A stretch of DNA of 64,000 bases, taken from positions 41,686,607 to 41,750,606 of the forward strand of contig NC_084802.1 in NCBI RefSeq assembly GCF_963169125.1, read 5' to 3'. A program made the translations under genes and the position numbers. This DNA comes from Humulus lupulus (taxonomy: Eukaryota > Streptophyta > Magnoliopsida > Rosales > Cannabaceae). How positions within the stretch are numbered: the first letter of the stretch is position 1; each line of letters begins with the position of its first letter. Below, one piece after another: positions 1-64,000 of this stretch. The notes below the pieces were generated by a model. The model saw only the letters and a list, made by a program, of their open reading frames with translations, was not told where the DNA came from and did not search any database.

Positions 1-540
1 TTAATTAATAATAAAAAAATTAATCATTTATTTATTTATTTATTCCACATATTTAATTATAACTATTTTAAAAGCTGAATAATTAATATGTAATTAATTG
101 AAATTATTTTTATTTAATTAATTATATAACTACTCTTTTATATAATTACTTAATAATTGTTTACATATATTATTTAATACTTACTTTTTAATAAATACAT
201 TTTTAATTATTTAATTTTTATTATTCTCATATCAATTCCTTTCTAAGTTATTAAAATAACTTTTTTCTATAATTTAATATTTATTATATTATTTATTAAT
301 ATTTTATTTATGTACCATTAAACTATTTTTTTAATAATAACAATTTATTAATAACAAATTTATTAAAATCTAAACTTCATAATATTAAAATAATTTTAAT
401 TAAACTATAACAAAAATACATTATAACATTCTAACATTATAATAATAATTTAACAATAATAAAAAATTATCCATGTCCTAATATCTAACAATATTTTCAT
501 ATACTTTAAAACTAAATAAACAAAATAAAAATGTATGAAA
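1..540. other. AT-rich stretch, no gene seen
   Basis: This stretch is very AT-rich, with many short runs of A, T and TTAAT-like words and no reading frame of note. It lies on the inner side of the CACTA terminus at 1398, so it may be an intron or non-coding interior of that element, which would continue to the left of the window. I see no terminal inverted repeat, LTR edge or RNA gene in it. Confidence 0.5.
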
Positions 541-555
541 TACAAAATTACTTAC

Positions 556-598
556 CTGTAGTCAAACAATAGCAAGATTCAGTACTCCCAATGAAGCT
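556..598 (-). other. Predicted 43-nt internal exon on minus strand
   Basis: On the minus strand a T-rich tract ending TTCATATTTCAG at 599 precedes this segment, and GTAAGTAATTTT follows it from 555. Both match plant acceptor and donor consensus well. A further donor (GTCTGG followed by GTATGT) closes an upstream exon at 865, giving a 266-bp intron (599-864). The exon is too short to assign a product. It probably belongs to the CACTA element transcript that starts near the terminus. Confidence 0.5.
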
Positions 599-1034
599 CT
601 GAAATATGAACATATATATATATATTAGTTGTAAGTTAATGGAATATTTAAATTCACTATATATAATTAAGAAAATTGTTCATAACCAAATATTAACCCA
701 AACTTTTTATTATATATGTATTTGATTAAAAATACAATCAGCCAAAACAAATATGAAAAGATATACATGATATTAGAAGAAAAATATAACTCAACTCAAA
801 AATATAACTCAAACAACATCAGAAAAATATAATAGATTACAATAAAAAATATATAACTACATACCCAGACAGATGTGATGAAATAATGTTGAATACAATC
901 CAAAAAACTTTTGAAAATGGTGGATATTGACTCGGACGAACGGAGGCAAATGAGAGTTTTTTTGAGAGATTTCTGAGATTTTTTGGCACTCGGACGAACG
1001 GAGCCGAAGGAGACGGATGGCCAGAATATATAGA

Positions 1035-1385
1035 ATATTATTGCCGGCGGAGGTCCGCCGGCAATAATAGTTCCGCCGGTAATAGTATTTAACGGTAATA
1101 TTTTTATTATTATTACCGGCGGAGCCCGCCGGCAATAATCCGCCGGTAATAAGTGAAAATTAAATTGGGCGGCAGGTTGACCGCGTGAATGAAATTTGAT
1201 TATTGCCGGCGGATTGTCCGCCGGTAATAATCGATTTTCTGCCGGTAATAATTAAATAATTTAAAAAATAAAAACAAAATTAAAAAACATGATTAATACC
1301 GGCGGATTCAGTTTTCCGCCGGTAAAGATAGTATTATTACCGGCGGATTGACTCCGCCGGTAATAGTTCCGCCGGTATACCTGAT
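1035..1385. repeat. Subterminal palindromic repeats of the CACTA element
   Basis: At least ten copies of a CCGGCGG / CCGCCGG core flanked by TTATTA occur here, many paired as short inverted repeats around a 2-8 base loop (for example 1041-1066 and 1336-1362). In CACTA elements such subterminal repeats bind the element-encoded TNPA-like protein; that role is inferred from the family. The last copy abuts the CACTA terminus. Confidence 0.8.
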
Positions 1386-1398
1386 TTTTGTTGTAGTG

Positions 1399-2377
1399 AA
1401 ATAAATGGCTAACTAATCCTGATAATTGGTAATATCATTCTACCCGGGCGGCCATTGTTGCTTCCAGCTCAACTTAGTTTCATCTTGTCGCCATCGAATT
1501 TCTCTTTGCATAAGTTACTAAGATGGATATATATCGTTGAAGACTAGAACCCCAAACGATCAGCAGGACTGATTAATATGTGTATTAGTGTAATTAATGA
1601 GTTTAATAAAGATACAGATTGGGCTGAACAATGTTGAAAGCATCAGGCAATCGACAAAAGGGAAACTTATCAGGATTGACATCCAACAATGAAACTGTTA
1701 CCACTAACCAGGAAAAAGTCTAACCTTTCAAGAGATAAGCTCATGACGGATGAAAGTTGATTCAATATTAATAGATAATCAGTACCAGCTGAGTATTATG
1801 GATAGCTGTCAACATTTAAGCATCCATTAATCTTCTTGGTTAATCATTATATGATGATCCGTATTAGTTGTACACATGTTTAATCTAGTTGTTTCAAATT
1901 AATTAAGTTCCCAATTAGTCTTTGAGGCTAATGACTTATGAACCACATTTCCAAAGTATCATATATACATACTAAAAGTAAAGATATTGAAACCTTTTCA
2001 CTATAGTAACTTATTTTACGTTAGCCACAAGAAATGTGGTATGATAGAGAGAGAAAAAAAAAACGAACAAGCAAGGTGGCATCACAGCTTTACAATGATG
2101 GAAGCACTTGATTGGATCCCCAAGGCATAGAACGCATCTGGTGGGACCAAAATAAAGAGTTACACTTGCACTATTGAAACAGAAAAGAAAAACATTGTGA
2201 GTTTGATGACATGGGTGCTAGTGCCGCAGAAAAAGTTGGCTTCAAAAATCATAAAGCAACTATTGACATGGGAAATTTATTGTTAGTTTGGTAGAATTAG
2301 ATGAAAATGGCAAAAAAGTTAATTAATAATACATGAAACAAGAAATAACAGTCACATACCAAGATAAGAAGGCATAT
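1399..2377. other. Spacer without recognised feature
   Basis: Moderately AT-rich DNA between the CACTA terminus and the solo LTR at 2378. Both strands have frequent stops. I see no LTR edge, inverted repeat or coding similarity. It may be host intergenic or intronic DNA, or old unrecognisable transposon sequence. Confidence 0.4.
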
Positions 2378-4736
2378 TGTACCGCCCTACTTCCTTAGAG
2401 TCGTTACTAAGTGAGTTTAAAATGTACTTTTAACTTGTTAATCGAGGTTTTAAGTCAAGAGTGTGATTAAACCATAAACAGAGTCATAAATTTTGAAAAT
2501 AATTCCATTTACTGAAAATCATAAAGCGTTAACACTTGGGATCCCAAAATACTGTCTAGAAACATTTACAACTCAAAAATATAATTAGAGTCGGCTAAAC
2601 GACAAAATCTAGGTTCAATACAATCATCTCCCAAAATACCCCTGGCCGTGGCAGCCAGGCAGGCCAAACATGTACGTGCCGCTTCACGCTCTCTGTACTC
2701 ATGGTTGGTTGATTTTTCCCTTGCCCTTACCTGCACCACAGAGCACCCGTCAGCTGAAGCCCAGCAAGAAAACCCTCACAAGACGATAACATATGCATAT
2801 CAAACACTTAGCATATAAACAGGCCATCAATAGGCTATACACATACGGCCATGCCGTCCCAGGCGCTATACCAGGCCCTGGGTTCGGGGTCCACACCGTA
2901 AGGATATCCCAGGTATCCTTTAGGGTCTTGCCCTGGCAACTCGCACTCCGCGTGCTAAACGCTGCTCCCGACCCCTTGCCGCACTCAGCCTTGCACTCCA
3001 CGTGCCTAACGCCGTTCTCGGCCCCTTGCCGTTCCCAGCCTCGCCGACCTCGGCCTGCGCCGTTCCTGGCTCTTGCCGAACATTCACACATATGCATACA
3101 TAGCATAACAAAGAAAATACCAAACATGAAAAAACTCAATCAAAGGACTACGCCCTGCAACACAATCATATATGACCTTGACCTGCATACAAGCTCTGTG
3201 GAAGCAGCAGTTTTCTCACCTGTGTCCTGAGCTTCTTGAGCACCGAAATCACGAGCACGGTCCTCTAACCCGAGCCTTGCTGAAAACCTAGTCACAACGC
3301 ACACATAGCACTAACATTACTAACCAATTTATAATCATCTACCGGAACCAACCCCGTGCTCTCGGGACCTCCCGGTTCCCCACACAAGGTAGTGGAAGCG
3401 TCCCCGAGCCCCCTGGGCAAAAGCCTAAAAATTGAAAATTTCCCCTGCCCAGAAATGGCCTAGCGCCGCGGCATTAACCCTTAGGGGCCGCGGCGCCCAG
3501 AATGGTGTCCTTCCCTTGATGCATCCTAGCGCCGCGGCACAGAAGAACAGGGCCGCAGCGCCCATACGCGAACCCATAAATCTGGGTTTTTCCCAAAAAA
3601 ATTTCTCGAGCCAAAACACTCCCAAATCATTACCAAGACATACCTAAATCCCAAATTCATTCCAAAACCCCATATAGACCATCTAACAACTCAGAAACAT
3701 CAACAACAAGCCAAGACACACATTCAAACCCATGATTCACAAATTGGTTTAAAACTTTATAAAACTTAAACCATAACAGAGCATAACCTCAGAAATGCAT
3801 GGAATTCTTACCTCAAACAAGGATTCGACCTTAAGCTTCCTCCAATTCCAACTCCAAGCTAAACCTCTTTTGATTCCTAAGCTGAATTCTCGCACTAACA
3901 AGCCACAAATCCAGCTTTCAACTTCCATTCTCAAACTCTCAAAGTCAAGCTTGGAAACTTAAAGAAAACAGGGATGAATTCCTTACCTCTGAGCTAACGC
4001 CCCTAGTCACAGCAGCCATAACCCTTCAATTCACTAGTCCAAAATCCTCAAGACTCAGCAAGCTCTCAACCATCAAGGAGAGGGAAAAAAGGAAACCGCA
4101 TGGGAGAGAGGGAGAGCTGAGAAGTTCTGTCCTTTTTCTTTCCTTTGCCTTTCTAAAATGTTCTAATATTTCCCAGTCCTTATCTCATCATAACCAGCTG
4201 CCAAAAAGACCCAATTGCCCCTTAAGTTACCCCAAGTCCTCATATGCCACCAATGGCGATTTAGTCTTTTAACACATTCCGCTAAATCCTCGAGTATGCC
4301 TAAAAATCCCCTTTTAATCCCGACACGTCTAAACCATTACTGAGTTACTAACCACCACTCAATAATTCCCGATCATTTTATAATATACCCAAAATACCCC
4401 TAAGCTCCTCCTGAGCTGGGTATTTGACCCCGTTGTGACTTTCTAGCTAAACTGCTCCCTAGGACCATCTCGGATCATGCACCGCGATTATATCACCACC
4501 CACACATTGTATCAATCACAATACACATAAATATAACATTTATGCCCTCAGCGGGATAAAATTAAAAATATGCCCCTAACAATCAAATGGGGCCCACATG
4601 CATATTTAATTCACCTAAACATGCATTTCTAATCACATTCATTAAATTCACATATATTAATACAATATAACAATTATTGCCCTCCAGGCACGCTAATCAA
4701 GGCCCCAAGCCTTATTAGCAAATTTGGGTCTCTACA
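2378..4736 (-). mobile_element. Solo LTR, Tekay-like chromovirus family
   Basis: The plus strand runs from TGTACCGCCCTACTTCCTTAG to GGGTCTCTACA. The whole 2359-bp segment aligns by eye with the LTRs at 15558-17708 and 22600-24728: shared blocks include ATCCCAAAATAC, the TACCAGGCCCT block and a GC-rich GCCGCGGC stretch. It is flanked by CATAT (2373-2377) and CACAT (4737-4741), a 5-bp target duplication with one difference. No internal domain is present on either side, so it is a solo LTR left by LTR-LTR recombination. It lies in the same orientation as the minus-strand Tekay element. Reading frames inside it are incidental. Confidence 0.85.
3440..3585. repeat. GC-rich GCGCCGCGGC repeat block inside LTR
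   Basis: Four imperfect copies of a GCGCCGCGGC word in alternating orientation stand out from the AT-rich surroundings (around 3463, 3487, 3531 and 3551). Equivalent blocks occur in the other Tekay-family LTRs near 16624-16765, 23670-23810 and 63515-63620. They are CpG-dense and can fold into hairpins. Function unknown. Confidence 0.6.
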
Positions 4737-5272
4737 CACATTTTATAAGCTTTATGCTGCTGTAGAAGTTTCTATATGCACCTAAATTTTCAGTAATTGT
4801 TCTCATCAGAAAATCTTTCCTTTTCGTTTCCCTTTCCTTGCATCTTATCTCCAATTCACCTATCACAACAGCATAGAAAATGTGGGCAATTGTTAAGTTA
4901 CGAGAACTCATTACGCTTGTTTTGCATCTGACATGTCACTTTGTCTTCAAAGAATCATATGGTTTGTAACAATGCAAATAACTAATTAATGCAAGGACCT
5001 GCACTTAGAAATAGTGAATAAATAAGACTTCCAGACACAATATAAAATGAGTACAAAACTTAAGTGGGAAAGTTGGTGGCCTAGTGTCTTCTCTTTCAGT
5101 TCTTTTATTTCCAGATGTATACCTTGGCAAGACATGGTCAATCAACAAGAATACTTCCAACAACATAATCTAACCCATGCACACCAGTGACAAGTTACAA
5201 CCAAACCATGGACTTGAAGCCCAAGTCTTAAGTTGATCAAATTAACACAGGCCTTCAAAGCAGCATTGAAAG
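4737..5272. other. Spacer left of Copia1, no gene seen
   Basis: AT-rich DNA between the solo LTR and Copia1. It ends in GAAAG (5268-5272), the left target duplication of Copia1, and continues logically at 14136 on the other side of that element. No motif is recognised. Confidence 0.4.
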
Positions 5273-5514
5273 TAAAAGCACATAACTATAATTGGTTGTT
5301 AGTTGTTAGTTCTCTTTATTAGCATATTTCTGTTACATTGCTTTTAGTTGGTTACAGAGTTAGTTATTCTAACTAATCTCTTCTTTGTAATTTGTAATAA
5401 TGTTTCTATAAATACAATTAACACCTCAGTTCAAAATTAAGGTTTTTCAGTTAAATCTTGTGACTCTTTTCTAAAGTTTCCTCTTAGATTTTCTAGCTTC
5501 ATAAAGCATGTTCA
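5273..5514 (+). repeat. Copia1 5' LTR
   Basis: Starts TAAAAGCACATAAC and ends CATGTTCA. The start is set by the GAAAG target duplication on the left and by the matching start of the right LTR directly after the purine tract. It therefore begins TA, not the usual TG. A TATAAATA box lies at 5407-5414. Confidence 0.85.
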
Positions 5515-5527
5515 TGGTATCAGCGCC
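5515..5527 (+). other. Copia1 primer binding site
   Basis: TGGTATCAGCGCC directly follows the 5' LTR and matches the initiator tRNA-Met primer site of plant copia elements (TGGTATCAGAGC) except in the last bases. Confidence 0.85.
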
Positions 5528-5542
5528 TGTTGAATCACGCCC

Positions 5543-5891
5543 ATGGCACCCTCTTCTCATGACACTCATTCTGACACTGAAATTCCCAATGCTCCTCCAG
5601 CAAATATGACTACTCCGGCGTCCACTACTGCTGCCACTGCTCCAACAACCGCCTTTCCCTCACAACCATGGAATCACTTTTCGAATTCCTTAACCTCTTC
5701 TCTCACGATCAAGTTTGATTGACTCAACTTCTTGGCCTGGAAATCTTAGGTGATTCCCACCGTGATAGGTCATGATCTTGATGACCTCTTGTTTAGTAGC
5801 GACAAGCCTCAGCAATTTTTGATTAATGGCGATTTGAATCCTCTGTACAGTCAATGGAAACGTAAAGATCAACTATTGCTCTCTTGGCTTT
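5543..5891 (+). pseudogene. Copia1 gag, N-terminal part
   Basis: Begins with ATG 28 bases after the LTR and encodes a serine/threonine/proline-rich leader, then a copia Gag start (NFLAWKS, then DQLLLSWL near the end). Gag would form the particle that packages element RNA. In-frame stops are TGA at 5720, where related proteins usually have Arg, and TAG shortly after in place of Gln. Both are C-to-T type changes. The frame is broken at 5891 by the 2-kb solo LTR and resumes at 7920. Confidence 0.75.
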
Positions 5892-7914
5892 TGATAACTC
5901 TACAAAATAGAGTTATTTTACCACTTTTTATGTGCTAATTTGTGTTTAATTCTTGAGTTTTTAATTGATTTATTAAGCTTTTAAGTAATTTTGAATTTAT
6001 TAGTCTTATTTTGATTTTATATTATTTTGTGTGTTTTTATAGTTATTTTGTTGTAAAATGTTGTAGTTAATTATTTAAACTATTATTGTTTAGTTTTTGG
6101 TAAAAAATGTTGTATTATTGAATTTAAATATTAAATATAAATTAAGTTATAATTAATATTTTCAAAGAATTTACTTGATTTATTTATAGTGGAAATATTT
6201 TATTATGATTTAGTTTATGTTTATTTTGTTAGGGAATTTGGTGTATTTTTGCTCTTGAAAAGTAAGAATAATGAAGAAAAAAAAATGGCAAAATTGAAAG
6301 AGAGGTGCTAGAAGTGTCTCAGCCCAGCTGGGCCCGTTTATCTTCCACTCTCCTGAAGCCCAATTCGGTCCAGCCCAGGCCCAGGCCGAAACCACCTCAG
6401 CTGCCCCTTTCAGCCACACCCAGCATTTGCCAGCTGTCCCTCCCTTTAGCCTCCAAGAAGCAGCAAGCCGAATGATCCTTTCATTTGCATCCCTCATCAG
6501 CCTGTCCATTTCGCACACGTGAAACTCCTGCCAGCTTCAACAGCCGCCAGGTGTCACCCTCCTTCAACCTCAACAATAAACTTCCAGCCCACCGTGGGCC
6601 TGCCTCTGTGCTTGGCCCAATCTGAAGGCCTGCTCCATTCCATTCGGCCCAAGCTCCAGCTGCCACCAGCCATGCAGCAGCCACAAGCAGCCCCCATGCA
6701 TGCCATTTTGTGTCTTGAGCCCAATAATGTCCCATTGTCCATTTTGTTCAAAAATACAACTTTTACACAAATTTTTCTACACATTTTATCCCAAAAGATC
6801 ATTATTACATCCTATAATTTACCCATATTTTCCATATTATAATTAATTAAATTAATTTAATCAATTTAATTAATTTAAATTGATTATTTTAATACATCAT
6901 TTTTGGCTATAAATAAGGGATGTAGGGTGTCCATTTGAGGAGGGGAGGTTACTATACCATAGTTTCTACACATTCAAAACCTCTCAATTCTCTTCATCTT
7001 CATCTTCTTTTTGGTTATTTTCTATGTATTTTTAGAGGAAAAATTTGGGAGTTTCTCCAAATTTTCCTATTTATGTTTGTAATTTTTAGTTTGTAATTTC
7101 TACTCTAGTTATGTGCTTCTAATCTTTTTCATAAGATTATTAAGATCATGATGAAGCAACTTGTAACTAGGTAATATTTATGTTGTATGTTGATTTCCCT
7201 TGTAATGCAACAAGTTTATGGATTTTTCTTCTTCATATATTTCTTTCATCTTAAATATCTTGTATTTTAGATTGTTAGAACATATTTACACTTTGTTCTT
7301 CATTAGTGCATAAACATAATATTCTTTGTGTAAGATGTGTCATTAAATTGTACACATCCATGCTTAGAACAAAAATATTATGTTTTGCCTTATAAATAAT
7401 GTTCATTGATTTATTTGTTATTTCATTAGATTGATTTACACTAAATGCTTTGAAATTATAATTTTGAAAAGTGAAGAAAAATCCTATCTTTTTAGAAGTA
7501 ATTTGTGCTTAAAATTATAAATCTATTTAGAAAATGATACTTTAAATTATTTTAACTATCACTAAAACTTGAGAATCAATATACTAATAAATATTATTAA
7601 ACTTACATTTTGTGGATTCTAGTATCTTAATAATCTTTTCTTTTAACACTTATTTTCAACTCATTATTGCTTTATTTTTATTATCTTAAATAGCTTTATT
7701 TTTCAATCTTTTATTTTATGTTCATAATATTAAAACTCATCAATCTTTGGAGCTAGGTTAGAATTTATTAATTTTGGTTTAAAATAGTTTTCTTTTCGAT
7801 TTTAGACAACTCCTTTGGGTTCGATCTCGTGCTTACACGACCACTATATTCCATATACGATTCGTGCGCTTGCGAGTTATAAATATTTAAAACATACCCA
7901 TTTTCGGTCAATCA
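5892..7914 (+). mobile_element. Solo LTR, unclassified, inside Copia1 gag
   Basis: A 2023-bp insertion beginning TGATAACTCTACAAAATAGAG and ending CGGTCAATCA, so its ends are TGAT..ATCA. It is flanked by a perfect GCTTT duplication (5887-5891 and 7915-7919). Removing it restores the Copia1 gag context. A TATAAATA box at 6908-6915 supports plus orientation. A GC-richer patch at 6310-6740 contains only incidental frames. Near the end is a GGGTTCGATCTCGTGCTTACACG block, the kind common at the ends of long plant gypsy LTRs. Family not determined. Confidence 0.85.
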
Positions 7915-7919
7915 GCTTT

Positions 7920-8584
7920 GATCTTTTATGACAGAGGTTGTTCTTGCTTCCCTAGCCTCTCATACTATCTCCTTCTCCTTATGGAAGTCCCTTGAACAAT
8001 GATTCTCAAGCCAGTCAAAAGCTCGACTCCTTCAACTCAAAAGTCAACTAGCTAATATCCAGAAAGGAAATCTTTCTATTTCATATTACGTTGACAAGAT
8101 CAAGTCATTATGTGACAATTTGGGGATTGCTGATTATACTGTTAGTGATGATGACATCGAGCTTCAATTGCTCAATGGCCTCGACCCTGAATACGATCCA
8201 ATTGTCTCTGGTAGTACTTCGAATAATGAGTCCAAAACACTTGACGAAATTCAAGCACTTCTCATGGCTCATGAGTGTAGGCTTGAAAGGCATTATAACA
8301 TAGTGGATCTTTCCGCAAAGATGTCTGCTAATCTTACTTTTGGCTCTTCAAGAAATGCTTCTCAAGCTCCTTACACAACCCCTTTCCACAATAATCGAGG
8401 ATCCTCCTATGATTCTTCAAGAACTGGTCCAAGAAACTTCAATAGAGGTCCTCCTTCTTCCAATTCCAGGCCCTTATGTCAAATGTGTTTAAAGCTCGTC
8501 CATACTGCAACCATCTGTCATTACAGGTTTGATAAGGATTTGTCACTCCTAAGATTCCTTCTTCTCAGTCTCGTGCTTACTTAG
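7920..8584 (+). pseudogene. Copia1 gag, C-terminal part
   Basis: Continues the Gag reading after the solo LTR: UBN2/Retrotran_gag_2-like motifs (KSQLANIQKGN, a YVDKIKSLCDNL helix, NGLDPEYDPIV) followed by a low-complexity Ser/Asn/Arg region and a zinc-knuckle remnant (CQMCLKLVHTATICH), read as C-X2-C with a damaged tail. It stops at 8584. A TGA lies near 8000. Confidence 0.75.
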
Positions 8585-9523
8585 CAGATCATGCATCTGA
8601 CCCTGATCCCCAAGCCTATTCTTCTTCCACAATACTTGACTTTGGTGATGACTCAATGTGGTATGCTAACACTGGAGCAACTAACCATCAGCTCAACCCT
8701 ATACTGGTACATAATCCCTTGCTGTGGGGAATGGTAAGAAACTCCTCATCTCTCATATTAGTCAGGCCATTCTTCCTTCCTCTTCCAAATCTCCCTTACA
8801 TTTAAATTCAGTTTTGAAAGTTCATGTTATTACTAAAAATCTTGTCTTAGTTTCCAAATTAGCTAAAGACAATGATGTATTTCTTGAATTTCATAAATCA
8901 TGTTCTTTTGTCAAGGACAAGCAATCGGGGACTGTCTTGCTCAAAGGGAAAGTTAGAAATGGGCTGTACATGCTTGGTGATGACTCCCAAAGACTCTCTT
9001 CCATGGGTCTGCAATGCCATTTAGCCACCACTTTTGATTCATCTTCTAGTGCTTTCAATCATTGTCAAACACTTTCATCCTCATGTAATAAATCATGTAT
9101 TTCTAATTGTAATCATTGTACTGTGTTTTCTTCTTGTACTAAAAATTCAATCAATAAAAATGCAGTTTCCATTGACTCATCTCCTCAAGTTTACTTTACT
9201 TCTACTTTTACTGATATCAATATATGGCATTGCAAACTTTGTCACCCATCTTCTCAAGTCCTAACAAAAATTCTGTCTAAAAGTCCTCATTCAGGATCTA
9301 TTAAAACTCTAAATTTTTGTGAGGCTTGTCAACTAGGGAAAAGTCATAGACTACCCTTTTCCGTGTCTAACACTAGAGCTACCCAGCCTTTGGAACTCAT
9401 ACATACTGACCTTTGGGGGCCAACTTATACTACCTCTAAAGATGGTTACAAATGTTATGTACATTTTCTTGATGATTTTAGCCGATTTACCTGGATTTTT
9501 CCATTGAGTTTGAAGTCACAAGT
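8585..9523 (+). pseudogene. Copia1 pol: protease remnant, GAG-pre-integrase, integrase N-terminus
   Basis: A short protease remnant (DDSMWYANTGATNHQ near 8648-8690, where DSGA-type active sites are usual) leads into an open frame 8724-9548. That frame shows the GAG-pre-integrase zinc site (WHCKLCHPSSQVL; CEACQLGKSHRLPF) and the start of the integrase core (LELIHTDLWGP, first catalytic Asp; YVHFLDDFSRFTWIFPL). The frame is cut at 9523 by the second solo LTR, and integrase resumes at 11403. Integrase would insert element cDNA into the chromosome; it cannot be functional here. Confidence 0.82.
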
Positions 9524-9949
9524 TGTAGCGTCTCAAAATTTTACTTAGTTATATAGTAGTAGCTTGTGCTATAGTATTTTAGTTTTTGTGGTTATTGGTT
9601 CAAGCCGGGATTTATTTGGAAATTCATAGAGATAGTTATGGATTTTATAAGATTAACCTATAGTTTAGAAATATTAATTTTATCATAAGGTTTGATTATT
9701 GAAGCTGGTCGTAGAAATATTATTTATTATAACCTAAGGTTTAGATAGAATAATTAAGAATGCGACATTTGTCACATGTATGTTTATTAAGAATTAAGGA
9801 TTTTAGATGAATAAATTAATCAAGGATAAACCTAGGAAGCCTAGAACCTTCACTCAGATGTTAGCTTCTCGTATTGCTCAGTCAAGATGGTTTTAAACAA
9901 CTTCAAGTGTGCTAAAAGTGTGCAAAAATGTGTTTAATATATCAACGTA

Positions 9950-10062
9950 AGTCGATATATCGCAGCTATAGGGCCTGATATATCGCCTATGATGATGAGG
10001 AAAATATGTCGACTTCGTACAAATGAAACCACAGAGCCTCTGGAATATGGGGGAGGCGATAT
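9950..10062. repeat. Three GATATATCG palindromes in solo LTR
   Basis: GTCGATATATCGC, TGATATATCGCC and GGCGATATATCGG occur within about 110 bp. Two of them are perfect CGATATATCG palindromes. They lie about 190-290 bp upstream of the LTR TATA box, so they could be protein-binding sites. Role unknown. Confidence 0.6.
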
Positions 10063-10746
10063 ATCGGCTCCAATTGTATTTTTTGAAACTTCGTGGAGTC
10101 TGAGCTAGATTCAGTCCTAAAAAACTTGGACTTGCTCTTGAACGATTTTGACCGAGTTCTGGGCATTTGTTGAGCAGAAAATTCAATTTTTATTAATTTA
10201 TTTATTCATTTTAATGCGAGTTAGTTTCACTCCTTGAACTCTATAAATAGGACCCTTCACTCAACCATTTGCATCATCTTCCAAACACTTATCAGAGCCT
10301 GCAACCTTCTAAATTCGTTCTAGAGGGAAACACTAGAGTTTTGGGGTTAAAAGCTTTCAAATCCAAGATTTTATAAACACTTGGGAAGTAAGCTAGAGTG
10401 TGATTTTGGTATTGAGGTGTAGATTGAAGTTCTAAGTTATCTAAGGTACTCTTTATCCCCAGGTTTAGTTCATTGCTATTCCTCTTATTCTTTTCTTTTT
10501 CTTCAAATCCTAACTTGTTATAATGGCTTTTGGTGAGGTGTTTGATTTTCCTTGAAACTTAAGGTTTTCGGTAAGTACTTATCTTGATGGTTTAGATCTT
10601 CTTTTCATCTTCTTTTCTTTAGGAAGCTTATGGTTTTATTGTTTGGTTTTAGGAGTTTCCAATCCCGAACTTGTCTCCAATACCCCGGTTTTGGTAAGGA
10701 AAATAAGTTAGATTTTACGTGATATGATTATGTTTATATGCTATGT

Positions 10747-10790
10747 GTATGTATGTATGTATGTATGTATGTATGTATGTATGTATGTTG
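10747..10790. repeat. (ATGT)n microsatellite
   Basis: About ten tandem ATGT units followed by a run of T. A simple-sequence repeat inside the solo LTR. Confidence 0.95.
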
Positions 10791-11402
10791 TTTTTTTTTT
10801 ATGTTTGTAGTCGCTTGAGAAATATAGTTGCTTAGATAGTAAATAAGCAAATCCCGAGATTTTTATCGTAGACTATAGATGTGTTTAAACCTACCTCTAA
10901 ATAGTAGCAAGAGGACCTAGATGGTTTCTATCACATAATACAATAATGAGTTAATGGCCATTAATATTGTAGTCCAGCTTTATGTTTTATGTTTTACGTC
11001 TTATGTTTTATGTTATGCTTTAGTAGTTTTTCCTCACTGGGCATTAGGCTCATTCTTTTTTATTTAAATGGTGCAGGTAAATGAACATGGAAGATGGGAA
11101 GAATCCCAGGGGCTTTGGCATGTGTATTGGGCGAGGACTAAAGAAATGGGCTGATGGAATCGATCGAGGATGATGTTGATATTTGAGTCTTTTATTTATA
11201 TATTTATGATTTCCGCATTTAGTATTTGAACATTTAAAATAAAGGTTTCATTTTATTTATGATTTTATGTATAAACAATGGGATCTCGTATTTTGGATTT
11301 TCTATAATAAAGTCTATTATTTTATGTATATATCCAAAAGTTAGTATTATGTCTTAGTAGTTTTTAAAGGTCCGAGGCCTTTGAGTTAGTTGGGTCTTTA
11401 CA

Positions 11403-13888
11403 CAAGCCTTTGAAGTGTTTATCAAATTCAAGAGCCTTGTAGAAAAGCAATTTGATCTACCTATCAAGTGTGTACAAGCTGATTGGGGAGGAGAATACCG
11501 TGTGTTTGACAGGTACTTAAAGGACCAAGGATTATGATTTCAACACCCATGCCCTCATGCACATGAGCAAAATGGGAGGGCTGAAAGAAAACACAGACAC
11601 ATTACTAAGACAGGACTTACACTATTAGCCAAATCTTGTCTTAAAATGTTATATTGGTGGCATGCTTTTCAATGTGCAGTATACTCTATCAATAGGTAGC
11701 CCACTCAAGTTCTTGATGATTTGAGCCCTTATGAGTGTTTATTTGGCCATGCCCTTGATTACAACTTTTTGAAGACTTTTGGGTGTATCTGTTACCCTCA
11801 TTTGTGCCCTCATAATGCTCACAAACTCATATTCCGATCTGCACCGTGCATCTTTTTGGGGTACTCTCCTCAGCATAATTGTTACTTATGTGAGAATGCT
11901 GATGGAAGAATCTTCATAGCTCAGAATGGTGTGTTTAATGAAACACAATTCTCAGGTTCAACTCCACCAACTAAGCATCAGGTACCTTCTACGAACCCCA
12001 CTTCTTTTCCTACTGCTCAGTTTGCAACACCAGCTATTTCTTCTACTAATAATGGTGTTTCTCTTCCTGTACCTCCGACCATGCCCAATGATGCTACACT
12101 TGAGTTATCTTCTGGTTATGAGATGTGAGCAGCTACTCCTGAGCAGTCTCCCTCCTCAATTCGATTGCTGCTTCTCCTACTCTATCTGCTCCATCCCATG
12201 ATACAGCTGCCATTGATCCTCCTACCATTGCTACAACTGCTAATATTCCTATCTCTGCTCCTCGAACTCATCAAATGGTGACTATATCCCAGCTTGGAAT
12301 TTACAAGCCGAAAGCCTATCAAGCTTCTCTACATCCTTTACCAGAAGCATTGTTACCTACTGAACCTACCAGTACACGAGCTGCATTGAAGGATTCTTAG
12401 TGGTTTGCTTCTATGAAAGAAGAGTATGATGTATTAATCAAACAAGGTACTTGGACTCTTGTTCCTTATGACCCTAACATGCATCTAATTGGTAACAAGT
12501 GGGTGTTTCAAGTGAAGCTTAAAGCAGATGGCTCTTTGGATAAATAGAAGTCTCGACTTGATGCTAAGGGCTATCTTCAAGAACCTGGAATAGACTATGA
12601 AGAAAATTTCAGTCTAGTTGTTAAACCAACGACTGTTAGAATAGTATTAACACTTGTTATCTCTTCTTACTGGGAGGTCAAATAATTAGATGTCAGTATT
12701 GCCTTTTTAAATGTCACTCTTAATGAAGTTGTTTACATGCAACAACCTCAGGGTTTTATTGATCAAGACAAGGCCAGCTATGTCTGTAAACTCAACAAGG
12801 CATTATATGGATTGAAACAGGCTCTAAGAGCCTGGAATGACAAGCTGAAATGAACATTACTCAGCTGGAGTTTTGTAGCTTCCAGGTCTGATACTTCCCT
12901 CTATATCTATGGCTGAGGTCCTACACTTATTTTGCTACTAGTATATGTCGATGACTTCTTGGTGACAGGGCCTAACAACACTCTCATCACCAAACTCATC
13001 TCGGATTTTAGTGCAATTTTCCAACTCAAGGATCTCGATCCCTTACATTATTTTCTTGGTGTTGAGGTGTTTTAGAACTCAACTAGTATGTACCTTTCGC
13101 AAACAAAGTACATTACTGATTTATTGGTGAAGTTGCACTTAGAAGGGGCTAAAGCTTGTCCTAGTCCTAAATGTTCTACTCATAATCTTTCTCTACATTC
13201 TAGTGCACCATTCAATGATGTTACATTATATAGGAGCACTTTGGGGGCCTTACAATACTTGACTCTAACCAGACCTGATGTTGCATTCATAGCCAACAAG
13301 TTGAGCCAATTTGTTCAAGCTCCAACAATTACACATTGGGAAGCTTGTAAAAGGTTACTACGGTATTTAAAGGGTACTATTTATGAGGGATTGCTCCTTA
13401 AACCAGCTGCTATTCTCACTCTACAGGGCTATTCAGATGCTGATTGGGCTAGTTGCCCTGATGACAGGAGGTCAACTGGTGGTTATGCCATGTTTTTAGG
13501 AGGAAATTTATTGTCTTAGTCTGCCAAAAAGCAACAAGTTGTTGCTCGTTCAAGTACGGAAAGTGAATTTCGTGCCTTGGCTAATGCAGCTGCTGAAGTG
13601 AAATGGCTCGTTTCTCTCCTTACCGGGCTTCATGTCACCTTACCTGAACCACCAGTACTTTGGGTTGACAATCAAGAGACTACAACTCTAGTTGCTAACC
13701 CTGTTTTCCATGCTCGATGCAAACACATTGAGATTTATCTTCATTTCGTTCGAGACCAATTGCTTGCCAAGGCTCTCTCAGTTCTTTATGTGCCTTCTTT
13801 GGATCAAGTGGCAGACATTCTCACCAAAGCTCTGCTTACCTTAGTCCAAACTCAATGTGGTGAACACCCCTTTTCATTTGAGGGGAGA
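11403..13888 (+). pseudogene. Copia1 pol: integrase C-terminus, reverse transcriptase, RNase H
   Basis: In order: integrase remainder (QADWGGEYR with the second Asp; HEQNGRAERKHRH with the catalytic Glu; [21 protein letters not shown]); a Ser/Pro linker; copia reverse transcriptase ([18 protein letters not shown], and the catalytic YVDD at 12942-12953); RNase H ([58 protein letters not shown]). The enzymes would copy element RNA into DNA. At least seven in-frame stops, mostly TAG (for example near 12400, 12547, 12850 and 13516), disable it. The reading ends just before the purine tract at 13880-13888. Confidence 0.88.
13880..13888 (+). other. Copia1 polypurine tract
   Basis: GAGGGGAGA directly abuts the 3' LTR start TAAAGGCACAT. 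In this family the plus-strand primer cut is made at such a tract, which fixes the LTR edge at 13889. Confidence 0.85.
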
Positions 13889-14130
13889 TAAAGGCACATA
13901 ACTATAATTGGTTGTTAGTTGTTAGTTCTCTGTATTATCATATTTATGTTACATTGTTTTTAGTTGGTTATAGAGTTAGTTATTCTAACTAATCTCTTCT
14001 TTGGAAGCTGTAATAATGTTTCTATAAATACAATTAATACCTCTGTTCACAACTAAGGTTTTTCAACTAAATCTTGTGACTTTTTTCTAAAGTTTCCTCT
14101 TAGATTTTCTAGCTTCATAAAACCTGTTCA
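13889..14130 (+). repeat. Copia1 3' LTR
   Basis: 242 bp, the same length as the 5' LTR with about 18 substitutions by hand alignment. Ends CCTGTTCA and is followed by GAAAG (14131-14135). Confidence 0.88.
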
Positions 14131-14242
14131 GAAAGTGTAGGAGTTCATCAGTGCACCTGGCCTATGATTCTATGAACTAGTGAAACTACATTTAAAGTTG
14201 TTGTATTATGCTCATTAATAACATATTTAGAGATATTAGTTT

Positions 14243-14349
14243 TGTAATCTCAGAGAGAAAAACAAGAGAAGAAAGTATGAAAAGATTGAAGGAAGAATCA
14301 TAATTCTTTATTGATACTCATCTATGAATTGAATATAGAGCAAGATTAT
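14243..14349 (-). repeat. Copia2 3' LTR, outer fragment
   Basis: Begins TGTAATCTCAGAGAG on the plus strand, a possible LTR edge, and is interrupted at 14349 by Tat1. It would continue at 35273, ending GTTAACA at 35413 next to a purine tract (minus strand), for a total of about 248 bp. The left edge is a guess from the TG and the plausible length; the join across Tat1 is supported by the target duplication. Confidence 0.45.
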
Positions 14350-14970
14350 TGTTTACCCAAAAATGGCTCCTGGTGACGTGGCAAGAACTTATTACACGTG
14401 GTTGGCACGTGGCAGCATCAAAGTGAAGAGGTGTTGTTCGACTATCGACCAACTCCTTGTTGCTTCATCAGATCTCACGATTATATGCGACCAGTCTGGT
14501 CGCATGCTTCAGTTTAATTCCTTAAAGATATGTAATCTTGTAATAACTACATTTATTATTTCCTCTTTATTGCCTTGATATGCTGATATTAAGGATCATT
14601 AAGATCCATTGGCCCATGTAACCCCCTTGAGCCTATAAATATACGTGAGAGGGCTCAAGGTAGGGACTTTTGGACTTTTGAACCTTTTCTCTGAACACTC
14701 ATAGAAAGAGCGTAAGTGTGATTATCCACAGAAAAGTTGTAACTCTCTTAAGGCTTGTGAAACTCAAGAACCCTAGTTCTTTGATCACGACATTGGGATT
14801 TAACATCAATAATAACACTAAGTGGACGTAGGTTGTTACCACATTGTTGGGGCTGAACCACTATAAATTACTTGTGTCATTTCTTTACCATTTGATTACA
14901 TTCTTGATTGCCTTCTTATTTCTTTGTCGTTATTCTGACCCCGTGTCATTGGCCAAATCGAAGGTCAACA
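14350..14970 (+). repeat. Tat1 5' LTR
   Basis: 621 bp from TGTTTACCCAAAAATGG to AAGGTCAACA. A TATAAATA box at 14634-14641 would drive the sense transcript. Confidence 0.92.
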
Positions 14971-14973
14971 TTC

Positions 14974-14991
14974 TGGAGCTTTCGTTGAGAG
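14974..14991 (+). other. Tat1 primer binding site
   Basis: TGGAGCTTTCGTTGAGAG follows the LTR by 3 bases and closely matches TGGTGCTTTCATTGAGAG at the same place in Tat2 (41358). The complementary tRNA was not identified. Confidence 0.7.
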
Positions 14992-15019
14992 TTTGATCAA
15001 GAAGTTTTAAGAAGATCAA

Positions 15020-15557
15020 ATGGCAAAGACATCCAGGAAAGCCGGACAGATCGCTGGCGCTGCACCATCTCAACCTCCTCCTCCAAATGTGGCTGAGAAT
15101 GAACCACATTTGGAATTTGAAGAGGAGGAATTAGATTTAGAGATGCTGAGGGAAACACTGGGGGTGTTGCAGGACGAGTTGGCCAATCTGAAGGCAATTC
15201 AGGAGAATGCAGCGGAAACCTTGGCGCTGCAGCAAAGGGAGATTGAGCGTCAGTGCAGGAGCTGAATGAGCGGTAGGCGGACATGGACCGTCGGCAAAGG
15301 GATGCCACGACCGCTCTTGAAGCAGGCATTCAATTGGCTCGAGGGCAGGCTGCGCCAGCCTCTTAACTGGATCAGCCAACGAGTGCGCCACCTCAGCGGG
15401 CTCCCAATCCAAGTCCTCGACTCTAGCCAGCAAGCCCTCAAAGGCCGGAGCAACCACCTGTGGCTCAGGATGATGTCCCAATTCGGGATCCTGACCAGCA
15501 TCCTCCATCTCAAGCTGGTCGAGGCAATCCCCAGCACCAGAGGCAGAATAGGGCCAG
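15020..15557 (+). pseudogene. Tat1 gag N-terminal region
   Basis: ATG at 15020, 50 bases after the LTR. Encodes a Lys/Ala/Pro leader, an acidic stretch (EEEELDLEML) and a Glu/Leu/Gln-rich likely coiled coil (LGVLQDELANLKAIQ). A frameshift near 15250 switches the sensible reading to another frame (ELNER..ADMDRRQRDATTALEAG), followed by a Pro/Gln/Arg-rich linker. It is cut at 15557 by the Tekay element and resumes at 24729. Confidence 0.6.
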
Positions 15558-17708
15558 TGTAACGCCCTATTTCCTTAGAGCCGTTACCAAGTGAGTTTAA
15601 AAACGTGCATTCAACTCGCTAATCAAGGTTTTAGGTCAAATGGTGTAATTAAGCCATAAACAGAGGAAAACTTAGAGATAATCTCAATTCATTGAAAATC
15701 ATAAAAGTTTAACACTTGGGATCCCAAAATACAGTATAGAACATTTACAACATATAAACTGAACCAAGTCGACTAAACGAAAAAATCTAGATTTATTTAC
15801 AAACATCTCCCAAAATCCACTGGCTGTGGCAGCCAGGCTGGCCAAACATGTACACGCCGCTCATGCCTGCTACACTCAAGGTTGGCTGGCTTTCTCCTTG
15901 CCCTTACTTGCACCACAAAGCATCTGTGAGTGGAAGCCCAGCAAGAAAACCCAAAACAGATAACATATGCAAAACATACAACAAGTATATAAACTGGCCA
16001 TCAATAGGCTAAACACATACGTCCTAGCCGTCCCAGGCGCTTTACCAGGCCCTAGGTTCACGGTCTAAACCGTGAGGATATCCCAGGTATCCTTTTAGGG
16101 ACTCGCCCTGGCTACTCGCACTCCATGTGCTCAACGCTGCTCCCGGCCCCTTGCCGTACTCGGCCTTGCACTCAACGTGCCTAACGCCGTTCCCGGCCCC
16201 TGCCGACCTCGGCCTTCACCGTTCCTGGCTCTTGCTGATCATTCACATAATTTCACTCATAGCATAATAAACAAGTACAGAATACTAGCAAATACAACCA
16301 AAGGGTTACGCCCTGCAATTCAAACACATTGGGCTCAGCCCTGCATACAAACTCTATGGGAACAAGGGTTTTCTTACCTGAGTCTCGAGCTTTACGAGCA
16401 CCGATGTCCCGAGCACAGTCCTCTAACTCGAGCCTCGCCGAAACCCTAGTCACAACACATTAACAATATCCATCCATCAAGTTCTAACCCATTAAATAAC
16501 TTTGAGCCATATCTCTAACCTCCGGGACCTTGAATTCTATCAATCTGGGTGATAAAATCCATCCCGAGCCTTAACCATCGAATTCCCGAGCCTAAAACCC
16601 CTCTAGAACACAAAAATACTCTAAGCGCCGTAGCCTTAAGAACCCATGCCGCGGCCCCCAGCTCAACCCGAGGCCCTGCCTCAAAACAGCCCACACGCGC
16701 TGCGGCCCTTGCTGATGGGCGCCGCGGCGCGCCTCCAATTCCAGACGCCCCAAGATCAAGGGGGCTGCGGCGCAACAAGAACAGAGGCGCCACCCTGCCC
16801 CTCGAACCAAGTAAAACACCCTGTTTTTACCTCATGAATCAATCCAATTATACCCAAAACCAAGCTAATAATCCTAGATAATCAACACAAACATTCCAGC
16901 TCAGTATCAACATCAAAACCCATCAAAATCTGCTCCAAAACTCAACTAAAACACTTAAGAACAGATCAAATTTAACTAACATGCAAACTCTAACAAACCA
17001 GCTGCAATCTAAACATAATCTTTATAATTAAAGCTTACCCTTGCTGGATTAAACCTTAGAACTAGCCCCTTATGCTCCAAGCTCCAAGCTTCCTAAATCC
17101 CAGCTGAACTCCTTAGTCCTTAACTTGATTTCACCAAGAATTCTCCCAATCTTTAAATGGAGAGGAGAAGAAAGACCACCTCGAGAGAGAGAAAAAGAAA
17201 GATTCGGTTTCTGAATGCTCTACACAATTCTAAGATTTGTTTTATTTAACTTAAGCTTTAAGGTTACCTCAAGGTTCGAGGTACCAAAACGTCCCCGAGG
17301 GAAAAATGGTAAATTTCCCCAATATTCCCTCCTAGAAATTCTATCCTCAAATATATCTCCAAATATTTATTTTCACAACCCGATAACCCCATAACATGTC
17401 TAATACCCAAATTACCCCTCGACTCGCCCCGAGTCGGAATCTCAACCCTGTTGTGACTTTCTGGCTAACCGCTCCCCAGGACTGTCTCGGATCGTGCTGC
17501 GTAGACATATCACACATATATATATAGCATTTATCACATTTATACCCCTAATATCCAGTTGAGGCCCACATGCACATTTAACTCAACTAAACATGCATCA
17601 TTAACACATATTCACATTAATTCATATATTAGCATAATAATTCATTTATTGCCCACAAGGCACACTAATCAAGGACCTAAGCCCTATTAGAAAATTTGGG
17701 TCGTTACA
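15558..17708 (-). repeat. Tekay 3' LTR
   Basis: TGTAACGCCCTATTTCC to GGGTCGTTACA. In element orientation this is the downstream LTR; the purine tract lies against it at 17709-17722. It has a GC-rich block near 16624-16765. Confidence 0.92.
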
Positions 17709-17722
17709 ACTATCCCCTCCTT
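17709..17722 (-). other. Tekay polypurine tract
   Basis: Minus strand AAGGAGGGGATAGT directly abuts the 3' LTR, the expected plus-strand primer site. The second Tekay element has nearly the same tract at 62549-62563. Confidence 0.85.
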
Positions 17723-17743
17723 ACAGAAATTTCTTCCTCGAAA

Positions 17744-18163
17744 TTACCTGAACAACCCGGGATACCGCTCCCTCATCTCTGACTCAAGTTCCCACGTCGC
17801 CTCCTCAACCTTGCTGTTTCTCCACAACACTTTCACCAAGGCGATGGTCTTGCTCCGAAAGACTTTATCTTTTTGGTCAAGAACCTGAACTGGCTTCTCC
17901 TCATAGGACAAATCCTGATCAAGCTCCAGATTCTCAAAACTTAGAACATGCGTCGAATCAGACATATACTTCCGGAGCATGGATACATGGAAAACATCAT
18001 GAACCCCTGATAAAGTTGGAGGCATCGCTAATCTGTAAGCTACCTTTCCAACCTGTTCCAGAATCTCGAAGGGGCCAACAAACCTAGGGCTCAACTTGCC
18101 CCGAACACCAAACTGTTTCACACCCCTCATGGGTGAAACCCTAAGGAACACATGGTCACCAAC
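17744..18163 (-). pseudogene. Tekay pol C-terminus: integrase tail and chromodomain
   Basis: Minus-strand frame 18151-17744 has the integrase C-terminal module (RGKLSPRFVGPFEIL; VAYRLAMPP; VHDVFHVSMLRKY) followed by a chromodomain-like end (VQVLDQKDKVFRSK; LVKVLWRNSKVEEATWELE; REYPGLF-type end). Chromodomains in chromoviruses guide integration towards marked heterochromatin; that is family knowledge. The reading ends with a stop just before the purine tract. It is offset from the rest of integrase by a stop around 18160. Confidence 0.85.
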
Positions 18164-20480
18164 CTAAAATTCCACGCTCCTGCGTTTCAGGTCTGAATAA
18201 CTTTTCCGTCGACTCTGGGAGGCGAGCATACGCGCTCTAATCTTCTCAATCGCCTCATTGGTCCTCTGAACCATCTCTGGACCCATATATTTCCTCTCAC
18301 CTGTCTCATCCCAATGAACAGGTGATCTACACTTCCTTCCATAAAGCATCTCGTACGGAGCCACTCCGATGGTCGCCTGATAACTGTTGTTGTACAAGAA
18401 CTCGATCAAAGGGAGATACTTACTCCACGATCCCCCAAAATCTAGCACACAGGCTCGCAGCATATCCTCCAATAATCGTCCTCTCAGACTATCCATCCAT
18501 CTGAGGATGATAAGCGGTACTAAACTGTAACTGCGTGCCCATAGCCTTCTACAGACTCTCCCAAAACTTGTTAGTGAAGGTGGGGTCTCTGTCGGATACT
18601 ATCGACCTCGGAGCCCCATGAAGTCGAACAATCTCCTTGACATACAACTCAGCATATTGCTCCACAGTATAAGTTGTCGTAACAGGCAAAAAGTGGGCGG
18701 ACTTGGTATACCTATCCACAATCACCCACACCGATTCATGCTGTGCCACAGTCCTTAGCAAACCAACTACAAAGTCCATAGTGATATCTTCCCACTTCCA
18801 TTCTGGGATCCCTAGAGGCTGCAGCAACCCTGCTGGCCTCTGATGCTTAGCCTTAACCTGTTGGCAAGTTAAGCACTTGGCCACATAATCCACCACATCC
18901 CTTTTCATGCCCGACCACCAATACAGAGCTCTCAAGTCCTGATACATCTTCGTTGTACCAGGGTGCAAAGAATAGGGAGTGGTATGTGATTCATCCAAGA
19001 TCTCTCGCCGGATATCAGAATCCATTGGAATGCAGATCTGACCCTTGTACCTCAGTAATCCCATCTCTGATATAGAAAAGTCCTTAGTCGCTCCGACTAA
19101 GACACTCTCCCTATGACCTCTCAACTGGGAGTCTTTCTCTTGCGTTTCCTTGATCCTTTCAAGGAGTGTAGACTGAAGAGTGATGTTGGTCAACTGACCA
19201 ACCACCAACTCTATACCTGCTCTGGTCATCTCCTCAGCTAACTTGTCAGATATCTGCCTTGAACTAAACAACTGTCCTGGGCCTTTCTGACTCAATGCAT
19301 CAGCCACTACATTAGCCTTCCCAGGATGGTATAGGATATCGCAATCATAATCCTTAACCAACTCCAGCCACCGCCTCTGGCGCATATTCAGGTCCTTCTG
19401 AGTAAAGAAATACTTTAGGCTCTTATGGTCGGTGTATATCTCGCACTTCTCACCATAAAGATAATGTCTCAAAATCTTAAGTGCAAACACCACCGCTGCC
19501 AACTCCAAATCATGCGTAGGATATCTATGCTCATATTCCTTTAACTGCCTCGATGCATAGGCTATTACCTTACCAGCTTGCATCAACACGCACCCGAAAC
19601 CCTTTTTGGATGCATCACAGTAAACCACAAACTTCTCATTCTCTGTTGACAAGCTTAACACTGGAGCAGTGATCAGTCGCCGCATCAGTTCCTTAAAACT
19701 GCTCTCACATCTGTCCGTCCAGACATACATTGTCTTCTTCTTTGTCAGTTCTGTCAATGGCGTAGCTATTCTGGAGAACCCTTCAACAAACCACTGATAA
19801 TACCCTGCTAAACCCAGAAAGCTTCTCACTTCAGGAACATTGCCCGGTCTAGGCCAATCTCTGACCGCCTCAATCTTACTTGGGTCAACCAGAATCCCCT
19901 CCTTACTGACAATAAGTCCCAGAAATGTAACTTGTGGTAACCAGAACTCACACTTACTGAACTTAGCATATAACTTATGCTCTCTCAACCGCTGTAGATC
20001 CAACCGTAGATGCTGCTCGTGCTCTGTCTCTGACTGAGAGTACACTAGGATGTCGTCGATGAATACAATCACAAACTTGTCCATATAATCCTTGAAAACC
20101 CTATTCATCATGTCCATGAAGGCTGCTGGGGCATTGGTTAATCCAAAGGACATAACTAGGAATTCATAGTGTCCATACCTCGTTCGGAAAACAGTCTTTG
20201 GTATGTCCTCCTCTTTAATCCTTAACTGATGATAACCTGATCAGAGATCTATCTTGGAAAACACAGTTCTTCCCTGTAACTGGTCAAATAAATCGTCGAT
20301 CCTAGGCAGTGGATACTTGTTCTTAATGATTAACTTGTTTAGCTCCCTGTAATCAATACACATCCTAAGGGATCCATCCTTCTTCTTAACGAACAACACT
20401 GAAGCACCCCATGGCAAGGAACTCGGTCAGATGAACCCCAAATCAAGTAACTCCTGCAACTGAATCTTCAACTCCTTTAA
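18164..20480 (-). pseudogene. Tekay pol: RT, RNase H, integrase
   Basis: The longest open piece is 20153-18549 (534 residues). It has RT with catalytic FIDD at 20052-20063; RNase H ([55 protein letters not shown]); the integrase zinc site ([23 protein letters not shown]) and catalytic Asp residues ([19 protein letters not shown]). Upstream, RT motifs continue to 20478 through TGA stops that replace Arg codons (near 20240 and 20427). Near 18500 a TAG replaces the usual Gln before the integrase Glu motif and the frame shifts to 18496-18164. Not functional. Confidence 0.9.
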
Positions 20481-21152
20481 CTATGCTGGAGCCATTCTAT
20501 AAGGTGTCCTAGATACTGGCTCCGCTCCTGGTACCAGCTCTATAACAAAGTCAATCTCCCGTTGCGGCGGCAACCCTGACAAATCTGCTGGAAACAAATC
20601 CGGAAACTCACACACCAACCTAGTCTCACCCGGTCCATCCGACACCACCCTAGAGGTATCGACAACGCTCGCTAGGAACCCTATGCAACCTTCCTGCATC
20701 AGGTCTCTAGCCTTCAATGATGAAATTATTGGTACTCGCGGTCCACTAACTGTCCCCACAAACAAAAAGGGTACCTCCCCTTCTGGTTCAAAAGTCACCA
20801 TTCTGCGCTTGCAGTCAATCGTTGCCCCATACTTTGATAACCAGTCCATTCCTAAAATCATATCGAAATCATCCATCTCTAACTCAATCAAATCAACAGA
20901 CAGTTCCCTACCATCTACCTCTACTGGCAATGCTCTAATCCACTTCCTAGAGACTACCAATTCTCCTGTTGGCAACAAAGTCTGAAATCCCCTAGCATAC
21001 ACACCACTAGGTCTACAAAGCTGATCTATCACTCTAGCAGATACAAATGAATGGGTAGCCCCTGAATCAAACAATGCAGTATATAGAGAACCAACACTAG
21101 AGATCTGACCTGTCACAACTGAGGGGCTAGCCTCCGCCTCAGTCTGTGTCAA
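20481..21152 (-). pseudogene. Tekay protease and protease-RT linker
   Basis: A 223-residue reading with the aspartic protease core (LYTALFDSGATHSFVS; DSG active site), a second strand block (DMILGMDWLSKYGATIDC), and the linker that leads to RT (REIDFVIELVPGAEPVSRTPYRMAPA). It would cleave the Gag-Pol polyprotein. It ends at a TAG before the RT proper. Confidence 0.88.
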
Positions 21153-21207
21153 AGTGAATACCCTGGCAGGAGCAAGACTGTCACTCTGCTTCTGCTCCTC
21201 CTTCTTA

Positions 21208-22271
21208 ACTTAAGGGTAATCCCTCTTCAGATGACTGGCACTCCCACAAACAAAGCAGGCCCTGATCCTGCACTCACCCTGATGTCGTCGCCTGCACCGC
21301 GGACACACTGGACAACTCCTCCAGTTGTCACTGCCACCCTGACGGCCAGTGGAAGCACCCCGTGCCCTCCTATCTGAACTGGGAGGAACAAAGAAATCTG
21401 GGGCCTTCCTCTTCTTCTCACTAAAGCCACCACCACGACTGGACCCAACGAAAGGAGGCACTGTCCTCCTAGCATCACGCCTAACAACGCTTTCCTTCCA
21501 AATCTGATCTTCGGCCCTCTCAGCTGTAAGGGCCTTATCCACAACTTGGCCATAAGTAGTAGTCTCTGGATCCAGGGTAATATTCACATCGCGGGCAATC
21601 ATAACATTCAACCCCCGCACAAACCTATCCCTTCTTGCCGCATCAGTCGGCACTAAATCTGGCGCAAACTTCGCCAATCTGTCAAACTTTATAACATACT
21701 CTGTCACTATCGATCGATTCCGAGTCAGGTTGATAAACTCATCAACCTTTGCAGCTCGAACTGCCACACTGTAATTCTTCTCATTAAACAAGTTTTTGAA
21801 TTCTTCCCAGGTCATAACTGATACATCCCTTCTCTGAACCACCACGTCCCACCAGATGGGGGTATCCTCTCTAAACATGTAGCTAGCACAAGCTACCCTC
21901 TCATTCCCCTGAACTCTCATCAAATCCAGAATTGAGGAAGTCATATTCATCCACTGCTTCGCCCGCAGTGGGTCTGATCCACCCTCGAAGGTGGGAGGAT
22001 GCTGCTTCTGGAACCTCTCATACAAAGGTTCCTACTTATTCTCCGTAGCAGACTACACCGGCACTGGCACTGCAACCTGCTGCACTGGCAGCCCAGTAAC
22101 CTGAGGTGGGGTCTGCAACCTCAACTGTCGCAACTCTTCCTCTGTTCGCTGCAGTCTTGCTTCCATCTCGGCAAACATCTTTTGCCAATTCTGTGGGGCA
22201 GGTGGAGGGTCCTGACCCTGGTTGTCATCCTCGACCCTACTGCCGCGGAGTCTAGCCGATTGCCGAGGCAT
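21208..22271 (-). pseudogene. Tekay gag
   Basis: ATG at 22271 (MPRQSARLRG), an acidic/Gln-rich leader with a likely coiled coil, two stops near 22053 and 22033, then an open 271-residue Gag (FEGGSDPLRAKQWM; IWWDVV; FNEKNYS; TEYVIKFDRLAKFAP). The end is a zinc knuckle CFVCGSASHLKRDYP whose last Cys is replaced by Tyr. Gag coats the RNA genome. A stop at 21210 separates it from protease. The homologous Gag in the second Tekay element (60047-60090) keeps all four knuckle ligands. Confidence 0.88.
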
Positions 22272-22581
22272 CTCAACAAATATGCCTGCAACCAACGACG
22301 CCGCTCATCAGGCATGATAACAACATCCAAAAACCACCTCCCAAACACATTAACCATCCACAAGCAATAACCCATATAACATATAACACACAACGGGCCA
22401 TGCCCTAGCGTCATGCATATGTTAACTCATTCATTATGCTCTATATAAGATAAGCAGACAAACAGGGCATTCAAACACATATTCAAGCATATTAGTCAAT
22501 CTTACCAACCAACCCTGAGTCGAGCTTATCACTGATAGCGAGTGTACATGTTCGGTCAATCTCCAGAACCAATATCCTTGG

Positions 22582-22599
22582 CTCGCTCTGAGAGCAAGT
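22582..22599 (-). other. Tekay primer binding region
   Basis: Just inside the 5' LTR the minus strand reads ACTTGCTCTCAGAGCGAGCC. CTCAGAGCGAGCC resembles the ATCAGAGCC part of initiator tRNA-Met sites but is not a clean match. Confidence 0.45.
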
Positions 22600-24728
22600 T
22601 GTAACGCCCTACTTCCTTAGAGCCGTTACCAAGTAAGTTTAAAAACATGCATTCAACTCGCTAATTGAGGTTTTAGGTCAAATGGTGTAATTAAGCCATA
22701 AACAGAGGAAAACTTAGAGATAATCTCAATTCATTGAAAATCATAAAAGTTTAACACTTGGGATCCCAAAATACAGTTTAGAAACATTTACAACATATAA
22801 ACTGAACCAAGTCGACTAAACGACACAATCTAGGTTTATTTACAAACATCTCCCAAAATCCACTGGATGTGGCAGCCAGGCTGGCCAAACATGTACACGC
22901 CGCTCATGCCTGCTACACTCAAGGTTGGCTGGCTTTCTCCTTGCCCTTACCTGCACCACTGAGCATCTGTGAGCCGAAGCCCAGTAAGAAAACCCAAAAC
23001 AGATAACATATGCAAAACATACACAAAGTATATAAACTGGCCATCAATAGGCTAAACACATACGTCCTAGCCGTCCCAGGCGCTTTACCAGGCCCTAGGT
23101 TCGCGGTCCACACCGTGAGGATATCCCAGGTATCGTTTTAGGGACTCGCCCTGGCAACTCGCACTCCATGTGCTCAACGCTGCTCCCGGCCCCTTGCCGT
23201 ACTCGGCCTTGCACTCAACGTGCCTAACGCCGTTCCCGGCCCCTGCCGACCTCGGCCTTCACCGTTCCCGGCTCTTGCTGATCATTCACATAATTGCACT
23301 CATAGCATAATAAACAAGTACAGAATACTAGCAAATAAAACCAAAGGGTTACGCCCTGCAATTCAAACACATTGGGCTTAGCCCTGCATACAAACTCTAT
23401 GGGAACAAGGGTTTTCTTACCTGAGTCCCGAGCTTTACGAGCACCGATGTCCCGAGCACAGTCCTCTAACTCGAGCCTCGCCGAAACCCTAGTCACAACA
23501 CATTAACAATATCCATCCATCAAGTTCTAACCCATTAAATAACTTTGAGCCATATCTCTAACCTCCGGGACCTTGAATTCTATCAACCTGGGTGATAAAA
23601 TCCATCCCGAGCCTTAACCATCGAATTCCCGAGCCTAAAACCCCTCTAGAACACAAAAATACTCTAAGCGCCACGGCCCTAAGAACCCATGCCGCGGCCC
23701 CCAGCTCAACCCGAGGCCCTGCCTCAAAACAGCCCACATGCGCCGCGACGCGCCTCCAATTCTAGACGCCCCAAGATCAAGGTGGATGCGGCTCAGCAAG
23801 AATAGAGTCGCGGCCCTGCCCCTCGAACCCAGAAAAACACCCTATTTTTACCTCATGAATCAATCCATTTATATCCAAAACTAAGCTAATAATCCTAGAT
23901 AATCAACACAAACATTCTAGCTTAGTATCAACATCAAAACCCATCAAAATCTACTCCAAAACTCAACTAAAACACTCAAGAACATATCAAATTTAACTAA
24001 CATGCAAACTCTAACAAACCAGCTGCAATTCTAAACATAATCTTTATAATTAAAGCTTACCCTTGCTGGATTAAACCTTAGAACCAGCCCCTTATGCTCC
24101 AAGCTCCAAGCTTCCTAAATCCCAGCTGAACTCCTTAGTCCTTAACTTGATTTCACCAAGAATTCTCCCAATCTTCAAATGGAGAGGAGAAGAAAGACCA
24201 CCTCGAGAGAGAGAAAAAGAAAGAGTCGGTTTCTGAATGCTCTACACAATTCTAAGTATTGTTTTATTTAACTTAAGCTTTAAGGTTACCTCAAGGTTCG
24301 GGGTACCAAAACGTCCCCGAGGGCAAAATGGTAAATTTCCCCAATATTCCCTCCTAGAAATTTTATCCTCAAATATATCTCCAAATATTTATTTTCACAA
24401 CTTGATAACCCCATAACACGTCTAATACCCAAATTACCCCTTGACTCGCCCCTAGTCGGAATCTCAACCCTGTTGTGACTTTCGGGCTAACCGTTCCCCA
24501 GGACTGTCTCGGATCGTGCTGCGTAGACATATCACATATATATATAGCATTTATCACATTTATACCCCTAATATCTAGTTGAGGCCCACATGCACATTTA
24601 ACTCAACTAAACATGCATCATTAACACATATTCACATTAATTCATATATTAGCATAATAATTCATTTATTGCCCTCCAGGCACACTAATCAAGGCCCTAA
24701 GACCTATTAGAAAATTCGGGTCGTTACA
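22600..24728 (-). repeat. Tekay 5' LTR
   Basis: 2129 bp, TGTAACGCCCTACTTCC to TCGTTACA. Differs from the partner LTR by scattered substitutions and a small deletion in the GC-rich block near 23745. Confidence 0.92.
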
Positions 24729-25165
24729 GTCGGGCAGCCGCCCTGCAGTCCTAGACGTCCAGGGGATGAAGAGCCAAATCCACTGAGCAGGGGGTAGCGT
24801 CCTTCTGCAAACAGGAGGCACAACGAGTCAGGCTCTGCAGTCAGCCCCCCCCCCCCCCCCCCACGGCATAATAATGCACGGGGACCCCACGATCAGCGCA
24901 GGCCTCCCCCTGAAGCCCAAGAAATGTCAGCCTGAGGAGGAAACAGCGTGAACAACCGATCGCGCCATAGATGGCCACAGTTTAGAGACGGCCATGACTA
25001 TAATGAGGCCGATTTGGGCAGAGGGAATGCTGGTCGGAGGAATGAAGAAAGAGGTGGAGACAGAAACCCCTCACCTAGAGAAAATAGGCCGATGAGCCAT
25101 AACGCTAGGGGCAACCCCGACAAAATTACGTCTTTGATCAGCTAGGAGTTAGTAAGCAGAGGCAC
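24729..25165 (+). pseudogene. Tat1 gag, middle part
   Basis: Continues Tat1 gag after the Tekay insertion: Arg/Asn/Gly-rich low-complexity coding (24948-25145, RHRWPQFRDGHDY..RRNEERGGDRNPSPR) with frame breaks and stops before it. A run of 18 cytosines at 24845-24862 lies inside a proline-rich stretch and is probably one cause of the frame loss. Confidence 0.5.
24845..24862. repeat. Poly-C tract (18 bases)
   Basis: A homopolymer of 18 C within a proline-coding stretch of Tat1 gag. It could be replication slippage or a sequencing/assembly error. Confidence 0.95.
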
Positions 25166-26308
25166 ATGGATGATGATTTGAGGGACGTGCTCAATGACCG
25201 TCACGAGAGGCACGATGAGTACGCTCCTCCGGTACCGGTCGCCCCAGCGATCCAAGACGAGGTTCAGGCACAAATTGATGCTCTGAACGAGGCCATACAA
25301 CAGCTAGTTGGGATTCGAACATCCCACATAGAGTACGATCGGAGGAGAGGCACTTCGTTTGTGCAAAGGATTGCTGTGTCAGAAACCCCCAGTAAATTCA
25401 AAATGCTAGTACTGCCAAACTTTAATGGGTACAGAGACCCAGTATCTCATGTCAACAAATTTGAGATACAAATGGATATTCAGAAGGTGTCAGACGATGC
25501 TCGCTACAGGATCTTCCCCGCCACACTATTTGATACCGCCCAGGAGTGGTTCTTTAAATTCCCTCCTGCTAGTATAGTATCCTGGGAGATGTTCGTGAAG
25601 GAATTTTATGGACAATTTTATGTGGGTCGCGTACACCTCACTAAGGCCAACCAGCTGGTCGAGATATGCCAAAATGAGGGAGAGCCCTTAAAGGAGTATG
25701 TCCAGCGCTTTATGTGAGTAGCAGCTGGAGCCAAAATAGTGGGCAACGAGGGAAAGATGATGGCCTTAACTGGCGGGGTCAGACGCCATTCTCCCCTCTG
25801 GAACAACCTAAGGAAGAACGGGGTAAGGAGTACCCAGGAGTTTTTGGATCGAGCTGATCGATACATCAAGCTCGAAGATGCGATTGCCAACGAGAGGAAA
25901 TCCCCTACAAAAGACAAAGAACCGAAGGAAGAACCCGCCAAGGCCGCCAACGGGTCGGACAAGCCCAATGGCAACAATAAAGGCAACGGGAACGGAAATG
26001 GCAGAAATGGTGGAAAAAGGACAGGCAATGAACCGTCAACATCTGAGAATAAATGACCCAAAGGAAATAGATATGAGACAAGATTCACTAACTATACGAC
26101 CTTTGTTGAAAGTCCAGTAGAGGTCTACCAGGCGACCAGCTCTAATGTTTCTTATAAGCCACCCGCACCTATAAGGAAGGATATCCCCAAGAGAGATACA
26201 ACAAAATTCTATCGTTTTCATAATGACTACGGACATGACACCAATGAGTGCAACCAGTTGAAGGATGAAATTGAGTTCCTGATCAGGTAGGGACATCTAA
26301 GGAGATAT
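25166..26308 (+). pseudogene. Tat1 gag core and zinc motif
   Basis: One frame runs through three stops: TGA 25715, TGA 26054 and TAG 26288. It shows the Retrotrans_gag core (LPNFNGYRDPVSHVNKFE; FPATLFDTAQEWFFKFP; YVQRFM), a Lys/Asn/Gly-rich linker, and the Tat-type zinc motif FYRFHNDYGHDTNECNQLKDEIEFLI near 26207-26285. All three stops fit C-to-T change of Arg or Gln codons. The same frame continues into protease. Confidence 0.85.
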
Positions 26309-27131
26309 GTGCGAGCCGCGGGAGGGTCTCAACGAGAGGCTCAAGGTGGCAACGAGCAAGCGCCTACACACCAACGCTCGCCACCTTTACAGCCAGCTCC
26401 TGTGACAGGTACATTACTTACCATTTGTGGCAGCCCACACCTTGCAGGGGATGGTGGGAAGGCAAGGGAGCGATACGCTCGAACCTTACGCCACGACCAG
26501 GACATCAAGATGATGAGTGTGGATGATCGAGCACCAAAGAAGGCTCGAACAGAGGAGGAATTGATAACCTTCTCTGAAGACGATGCCCAGCACGTACGAT
26601 TCCCACACCCCGATCCGCTGGTCATTGACGTTCAAATCGCAACCATGATGGTTAAGAGGGTGTTGGTTGACACAGGAAGCTCAGTCAACATCTTATACAA
26701 GTCTTCGCTGGAAAGAATGAAATTGTCCGTTAAGGACCTGGAGCCATGCAACCAAACCATTTATGGTTTTTTTGGCGAAGGGCTCACCCCAACTGGGTCG
26801 ATTAGGCTCCCAGTTATAGCAGGAATTGCACCTGCAAATAGGACATTACTCACTACTTTCATAGTAGTTGATTGTCCTTCAGCATACAATGTTGTAATTG
26901 GGAGGCCTATTTTGGTCGACCTGCGAGCTGTTACATCGATATGGCACCTTGCCATGAAGTTCCCAACCGATGCAGGGGTAGGATGCGTGTTGGGAAATCA
27001 GCGGGAAGCAAGGGGTGCTACAATGCCTCGATATCTAAAGCAAAGAAAGGTGTATTGAGGGAAGTCACCGGAAAAGAGTCGCATATGGCTGTTAATGTAC
27101 CAGCCCAATCAGGTGATAATGTCACCAAATA
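26309..27131 (+). pseudogene. Tat1 aspartic protease region
   Basis: Retroviral-type protease with VLVDTGSSVNILYKSSLERM (DTG active site near 26666), then FFGEGLTPTGSIRLPV, VVDCPSAYNVVIGRPIL and a RHLAMKFPT-like block, the typical Tat arrangement. It would cut the polyprotein. The frame is lost between about 27020 and 27058, the only frameshift I see between gag core and the end of pol. Confidence 0.85.
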
Positions 27132-29085
27132 GGGCGTTGCCCAAAGTGAGGACAGAGATTTAGATCCTCGCTTTGGGGATTTTGATGAAGAAATAAGACC
27201 CATCGAGGACCTGGAGGAGGTCCAACTCGATGAAGAAGATCCGACCAAGGTTGTGAAAGTTGGTAAAAACTTAGAGGCAACAACGAAGCAAGCAGTGGTG
27301 GAATTTTTGAGGAAAAACTAAGAAGTCTTTGCCTAGTCGCATAAAGACATGGTTGGAATAGACCCTGCAGTCATTAGCCATGTCCTGAACGTAGACAAGA
27401 ATTTTCCACCAGTACAGCAGAAAAGGAGGCTACTCGACAAAGATAGATCAAAGGCTCTAAAGGAAGAAGTCGAGAAGCTGAAGGAGAATGGATTCATCAG
27501 GGTAGTGTTTTATCCATCATGGATCTCTAATCCCGTGCTTGTTCCAAAGCCGAATGGCAAGTAGAGAACTTGCGTAGATTTTATAGACCTTAACATAGTC
27601 TGCCCTAAAGATTGTTTCCCACTCCCTAGAATCGACCAACTGGTCGATGCCACTGCAGGGCACGAGATTCTCTCATTCATGGACGCATACTCCAGATATA
27701 ATCAGATTAGTATGCATCCTCTTAATGAGGATCACACTAGCTTTCAGACTGACACATGGCTTTACTATTACAAAGTAATGCCCTTCGGTTTGAAAAACGC
27801 TGGTGTGACTTACCAGCGATTGGTCAACCACATATTTAAGGAGCTGATCGGCACAAACATGGAAGTATATGTTGATGACATGCTGGCTAAGTCGAAGAAG
27901 ACATAAGGGCACATAGGGGACTTGCAAGAATGCTTCAACGTCTTGAACAAATATCCGATGAAGCTGAATCCCCTCAAGTGCTCCTTCAGAGTTGGATCAG
28001 GGAAATTCTTGGGATTTATAGTAAACTCGCGAGGAATTGAGGCCAATCCCGAGAAGATTAAAGCCCTGATCGATATGAAGTCGCCAATGAAGGTCAAGGA
28101 TGTTCAAAGTTTAACCGGAAGGATTGCTGCTCTAAGTAGATTTATCTCCAAATCTACAGACAAATGCGTCCCATTTTTTAATCTACTTAGAGGCAACAAG
28201 AAGTTCGAATGGACGGAGGAGTGCGAGTAGACTTTTCAAGCTTTAAAGACGCATATGTCGCAACCACCAATTCTATCAAAGTCGGTTGATAAAGAAACTT
28301 TGTTCATCTACTTTGCGGTCACAGAGTACGCTGCTAGTGCTGTCCTAGTAAGAGAAGTAGAAGGCGTGCAGAAGGGTGTTTATTATGTAAGCAAGAGGCT
28401 AATAGAGGCATAGCTGCGGTATCCACCTATTGAAAAATTAGCCTATTGCTTAATCTTAGCTTCCAGGAAGTTGCGGCCCTACTTCCAAGCTCACCCAATC
28501 ACAGTTTTGGTCGACCAACCACAACGACAAGTTCTACAGAAACCAGAGGCCGCGGGCCGACTATTGAAATGGGCGGTCGAACTTGGGCAGTTTGATATCT
28601 CTTACTTACCACGAGCAGCGATAAAAGGGCAAGCCCTGGTGGACTTCATCGCAGAATTCACTGGGCATCTAGACATCGAGTAGCCAGAAGGGCCTGAAGA
28701 ACCTGAGTCTCAAAGCCAAACTCCTTCTTGGAAATTGTTCACAGATGGTTCTTCTAATGAGCACCACGCAGGAGCAGGAGTGATTTTGATAATGCCTAAG
28801 GGGCATCAATTTCACTGCGCAATTAGGTTTGACTTCACTGCTTCTAACAACGAAGCTGAGTATGAAGCACTGCTCGCTAGATTACGGTTAGCCAGAAGCA
28901 TGCACATAAAGTCACTTGACATTTACAGTGACTCTCAGTTAGTAGTCAATCAGATCATTGGAGAGTACTAGGCTCGAGGCTTAAAAATGGTCGCTTACTT
29001 GAATAAGGCGAAGGATGTATTGGCACAGTTTGACAAGTACACCCTCTAGCAAGTACCTCGCGACAAAAATTCAAACGCTGATGCT
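27132..29085 (+). pseudogene. Tat1 reverse transcriptase and RNase H
   Basis: A single frame holds RT (VLVPKPNGK; CPKDCFPLPRIDQLVDAT; KVMPFGLKNAGVTYQRLVN; catalytic YVDD at 27868-27879; NPLKCSFRVGSGKFLGF) and an RNase H linker, then RNase H (LFTDGSSNEHHAGAGVIL; ASNNEAEYEALL; YSDSQLVVNQ; SNADALAKLA). Stops are at 27319 (TAA), 27334, 27562, 27904 (TAA), 28228, 28411, 28681, 28969 and 29047; all others are TAG. Catalytic residues are otherwise retained, so decay is mostly point mutation. Confidence 0.9.
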
Positions 29086-30441
29086 TTGGCCAAACTGGCA
29101 AGTGCCAAGGATGTTGACACTCTGAACATAGTGCCAGTTGAACGACTATCTGCACCAAGCATCCAAGCAGAGGAGACCTCTTTGGTGATCCAGGCGGCGA
29201 ATACATGGATGGCACCTTACATAGAGTACCTGACGCAAGGCGTGTTACCGACAGACAGAGACAAAGCCAGGACCCTTCAGCGGCAGGCTGCTAGGTATAT
29301 CTTGGTTGATGAAATCTTGTACCGAAAGGGATACTCAATGCCACTCCTCAGATGTATTTCAAAAGAGAAGACCAAAGAATTGACGAGAGAGGTCCACGAA
29401 GGCTTTTGTGGGGACTATGCTGGGGGGTAGAGTTTATTAAAAAAGATCCTAAGGCAAGGATACTTCTGGCCAACAATGAATGAAGACTCAATGGAATTTG
29501 TACGGAGGTGTGATAAATGCCAAAGGTTCTCCAAAATTCCACGAGCAGCCCCCAATGAGCTAAGGTAGATGCAAAGTCCGTGGCCGTTCGCAGTCTGGGG
29601 TATAGATCTAATCAGATCTCTGCCCATGGGAAAAGGTGGCGTCAAGTACGCCGTAGTGGCCGTCGATTACTTCACTAAATGGGCCGAAGCTGAGCCACTC
29701 GCAACCATAACAACCAAGAAAGTGCTAGATTTCGTGGTCAAAAACATCGTGTGTCGCTATGGATTACCGAGAAAGATTGTCTCAGACAACGACACCCAGT
29801 TTGATAGTGATCTGTTCACGGATTTTTGCAAACGACATGGAATTATCAAGAGCTTTTCTTCAATTGCTCACCCTCAAGCAGACGGACAGGTCGAGGCAGT
29901 CAATAAGACACTAAAAGATACTCTGAAGAAAAAAGTTGAAGAAGCAAAGGGGGCATGGCCAGAACAATTTCCTGAAGTCCTTTGGTCATACAGAACATCC
30001 CATCGAATAGCAACATGTCATACTCCATTTTCCTTGGCCTATGGATATGAGGCTATGCTGCCTGTTGAGCTAGATCCGCCGTTAAATCGAAGAATAACGT
30101 ACGATCAAGGCTCCAATAGCCACCTGTTGATGGAATCTCTAGATTTGGTCAATGAAAAATACGAGAAAGCCCAACTCCGAGTTGCAGCTTACCAGCAAAA
30201 GGTTGCTTGGTATTTCAATTCTAAAGTACGCGAAAGGAAATTCAATGTCGGAGATCTAGTACTTCGAAGGGTTTTCCTTAACACCCGCGGCCAGACTGCT
30301 AGAGTACTCGAATCTAATTGGGAAGGACCGTACTAGATTGAAGAAGTCCTCCATCCACACACTTACAAACTTGCTCGCTTAAATGGAGATCTCATTCCTC
30401 GCTATTGGAATGGAGAACACCTGCGCAAGTACTATCAATAA
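29086..30441 (+). pseudogene. Tat1 integrase
   Basis: Same frame as RT. Zinc site (REVHEGFCGDYAGG, CDKCQRFSKI), core with catalytic Asp (VWGIDLIRSLP), Asp (KIVSDNDTQFDSDL) and Glu (ADGQVEAVNKTLK), then the C-terminal module (FNVGDLVLRRVF; ESNWEGPY) ending LRKYYQ with TAA at 30439. TAG stops at 29428, 29566 and 30334; those at 29428 and 30334 match Gln codons in Tat2. The last residues are nearly those of Tat2 pol. Confidence 0.9.
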
Positions 30442-31133
30442 ACAATTCTTCTTAAAGAATTGGCTTGTATTAATTTTACTTTTTACAAGTTATGAAAAAG
30501 GGTTGGTCATTTTATGTGATTGATCGCTTATAAGTGTAAGATCATTTCGGTGATCACTCGTATAGACACGATTTTTCCATTTATTACGAGAAATATAAGG
30601 GATTGTGCGCAGCCAATCATTCTTGCCAATTATTGTATTTATTACAAGTATTTGCTCATTACATGTGTTGTTTTGCTATATTATCGTTATAAATACTCTA
30701 CTACGAGCAGTAATGTTCGAACATGTTTTGGTCAAGGAAAGTGACTGAGGACCTAAAGCTCCTCAATCACTTGGGGGGCATATAAGGCATCTAGTAAGCA
30801 AAGCATATCGATAGGTATGTAAACACACGAGCAAAATAAGTGAAAGCATACTACGGTACTTAGAGTATTTTTCAAAATTTTGTATTTTGTTAAATCAAAC
30901 CAAAGTACTATGCTAAGTTCGGTCATGCGAACAGATGTTATAATAAATGCAAATATTATAATATCAAAAAGGAATTCTTTTACACCGCGAGCAGTTACTG
31001 CTCGGATGTAAATGTTTGATTAAAAGTAAAAGCTGCCCATGCAGCAATAAAAATTAAAAAAGAAATTGTCTTTACATCACGACCCGTAGGTCGCATATTT
31101 AAAAGATAATAAAATATAAAGAAAAATAAAAGA
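30442..31133 (+). other. Tat1 pol-to-antisense spacer with internal polypurine tract
   Basis: Non-coding region after pol. Its main landmark is ACTTGGGGGGCA at 30769-30780, 328 bases after the pol stop. It is the same core as the true tract beside the 3' LTR (34641-34654). The rest is AT-rich with no tandem repeat as clear as that of Tat2. Confidence 0.6.
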
Positions 31134-33805
31134 CTACGAGGCTGGAGGATCTTGAGGAGTGTTCTGGTCGACAGTAGCGCCAGCTGCATTGTCCGCGCTG
31201 TCAATCCTCGTTGCTAAGGAAATTTCTGGGGAAGTAGGAATTTTGGCTCTTTCTTCTTCCTCCAAGAGAATGGTGCATCGGGTTATTTGAGTTCGTCTCA
31301 AGCGCTCAGACATATAGCTGAAGTCGGCCTCTTGGTTATGCTTCCAAAACTCGTAGAAGCAAAGGTGGGTGGCTTCCCTATACTTCTCCAAGTTTTTGGC
31401 ATTAGTCTCTTCGAGCTCCTTAACGCGTCCCTCCTGCTCCTCCGTCTCCTTTCTGCTCACAATCACAGAGCTCAAGCTGTTTGGCTTCTTGGAAGTTGAG
31501 TTTGGAACTCTCCCTGATTTTTTCTTCTTTGTCTTCATTAGATTTGTTCAGGGCAGCCCGACACTCCAACAACTCTTCGGTCATCTGGGCTTTCTACTCG
31601 CGCAGTTCATTGTTCTAGTTGGTCAGTTCTGTGTTTTTCTTGAGCAGGTCAGCATTCTTCCCCTCGAGCACCTTCACTGCCTCAGTGTGCCTGATGTCAA
31701 AGTCTTTGGTCTGGGTAACCAAAGTCCCCTTGCGGTGCCAACCAGCAGTGATATTTAGCAATCCTTGCGATCAGATAAAAGAAATAAGATGATGGCAGAA
31801 ATTAACAGAGTAAAATGACGCAGCAATAGAAAACAACTTACACTGGCTATCTCGTTCAACCCTCGGTTTATTATTTGGTCAGCCTCCATGGAGCTGGTGC
31901 CAACGATGGCCTCTTGAATGCGTTTGTGCTTGGAGAGTTTGTATATTCTTTCTCTGGCTGAACTGACCACAGTTCTGGCCAGAGTGTCTTCGGGTTGAGT
32001 GTGGTGTGGCTGGTTGGTAGGCGATGGAGGAGTAGAGTGCTAGCCGACCGGTGCAGTTGGAGACGACTGGTTGAGTGGTGAATGCGGTGGCATTGTTTCC
32101 TTTGTGGGAGGTGGCGTGGTTTCCTTCGAAGGAGAAGTTGTTGAAGGACCCTCAGTCTGGGCCTTCTTTGAAGCAGTTTTGTTGCTTTCTCCGCGAACCC
32201 TCTTGCTGTCTTTCTTCCTGCTCAAGGGAGTATCAGCGACGGTGTAGTGATCGAACATGTCTCCAGACGACATATCTGCATGTAAGGAAACATTGCGAGC
32301 AGTGAGACAATATAATATAAGAAGCTTACTAAGATAAGAAAACAAAGGCAGAGAAATTAAAAGCATAATACCTGAGCTATAATTACTGGTCGTTACACTA
32401 TTTGCTATACTAGTGCTACACTCACTCTCTGGCCTGAAGAAGTCTGAATTTAAAGTAGGTATGTATTTAAAGTTGCCGTCCCCGTCAAATAAGTGACAGG
32501 GAATTGGCAAACAATCTAAGAGCGAGAGATCAGTACCGTTCTTGTCCGAAGACTCGCCGATAGGTGCAAGGGATTCATAAGCTTTCTTCTTTCCATTTTC
32601 GAAGGGGCAGGCGGCACGGCCGCTCGCGGGGTGCTAGAGGGTTCCCTGATTTTCACACCAGTTGGTCTCCTCCTTTGAGGTTGCGACACATCTGTGTGCT
32701 GCTCGGGAATCTCCTCGCCGGTGGCACTCCCTGCCGTTGACTCCCTCACATCCCGGTGAGGTGCCAGAAGCTCGACCAGTCTCAGGTTGGCTTCAATGAC
32801 TAGTTGTCTGACGCTCTTCTCTGCGTCAGTCATGCTGGCCAAGAGTGCTGCTCGGACTTCCATTTCTGGAGTGGGAGCCGATTGCAGCCATGGACCTGAA
32901 ATGTGCTAAATCTCTAAGGGGAATGCGAATAAAATACAAGGAAATTAAATGACCAGGAGAGCAAAGATATTACTTCCTTGAGTGAAGGACAGGTTGTTGG
33001 CGACCATGTCGATAGTTAAAAAGTACTCTAGATGGTACTTCCCCACATTGGATTTGAAGGTGGTATCACTCAGGAAAGTGCGGGTCGTTTCCTGGTGGCA
33101 AAGATGAAAAAACCCCGTATTTTCTTGGTTGGGGTTGGATTTGAGGTCGAACAGATAGTTGACCTCGTGTGGCGTAGGGACAGGCCACTTCTTATGACTG
33201 TAAAGGATATAGAGTGCAGAGAGCATTCTATGCCCATTTGGGGTTATTTAGAAAGGAGCGACCCCAAAATAGTTGGCCACTCCTTGGAAGAAAGGATGGA
33301 GAGGCAGGATCTCTCCTGCCTCAATATGATACCTCGACCAGGCGCTAAAGGCGCCTCCAGGCAGGTTTGCTCGTTGGTCTCTGGTCGGTCGAACTAAAGG
33401 TACCCCAGGAAGTCCGTACTTCCTGAGATAGTTGGCTATCATCCTAACCGAGATTTGGCTAGGCGGAGCAACGTACCATTCGACATCTGGTCGAATGACG
33501 TTTCGAAGTTGGGCTTGATTTTGGATTTTTGGATCAAGAGTATTTTCATCTCGACCCCTGGTTGAAGGAATAGCCCGAGGAGCAGGCTGATTTGAAGAAG
33601 GGTTGGATGGTTTCTTTTTTTGGGCTTTGGAGTTTACTCGACCCATGTTTTGAGGTGGGGTCGATGGATTGTTTGGGGCGATACGAGAAAAAGGGATTTC
33701 CAGAATTAGCTGTGACGGTTGTTCTTCGTACTCGAGCAATTGGGCCAGCAGATCATCATCGATAGGTCTCTCACCTCCCCACGGATCTTGCATGAAAATC
33801 TGCAA
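31134..33805 (-). pseudogene. Tat1 antisense gene (Transposase_28-like), decayed
   Basis: Minus-strand coding pieces form one gene opposite to gag-pol. The N-terminal piece (33805-33248, starting just after an acceptor CTGTTTGCAG at about 33799) has a Pro/Asn/Ser linker and then SAWSRYHIEAGEILPLHPFF..NYFGVAPF. A TAA at 33245 interrupts it where Tat2 has Gln, and it continues as MLSALYILYSHKKWPVPTP (33226-32945). Middle pieces (32863-32516, 32510-32040) are Ser/Pro/Thr-rich. The last piece (31538-31134) has a Glu/Lys coiled coil and FYEFWKHNQEADFSYM. N- and C-terminal blocks match the Tat2 antisense gene. Family resemblance: plant 'putative gypsy type transposon'. Function unknown; stops suggest it is dead. 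Confidence 0.75.
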
Positions 33806-34434
33806 ACAGAGAAGGGGAGATGAGAATCTACGGCCTAAAAACTTGTGTTTAAAAGTTGGAATAACGCTTCTCGTGTATAAAAGTTAAGCTTTTATACGAC
33901 TAACAAAATTCTGACAAAAAACACTTCATTTCAAGCGAACAGTTTGGAAAATGGATTAAAAACAGAATTGTAAAGTTTTTCAGAAAAAACTTTTCGACTT
34001 TGAAAGGGCGGGAAAAACCCAGTTTTTTCTACAAGCTTAGAAATCAAATTTTTACTTCGATTTCACGTCCTAAGTTAAATATCCTGACTAGTGAACTAAT
34101 TCCCCACCCCAGCAGAGTGTCTTTTTCGTACCATATTAAACATCGATCAATATACCTATATATCCCAAAATAGTTTCTGTCAAGAACATGCAAGAACCCA
34201 GGATACGAAACAGATATAAAAGAGATATTGCATGGCACTTCAACGATTGAAAAGGTCGATAAAATTACTTGGATAAAGATTGAAGCAAGGCTCTGAGACA
34301 CTAAGTCGAGTGGTTGGGCAGAAACTCCGTGAATCGATGGAACCGTTTGGGTTTTATGGGCTCTGGGTGTAGAGTTCTTCAGAGTTCTTGAGGAAGAGAA
34401 GATTGGTAAAAAGTGAAAATTAAAAAGAATGGGC
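33806..34434 (-). other. Tat1 antisense 5' leader / intron region
   Basis: Lies between the minus-strand TATA box at 34435 and the antisense start near 33790. An acceptor-like CTCTGTTTGCAG (minus strand) ends just upstream of the ATG, the same arrangement as the 5'-UTR intron of Tat2. The matching donor is not certain (a GTAATT near 34266 is a candidate). Confidence 0.45.
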
Positions 34435-34442
34435 TATTTATA
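34435..34442 (-). promoter_or_regulatory. Antisense TATA box in Tat1
   Basis: Minus strand TATAAATA followed by GCCC, about 213 bases from the 3' LTR and reading away from it towards the antisense gene. Tat2 has TATAAAAA in the equivalent place (52088-52095). Confidence 0.6.
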
Positions 34443-34640
34443 TTGATCGTGGCGATGTAATGATGGAATTACTTTTTCAAAGCATGGGGAAACGCAATAG
34501 CCGTCAGACAATTTTTAGGAAACTGAAAAGACATGATTGGTTGCCTTTTTCGAGAAGGCATGGGCGGCTCTGACATATTTGGTGGGATAAGCGATGGGTC
34601 AGTTTCCTAAGTTTACTTTATGCTGGTTGCAGTAAAATAA

Positions 34641-34654
34641 ACTTGGGGGGCAAA
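34641..34654 (+). other. Tat1 3' polypurine tract
   Basis: ACTTGGGGGGCAAA directly abuts the 3' LTR start TGTTTACCC, the expected plus-strand DNA primer. Confidence 0.85.
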
Positions 34655-35267
34655 TGTTTACCCAAAAATGGCTCCTGGTGACGTGGCAAGAACTTATTAC
34701 ATGTGGTTGTCACGTGGCAACGTCAAAGTGAAGAGGTGTTGTTCGACTATCGACCAGCTCCTTGTTGCTTCATCAGATGTCGCAATTAGAAGCGACCAGT
34801 CTGGTCACATGCTTCAGTTTAATTCCTTAAAGATATGTAATCTTGTAATAACTACATTTATTATTTCCTCTTTATTGTCTTGATACACTGATATTAAGGA
34901 TAATTAAGGCTCATTGGCCCATGTAACCCCCTTGAGCCTATAAATATACGTGAGAGGGCTCAAGGAAGGGACTTTTGAACCTTTTCTCTGAATACTCATA
35001 GAAAGAGTGTAAGTGTGATTATCCACAGAAAAGTTGTAACTCTCCTAAGACTTGTGAAACTCAAGAACCCTAGTTCTCTGATCACGATATTGGGATTCAA
35101 CATTAATAATAACACTAAGTGGACGTAGGTTGTTACCACATTGTTGGGGCCGAACCACTATAAATTACTTGTGTCATTTCTTTACCATTTGATTACATTC
35201 TTGATTGCCTTCTTATTTCTTTGTCGTTAATCTGACCCCGTATCGTTGGCCAAATCGAAGGTCAACG
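34655..35267 (+). repeat. Tat1 3' LTR
   Basis: 613 bp, TGTTTACCC to GGTCAACG (the last base differs from the 5' LTR). TATAAATA at 34939-34946. About 32 substitutions and one 8-bp deletion separate it from the 5' LTR. Confidence 0.9.
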
Positions 35268-35672
35268 GTTATTTATAATAGATTTTCACTATACCGAATA
35301 CAGTACAACAAACTAAACTAACTATGCTGCAACTACTAATAGAAGAAAACGAACACAGAATCTATTAACAGTTTCTATCCAACTTACCTAACTAACCAAC
35401 TCCAAAGTTAACACTCCCACTCATGGACTGTAAATGTTGTGCAATCCCATCTTGCTTATCAAGAACTGAAACTGGTTAGGAAAAAGAGCTTTAGTAAATA
35501 TGTCTGCAAGCAAATTTTGGGTAGCAACAAGAAATGTCTTGATGCGCGCTGACTGAACCTTCTCTCTTACCAAATGACACTCAATTTCTATATGTTAGGT
35601 TCGTTCATGAAGGACGGGGTTAGTTGGTATATGCAAAGTTCCTTGATTGTCACATTAAAGCAAAGCTGGATT

Positions 35673-36760
35673 TTAATAATCTATTCTCAACTCCTTTAGG
35701 ATAGATAATAGCCACATTATCACACATGTAGTGTTTGCCATTGCTATTGATGACCTTGAATCAGTGTGTTTTTTCTGTGATTTCCATGAAATTAACGAGT
35801 CTCTAAGAAACACACAAACTAGAGACTCAGTAAATGCCTTTGACTGTACTTCTGTCTTTGGTGGAAGAAACAAGCCCTGTCGTGGAGAAGACTTCATGTA
35901 TTGCAGCACCTTTTGCACAACTTTGAAGTGAGCTAATTTGGGACTAGTTAGGAATTTACTTAATGCTAGGTCTGGTCTTGTAAAAGTAAGATATTGTAGC
36001 TTGCCAATTGTCCTTCTATAAGTTGCTAGAGCTCTCTTTCTTCTTGAGTGAGTTTCAGGTTAGGTTCCGTGGGCGTAGAAACTGATTTACAACCCAAAAA
36101 ACCCAGCATCTTCCAACATTTGTAATGCGTATGGTCTTTGAGACACAAAGTTGCCTTTGTCAGACCTTGTTATTTCGAAACCAAGGAAATATCTCAAGTT
36201 GCATAAATCATTTAGGTTAAACCTGTTATCCACATTTTCTTTAACTCAGCCACTGCTTCCATGCTATTGCTAGCTATGAATTGTATCATCTACACAGATA
36301 AACAATACTATGAACTCCTTGTATGAATGCTTGATAAAAAAGGAGTGGTTTGTGGCTGATTGAGTTAATTGGTCCTCCATTAAAGCATTTGAAAATTTGG
36401 CATACCACTACCTTCAGACTTGTTTCAATCCATACAATGATTTATGCAATTTACAAACCGGATTACTTGGCATCTCCCTATTAGGACTATACATCATAAG
36501 CATTTTTTTCAATGAGATCACCATGTAGGAATGCATTATTAACATCTAATTTCTGCAAAAACAATCCAATAATAGAAGCAAGTTTGAGAGTAACTAACTT
36601 AGCTACTGGTGCAAATGCGTCAGTAAAATCCACCCCTTCTTGATGAGTACATCCCTTGGCAACTAGCCTTCTTTATGCATTTCCATTATCCCACCAGCTT
36701 TGTGTTCACTTTATAAACCCACTTACACCTTACAACGCTTGTTTGGAGGAAGGTCGACCA
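35673..36760 (-). pseudogene. Copia2 RNase H and reverse transcriptase
   Basis: RNase H piece 35918-35673 reads SPRQGLFLPPKTEVQSKAF, DSLISWKSQKKHTDSRSS and NTTCVIMWLLSILKEL, a recognisable copia RNase H with a small deletion where SAEAEYRAMA is usual. Upstream (36000-36760) RT is shredded by stops and shifts. The catalytic box at about 36286-36297 reads CVDD instead of YVDD, so the enzyme is dead. Confidence 0.75.
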
Positions 36761-36764
36761 CAGA

Positions 36765-37382
36765 TCAAGTCTTGTTGGCTTCAAGAGCTTCAAGCTCAGC
36801 AGACATGGCCCGTTCCCACTCCGATTTTCCAGCAGCTTGGTGATAAAATTGGGGTACATATTGAATAGAGATAGATAACACAGGGGCTTTAAAATTAGAA
36901 GACAATCTGTCATAACCAAGAGCATCATATAAAGGGTGAGTAGTAACAATATAATTAGAAGGACTGGACTCGGATGATTGACCAGAATATAAGATAATCC
37001 TATAGGTAGCACAATGATAATCATGTAGGTAGGATGGCTTTTTGACTTGTGTATGAGTGGTGACACTAGATGGCATGGACTGATTAGAGGTTTGAGGATT
37101 GGGAAAATACTGACTTGGAACATCAAAATGTTGGTTTGAAGGTGAAATATCAGAGTGTGAATTATATGGATGAGTAGGGTTCTGGTGTGGAACATTGATG
37201 CCGGAGGAGAATGGTAATAGTAACACTTCAGGAGAAAAAAAGTCAAGGTGAGTAGAAGAAGGATTAGATCGTGAAGCAAAAAATATATTTTCATGAAAAA
37301 CATCTCTAGAATAAAATGTAACATTTGTTTCTAAATTGAGTAGTTTGTATGCTTTCATTCCATGCGGATAGTTAAGAAACAA
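36765..37382 (-). pseudogene. Copia2 integrase C-terminus to RT N-terminus
   Basis: A 205-residue minus-strand reading: FLNYPHGMKAYKLLNLETN and VTFYSRDVFHENIF are the conserved copia integrase C-terminal block. A Ser/Pro/His linker follows, then SEWERAMSAELEALEANKT, the start of the copia RT domain. Upstream integrase core residues are not preserved in one frame. Confidence 0.85.
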
Positions 37383-37866
37383 ACTTGTGCTCTAGGTGAA
37401 ATTTTTTTTCTATAACTGAGAAGTGTGTATGCATATGCTAAACAAAAACTAAAAACATTTATGTGAGTATATAATAGAGATTTGTTGTAAGGACTTCAAA
37501 ATGATGTTTTTTATTTAAGAATAAGGGCAGGAATTTGATTGATGAGATGGGTGGCTATAGCTATGCAATCTGTCTAATATGATAGAGGAATATGTAACTG
37601 GTAAAGCAATGATCTAGCTATATTTAAAATATAATTATTCAAAAAAATATATGTCGATGTTTCCTCTCTACTCCTGAATTTTATTGGGGTATTTCAACAC
37701 ATGAATGGTAATGAGTAATACCAAGAGAGTCAAATAAAATAGGGAATTGTAGTTCTTCAGCATTGTCCGATCCAACAAATTTAATTTTGCATTGAAACTG
37801 AGTTTGAACTAGATTATTGAACATAGGTATAGCTTGTTGTGCTTCAGATTTGGTTCTAAAGAAAAT
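37383..37866 (-). pseudogene. Copia2 integrase core remnant
   Basis: Stop-rich minus-strand sequence between the integrase C-terminal block and the solo LTR. Weak integrase-like pieces only (for example a SMLNHSLFDSL-like stretch). Assigned by position. Confidence 0.45.
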
Positions 37867-38466
37867 TGTGAGATCTTAGTCATCTTCCAAAGTCCAATTA
37901 GACTGCATCACTCAGATTGCAAACATGGCAGTAGTTAGTTGGGCTGAAACTAACTCAATAGCTCACAGTCTCAACAGTCAACAAAGTTGTTATGACTACT
38001 AGCAGTTAGAAGATTTTCAAGCTCTCCAACACTCAACATTTACTATATATAGCCTAAAGTCAGATTGGATTTAAGTTAGACTGTGGTGTTTTCATTGGAT
38101 TCATTGTAGAAAGATTAGAGAGAGTTCATTCGTGAGAATTGAGATGATTCTCATCTGAGCTGAGAGATAGTGTGTTGTGTTCATACATTTAAGTGATCTT
38201 TGAGTGTGTAATATGTTCTTATTGAGATAGTGGATTTGAGTGAGGTTTGCTGCCTCGCCTTGGATGTAGGATCAACCATCATGGTTGATTCTGAACCAAG
38301 TAATCTTGGGTTTTGATTCCTTTGCTTTTCTGTTCATTATCTTTAGTTTTCTTACTGTTTGATACATTATCTTGACTGCGAAACTTGTTGTCTTAACACT
38401 AGAACTTGTGAGTTCTTTGTTTTGGTTTAATGTGATTGAGTATTTGACAAGGTACAATCCTCAACA
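37867..38466 (+). mobile_element. Solo copia LTR (600 bp) inside Copia2
   Basis: Runs TGTGAGATCTTAGTC to ATCCTCAACA and is flanked by a perfect AAAAT duplication (37862-37866 and 38467-38471). It matches the LTR of the copia element at 54936-55616 in reverse orientation: shared blocks include CTATATATAGCCTAAAGTCAG, GGATGTAGGATCAACCATC and CTAGAACTTG. No internal domain accompanies it. Confidence 0.88.
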
Positions 38467-38471
38467 AAAAT

Positions 38472-39480
38472 ATACCAAGTGAACTAAAAACAATCATCTA
38501 CAATTGTTAGAAAATATCTATATCCTTCAATAGAAAATTGTGTGAAAGAATATCAATATGAATGAGATCAAATGGCAAGTTTGAAATGGAATTATTAGAG
38601 ACAAACGGAAGTCTCTTTTGCTTAGCAAAATGGCAAATAGAACATGAAAGTCTTGAGTATACATATTATGAAAATGTAATTCTTTATTGAAAGAATGAGA
38701 ATTGATACAAGAGGGTTGGCCTAATCTATAGTGTAACAAAGTATCCCTAGATGGAGTACAAACAGAAACTGTCAGACATGGTAGGAACTTGAGCAGAAGG
38801 ACTAGCTAGGTAGAATAGATTGCCAATTCTTTCAACCGTCCCAATCGCATTGGTTCAAGAAGTGTCCTGAATGACACAACAATTGCCAAGAAAAAGAAAA
38901 ACACATTTAGCACTTTGAGTTAAAGAACTTATAGATAGTAAGTTGTATTCAAGTTAGGCACATATAACACATTAGTAAGAAGATTAGGAGAAAAACAGAG
39001 TTCCTACTTTGGAAATAGTTAATGATATACCATTTGGAAATGTTACACATTAATGAGATGTAGTTGAATGAAAATGAGTGAATAGAGAGAATTCATTACA
39101 CACGTGGTGTGTGGCATCTGTGCCAATGATCCAAGATTGAGCAGGGATAGAGTAAGAGGTTTTACCAGTAAAATTGGTGAATCATCATGGCTAGAAGTAG
39201 AGTTAGAAATGGAGGTAGGACTCTTGGAAGAAACCTGAAATTGACAGGACAAAAGAGCTATTAGTTGTCGACATTGAAAAGAAGAAAGATTGGAGATTGA
39301 GTCTTGGTTATTATCAAAAATGCCTTCATACTGATCAGATATAAACCAAGTTTGATTAGGTGCTAGTCAACCAGAAGAGAAATTGGTTGCACGTCCTTTG
39401 AACTTGTAACCCAGTGGATATCCATGTAACTTGTAGCATTTAGCTACTGTATGACCAGAAAGACCAATGAGTGCAAAGAA
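38472..39480 (-). pseudogene. Copia2 gag/protease remnant
   Basis: Minus-strand pieces include a Gag C-terminus with GHTVAKCYKLHGYPLGYKFKG (about 39400-39460), the second half of a copia zinc knuckle whose first half is frame-shifted. Downstream are Ser/Thr-rich and protease-like pieces. Resemblance ends at 39480. Confidence 0.65.
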
Positions 39481-40578
39481 GCTATATATATATTTCGATC
39501 AATTATTATTCTAATTTTAACAAAGATCTCAAAGTAAATTTTAAAAAATCTAAAAAATTCTTAAAATGCTCGAACTAAGAGCAATAGATGCATCTGACAA
39601 AAAAAAAACATAATAAATAATAGATGTACAACCAAAACTTCATTTGCTCATTGGAACAAGCTCTCACATTGCTGCTAATCACACTAATTCTTCAAATCTC
39701 TTAGAACATGAGATTGGTTCTTGAAAATAAGGCTTATAAAAAACTTAAGAAAATAGGAAGATTGGTTCTTGAAAATAAGGGTTAAACCTTAGAAATCTTC
39801 TCAAGTTTCAGACATTGCTATCAAGTGTCTAAGAGGACTCCTAATGGAAGAGCTATAATAGTTACTTAGCTAAAATACAGCTCAATACTCTTCAAATATA
39901 TCTCCATTGGATGAGCTATAATACCTTAGTATATTACCTCATGAATAGTACAACTCCACATATAGCTAAACTTTAGGCTCCTTCAAAAATATGTTAATAT
40001 TTTTTACTTTATTTCACCATATATATATATATAAATAACGTATTTATTATTTATTTACTTTCTTTCTTTCTCTATCTCTCTCCATATATTTGGATATATA
40101 TAAATATATATTATATGATTTTTTTCATATGTACAAATATATTATATATTTCTCTATATAAATAGGGCACATTAAAAAAATGAATTTTTTTATATATTAT
40201 TATTTTTTAATTTAATTTGATTACCAATTACATATACTTTATGTAATATATAAATAATTTATATTATAATAATATTACAATATTAATAGTTTGAGAAAAT
40301 ATAGACAAATATTATAAATATTAAAAAAAATGATATTAATTATTAAGAATTAAAGAAAATATTTAAATGATTAAAATATATTAAAAATATAATATTTAAA
40401 TGATATAGAGGAAAAAAAAATAAAGAAGCTGATGTATGGTGTAAAGTAAAAGTTTGAGGTAAAATAGATAAAATAGTGTTTTGGTGAGGTATTTTGAAGG
40501 ATAATGAATAGTCCATCGGGAATGCTCTAAGAATGTGTAACAGTCTAGCATTACAATGTCACTTGTCATTTTGTAAAG
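39481..40578. other. AT-rich spacer left of Tat2, no gene
   Basis: Strongly AT-rich with TA and CT microsatellites (40019-40080) and no coding resemblance. Ends in TAAAG (40574-40578), the left target duplication of Tat2. The same AT-rich DNA continues on the right at 53119. Confidence 0.6.
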
Positions 40579-41354
40579 TGTACGCCCTGGATTTCCCACG
40601 GGCTGTTTAGCAGGACGATCCTCGGACTAAACATGATTTAGCCCGAGGCTCCCACAGGCCAGAGGCTTTATCTTCAGGACGGGCCCTTTCTAGCTCGAGG
40701 GGATGGAGTTTCCTGCTCCGTCTTGTTGTTCCAGGAGCTGGGAACAACATCCGACGACCACTGAAGGATCAGCTCGGGTTATGGATTGCTCCGGTAGCGA
40801 GCTTCTCAGGAAGCTCTGACCCTATGGGAGGTCAACACGCAAGATAAACGTGCATAATCCTGCCATCACGTGTCCGATATCCCCCTGACTTCTCGGACAC
40901 GCCGCAGGAACGTGCGTATTCAGACACCCACGGATGGGTTGGGCCGTGCGGCCCATTACCTCCTTCCATACTGATTAGACCACACTTGTGTGTCAGGTTT
41001 AGGAAGTAATCATGAATATCAGACTTGATATGACAAATGGTAAGGTCACGGGATGACCTCCCTACCAATTTCCAGGTGCCTTCTCCTATAAATATGGAGA
41101 CCCTGGGAATTGATAGGGGTTGGAAAAAATAGTCTTGTAAGAACTATATATTTTGTAAACCAATTACCCAGAAAAGATCAATAATATTGACTAGTGGAGT
41201 AGAAGGATTTTAACCTTCGAACCACTTAAAAAACGCGTTTAGGGTCACCTAGTTCTTCTCACAAAGATTTCATATATGCGACGGTTCTACTTTCAAGTAC
41301 TAATCTCTCTCTCTTCTTCTCTTAATTACCTGTTGCCGAAGAACCGCGTCAACA
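40579..41354 (+). repeat. Tat2 5' LTR
   Basis: TGTACGCCCTGGATTTCC to GCGTCAACA, 776 bp. TATAAATA at 41087-41094 is the likely sense promoter. Confidence 0.97.
41087..41094 (+). promoter_or_regulatory. Tat2 LTR TATA box
   Basis: TATAAATATGGAG context, about 260 bases from the LTR 3' edge. An identical copy in the 3' LTR lies at 52851-52858. Confidence 0.7.
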
Positions 41355-41357
41355 GTT

Positions 41358-41376
41358 TGGTGCTTTCATTGAGAGC
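41358..41376 (+). other. Tat2 primer binding site
   Basis: TGGTGCTTTCATTGAGAGC, 3 bases inside the LTR. Shared with Tat1 apart from two bases. Primer tRNA not assigned. Confidence 0.75.
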
Positions 41377-41409
41377 GAATCTAATTAGTACTACCACAAA
41401 CATACAACT

Positions 41410-44400
41410 ATGGTGACCACTCGATCCAAACATGGCAACGAGACTGAACAGCATGATGGGCAGGAGGCCCGCCATGTTGCCCTCCCCGAGGAGCAAGTTC
41501 CTGAAGTCCAGCAAAGGCCAGGAAAGCAGCCGGCCGGCCAAGACGACACTGGTAGTTCGGCGCCCCGGCCGCCTAATCCGAATCCATGTTATTATACTGC
41601 GGTGGAGATGGAGAATGCTCAGCTGAGGAGCCAGCTAGCAGCAGCTGGTCAGCAAATCCAGGATATTCTGAGTCGACTACCCCCTATCACAACCAACGGT
41701 AACGTTGGAGAGAGGCAAGGCGAGGCTCCTAAGTCTCGCCGGAGTAATCGATCCAGGCATAGCCGTTCGGGTAGACTCCCTGCAGCCAACTCCACCCCTT
41801 CATCACGCCATCAAGAGGCGAACTTCAGGGAAATGCCTCAGACCGAACAGCAGCAGTACAGCCGTTCGGTTAGGACATCAACCCCTAGCTCTGAGCCTTC
41901 CTCGAGGACGCCCAGAAGAGATCGGGGAAATTCCCAAAGGAGGGCCGAGGGGATCCGGAGACGTCAGCCCGTCCCCGAAGAACGTCCAGTTCCTCGTCCA
42001 GATCGCCCAGCGCGAAACCATCAAGCTGGCAGAGCCGAGAGGCCCCCACCAAATTTAGTCCGTCCAGACGGCACTAGGATCGCCTCTCCGGTCAGACATC
42101 CTCCCTCTCCCATCAGATATCCGTCTCCTCAAACCATCCGAGACATCCCGGCCTACATAAATAGTAGGAGAGACCCGCCATCAGCCGGGCCTTCCCGGCG
42201 CAGCAGGGTGCCGGGGGAAGGATCAGGTCGGGGCCGCCAAAGACGCACATCGAGCCTGTCCAGCAGGAGTCACAGGACCGGTAGTGCACGGAGTGATCTT
42301 TCGGGAGGAGACCTGCGACAGCGACTAAGTTCAGCACAAAGTCACCATAATACCCAGGGAGGCGACCTTCGAGATCGCCTCAACTCTCACAGAGAGGATC
42401 GAGTTAGGGATGGTAGCCAGGCCCGCTCAGTTGGGGTCCGATCCGAAGTACGTAATGGCGGGAATGCCTCAAATGACCTATCTCCAGATAGGAGGGGCAA
42501 TAACCCGCCTAATATGTACAACGGGTCCGGAGCTGTTGAACAGCCCCGGAATAACCCAGGATCTCAGGACAAAACCTTAGAGCGCTTAACTCAAATGGAG
42601 GAGCTGATGAAGAAGCTCCTGTCAGAGAAAGAAAAAGACGAATATGATTCAGGGGATGAGATGGAGCTCTTCGCCCCCAACATAGCAGCAACGGCATACC
42701 CTTCTGGCTTTCGTATGCCTCACTTGTCAAAGTTCAACGGGGATGGAGACCCATCTGACCACTTAGGGATGTTCAACACCCTAATGATGGCTCATAACAT
42801 CGGGCCAGAGCTTCGTTGCTTGATCTTTCCTTCCACCCTAACTGGACCTGCCAGGCAGTGGTTCAAACAAAGTAAAAGGCAGTCAATCAGCTCCTGGAAG
42901 ACCTTTTCGGCTGACTTCAAGAGGGCATTCCGCGCCTCTCAGGCCGCCAGGGTCCAGGCCGACTCCCTAGCTAACGTGAGACAGCAACCTGGAGAAACGC
43001 TAAAAGCCTACTTGAGCAGATTTGCAAATATCGCTGCTCGAGCCAGAGATGCCGACGACAGCTCCAAACTCATGGCTATGAGGACCGGGATCCTAGTAGG
43101 CGGAGATCTGTGGAAGGATATTCAAAGGAGGGGGGTCAGCTCAGTTAGTGAATTCCTTAACAGAGCCCAAGAATGGATAAACTTGGAGGAAGCTGAAGCT
43201 TCAGCCGCGGGGACCAGCCAGGCCCTCGAGAAGCCCGCTGGGGCGGGAACAGAGATCGTAGTAGCGACTCCCGACGTCATGCAAAGCAACCAGCCCGGTG
43301 GCGGCAAAAGAAAAGGAAATGGTGAAAACGTCCAGCACGGTCAAAAGAAGAATAAGTCCGTGGATAAATTCAAGCCCATGTTCACAGCGTATACCGAGCT
43401 CACCCAAACCAGAGAGAATATTTTCCTGGCCAACGCTACGCGAGTCCCCTGGAAAAGACCGGAGCCAATAAAGCACCCTAAGGGAAAGAGAGACGCTTCC
43501 AAATTCTGCCGTTTTCATAACGACGTCGGACACAATACCGACGACTGCAGGCACCTCAAAGATGAAATCGAGACTCTCATCCGAGCAGGTCCGTTGGCGC
43601 AATACTCGCGGAACAGGGTCCCCACAGGTCGACCCGCTCCGGAGATCCCAGCCAGTCAACCTGGACCTCGAGTAGATCAGGACGTCCCTCCCCCCGTGGT
43701 CGAGGGAGAGATTTCCACCATCTCTGGAGGACCACACATGGCTGGCACGAGCAGAGGCGCCCAGAAGAGGTACATAAATGAGTTGAAGGCCCACAATGGA
43801 GGGGAGTTCGTCCCGGAACAGCGTCAATCAAAACAACAAAGGTTAGAGAAACAACCAGTCACTTTCACGGAGGAGGACGCGGGCCATGTCCAATTCCCTC
43901 ATAACGATCCCTTGGTCGTAGCAGTCCAGCTCGCCAACCGAAGAGTAAGGAGGGTGTTAGTGGACAATGGGAGCTCGGTGAATCTCCTATTCCGTTCAAC
44001 CTTAGAAAAAATGGGTCTGACCGTCTCCGAGCTAAAGGCAACCTCGATGATGCTATATGGTTTTTCAGGCGAAGGGTCAGCAGCGATAGGAACGATCGAG
44101 CTGGTGATCACTCTAGGCGACGAGTCCCGAACAGTGTCCAAACTGCTCGAATTCGTAGTCATTGACTGCTCCGCTGCCTACAATGCAATTTTGGGCCGAC
44201 CAACGCTCGTTGCTTTCGAAGCCATCACATCCGTCCGGCACCTCGCCATGAAGTTCCCTACTTCGACAGGGGTCTGCACTATCAAGGGCGATCAGCTCGC
44301 TGCCAGGGAATGCTACAGCATTTCCATGAAGGGAAAATCTAAACCCGGGCAGGTGGCGATGGCCATTCAGGATGAAGAGGAATCGCAGGGACCCAAGGCG

Positions 44401-47400
44401 GCCCCTGAGATTGAAAAACCTCGGGTTTCCGAAGACGAAAAGCTCGCCTTAAGCGAGGACATTGACCCCCGAGTAGGCGAGGACAGGTCCGAGCTCCAAG
44501 CTATTGAAGATCTCGAGGAGGTAGGCATCGATGAACAAAACCCTTCACGGACGGTGAAGCTCGGAAAGAACCTCTGCGATAGAAGAAAGGCGGATCTGAC
44601 CGCGTTTCTGAAAAAGAACCTAGACGTATTCGCATGGTCGCACGAGGACATGATAGGGATCAGTCCGAGCGTAATCATGCACACGCTCCACCTAGACAAA
44701 AGCGTCCCTGCAAAGTCTCAAAAGCAGAGGCGTTTAGGGACAACCCGAGCCGAGGCCCTTGAAGAAGAAGTGGCCCGGCTCAAGAAATGTGGCTTTATCC
44801 GCGAAGCCAGATTTCCCATTTGGGTTGCCAATCCCGTGTTAGTTCCAAAGCCCAATGGCAAGTGGCGGACCTGTATTGATTTTTCCGACCTGAATAAAGC
44901 CTGCCCCAAGGATTGCTTTCCGTTGCCGAGGATCGATCAACTGGTGGATGCCACGGCGGGGCACGAGCTCATGTCCTTCATGGACGCGTACTCGGGCTAC
45001 AATCAGATCGCGATGAATCCAGCAGACCAGGATCACACCAGCTTCATGACCCCGACTAATGTCTATTGCTATAAGGTCATGCCGTTCGGTCTAAAGAACG
45101 CCGGAGCTACCTACCAAAGGCTGGTAAATAGAATGTTCGCGGATCAGATCGGGAAGAACATGGAAGTGTACGTCGATGATATGCTTGTCAAGTCAAAGAC
45201 TGCCACCAACCACGTTGCCGACCTGGAAGAATGTTTTAACATACTGCGAGAATATGGCATGAGGCTCAATCCTCAGAAATGCACTTTCGGTGTCGCATCG
45301 GGGAAGTTCTTGGGTTTCATAGTCAATACCCGAGGAATCGAGGCAAATCCCGACAAGATCAGGTCACTGCTCGAGCTTCCATCCCCCAGGTCGCGGAAAG
45401 ATGTCCAAGGACTCACAGGAAGGGTGGCGGCACTGAACCGGTTCATTTCCAAATCGACCGACAAGTGCCTGCCTTTCTACAACCTGCTCCGCGGAAACAA
45501 GAAGTTCGAATGGACAGTAGAGTGCGAGGGCGCATTCCTCGACCTAAAAACGCACCTGGCTGAGCCACCTGTGCTATCAAAGCCCAGGGTAGGAGAACCT
45601 CTTTTCCTCTACATGGCCGTGACTGAGGACGCAGCTAGTGCCGTTCTGGTACGAGAAGAGGACCGGGCTCAGAGACCGGTTTATTACATCAGCAAGAGAC
45701 TCCTCGGAGCTGAGTCAAGGTACCCGTTGATGGAAAAGCTGGCGTTCTGCCTAATCACGGCCTCGCGAAAACTCAGGCCATACTTCCAGTCCCACTCTGT
45801 ACACGTCATGACCGATCAGCCTCTAAGGCAGGTTTTGCAAAAGCCTGAAGCCTCGGGACGCTTGCTAAAGTGGGCGGTCGAACTCAGTCAGTTCGAGATT
45901 TTCTATACTCCCCGAACTACCATAAAAAGTCAAGCCTTGGCCGACTTCGTGGCAGAATGCGCGGGATTCCGTGAGATCCCATCAGAAGATTCACAGCAGC
46001 TCACATCCTCAGGCTCATCGTGGAGGATCTTCGTTGACGGCTCATCTAACGAGAACGGCTCCGGGGCCGGAATTATTCTGATATCCCCAGAAGGACATAG
46101 ATTCCATTCGGCGCTGAGATTCGGGTTCAAGGCGTCCAACAACGAGGCAGAGTACGAGGCCTTGTTAGCCGGACTTAGGATAGCTAGCGAGCTAAAGGCA
46201 AGCTCTGTCCAGTGCTTCAGCGACTCCCAGCTCGTGGTGAATCAGGTCTTAGGCGAGTATCAGGCGCGGGGACCCAAGATGGCCTCTTATTTGGCTAAGG
46301 TAAAATCCGAATTATCTATGTTTGGGCAAGGGTCGATCGAGCAGATACCTAGAGAGCAGAACGCCAATGCAGATGCTCTCGCCAAGCTTGCCACCTCGGG
46401 GGAGGCAGAAACCCTGGGGTTGGTGCCAATTGAGTTCTTGGACAAACCAAGCATAGACGGAGATCGAGCGGATATTGAGGTGATTGACATCAGGCCGACC
46501 TGGATGACTCCCATTGTTGAGTACCTCGTCGAGGGCAAGTTACCCGAAGGGCGCAACGACGTACGGCGAGTCCTTTATCAAGCCCCGAGATATACGCTAG
46601 TCGAGGGGGTGTTGTACCGACGTGGGCATTCATTACCTCTCCTCCGGTGTGTTCTTCCAAGTGAGGCGAAGGCCATCCTGCAGGAAGTTCATGACGGATT
46701 CTGCGGAGATCATACTGGGGGGCAAAGCCTGGCCTTGAAGATCCTTCGGCAGGGTTTTTACTGGCCGACTCTGTCCAAAGACTCGATCTCATACGTAAAA
46801 AAGTGCGACAAATGTCAGCGGTTCGCCGCGGTTGCACGAGCACCCCCGACCGAGCTAAAAATGATATCGTCTCCCTGGCCCTTCGCCATTTGGGGCATAG
46901 ATCTAATAGGCGCCCTGCCCACCGGAAAGGGCGGGGTCCGTTACGCCGTGGTAGCCATTGACTACTTCACAAAGTGGGCCGAAGCAGAGCCGTTGGCGAC
47001 AATAACATCGAAAAAGGTGCTAGACTTCGTGGTTAAAAGCATCGTTTGTCGCTTCGGCCTACCCAAAAAGATCGTTTCCGACAATGGCACTCAATTTGAC
47101 AGCGACCTGTTCACCGAATTTTGCGAAAAGAACGGAATTGTGAAAAGTTTCTCATCCGTGGCCTATCCCCAGGCGAACGGCCAGGTCGAAGCTGTCAATA
47201 AAACTCTGAAGGCAAGCCTCAAGAAGAGGCTAGATGAGGCAAAGGGGATCTGGCCAGAACAGCTCCCCCAAGTTCTGTGGGCCTATAGGACCTCACATCG
47301 GACTCCCACGGGTCACACTCCTTTCTCCCTAACCTTTGGAAGTGAAGCGGTCCTCCCCGTGGAGGTAAAGGTCCTATCGCACAGGGTCCGGTCCTACGAA

Positions 47401-47736
47401 CAGAACAAGAACCACGAGCTCCTATGCCACTCCTTAGACTTGATGGATGAGAGGCGAGAGGATTCACAACTCCAGCTCGCCCATTATCAACAGAAAATCA
47501 CTCGCTACTTTAACGCTAAGGTCAAAAGACGTGCCTTTAGCGTCGGCGATTTGGTCTTGAGGAGAGTTTTCCTGGCCGGGAAAGATCCCAAAGATGGGGT
47601 TCTGGGACCAAGCTGGGAAGGACCATACCAGGTCATCGAAGTCATCAAAGAAGGGACGTATAAATTAGCTCGACTCGGTGGAGGGGCGATCCCGCGGACT
47701 TGGAATGCAATCCACCTAAAGAAATATTATCAATAA
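41410..47736 (+). CDS. Tat2 Gag-Pol polyprotein, 2108 residues, intact
   Basis: ATG 55 bases after the LTR, TAA at 47734. Order: Arg/Ser/Pro-rich basic leader (1-400); Gag core from F442 (FNGDGDPSDHLGMFNTL, TGPARQWFKQ, LKAYLSRF) to about 600; zinc motif KFCRFHNDVGHNTDDCRHL at 698-716; protease with DNGSS at 852-856; RT with YVDD at 1254-1257; RNase H with D1543, E1579, D1605 and D1655; integrase zinc site, then catalytic D1831, D1891 and E1927, a perfect D-D-35-E spacing; C-terminal module ending in LKKYYQ. The protein would be cut by its own protease to give capsid, RT/RNase H and integrase. All catalytic residues I looked for are present. Gag and Pol share one frame with no stop. GC content is higher than in the surroundings. 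Frames overlapping it on either strand are incidental. Confidence 0.96.
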   Translation: MVTTRSKHGNETEQHDGQEARHVALPEEQVPEVQQRPGKQPAGQDDTGSSAPRPPNPNPCYYTAVEMENAQLRSQLAAAGQQIQDILSRLPPITTNGNVGERQGEAPKSRRSNRSRHSRSGRLPAANSTPSSRHQEANFREMPQTEQQQYSRSVRTSTPSSEPSSRTPRRDRGNSQRRAEGIRRRQPVPEERPVPRPDRPARNHQAGRAERPPPNLVRPDGTRIASPVRHPPSPIRYPSPQTIRDIPAYINSRRDPPSAGPSRRSRVPGEGSGRGRQRRTSSLSSRSHRTGSARSDLSGGDLRQRLSSAQSHHNTQGGDLRDRLNSHREDRVRDGSQARSVGVRSEVRNGGNASNDLSPDRRGNNPPNMYNGSGAVEQPRNNPGSQDKTLERLTQMEELMKKLLSEKEKDEYDSGDEMELFAPNIAATAYPSGFRMPHLSKFNGDGDPSDHLGMFNTLMMAHNIGPELRCLIFPSTLTGPARQWFKQSKRQSISSWKTFSADFKRAFRASQAARVQADSLANVRQQPGETLKAYLSRFANIAARARDADDSSKLMAMRTGILVGGDLWKDIQRRGVSSVSEFLNRAQEWINLEEAEASAAGTSQALEKPAGAGTEIVVATPDVMQSNQPGGGKRKGNGENVQHGQKKNKSVDKFKPMFTAYTELTQTRENIFLANATRVPWKRPEPIKHPKGKRDASKFCRFHNDVGHNTDDCRHLKDEIETLIRAGPLAQYSRNRVPTGRPAPEIPASQPGPRVDQDVPPPVVEGEISTISGGPHMAGTSRGAQKRYINELKAHNGGEFVPEQRQSKQQRLEKQPVTFTEEDAGHVQFPHNDPLVVAVQLANRRVRRVLVDNGSSVNLLFRSTLEKMGLTVSELKATSMMLYGFSGEGSAAIGTIELVITLGDESRTVSKLLEFVVIDCSAAYNAILGRPTLVAFEAITSVRHLAMKFPTSTGVCTIKGDQLAARECYSISMKGKSKPGQVAMAIQDEEESQGPKAAPEIEKPRVSEDEKLALSEDIDPRVGEDRSELQAIEDLEEVGIDEQNPSRTVKLGKNLCDRRKADLTAFLKKNLDVFAWSHEDMIGISPSVIMHTLHLDKSVPAKSQKQRRLGTTRAEALEEEVARLKKCGFIREARFPIWVANPVLVPKPNGKWRTCIDFSDLNKACPKDCFPLPRIDQLVDATAGHELMSFMDAYSGYNQIAMNPADQDHTSFMTPTNVYCYKVMPFGLKNAGATYQRLVNRMFADQIGKNMEVYVDDMLVKSKTATNHVADLEECFNILREYGMRLNPQKCTFGVASGKFLGFIVNTRGIEANPDKIRSLLELPSPRSRKDVQGLTGRVAALNRFISKSTDKCLPFYNLLRGNKKFEWTVECEGAFLDLKTHLAEPPVLSKPRVGEPLFLYMAVTEDAASAVLVREEDRAQRPVYYISKRLLGAESRYPLMEKLAFCLITASRKLRPYFQSHSVHVMTDQPLRQVLQKPEASGRLLKWAVELSQFEIFYTPRTTIKSQALADFVAECAGFREIPSEDSQQLTSSGSSWRIFVDGSSNENGSGAGIILISPEGHRFHSALRFGFKASNNEAEYEALLAGLRIASELKASSVQCFSDSQLVVNQVLGEYQARGPKMASYLAKVKSELSMFGQGSIEQIPREQNANADALAKLATSGEAETLGLVPIEFLDKPSIDGDRADIEVIDIRPTWMTPIVEYLVEGKLPEGRNDVRRVLYQAPRYTLVEGVLYRRGHSLPLLRCVLPSEAKAILQEVHDGFCGDHTGGQSLALKILRQGFYWPTLSKDSISYVKKCDKCQRFAAVARAPPTELKMISSPWPFAIWGIDLIGALPTGKGGVRYAVVAIDYFTKWAEAEPLATITSKKVLDFVVKSIVCRFGLPKKIVSDNGTQFDSDLFTEFCEKNGIVKSFSSVAYPQANGQVEAVNKTLKASLKKRLDEAKGIWPEQLPQVLWAYRTSHRTPTGHTPFSLTFGSEAVLPVEVKVLSHRVRSYEQNKNHELLCHSLDLMDERREDSQLQLAHYQQKITRYFNAKVKRRAFSVGDLVLRRVFLAGKDPKDGVLGPSWEGPYQVIEVIKEGTYKLARLGGGAIPRTWNAIHLKKYYQ

Positions 47737-47924
47737 ACATGTGTAAGACCTAGAAGGTCACCTCCCATGTATAAATAAAAATCAAATGTTTCTCGTTATT
47801 TGCAAGGGTAATTTTAAAGTAACAACGAAAGACCCTTTCCCAGTTACTTGGGGGGCATATGGTACCCGGATATATCCAGGTCTCCTTAACGACTTAGGTG
47901 TTAATTTTTATCTATGGATAAGAG
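47737..47924 (+). other. Tat2 pol 3' spacer with internal polypurine tract
   Basis: ACTTGGGGGGCA at 47846-47857, 110 bases after the pol stop, followed by TATGGTACCCGG. The same core occurs next to the 3' LTR (52330-52342) and in the equivalent place in Tat1 (30769-30780). It could act as a second plus-strand primer or mark a former element end. Confidence 0.65.
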
Positions 47925-48540
47925 TTATCACAAACTAAGTCCTATCCTGGTCTTAACCAGGTCATAAAACTTAGAAGTTAGCTAAAATTTGTTGACCGAG
48001 GTTCTTCTTTAAAGAGCCCGGGATACGGATAAAAGTTGACACGAACTAAGTTTTTTCAAAATAAGTTCCTGGTCTTAACCAGGTCATAAAACTTAGAAGT
48101 TAGCTAAAATTTGTTGACCGAGGTTCTTCTTTAAAGAGCCCGGGATACGGATAAAAGTTGACACGAACTAAGTTTTTTCAAAATAAGTTCCTGGTCTTAA
48201 CCAGGTCATAAAACTTAGAAGTTAGCTAAAATTTGTTGACCGAGGTTCTTCTTTAAAGAGCCCGGGATACGGATAAAAGTTGACACGAACTAAGTTTTTT
48301 CAAAATAAGTTCCTGGTCTTAACCAGGTCATAAAACTTAGAAGTTCGCTAAAATTTGTTGACCGAGGTTCTTCTTTAAAGATCCCGGGATACGGATAAAA
48401 GTTGACGCGATCTGAGTTTTTTTTAAAATAAGCTCCTGGTCTTAACCAGGTCAGAAAGCTTAGGAGTGAACTAGAAAATTGTTGAACGCGGATCTTATTT
48501 AAAGAGCCCGGGATACGGATAAAGTTATCTCGAACTACGT
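47925..48540. repeat. 122-bp tandem repeat in Tat2 3' region
   Basis: Five copies, seen from CCTGGTCTTAACCAGG at 47946, 48068, 48190, 48312 and 48435 (spacings 122, 122, 122, 123). The middle copies are almost identical and the outer ones more diverged. Each contains the inverted repeat CCTGGT-CTTA-ACCAGG and a GAGCCCGGGATACGGATAA block. Tandem arrays in this position are known in plant Tat elements and can seed satellites. Confidence 0.93.
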
Positions 48541-49216
48541 TCATAAAAATAAAGAGATAAATTATGACCAAATACATGAAAATATATATGTAAAACTGGT
48601 TGAGCAAATTGTCTCGAGGCGGAAACGCCTCACATAAAAAAGAGAATTACAATAAAAAAAAAAGAAGAGTTCAAAATACGAAAACGAGAAGCATCCTAAG
48701 CCCCATCAGCTGGCCCTTTGGAGGTCGCGGTCTCACCCTGCTCCGCCGCGGCAGAAGCCTCTCCAGTCTCCGATGGAGGAGCCTCCTTATTCAGGCGGGC
48801 TTGAAGCCGCGGCAACAGGAATGCCCAGAGGTCCGGCGGCATGAAGGAGAAGTCCGCGTCCGGATTGTGGGACCAGCAGTGATAGAATAGGTCCTGTAAG
48901 GACTGCTCCGACACGACCCGTTCGTCTTTCAGGGCGATCTGGGAGGTCTGGCCTTCGCCACCTCAAGGTCTGCCCGCGATGCGGCCAGGGAGTTTTTAAG
49001 CTCTAGGTTCTCGGAGCGAAGCTTCTCTAGCTCGGATGCGGCCAGGGAGCGTTTAAGCTCTTGGTTCTCCGAGCGGACCTTCTCTAGCTCGGCTTTTGAG
49101 GCCGCCAAGGCGTCTCTCGCCTCCTGAGACTCCTGGAGGGCAGTCTGGCGATCTGCTTCCAAACCCTCGAGCTGGGCCTTGGTCCTGACGATGCCTCTAT
49201 AGGCGGCAGCCATGCC

Positions 49217-49302
49217 CTGCAAGAAAAGAGTGATAAATTAGCAAACTGGAAGGAGAAAGGCGGCGTGTGAGTGTCAAAGCCTTAAAAGAAGGGGCACTTT
49301 AC
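49217..49302 (-). other. Antisense intron 4 (86 bp)
   Basis: Minus strand ACG followed by GTAAAGTG, ending CTTTTCTTGCAG before GGCATGG. It joins phase 0 to phase 0 and keeps the frame. Confidence 0.75.
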
Positions 49303-49766
49303 CGTTAAAGTCATGTCCATAGCGGACTCTATAACTCGGACCGGGCTCGTTGTTTCGATGGCCCGGAGCTCCTTCTCCCTGATATTGTAATAGTGGCTGA
49401 CGGCGTAGCTGGCCGACTCGTACACTGTACCCCGGAATGCTTCGGGCATCTTCTCCAGAGCCCGGGGGTCGACCGGGATACGCACGTCCGGGGCTACCGC
49501 GGCCTAATTCCCGACCTCTATTACCCCGTCCTGGGCGGCCAGTGGAGATCGTTGGGGTGGCGGATGCATGAGTCCTGTCCTGGCGACAGGAAGGTTCGCC
49601 CCCGCGACCTGGGATGACGGGTCTCTCCCCTTCTCCGTAGCTGGGGATTTGGTGGAGACCCCGGTCGAGCTCTTGGACTCGCGAAGCCTCTTTAACCTCG
49701 GCCCCGCTGGGGGATTCCCACCAAACACAACGCCCCGCAGACTATTCCCGGGCTGAGACATCTCTT

Positions 49767-49848
49767 CTGCCAAAGAGCAAAAAACACGGTTATCAGCAAT
49801 CATACAGAAATAAAGGCAATAAGAAAGAAAATACTAAGGGAGCCCTAC
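49767..49848 (-). other. Antisense intron 3 (82 bp)
   Basis: Minus strand donor GGGG followed by GTAGGG, acceptor TCTTTGGCAG before AAGAGATG, T-rich interior. The upstream exon leaves one base and the next supplies two, so the frame is kept. Confidence 0.75.
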
Positions 49849-50577
49849 CCCCCGAGCTGGAAGAGCCTAGGACGATTATCTCACGAACTGGCGAAGGTTC
49901 TAGGTCCGGTTCTGAATCGGGGCTGGACTCTTCTACGTACTGCCTAATCCCCGGAGCGTAGACGCCCCTCTGGAGCGCAGGCCACGTGCGTAAATTGGTC
50001 CCGTACTCCTCAAAAATGGCCGACCTAAAGGCTAGGGTATTATCTACTACTACGGTACCCTTGGGCCGACTCTCTTGGTTGTCCAGCACGAGCTGGTCAA
50101 CGCAGTGGAGCAGAAGCGTGTCCAGGTTCGGATTCCTTGGGTGACGATGGACGAGCTGCCTAGGGTTGAACCTAACCAGCCGGGGGTCTGCAGTGGCCCT
50201 ATCTACGTTCTTAAACAAGTAAAAATTACCTTGACCGGAAGGACCCGCGGCTGCTCCGGATTGGGCCCTCTCCTCGATCATCCCCTGGGCGACCTCCAAG
50301 CTCCGCTTCCTGTTCCTCACCAGAGGAACTTCCTCACCTTCTTCCTCGCCTTCGTCATCTGCGACCTCCTCCGCGGCGATCGGCCTGTTGTCGCGGGCTG
50401 GGGGAGGCCCCCGGGGCCTTTTCAAATTCAAAGTCTGATTTGGGAAAATCAGCTTGCAGAATACCATCGTCTCGTCCGTCACGAGCACGCGGTAGTCTTT
50501 CTCACTGGGAGGCAGGTTCGCCAGTGTGTCGTATTGACCCCCGAGGGTCACGGACTTTTCGGTCCTCGAGTAGATGG

Positions 50578-50667
50578 CTGCAAGGTTGGTCGAAATCAGA
50601 ATTGGAATAAGGGACGGGCTAAAATAAGATAACCGTTAAAAGGCGAGCTAAATGGAGGATTACTTAC
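50578..50667 (-). other. Antisense intron 2 (90 bp)
   Basis: Minus strand CCCTC followed by GTAAGTAAT, acceptor CAACCTTGCAG before CCATC. One base plus two bases rejoin a codon exactly. Without it the reading stops shortly after 50660. Confidence 0.8.
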
Positions 50668-51348
50668 GAGGGCGGTTGAAATAATGATGATCGCAGTTTC
50701 GGAACCCAGTAGACATAAAAAACTGGTCTTTTAAGTCGTTTGGATGGCTCGGCAGCTCAATCACTGTTGCTGTGTTAGGGAAGCGGGTTAAGTAATAGAA
50801 CCCGTCGCCTCGCCCCCGCTGGTCCGGGCTGGCTTTGAGGCAGAAGAAGTACAAGATATCAGCAGGAGTGGGGACCTCCCACTCATGCTTTTGGAACAAA
50901 TACCTCAGTCCCGCCAGCAGACGGTAGGAATTGGGGGGGAGCTGAAATGGGGCCAACCCCACGTAGTTCAGAAAATCAGCAAAATACTGATCCAGGGGGA
51001 GGAAGGCCCCTGCCTTGAAGTGTTCCCCGCTCCAGGCCGCGAACGACTCGTCGAGCGGCGTGCAGCTCCTCTCCCCATCCGCAGCAGGTCGGGCGATCAC
51101 GGAGGTCTTCCCCAGAGGAATGTTGTGGTTAAGGAAGATTTTGATGATCTTTGCCTGGCTGGTTATCTTCGAGACGATTCTCTCCGCCTCGAAAAACGCG
51201 TCAGGAGCCACCTCGGCCTGCTTCTCCACCGCCGGTCCAAAATGAGGAATTGGCGAGCTGGTCACCACCGCCTTTCCTTTATCCTTCTGGGAGGCCAAAC
51301 TTCCCACATTCTTCTGTGGCAGATTTCTCTTTGGAGCCATCTGGTCGC

Positions 51349-51863
51349 CTATCGAGCAAAAGAAAAACACTTTAGAAAAGGCGACCCAAGCAGGAGAGTG
51401 AGGCAGACATTAAGGACACGAGCTGGGGTAAGCCCAGCCCGTGGAGAGTGGTGCCACGCGTTCCAAGGAACACGCGCCTATGCCCTCAACAGATCCCAGA
51501 TTACTCGGAATTCGTGTGTCAGATGGCTCAGAGTAAGAAAAAAATAAAAAATAAAAATTTTGCCTTGGGGGGAAAGTTTCAACAGGCAAGGCGTGGCAAA
51601 ACCGCTTTTAAGGCGTATTCCCTAAGCTACCCGGTTTTTGCACCCAAAGTTCCTACGGATCCTACCAGAAATTGTTCCTAAGAAAGAATCATGGAACCCA
51701 TGTTCTAAGGCGATGTCCCATGGCAAATGTGCCCTAATCAAAGAAGGGCCATCACCCTCCATATCCGCGCGACCCAGAAAACCTCTGCATGTGGCTACAG
51801 TAAAATTTTTTACCTAGGCTACAGTGGCATGCTTTCAAAAATAAATGGGGACAGAAGACTTAC
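51349..51863 (-). other. Antisense intron 1 (515 bp, 5' UTR)
   Basis: Minus strand TATACT followed by GTAAGTCTTCT (strong donor), ending TTTTGCTCGATAG eight bases before the ATG at 51340. The segment has no long reading and includes AT-rich patches. Acceptor choice is less certain than in the coding introns. Confidence 0.6.
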
Positions 51864-52060
51864 AGTATAGGGTTGGATGGTGAGCGAGGTTGCTGCGCGG
51901 GTAGGGGCTTCGTTGGCACAGTAATCTCCAAGGCCTTGAAGGAACTCGCACGCTTAAGCTTCGTGAACGGAGAAGATGAGAGCAATGGAAGTGAGGGTTT
52001 TGCTCTTCGGAAGGTCAGAGAGAAAAGAAGGAAATTTGAGAGGTTCTGAATGGTAAGGTG
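51864..52060 (-). other. Antisense exon 1 (5' UTR), predicted
   Basis: Between the expected start about 30 bases below the TATA box at 52088 and the donor at 51863. Contains a CT/GA-rich leader. Transcription start is inferred only. Confidence 0.45.
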
Positions 52061-52087
52061 GTCCATGCGTGGGATGACCACCCCCTT

Positions 52088-52095
52088 TTTATACA
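52088..52095 (-). promoter_or_regulatory. Antisense TATA box in Tat2
   Basis: Minus strand TATAAAAAGGGGG, about 250 bases inside the 3' LTR, directed at the antisense gene. A CACGTG element (ACGTG core, G-box) occurs nearby at 52107-52112 on the upstream side. Confidence 0.62.
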
Positions 52096-52329
52096 AGGGG
52101 GGATCACGTGTAAAAGGCTCCTGGGAGACCCTCCACTCGAAATGTGAAACGACGGCTGGACAGTAGGTTAGGCCATTTAATGCGGTTCTCGTAGAATGTA
52201 CCGTCGCCACCCGCGGCGTTCCACGTATCAGACGCATGCGAAAAGCATGGAATGCGAAGGGTTGTGGGAGAAGTCTAAAAGCTCCAACTGTGGTCTCCCA
52301 TGTCTGACGTCATGTACCACGAGCAGGAG

Positions 52330-52342
52330 CTTGGGGGGCAGA
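52330..52342 (+). other. Tat2 3' polypurine tract
   Basis: CTTGGGGGGCAGA directly before the 3' LTR TGTACGCCC. Same core as the internal copy at 47846. Confidence 0.88.
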
Positions 52343-53118
52343 TGTACGCCCTGGATTTCCCACGGGCTGTTTAGCAGGACGATCCTCGGACTAAACATGA
52401 TTTAGCCCGAGGCTCCCACAGGCCAGAGGCTTTATCTTCAGGACGGGCCCTTTCTAGCTCGAGGGGATGGAGTTTCCTGCTCCGTCTTGTTGTTCCAGGA
52501 GCTGGGAACAACATCCGACGACCACTGAAGGATCAGCTCGGGTTATGGATTGCTCCGGTAGCGAGCTTCTCAGGAAGCTCTGACCCTATGGGAGGTCAAC
52601 ACGCAAGATAAACGTGCATAATCCTGCCATCACGTGTCCGATATCCCCCTGACTTCTCGGACACGCCGCAGGAACGTGCGTATTCAGACACCCACGGATG
52701 GGTTGGGCCGTGCGGCCCATTACCTCCTTCCATACTGATTAGACCACACTTGTGTGTCAGGTTTAGGAAGTAATCATGAATATCAGACTTGATATGACAA
52801 ATGGTAAGGTCACGGGATGACCTCCCTACCAATTTCCAGGTGCCTTCTCCTATAAATATGGAGACCCTGGGAATTGATAGGGGTTGGAAAAAATAGTCTT
52901 GTAAGAACTATATATTTTGTAAACCAATTACCCAGAAAAGATCAATAATATTGACTAGTGGAGTAGAAGGATTTTAACCTTCGAACCACTTAAAAAACGC
53001 GTTTAGGGTCACCTAGTTCTTCTCACAAAGATTTCATATCTGCGACGGTTCTACTTTCAAGTACTAATCTCTCTCTCTTCTTCTCTTAATTACCTGTTGC
53101 CGAAGAACCGCGTCAACA
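52343..53118 (+). repeat. Tat2 3' LTR
   Basis: 776 bp, identical by eye to the 5' LTR except C at 53040 for A at 41276. Followed by TAAAG. Confidence 0.97.
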
Positions 53119-53880
53119 TAAAGCAATTTTGGTATTATTTGTTTAGACTTGTCATTTTGTATACCTGCAAAGCAATTTTGGTATTAATATATTTTGCACC
53201 CTTATTTTAACACATGCTACTTTTGTAAAATGTGAAAATAACTCCATAATGTTTACATGAAACCATTTCAAATTAAGAACACTATTTAGTAGCAAAACTC
53301 TTTCTTTAGTTTTATATATATATATATATATATACTAAATTCAAGTAATGTGCAATGCATGTTTGCTTAGTTTTATTTATAAAATTTATTAATTATTATT
53401 ATTAAATTTATATATTGTCATATAAATTTCAAATAAATAAATAATATTATAAATAAAAGAATGACATAAATATATTAAAAGAAAAATTAAACCAAAATAT
53501 TATTTATAATTTTTAAAATATATATAATATGATAATCTTTTTAAACATAAATTATAATTTTTTTAATTAAAATTAAGATTATGTGTTATATATTATTATA
53601 ATCATAGTTTATAATATATAAATTTATATTAATATAAGTTAAATTTTTAGTCTTGTATTAAATATTGTTATCATAATAATATTTGAATTCATATTAATTT
53701 AATTAGTGAAAAATTGATAATAATATTTTATAATATTTAAATTTATATTAATATAATTATTAAATATCTAGTCTTGTATTATATATTATCATAATAATGA
53801 TATTCTATAACATTTGAATTTGAATTTGAATTTGAATTTATATTAATATAATTAATAAATATATATATTTTTAATTAGTT
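53119..53880. other. AT-rich spacer right of Tat2
   Basis: TA microsatellite at 53311-53333, a (TTTGAA)n run at 53815-53838, and many TTATAATAT words. No gene. Continues the AT-rich DNA interrupted at 40578. Part of it (around 53440-53870) is built of repeated ATAATATTTGAATTTATATTAATATAATTA-like units, suggesting a degraded AT-rich repeat. Confidence 0.6.
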
Positions 53881-54698
53881 TAAAAATATATATTCCGCTA
53901 AATATTTAGAATATTTCGTTACATCAACAAAATAAACCGTTAAACCAAGAATTTCCATTATCAATACACTTTTTATATAGAAGAGATATACTAAATTTCT
54001 TTGGTGCGGTTGTGGAAAACATCCGCACAGGTGCGCTTGTTTTGGTGTGATTTGATTGGTTGGATTTTATATGGATAAGAAGGTTAGTAAAGGCTAGCGT
54101 GGGCACGAGTGTATTGTAATATTTTCCATATGGAAAATTTCAATTTCGAAGAATTTTTGCTTCTACCACAAATCGTCAAGAAGAACTTGAAATCTCCTCC
54201 TCGATTCAACCCTGGTTCTTAATTCCTGATTCCATTGATTGAGACAGGCGGCGGGTAAAGAAAGGAGAATACTGTTGAACGTTCTTTGGAGGCCGGAGAG
54301 ACGGGAAATGTCGCCACCATAGTCGCCACCACATCCGCCTCAACTTCCACCAAAGACACTGGCGCAATCCCAAAACACTGCCGATTCTCAGAAACTTATC
54401 AGAATTGGGTTAAGGAGAAATAATGTTTTGGGGGTTAATGAGATTCGATGTTTAGGCATTTGGTATCTCTTGATTCTAATTAGTATTTTCTTTTAATAAT
54501 GTTTATGCTGCATTCAAAATTGAAATGTTGGTTTAAAACAATTTTGTTTTACAATTCTATTTTATTTTGTAGATTTTAATAATCTAAATTGGGATAAATA
54601 AGGATATTTTTAGTGATGGTGACCACATTGTGCTCAGTAAGTCTAGAGAGTAGATGCTTCATAGTTCATAGTTCGAATATGTAAATCAATGGGCAGAC
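53881..54698. other. Possible genic remnant or host leader, unassigned
   Basis: Base composition rises here (for example 54200-54380). There is a CT-rich stretch with a mixed reading such as PPKTLAQSQNTADSQKL on the plus strand at about 54346-54400, and a short minus-strand frame 54106-53924. No family is recognised and no LTR edge is seen. It could be the 5' part of a host gene or a pseudogene. Confidence 0.3.
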
Positions 54699-54742
54699 AT
54701 CCCATTGCAATGGTTATGAGATCCCATTGCAATGGTTATGAG
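54699..54742. repeat. 22-bp tandem duplication
   Basis: ATCCCATTGCAATGGTTATGAG occurs twice in a row. Each unit contains the palindrome CCATTGCAATGG. Confidence 0.9.
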
Positions 54743-54935
54743 ATTTGTTTTATGTGTATTTTGAATTGTTCGTTGATAAGAAAAAAATTATTTTTTTTTA
54801 GTCTATGTTGATAATGTTTTATCAGTGTTTTTCTATGAGGTCTCACGTTCAATTCCTTGTGATGGTGAGCTATCCAGCAAGGTTTTTGCCTCTTAAAGAT
54901 TTTAGAGTTTTCATAATGAAAAGTATATATATTTA
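54743..54935. other. Spacer before copia LTR
   Basis: AT-rich, no feature recognised. Ends ATTTA (54931-54935), which should be the target duplication of the copia element whose other end is outside the window. Confidence 0.4.
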
Positions 54936-55616
54936 TGACGATTGAGGATTGAACCCTGTAAAATACTCAATCACAGTAAAACAAAACAAAGAACTCTGCA
55001 AGTTCTAGTGTTAAGACAACAAGTTTTGCAGTAAAGACAATGTATCAAACAGTAAGAAAACTAAATGTAAAAGAAAATGAACACCTAAGAATACTTGGTT
55101 CGAAATCAACAAAGATGGTTGATCCTACATCTAAGGTGAGGCAACAAGCCTTAGTCAAATCCACTATCTCAGTAAGAACAGATTACACCCTTAAAGATCA
55201 CTCAAGTGTATGAGCACAATACACTTTCTCTTTCAGCTCAATCCACTATCTCAGTAAGAACAGATTACACCCTTAAAGATCACTCAAGTGTATGAACACA
55301 ATACACTTTCTCTTTCAGCTCACTCAAGAATCCTCAAAATTCTCACAAATGAACTCTCTCAAATCTCTCTACAATGAATCCAGTGAATACACCACAGTCT
55401 AACCTAAATTCAATCTGACTTTAGGCTATATATAGTAGATGATGAGTGTTGGAGAGCTTTTGAATCTTCTAACTGACTTCAAGTAGTCATAACAGATTTG
55501 ATGGTTGTTGAGACTGTGAGCTGATGAGTTAGTTTCAGCCTAACTAACTACTGCCATGTTGGCAATTCGAGTGATACAATATGATTGGGGCTTTGGATGA
55601 TGACTCAGATCTCACA
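54936..55616 (-). repeat. 3' LTR of a minus-strand copia element (Copia3)
   Basis: Minus strand TGTGAGATCTGAGTC to CCTCAATCGTCA, 681 bp. Homologous to the solo LTR at 37867-38466; the extra length is an 82-bp tandem duplication. On the inner side the minus strand has a purine tract (AAGGTGGAGAAT), so this is the downstream LTR. The 5' part of the element would lie beyond the window, right of the nested Tekay insertions. Confidence 0.85.
55159..55322. repeat. 82-bp tandem duplication in Copia3 LTR
   Basis: ATCCACTATCTCAGTAAGAAC starts at 55159 and again at 55241. The two copies differ at about one base (GAGCACA versus GAACACA), so the duplication is recent. The solo LTR at 37867 has a single copy. 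Confidence 0.92.
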
Positions 55617-55692
55617 ATTCTCCACCTTGAGTCAGCAATCCAAAGTTTGAGGATGAATATTAGGTTCTGCTGCCTTACTTCCTGTTGCTGCG

Positions 55693-55949
55693 TTATTCTT
55701 TGATTTTAAGCAAGTTCAAAGCATCATTGAACTTGCCTACTGGAATCACTTTAGTCATCATATCAGCAGGATTTATCTTAGTAGCTATCTTGTTCACCTT
55801 TATCATTCCTTTAGCTACTATGTCCCTCAGAAAATGAAGCTTTACATCTATGTGCTTTGTCCTCTCGTGAAATACAGTGTTCTTAGATAGGTGTATAACA
55901 CTTTGAGAATCAAAGTGCACAACAACTTGTTCTTTCTTGAAACCCAATT
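55693..55949 (-). pseudogene. Copia3 RNase H C-terminus
   Basis: The minus-strand reading VVVHFDSQSVIHLSKN, FHERTKHIDVKLHFLRDIV and INPADMMTKVIPVGKF is the conserved end of copia RNase H/pol, finishing before the purine tract. Cut at 55949 by the Tekay-family LTR. The segment itself has no stop. Confidence 0.88.
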
Positions 55950-57762
55950 TGTAACGCCCCTGTTAGCCAAGACCGTTATACTATGTATTTTAAATAGTGC
56001 TTGACTTGCTAAACGAGTCATTAGGCCATACACATACATCTAAATGTGATTAATGGTCTAGGGTAAAAATTTCGGTAAAAAAGAATGGATATTTCATTAA
56101 AACATTAAACTATACATGGGATCCCATAATAGTGTTTACATAGTTGTTTACAATTCCAAAAGGGTCAATACAACTCAAAAGTTACAATCCGCCGACCTAA
56201 GCGGCAAAATTAGGGTTTAACCCTAGTTCCTCTAACAAAACTTGGCAGTGGTGGTCAAGCGATCGCATATGTACACGTCGCCACCTAATCTCTCCAACTC
56301 ATGGCTGGTTTAGCTTTCCTTTCCCCTTACCTACACCACATAGCACCCGTGAGCCAGGGCTCAGCAAGAAAACTTAAACATGCTCATAAGCAGTTAATAA
56401 TACATTACCAAACATAATAAGCATGCCTAGTAGTCATAACCCTACTCATGCATGCATATCATTCAAATAAATGACTACAATCTCATATGGGGCCAATAGC
56501 CTTAAATAAATGATTAGTTGAATCATATTGGGGCCCGTTTCCCAACTACACAATTGATAAATCACACTGGGGCTCAACGCCCTAGGACCTGGGACTAATA
56601 AGTCACCCTGGGGCCCATTGCCCTATCCTCTATATAACCATCCTTTGAGTTGGTCCAGTGTACCTGGCGCTTTAGTTTTCCACGACCATTGGGTCAGACA
56701 AGAGTATAATGTGCTCCTGATTAGCTCTAACCTTATCGACCAGTGCTCTGCGCACTATTGTCGTCTTTGACTAATATGTAAATTATTTTCGACCAGTGCT
56801 CAACTCTATTGTCGTCCTTGACTGATATGTCAATGCTTTTCGATCAGCGCTCAATGCTATTACTGTCCTTGACTGATAAGTCAATGCTTTTCGACCAGCG
56901 CTCAGTGCTATTGCCGTTCTTGACTCATAAGTCAAGCCATTCTCAATTATATAATGCTAACATGCATTCGTCATATAACAAATATCCATATATAGAGCAC
57001 TCAATATGCTTAATCAATCATTCACATGCATAATCATAATTATACACATTTACAGGGGCCAACACTTAATCGAGACTATATTTGACATTCAGGCCAAGCC
57101 CTAATCATATACATCACATAATGGGTGCAGTTTTCTTACCTTAGGTACAAGTGTAAAGTAAGATAAGAATGACCCTCGAACACGATCCTGAACCTGAGAC
57201 CCTAGCGGTATTCTAGTCATAACCAAATATGAAATCTTATCAATAACGAGCAAATAAAGGCTTCCAGACCGAGTCCTAGCCTTCGTGACCTTGAATTCTA
57301 CTAAACCGGGTAGTAGAATCGATCCCGAGACTTTAAGTTTGAATTCCCATCAATAAAAACCTAAAATGGCCAAAGTTGCCCAGGCGGGCCGCGGCATGCC
57401 TCCCAGACAAAAAGCCCCATGTCTGAAAATCAGGACACGGGTCGCGGCATGCCCCTAAGGGCCGCAACATGCTTACCCAGACAGAATCACCTCTGTTCCC
57501 TAGGTTCACACGGGCCGCAACACGACCCCGTGAACCCAGAAATCCCTATTTTTCCTCAGCCAAAATCTTACCAAAAATCCCTTCCAAGCAAATCCCAAAA
57601 TCAAATCTCAATCCCAACATAGTATTAGCAGTAATCTAGCAGCAAAAACCCAGCTTAAATACATTCAAAACACTACCAAAAACTCAATCCAATACCCTAA
57701 ATGTTCAAGCTCAAGAACAACAATACCACAAAAAAATTACAAATAAAAATAGAGCTACAATC
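55950..57762 (-). mobile_element. Tekay-family LTR, partial, inserted in Copia3
   Basis: Starts TGTAACGCCCCTGTTAGCC on the plus strand, inside Copia3 RNase H, and shares blocks with the other Tekay LTRs: GGGATCCCATAATAGTG, the TACACCACATAGCACCCGTGAG region, and GGGTGCAGTTTTCTTACC, which matches the reverse complement of the LTR at 63930-63970. It breaks off at 57762, where a second Tekay element starts. The missing part should lie beyond the window. It is not known if it was a solo LTR or an end of a full element. Frames inside are incidental. Confidence 0.78.
56650..56935. repeat. Short-period repeat of GACCAGCGCTCA / TTGACTGATAAGTCAA units
   Basis: Four imperfect units of about 60 bp (near 56735, 56787, 56837 and 56895) each contain CGACCAGTGCTC, CTATTGTCGTC and TTGACTGATATGTCAA, the last a near palindrome. 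Tandem array within the LTR. Confidence 0.7.
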
Positions 57763-58770
57763 TGTAACGTCCCAAATTACCTAATAAGTCTTAGGGCCTT
57801 GATTAGGGGGCCAGGATGGAAAATTATGGAAATTGTGTGATATATATGTGTATCATTATATGATTGTGTGAGTTATATTATAATATGACTTGATATACAT
57901 GTTTAGGTGTATTAAATATGCATGTGGGCCCATTTCTGATGAAAATGGCAATTTTCCTAATTTGGCCTGTTATGGGTATATTTGGCATATCTGTGATATT
58001 TGTGTGGGACCACATTATTATGTGGATATATTTGGGTTACTCGGCACGAGACGATCCTAGGGAGCAAGCTAGTGGGAAAGTCACAACAGGACCCATATTT
58101 GACTCGATGTGAGTCAATGGGTATATTGGGTAATGAGAATAAATATTTGATGATATATTGGGAGTTAGTGATATTAGGAGGGAATTCTGGGCATTTTGAC
58201 TATTTGGCCCAAGGGGACGTTTTTGGGACCCCGAGCATTAGGATTTTCTTGAGGTTACTTAAGCTCGAAGTAACCTGTCAGAAATAAAAAGAACGTTCAT
58301 TTAAGTTCTCTCTCTCCCATTCTCTTTTTGGCGTTCGATAGCATTTTCGAAGAAAACTTGAGTTTTAGGACTCAGATTCAAGCAATGATCTAGTTATATT
58401 GATTCTAGGGAGATTAGAAGCTTGATAGTTGGAGGATTTAGGTCGGAAACTACGTAATCAGAGGTAATCCAAGCTTTAAGTTCTAAGTTTTAAGTTTCTT
58501 AAGTTTGATTGGATTTTTGTGTTTTGATGAGTTTTTGATTGAATTGTAACTTGAGTTTTGATGGTTTTCGACTGTTGAGTTGTTTGGGAACTTTGTTTTT
58601 GGGATTTGGATAGGTTTGGATAGGTTTTTGCAAGGGGAAAACGAAGGAAAATCTGGGTTTTCATGTCGAGTCGCGGCTGTATTCTTGTGGCGCCACGACT
58701 CAAATCGGTAGAAGGAGAAGGAGGTGCCAAAGGGCTATCGTCACTAAAGACAAGCTCCACTCAGGGTATG
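57763..58770 (+). repeat. 5' LTR of second Tekay element, 3' part unclear
   Basis: Aligns with 62564-63600 through the blocks GTGGGCCCATTTCTGAT, GACGATCCTAGGGAGCAAGC and GTCGCGGC. After about 58740 the resemblance to the 3' LTR is lost, so the rest of the LTR seems deleted or replaced; the true 3' edge was not found. Confidence 0.75.
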
Positions 58771-59290
58771 GTGACTATTTATGTGGTTATATGTTTAAAT
58801 GCTTAAATAAGATATAAATGCTTTACCTGCATGCCTTATTAGGAGCATGCGATTTTTTTGGCAAGAGCAGGGGTTATTGATTGATGCATGAATGTTGTGG
58901 GCATGTATTGTAGTACCGCAGTGGTATGTGATTGTGGTGCTGTGTGATTTTTCCCATGGGGGAAGCTTTTGAAAGTGCTCATCATGATTAATGGGTCAAG
59001 TTATTGATTGCTGAATAAATCAAAGGTTATGTACCTAAGGCAGTTAATGGGACCCGGTGGTGTTTATATCGCGGCTGAGAATTACAGCCAGAGCCTGTGC
59101 CCTTCGCCTGCCCCTCAGAATTGGCAGTAGGTGTTTACATATATGCAATTAAGATTGCAGAGGCAAAAGGAAGATATCATATGTTTAAAACAATAAGTTA
59201 TGTGAAGGAACACATCTTCCTTTGTTATGCCAGCAGTGGCACTAGTATTGGCTCATCCTTGAGCTAAGAATAGATGGGAATTTATTTGTG
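58771..59290 (+). other. Region between LTR1 and gag, unassigned
   Basis: No clear primer binding site and no coding frame. Contains pieces that could be distorted LTR or 5' UTR. I cannot place the LTR edge here. Confidence 0.35.
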
Positions 59291-60165
59291 AAATATTTCA
59301 GGAATCCCTCCAGTTTTTGAGGGAGGCCTAGATCCATTCATAGCTATATAATGGATGGGCATGATTAGTTCCATCCTCGACAGTATGGCGGTGGTAGGTC
59401 ACAATAGGGTGATTTGTGCTACATATATGTTGCGGGAAGATGCCCAGATGTGGTGGGAAGTGGTATCCCAAACACGTGATACAAATGCGATGAATTGGAA
59501 AGAATTTAGGCAGTTGTTTAGTGAGAGATATTAATGTGATGCAATTAAGACTACTAAGACAAATGAGTTTCTGAACCTGGTTCAGGAAAATACGACAGTA
59601 ACAGAGTATGTTAACAGATTCAATGGGTTGGCCAAGTTTGCTTTTGATATGGTACCCGCGTATGTGGCTCGGAAGGAGCGATTTATCCAGGTATTGAATT
59701 CCATAATAGCTCAGGGCGTTATAATCGCCCTAGTACATGAGATCTCTACCTACGCTCAGGTGGTAGGGAAGGCCCTTGTTGTTAAGGGCACAGGAAACGA
59801 GATTTGGAGGAAGAGTGCTAGAGAGCGCGGAGCTCAGGCAGTGATACATCCATTTATTGGACCGGGCAGGGGCAGAGGCCCCAGTGATCAAAAAAGAAGA
59901 GTTATCAATGTATTCGGTACCTCTGGTTTAGAAAGGGGTTCTGAAGTGCTCAGATAGGCCATCATGGCGAGGATAAGGATTGGAAAGGCTACCCAGAATG
60001 CACTCGGTGTAAGAGACGTCATTTGGGAGATTGTCGAGCAAAGGCATGTTTCTTATGTAGGATGGTTGGGCACTTCAAGAGAGATTGCCCAGGGTTAAAG
60101 AAGGATGAGCCAAAGGGGGCGGACAACTCGAATTCAGCTCGAGTGTTCGCTTTGACGTAGTCAGA
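59291..60165 (+). pseudogene. Second Tekay gag
   Basis: PPVFEGGLDPF, MISSILDSM, DAQMWWEVV, TEYVNRFNGLAKFAF and a free stretch 59628-59957 match the Gag of the Tekay element at 21208-22271. The zinc knuckle CFLCRMVGHFKRDCP (60047-60090) keeps all four ligands but lies in another frame. Stops near 59350, 59535 and 59957. Confidence 0.85.
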
Positions 60166-60790
60166 GACATAGACTCAGACTGGGGTTGATTCCTTAATAG
60201 TGGCGGGTTAGCTTCTTGGTTTTGATTCTTGTGTTATGCTGATTGGTTTTTGTGCCGTGTTGTTCCTTGTATTGTTTCATCTAGAGAGGCATAGATTTGA
60301 TATGCACCTTATGTGGATATACTATGATAAGAATTTGGTACCCTATTGGTAATCTTAAGGGATGAATTAGATTATTGTGGGAAGAGATTCATCAGTTGAC
60401 TTGATAGAGTTGGTTATGACTGGCTTTGATATGATCCTGGATATAGATTGGTTAGCTAAGTATGGGGCAATGATAGATTGCAAGGAAAAGATAGTAACCC
60501 TTGGAGGGTGAGAAACCCTTTATATTTGTTGGAGCTATGCATGGACCCCGTATATTTATGAAATTTTTACTTAGAGCTAGAGACCTATTGTAGGAGGATA
60601 CATAAGACTCTTAGCTAGTGTGTGGATACCACTCAGGTCGTGTCAGTGGGACCAGAACAAACTGGATTAGTCTGTGAGTTTCTGGATGTGTTTCCAGGGA
60701 TTTGTCAGGGTTACCTTTACACCAAGAGATAGAATGTTGATTATGTTGGTGTCAGGGACGGAACCAGGTCTAGGGCACTGTCTTAAATGG
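60166..60790 (+). pseudogene. Second Tekay protease remnant
   Basis: Broken pieces include VDLIELVMTGFDMILDIDWLAKYGAMIDCK (60392-60481 region), the post-active-site block of the protease, and a linker resembling CEFLDVFPG. The DSG active site itself is not preserved in a readable frame. Confidence 0.65.
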
Positions 60791-61440
60791 CTTCAGTAGA
60801 CTTGTAGGAACTAAAGGTTTAGTTATTGAGTAAGATGGTATTCTCCAAGGTGGATCTTCTATCTGGCTATTACTAGCTGGAGATCAGGGAGAAGGGTTAT
60901 GCAGAAGACTGCCTTTTATATCAGATATGGGCAATAAGAGTTTTTAGTCCTATTTGTTGGTTTGATTAATGCCCCAGTTGTTTTTAGGGATCAGATGAAC
61001 AGGGTGTTCAAGGGTTATTTTAATTGGTTTGTAATCGTCTTGACCGATGATATTGTGGTATACTCTTAGTCAGAGATTGGCCAAGGCCAAAGAACACCTT
61101 AGAGATCAGGAGTTACCTTGGATTGGCATGGTATTATAGGTGCTTTGTGGAAGAGTTCTCAAGGATTTTTACCTCATTGACAGAAAAGGTTATTGCCTAT
61201 GCATCATGCTAGTTGAAATATATGACCATAACTAGAGCAAAGTTACTTGTGGGCCAGTTGGCCAACATTACGCTTAAGTTTATTCTTTAAGAGAGAATAA
61301 AAGGAAAACAATTGAGTAACCCACAGATGGGAAGGATTGAGGGGATGTCTTAGCTGGGGACTATATAGTGTTAGGTATGAGTTTATTGAGGTATAAGGAT
61401 TGAATTTGGGATCTAATGGACACTGGGATTAAACGAGAAA
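60791..61440 (+). pseudogene. Second Tekay RT and RNase H remnant
   Basis: RT blocks [20 protein letters not shown] and [12 protein letters not shown] (60960-61066); the catalytic box reads LTDD. Most RNase H is missing. Pieces around 61200-61430 resemble the RNase H-integrase linker. Confidence 0.7.
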
Positions 61441-62525
61441 TTATGAATGAATCTCATACTACCCCTTATTCTCTTCATTCAGGCACCATGAAGATGTATT
61501 AGGATCTGAAAGCTTTATATTGGTGGCCTGAGATGGAGAGGGACGCAATTGAGTACATGGCAAAGTGCCTGGCCTGTTAGTAGGTCAAGACAGAGTATCA
61601 GAAACCAATAAGGCCATTACAGCCTTTGAGTATCCCAAATTGGAATTGGGAGGATGTCATGATGGATTTCGTGATGAGGTTGCCCAGGATAGTGGGCCAG
61701 TGAGATTCAATTCAAGTTATTATGGACTGGTATTTGAAGACTTTTATCAGTGAAGATGAATGATACAGTTGATAGTTATGTTGATCTCTATGGGGGAGAG
61801 ATAGTATGCCTTCTTGGGACTTTGAGATCTATCCTGATGGATAGGGACCCTATCTTTACTTCCAAGTTTTGGGGAAGGTTATAGAAGGCAATGAGTATAC
61901 AGCTGGAGTTCAGTACAACTTATTATCCTCAGACTTATGGTAAATAAGAGAGAGTTATCTAGTTATTGGAGGGGCACCTTATGAGATGTTGTATGGTAGG
62001 AAGTGTAGATCACCCATTCACTGGGATGAGATGAGTGAGATGAAATATATAGGTCCTGAGGTAATTCAGAGGACCACTGAAGCTATTGAAAAGATTAAAG
62101 CTCGGATGCTTGCTTCTCATAATAGACAGAAAATTTATGTTAATCTGAAATGAAGGAACGTGGAGTTCCAAGTGGAAGACTAAATCTTCCTTAGGTGGAG
62201 TTCGAGATCCTGGAGTGGATCGGTTAGGTGGTCTATAGATTGCCTTACCGTCGGCACTGTCGGCTGTACACAATGTATTTCATATTTCCATGTCAGGAAA
62301 CATGTATTAGATGAGACTCATGTGTTGAGTTATGAGGAACCTGGAACTGGAGGCAGAAATATCCTATGAGGAACAACCAGTCCAGATATGAGACAGAAAT
62401 GACAAGGTTCTGAGGAACAAAACTACACCATTGGTTAAGGTATTATACAGAAACAGTAAGGTCGAGGAAGCGACTTGGGAACTGGAATCAGATATGCAGG
62501 ATTTATATCCCGGGCTATTCAGGTA
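61441..62525 (+). pseudogene. Second Tekay integrase and chromodomain remnant
   Basis: Integrase zinc site ([24 protein letters not shown]), core pieces (WNWEDVMMDFVM; SILMDRDPIFTSKFWG), GRKCRSPIHWDEM-type block at 62000-62040 and a chromodomain-like end (VLYRNSKVEEATWELESD, LYPGLFR, stop 62523). Frames change several times. Confidence 0.8.
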
Positions 62526-62548
62526 AAATTTCGAGGACGAAATTCCAA

Positions 62549-62563
62549 TAAGGAGAGGATAGT
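62549..62563 (+). other. Polypurine tract of second Tekay element
   Basis: TAAGGAGAGGATAGT directly precedes the 3' LTR; nearly identical to the tract of the first Tekay element. Confidence 0.85.
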
Positions 62564-64000
62564 TGTAACGTCCCAAATTACCTAATAAGGCTTAGGACCT
62601 TGATTAGGGGGCCAGGATGGAAAATTATGGAAATTATGTGATTATATGATATATATGTGTATCATTATATGATTATGTGAGTTATATTATAATATGACTT
62701 GATATGCATGTTTAGGTGTATTAAATATGCATGTGGGCCAATTTCTGATTAAAAGGGCAATTTTCGTAATTTGGCCTGTTATGGGTATATTGGGCATATT
62801 TGTGATATATGTGTAGGACCACATTATTATGTGGATATATTTGGATTACTCGACACGAGACGATCCTAGGGAGCAAGCTAGTGGGAAAGTCACAACGGGA
62901 CCCATATTTGACTCGGTGCGAGTTAAGGGGTATATTGGGTATTTAGTACATTACTGGGATATTGGCTAATGAGAATAAATATTTGATGATATTTTGGGAG
63001 TTAGTGAGATCAGGAGGGAAATATGGGAATTTTGACTATTTGGCCCCCAAGGACGTTTTTGGGACCCCGAGCATTAGGATTTGCTTGAGGTTACTTAAGC
63101 TCGAAGTAACCTATAAGAAATAAAAATAACATTCAGTTAAGTTCTCTCTCTCCCAATTTCTTTTTGGAGTTCGATAGCATTTTCAAAGGAAACTCGAGTT
63201 TTAGGACTCAAATTCAAGCAAGGATCGAGTTATAACGATTCTAGGGAGATTAGAAGCTTGATAGCCGGAGGATTTAGCTCGGAAACTACATAATCAGAGG
63301 TAATCAAAGCTTTAAGTTCTAAGTTTTGAGTTTCTTAAGATTGATTGGATTTTTGTGTTTTGATGAGTTTTCTATTGAATTGTAACTTGAGTTTTGATGG
63401 TTTTCAGCTGCGGAGTTGTTTGGTAACTTTGTTTTTGGGATTTGAATAGGTTTGGATAGGTTTATGGAGGGATTTGGCAAGGGGAAAAAAAAGGAAAATC
63501 TGGGTTTTCATGTCGAGCCGCGACCCTATTATTGGGGCGCTGCAACTCAAATCAGTCGAATGAAAAGGAGGTGGCAAAGGGTTATTGGCGCTGCGGCGCC
63601 TGCTAGGGTGAGCCACGACGCTTGGGTAGAGAGAGAAGAGGCTCAAGCCTCTGACTTGAGCAAGCCAAGACTCAAATGTTTAGGGGCCACGATGCTTAAG
63701 GGATTTTGGGCCTTCGGGAGGATTTGAGTACGGGAACTCAAACCTAAAGGCTCGAGATCGATCCTACTACTTGGTTTAGTAGGATTCGATGTCTCGGAGG
63801 CTAGGACTCGGTCTAGAAGTCTTTATTTACTCATTTTGATGGGATTTTATATTATGGTTATGACTAGGTTATCGCTAGGGGCTCGGAATCAGGATCGTGG
63901 TCGAGGGTCGTTCATTGGTAACCTGTGCTTGGACCAAAGGTAAGAAAACTGCACCCAGTATGTGATACATGTGATTATGGCATGGCCTAAATGTTAAATA
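62564..64000 (+). repeat. 3' LTR of second Tekay element (incomplete at window end)
   Basis: TGTAACGTCCCAAATTACC onward, at least 1437 bp. Contains a GC-rich GGCGCTGCGGCGCC block (63590-63602). Its end at 63700-64000 is the reverse complement, with differences, of 57050-57380. Confidence 0.88.

Follow-up and report, generated by a model that had tools for sequence, protein, structure and literature searches.

A putative four-intron antisense gene in a young Retand-like Ty3/gypsy element of hop (Humulus lupulus)

Introduction

Copying through spliced RNA strips introns from retroelements. How, then, can an LTR retroelement come to carry what looks like an ordinary spliced gene? The question is raised by Tat2, an element within the window, the whole stretch of 64,000 nucleotides of the hop genome that was analysed here. 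An initial annotation, made from the sequence of the window, described on the strand opposite to gag-pol a complete gene with a TATA box, a 5'-UTR intron and three short coding introns. The antisense gene is read here as an accessory gene of a Retand-type (Tat clade) Ty3/gypsy element of hop, with a probability of roughly 0.75, while its spliced-gene architecture, as judged from sequence, is highly probable.

The host element

Tat2 is a young insertion, as its LTRs differ by one mismatch and it has the TSD TAAAG (Table 1). The Pfam scan of its 2115-aa frame lists gag, protease, RT, RNase H and integrase, which is the Ty3/gypsy order; the protease match (23.9 bits) is just under the curated cut-off of 24.3, and no chromodomain is listed at E 0.1. 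A second RNase H lies between RNase H and integrase (RT_RNaseH models at 1375–1502, RVT_3 at 1549–1668). A second RNase H in this position is a hallmark of Tat elements. The region from pol to the 3' LTR (47737 to 52342; 4,606 bp) is inside the range of 2,933–6,566 bp printed for Retand (PMC11963269). The placement of an intron-bearing antisense gene inside a young Ty3/gypsy element stands, the element being of Tat/Retand type.

Table 1. Features of Tat2, its antisense gene and the Tat1 counterpart (positions in the window)
Feature	Position	Strand	Remarks
Tat2, whole element	40579..53118	+	Ty3/gypsy, Retand-like; TSD TAAAG
Tat2 5' LTR	40579..41354	+	776 bp; 99.87% identity with 3' LTR, one mismatch
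Tat2 3' LTR	52343..53118	+	776 bp
Tat2 gag-pol	41389..47736	+	single open frame, 2115 codons stop to stop
Tat2 tandem repeat array	47823..48549	+	122-bp unit; between pol and antisense gene
TATA box of antisense gene	52081..52093	-	
5' leader exon	51864..52063	-	putative start about 30 nt past TATA box
Intron 1 (leader)	51349..51863	-	515 nt; donor GTAAGT; GT and AG in 40/40 copies; Tat1 counterpart
Coding exon 1	50668..51348	-	ATG at 51340; contains PF04195/TRP28-like stretch
Intron 2	50578..50667	-	90 nt; phase 1; donor GTAAGT; Tat1 counterpart at same codon number and phase
Coding exon 2	49849..50577	-	
Intron 3	49767..49848	-	82 nt; phase 1; donor GTAGGG; same place in L068, same phase in Tat1
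Coding exon 3	49303..49766	-	in-frame TAG at 49506-49504, window copy only (1/40)
Intron 4	49217..49302	-	86 nt; phase 0; donor GTAAAG; exact in spliced alignment of P0003
Last coding exon	48696..49216	-	coiled-coil-like; frameshift near 48950, window copy only (1/40)
Tat1 antisense gene, first part of coding exon 1	33251..33793	-	31% identity, E 1e-21
Tat1 antisense gene, span of introns 1–4	31764..34268	-	
Tat1 intron 1	34268-33800	-	469 nt
Tat1 intron 2	32973-32896	-	78 nt
Tat1 intron 3	32371-32276	-	96 nt
Tat1 intron 4	31841-31764	-	78 nt

Anatomy of the antisense gene

The four minus-strand introns were found where the initial annotation had placed them and at the lengths it implied (Table 1). 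All four begin with GT and end with AG; the strong GTAAGT donor of the 5'-UTR intron and the TATA box at 52093 are likewise present. Counted from the ATG, the coding introns interrupt the frame after codons 224 and 467, both in phase 1, and after codon 622 in phase 0. Introns 2 and 3 have an open frame on both flanks in phase 1 only, and intron 4 in phase 0 only; all three rejoin the frame, as the initial annotation stated. The word complete, on the other hand, does not hold for the window copy, as its joined frame hits the in-frame TAG in exon 3 and its last exon is frameshifted; the frameshift leads to a stop at 48931-48929, whereas the frame common to relatives ends at 48698-48696. Both disabling lesions are absent from the other 39 copies compared.

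Coding exon 1 contains a match to PF04195 (E 3.4e-5, 24.4 bits; curated cut-off 26.2) in the right place and on the right strand. By this probable domain, which scores just short of the Pfam cut-off, the gene probably corresponds to the antisense TRP28 (PF04195) gene already described in Retand. A protein search with residues 1-270 only gave no match at E 1e-3, and the structure prediction of coding exon 1 (three rows) had a mean pLDDT of 36 and was left out of fold searches. The spliced leader is free of ATG triplets in 37 of the 40 copies, while the leader intron contains eight in 38 copies and nine in the remaining two.

The gene would be transcribed from a TATA promoter of its own, which separates it from the 3' LTR. 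Splicing of the leader intron would remove eight upstream ATGs, and the three short coding introns would also be lost. The family protein would comprise about 800 codons, TRP28/PF04195-like in its N-terminal region and coiled-coil-like at its C terminus.

Conservation and selection among genomic copies

A comparison of the introns in other genomic copies, as suggested with the initial annotation, was made with 40 copies, which were picked by similarity to exon 1, so that exon 1 diversity is biased low. The donor GT of introns 1–4 is kept in 40, 40, 39 and 40 copies, respectively, a single copy having the intron 3 donor deleted, and the acceptor AG is kept in all 40 at every intron. The TATA box and the ATG are each present in 40/40, and positions 52095-52083 are identical throughout. 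The antisense gene is interrupted in 15 copies and uninterrupted, over the codons examined, in 25; uninterrupted copies are present elsewhere in the genome.

The full variant test covered 35 of the 40 copies (L009, L011, L015, L019 and L023, with deletions or frameshifts, were left out), and divergence figures were calculated without L009, L015 and L019. The comparison with pol used one 2.8-kb pol piece in 20 of the 39 other copies and the window copy, L052 being included without 818 bases. In these same 21 copies the antisense gene has an omega-like ratio of 0.32 for shared variants, against 0.28 in pol, so that purifying selection on shared coding variants is close to that on pol; for singleton variants the ratios are 0.73 and 0.56, the constraint being weaker in the antisense gene. 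Divergence of introns versus exons within the family was dropped as a test, as the short introns are no more diverged than exons 2–4 among close copies.

The gene may alternatively be a decaying passenger that retains its splice sites and frames only as remnants no longer in use, as the stop and frameshift of the window copy and the 15 interrupted copies would suggest. This is improbable, however, since the lesions of the window copy are private, 25 of 40 copies have the examined codons intact, and shared variants are constrained about as in pol. Use of the antisense protein by the element is the probable reading.

Diverged relatives

Tat1, a second element of the window, repeats the Tat2 arrangement: a TATA box, followed by a leader intron and, in matching order, three short introns. 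In exon 1 the two are 31% identical. Its exon 1 is open from the ATG at 33793 to a stop at 33250-33248, and PF04195 was not listed for two Tat1 exon 1 pieces in the Pfam scan. The donor phases of its coding introns are 1, 1 and 0, where intron 2 lies at codon 224 in both elements, phase 1 alone is open on both sides of introns 2 and 3, and phase 0 alone is open upstream of intron 4 over the 60 codons tested; downstream of intron 4 the open frame differs from the phase 0 frame. Counted through from exon 1, Tat1 intron 3 would be in phase 0, and Tat1 exon 2 is therefore out of frame with itself. The Tat1 antisense gene is decayed. As a result of this decay, and since P0001 is without exon 1, the multiple alignment with Tat1 was misaligned past the first part of exon 1, and only codon counts were used.

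L068, one piece from the P0001 subfamily, represents a third subfamily, and its introns 3 and 4 share position and phase with those of Tat2. Identity to Tat2 is at chance level in these introns (0.51 and 0.46; shuffled means 0.485 and 0.445), whereas it reaches 0.71 at the end of exon 2 and 0.60 in exon 3 (shuffled 0.41 and 0.44); at the start of exon 4 it is no higher than the shuffled level. The dN/dS between Tat2 and L068 is 0.23 over 203 codons, and L068 has one in-frame stop. Sites were inspected directly in preference to automatic spliced alignment, which was unreliable: intron 3 was missed with P0001 and misplaced with P0002, the acceptor of intron 4 was also wrong with P0001, short false introns were added, and the alignment stopped short of running through Tat1.

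Homologous in-phase introns are thus found, on sequence grounds, in diverged relatives, the downstream side of Tat1 intron 4 being the exception. The splice-site pattern is beyond chance, as it is kept across copies, recurs in two diverged subfamilies and borders exons under purifying selection. The antisense transcript might instead act as RNA, either as a source of dsRNA/siRNA or by transcriptional interference, with an incidental frame; a review raises an RNA-level role for such antisense genes (PMC7264820), but the recurrence of coding-intron phases in diverged families and the reading-frame constraint between subfamilies (dN/dS) and among shared variants make this unlikely. Capture of a host gene in recent times would fit the presence of introns, which most retroelement genes lack, but is very improbable given homologous genes with matching introns in three diverged subfamilies of the hop genome and TRP28 antisense genes reported in Retand of eudicots and monocots (PMC11963269).

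Hop database proteins

Exons 2-3 match the hop proteins P0001 (52% identity, 47% of the query) and P0002 (51% identity, 41% of the query). Among 30 named hop database proteins, the intron 4 junction is crossed gap-free by 21 and not by the other nine, while seven cross intron 3 gap-free to exon 3 (two, P0031 and P0032, leaving exon 2 at an earlier point) and 23 do not, some for not reaching that far. Judging from their LOC-style names, these proteins are probably automatic gene models, and their junctions are not independent proof. Ten unnamed proteins (contigs of about 1 kb) were considered as possible transcripts and rejected, since not one of them stays in frame across an intron junction; at the intron 3 donor nine read on past and the tenth stops before. 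The conserved antisense gene also suggests that about thirty hop 'uncharacterized' database proteins are parts of such elements.

The hop models are fragmentary, and a survey of Retand elements tallies antisense ORFs of at least 600 bp singly, TRP28 and Smc-type included (PMC11963269), both of which would accord with several separate antisense ORFs as implied by the literature counts. This arrangement has a low probability, however, as conserved splice sites bring the exons together in phase, most of the named proteins cross intron 4, and the leader intron and the TATA box described above sit at exon 1. A single spliced gene remains the preferred reading.

Spliced and unspliced junctions in the genome

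Unspliced donor junctions of introns 2, 3 and 4 occur 396, 1,696 and 363 times genome-wide, while the spliced junctions of all four introns occur zero times at up to three mismatches. The spliced patterns were sensitive, as virtually spliced forms were matched at no more than one mismatch in 40, 40, 39 and 40 of the 40 copies. Zero is the expected count if only the sense strand replicates, and is neutral as to splicing of the RNA. These counts bear out the proposal of the initial annotation that the introns are protected by lying antisense. The element would replicate via sense genomic RNA, where the introns read CT...AC and would not be substrates, and for this reason they would persist through retrotransposition. 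By analogy with antisense genes of some retroviruses, the protein may act in the nucleus as an accessory to the element, either aiding or regulating it, although this specifically nuclear or regulatory function is put forward tentatively.

Comparison with known systems

The location is not new, as had been acknowledged at the outset: an antisense gene is a known feature of the lineage (PMC11963269). The Tat2 gene shares with the antisense TRP28 (PF04195) gene of Retand its place between pol and the 3' LTR, its strand and its probable domain, and tandem repeats are reported in the same region of Retand as in Tat2 (PMC11963269; PMC7264820). The Retand survey counts unspliced ORFs (PMC11963269), whereas the TRP28-like and coiled-coil-like parts of Tat2 are predicted to be exons of one four-intron gene. 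The word 'intron' is absent from the main text of these two papers, older key papers lying outside this search. The separate antisense ORFs of Retand in flowering plants (TRP28; Smc-type) could all be exons of a single ancient gene, whose leader intron and three coding introns would have been preserved because, lying antisense, they are hidden from the replicating RNA; the odds of this are somewhat short of even. If true, a lineage of LTR retroelements would possess a lasting accessory gene with introns. The conserved Tat2 gene suggests in addition that ORF-by-ORF antisense surveys may have split one gene into pieces.

Ogre is a Tat-clade plant element. Both Ogre and Tat2 bear introns, but the gag-pro/RT intron of Ogre is described as lying on the sense strand and being spliced from a subset of transcripts (PMC6317226), whereas the introns of Tat2 are antisense. 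Another antisense accessory gene, gene23 of maize Grande, is cited as having its own upstream promoter and a nuclear protein (Gomez-Orte 2013, as cited in PMC7264820 and PMC11963269), features that the Tat2 gene would share.

Conserved, bearing four introns and with a constraint on shared variants about that of pol, the Tat2 gene illustrates how a retroelement may harbour a gene of the ordinary spliced kind. HBZ of HTLV-1 is a spliced antisense gene in an LTR retroelement that replicates via sense RNA. The Tat2 gene would resemble it in this architecture, while HBZ differs in belonging to a retrovirus and in starting in the 3' LTR; its spliced antisense transcripts are named in reference titles of PMC5237517.

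Conservation of the antisense gene in the Tat2 family

The antisense gene carried by Tat2 is a real, conserved and intron-bearing gene of a known lineage, whose copy in the window is broken. The element itself (Table) has a gag-pol of 2115 codons from stop to stop in a single open frame, and the 4,606-bp interval between pol and the 3' LTR contains the tandem repeat array and the antisense gene on the minus strand. Literature rates of substitution in plants date its insertion to the order of 50,000–100,000 years ago, and its landing site seems to be the interior of a larger inverted-repeat structure.

All four introns proposed in the initial annotation (a leader intron, intron 1, and three coding introns, introns 2–4) are borne out with GT...AG borders, as are the phases 1, 1 and 0 of the coding introns, and the unspliced reading contains a stop shortly past the donor of every coding intron. 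The description of the window copy as a complete gene overlooked two lesions, an in-frame stop at 49506–49504 and a frameshift near 48950.

A search of the genome (2.48 Gb, 121 contigs) with exon 1 gave matches for all 40 candidates scored out of 5,830, so that at least 40 copies exist, and the copy set comprises the window copy and 39 others. The intron sites are kept across this set, with the donor GT found in all 40 copies at introns 1, 2 and 4 and in 39 at intron 3, and the acceptor AG in 40/40 at each intron; the TATA box and the ATG are likewise present in 40/40. Eight ATGs lie in the leader intron of 38 copies and nine in that of the other two; once spliced, the leader is free of ATGs in 37 copies and keeps a single one in the remaining three. 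Both lesions are private to the window copy, as the stop occurs in 1/40 copies and the length difference at the frameshift is not a multiple of three against 39/39 others. In-frame stops are present among the codons examined in 12/40 copies, and three further copies (L009, L019 and L023) are broken by frame-breaking or large deletions; 25/40 are uninterrupted over the codons examined, a span that leaves out some 30 bases at the position of the frameshift.

Table. Features of Tat2, Tat1 and neighbouring repeats (window positions)
Feature	Position	Remarks
Tat2, Ty3/gypsy element	40579–53118	12.5 kb; 776-bp LTRs with one mismatched base; TAAAG target duplication
122-bp tandem repeat array	47823–48549	between pol and antisense gene; Retand elements are described with such arrays
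Inverted repeats	37861–38464, 54942–55622	84–86% alike, ~17 kb apart; bracket Tat2
Tat1, second Tat-type element	14350–35266	LTR pieces 14350–14969 and 34655–35266, 94% alike
Tat1 gag-pol	25244–30438	36–60% identity
Direct repeats of element splitting Tat1	15558–17708, 22600–24728	~2.15 kb, 95% alike
Pol similarity of element splitting Tat1	17999–20471	minus strand
Tat1 antisense TATA box	34442	read from sequence
Tat1 antisense leader intron	34268–33800	read from sequence
Tat1 antisense introns 2–4	32973–32896, 32371–32276, 31841–31764	read from sequence
Direct repeats	57763–58738, 62564–63585	~1 kb, 88% alike; possibly LTRs of another element

Selection on the antisense gene

The antisense gene was compared with a 2.8-kb pol piece in the same 21 copies (20 retrieved and the window copy). 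Variants common to at least two copies comprise 11 nonsynonymous (N) and 16 synonymous (S) in the antisense gene and 10 N and 17 S in the pol piece, giving omega-like ratios of 0.32 and 0.28, respectively, while the ratios of singletons are 0.73 and 0.56. The shared-variant ratio of the antisense gene is 0.34 with 35/40 copies, and 0.35 when exon 1 is left out. Taken alone, the difference between the two variant classes, singleton and shared, is not significant (Fisher p 0.06).

Persistence of the introns

The initial annotation held that introns antisense to the genomic RNA escape removal during retrotransposition, which fits the junctions in the genome: patterns allowing up to three mismatches detect no spliced junction for any of introns 1, 2, 3 and 4, while unspliced donor junctions number 396 for intron 2, 1,696 for intron 3 and 363 for intron 4. 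The unspliced intron 2 junction of Tat1 has 86 matches. When the Tat2 copies are spliced in silico, 40/40, 40/40, 39/40 and 40/40 of them fit the spliced patterns (introns 1–4) with no more than one mismatch. Such genomic junctions agree with copying from sense RNA only, and bear on copying rather than on splicing of the antisense RNA.

Diverged relatives

Tat1, the decayed element, carries a homologous antisense gene whose exon 1 shares 31% identity with that of Tat2. Exon 1 from the aligned ATG measures 224 codons plus one base in both, and the ATG lies 6–8 nt past the leader intron in both. In a stretch of about 60 codons before and 49 after each Tat1 intron, phase 1 is the only phase open on both sides of introns 2 and 3, while at intron 4 the upstream side is open in phase 0 alone and the downstream side in a different frame. 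When codons are counted from exon 1 onwards, intron 3 would be in phase 0, so that the frame changes within exon 2 of this decayed copy.

A third subfamily, found with the database protein P0001 as query, has at least 253 matches from 81 scored candidates; among the matches listed, the exon-wise matches of P0001 are interrupted near residues 219–225 and 362–378. L068, a single piece of this subfamily with one in-frame stop, contains introns 3 and 4 (84 and 72 nt) at the positions and phases of Tat2. Its introns match those of Tat2 at the shuffled level. Of its three exon pieces, two exceed that level clearly and the exon 4 start piece does not; dN/dS over 203 codons is 0.23, with dS (1.74) near saturation.

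Database proteins

A profile search at E 0.01 identifies 39 proteins, 40 with P0003, of which 30 are named hop entries and 10 unnamed. The named entries, annotated as "uncharacterized protein LOC..." (P0001–P0004, P0006–P0010, P0012 and others), match the retroelement gene described here, which bears on hop gene counts. The intron 4 junction is crossed gap-free by 21/30 of them, and exon 3 is reached across intron 3 by 7/30, among which P0031 and P0032 join it from a point nearer the start of exon 2. As these are probably gene models, they support the junctions and do not prove them. In P0024, P0031 and P0032, exon joins lie away from the conserved junctions, representing either alternative splicing or model errors. 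The unnamed proteins (P0005, P0011, P0013, P0014, P0016, P0018, P0020, P0021, P0023 and P0027) derive from short contigs of about 0.7–1.4 kb and resemble reading frames predicted on small genomic fragments, either from hop or from a near relative; 0/10 cross a junction in frame, and 9/10 continue beyond the intron 3 donor.

Putative function and comparison with known systems

The best supported reading is that the antisense gene would be transcribed from its own promoter, its mRNA spliced, and the product a putative accessory protein, TRP28-like (PF04195) in its N-terminal region and coiled-coil-like towards its C terminus, where the Pfam coiled-coil matches are weak, unspecific and all under cut-off. 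The word "intron" does not occur in the main text of PMC11963269 or in a term search of PMC7264820, and no description of introns in such antisense genes was found by title or abstract start among the matches listed. The intron-bearing architecture is new as far as the open papers compared here go, a claim kept within these limits because older key papers lie outside the comparison. A nuclear regulatory role may be proposed from print, as DNA binding is predicted for TRP28 in PMC11963269 and gene23 is nuclear, as cited in PMC7264820. The latter source argues that antisense and spliced transcripts deserve attention, and PMC11963269 reports Retand antisense ORFs in all representative elements; there, 97% of clusters have TRP28, and the antisense ORFs include 11 Smc domains.
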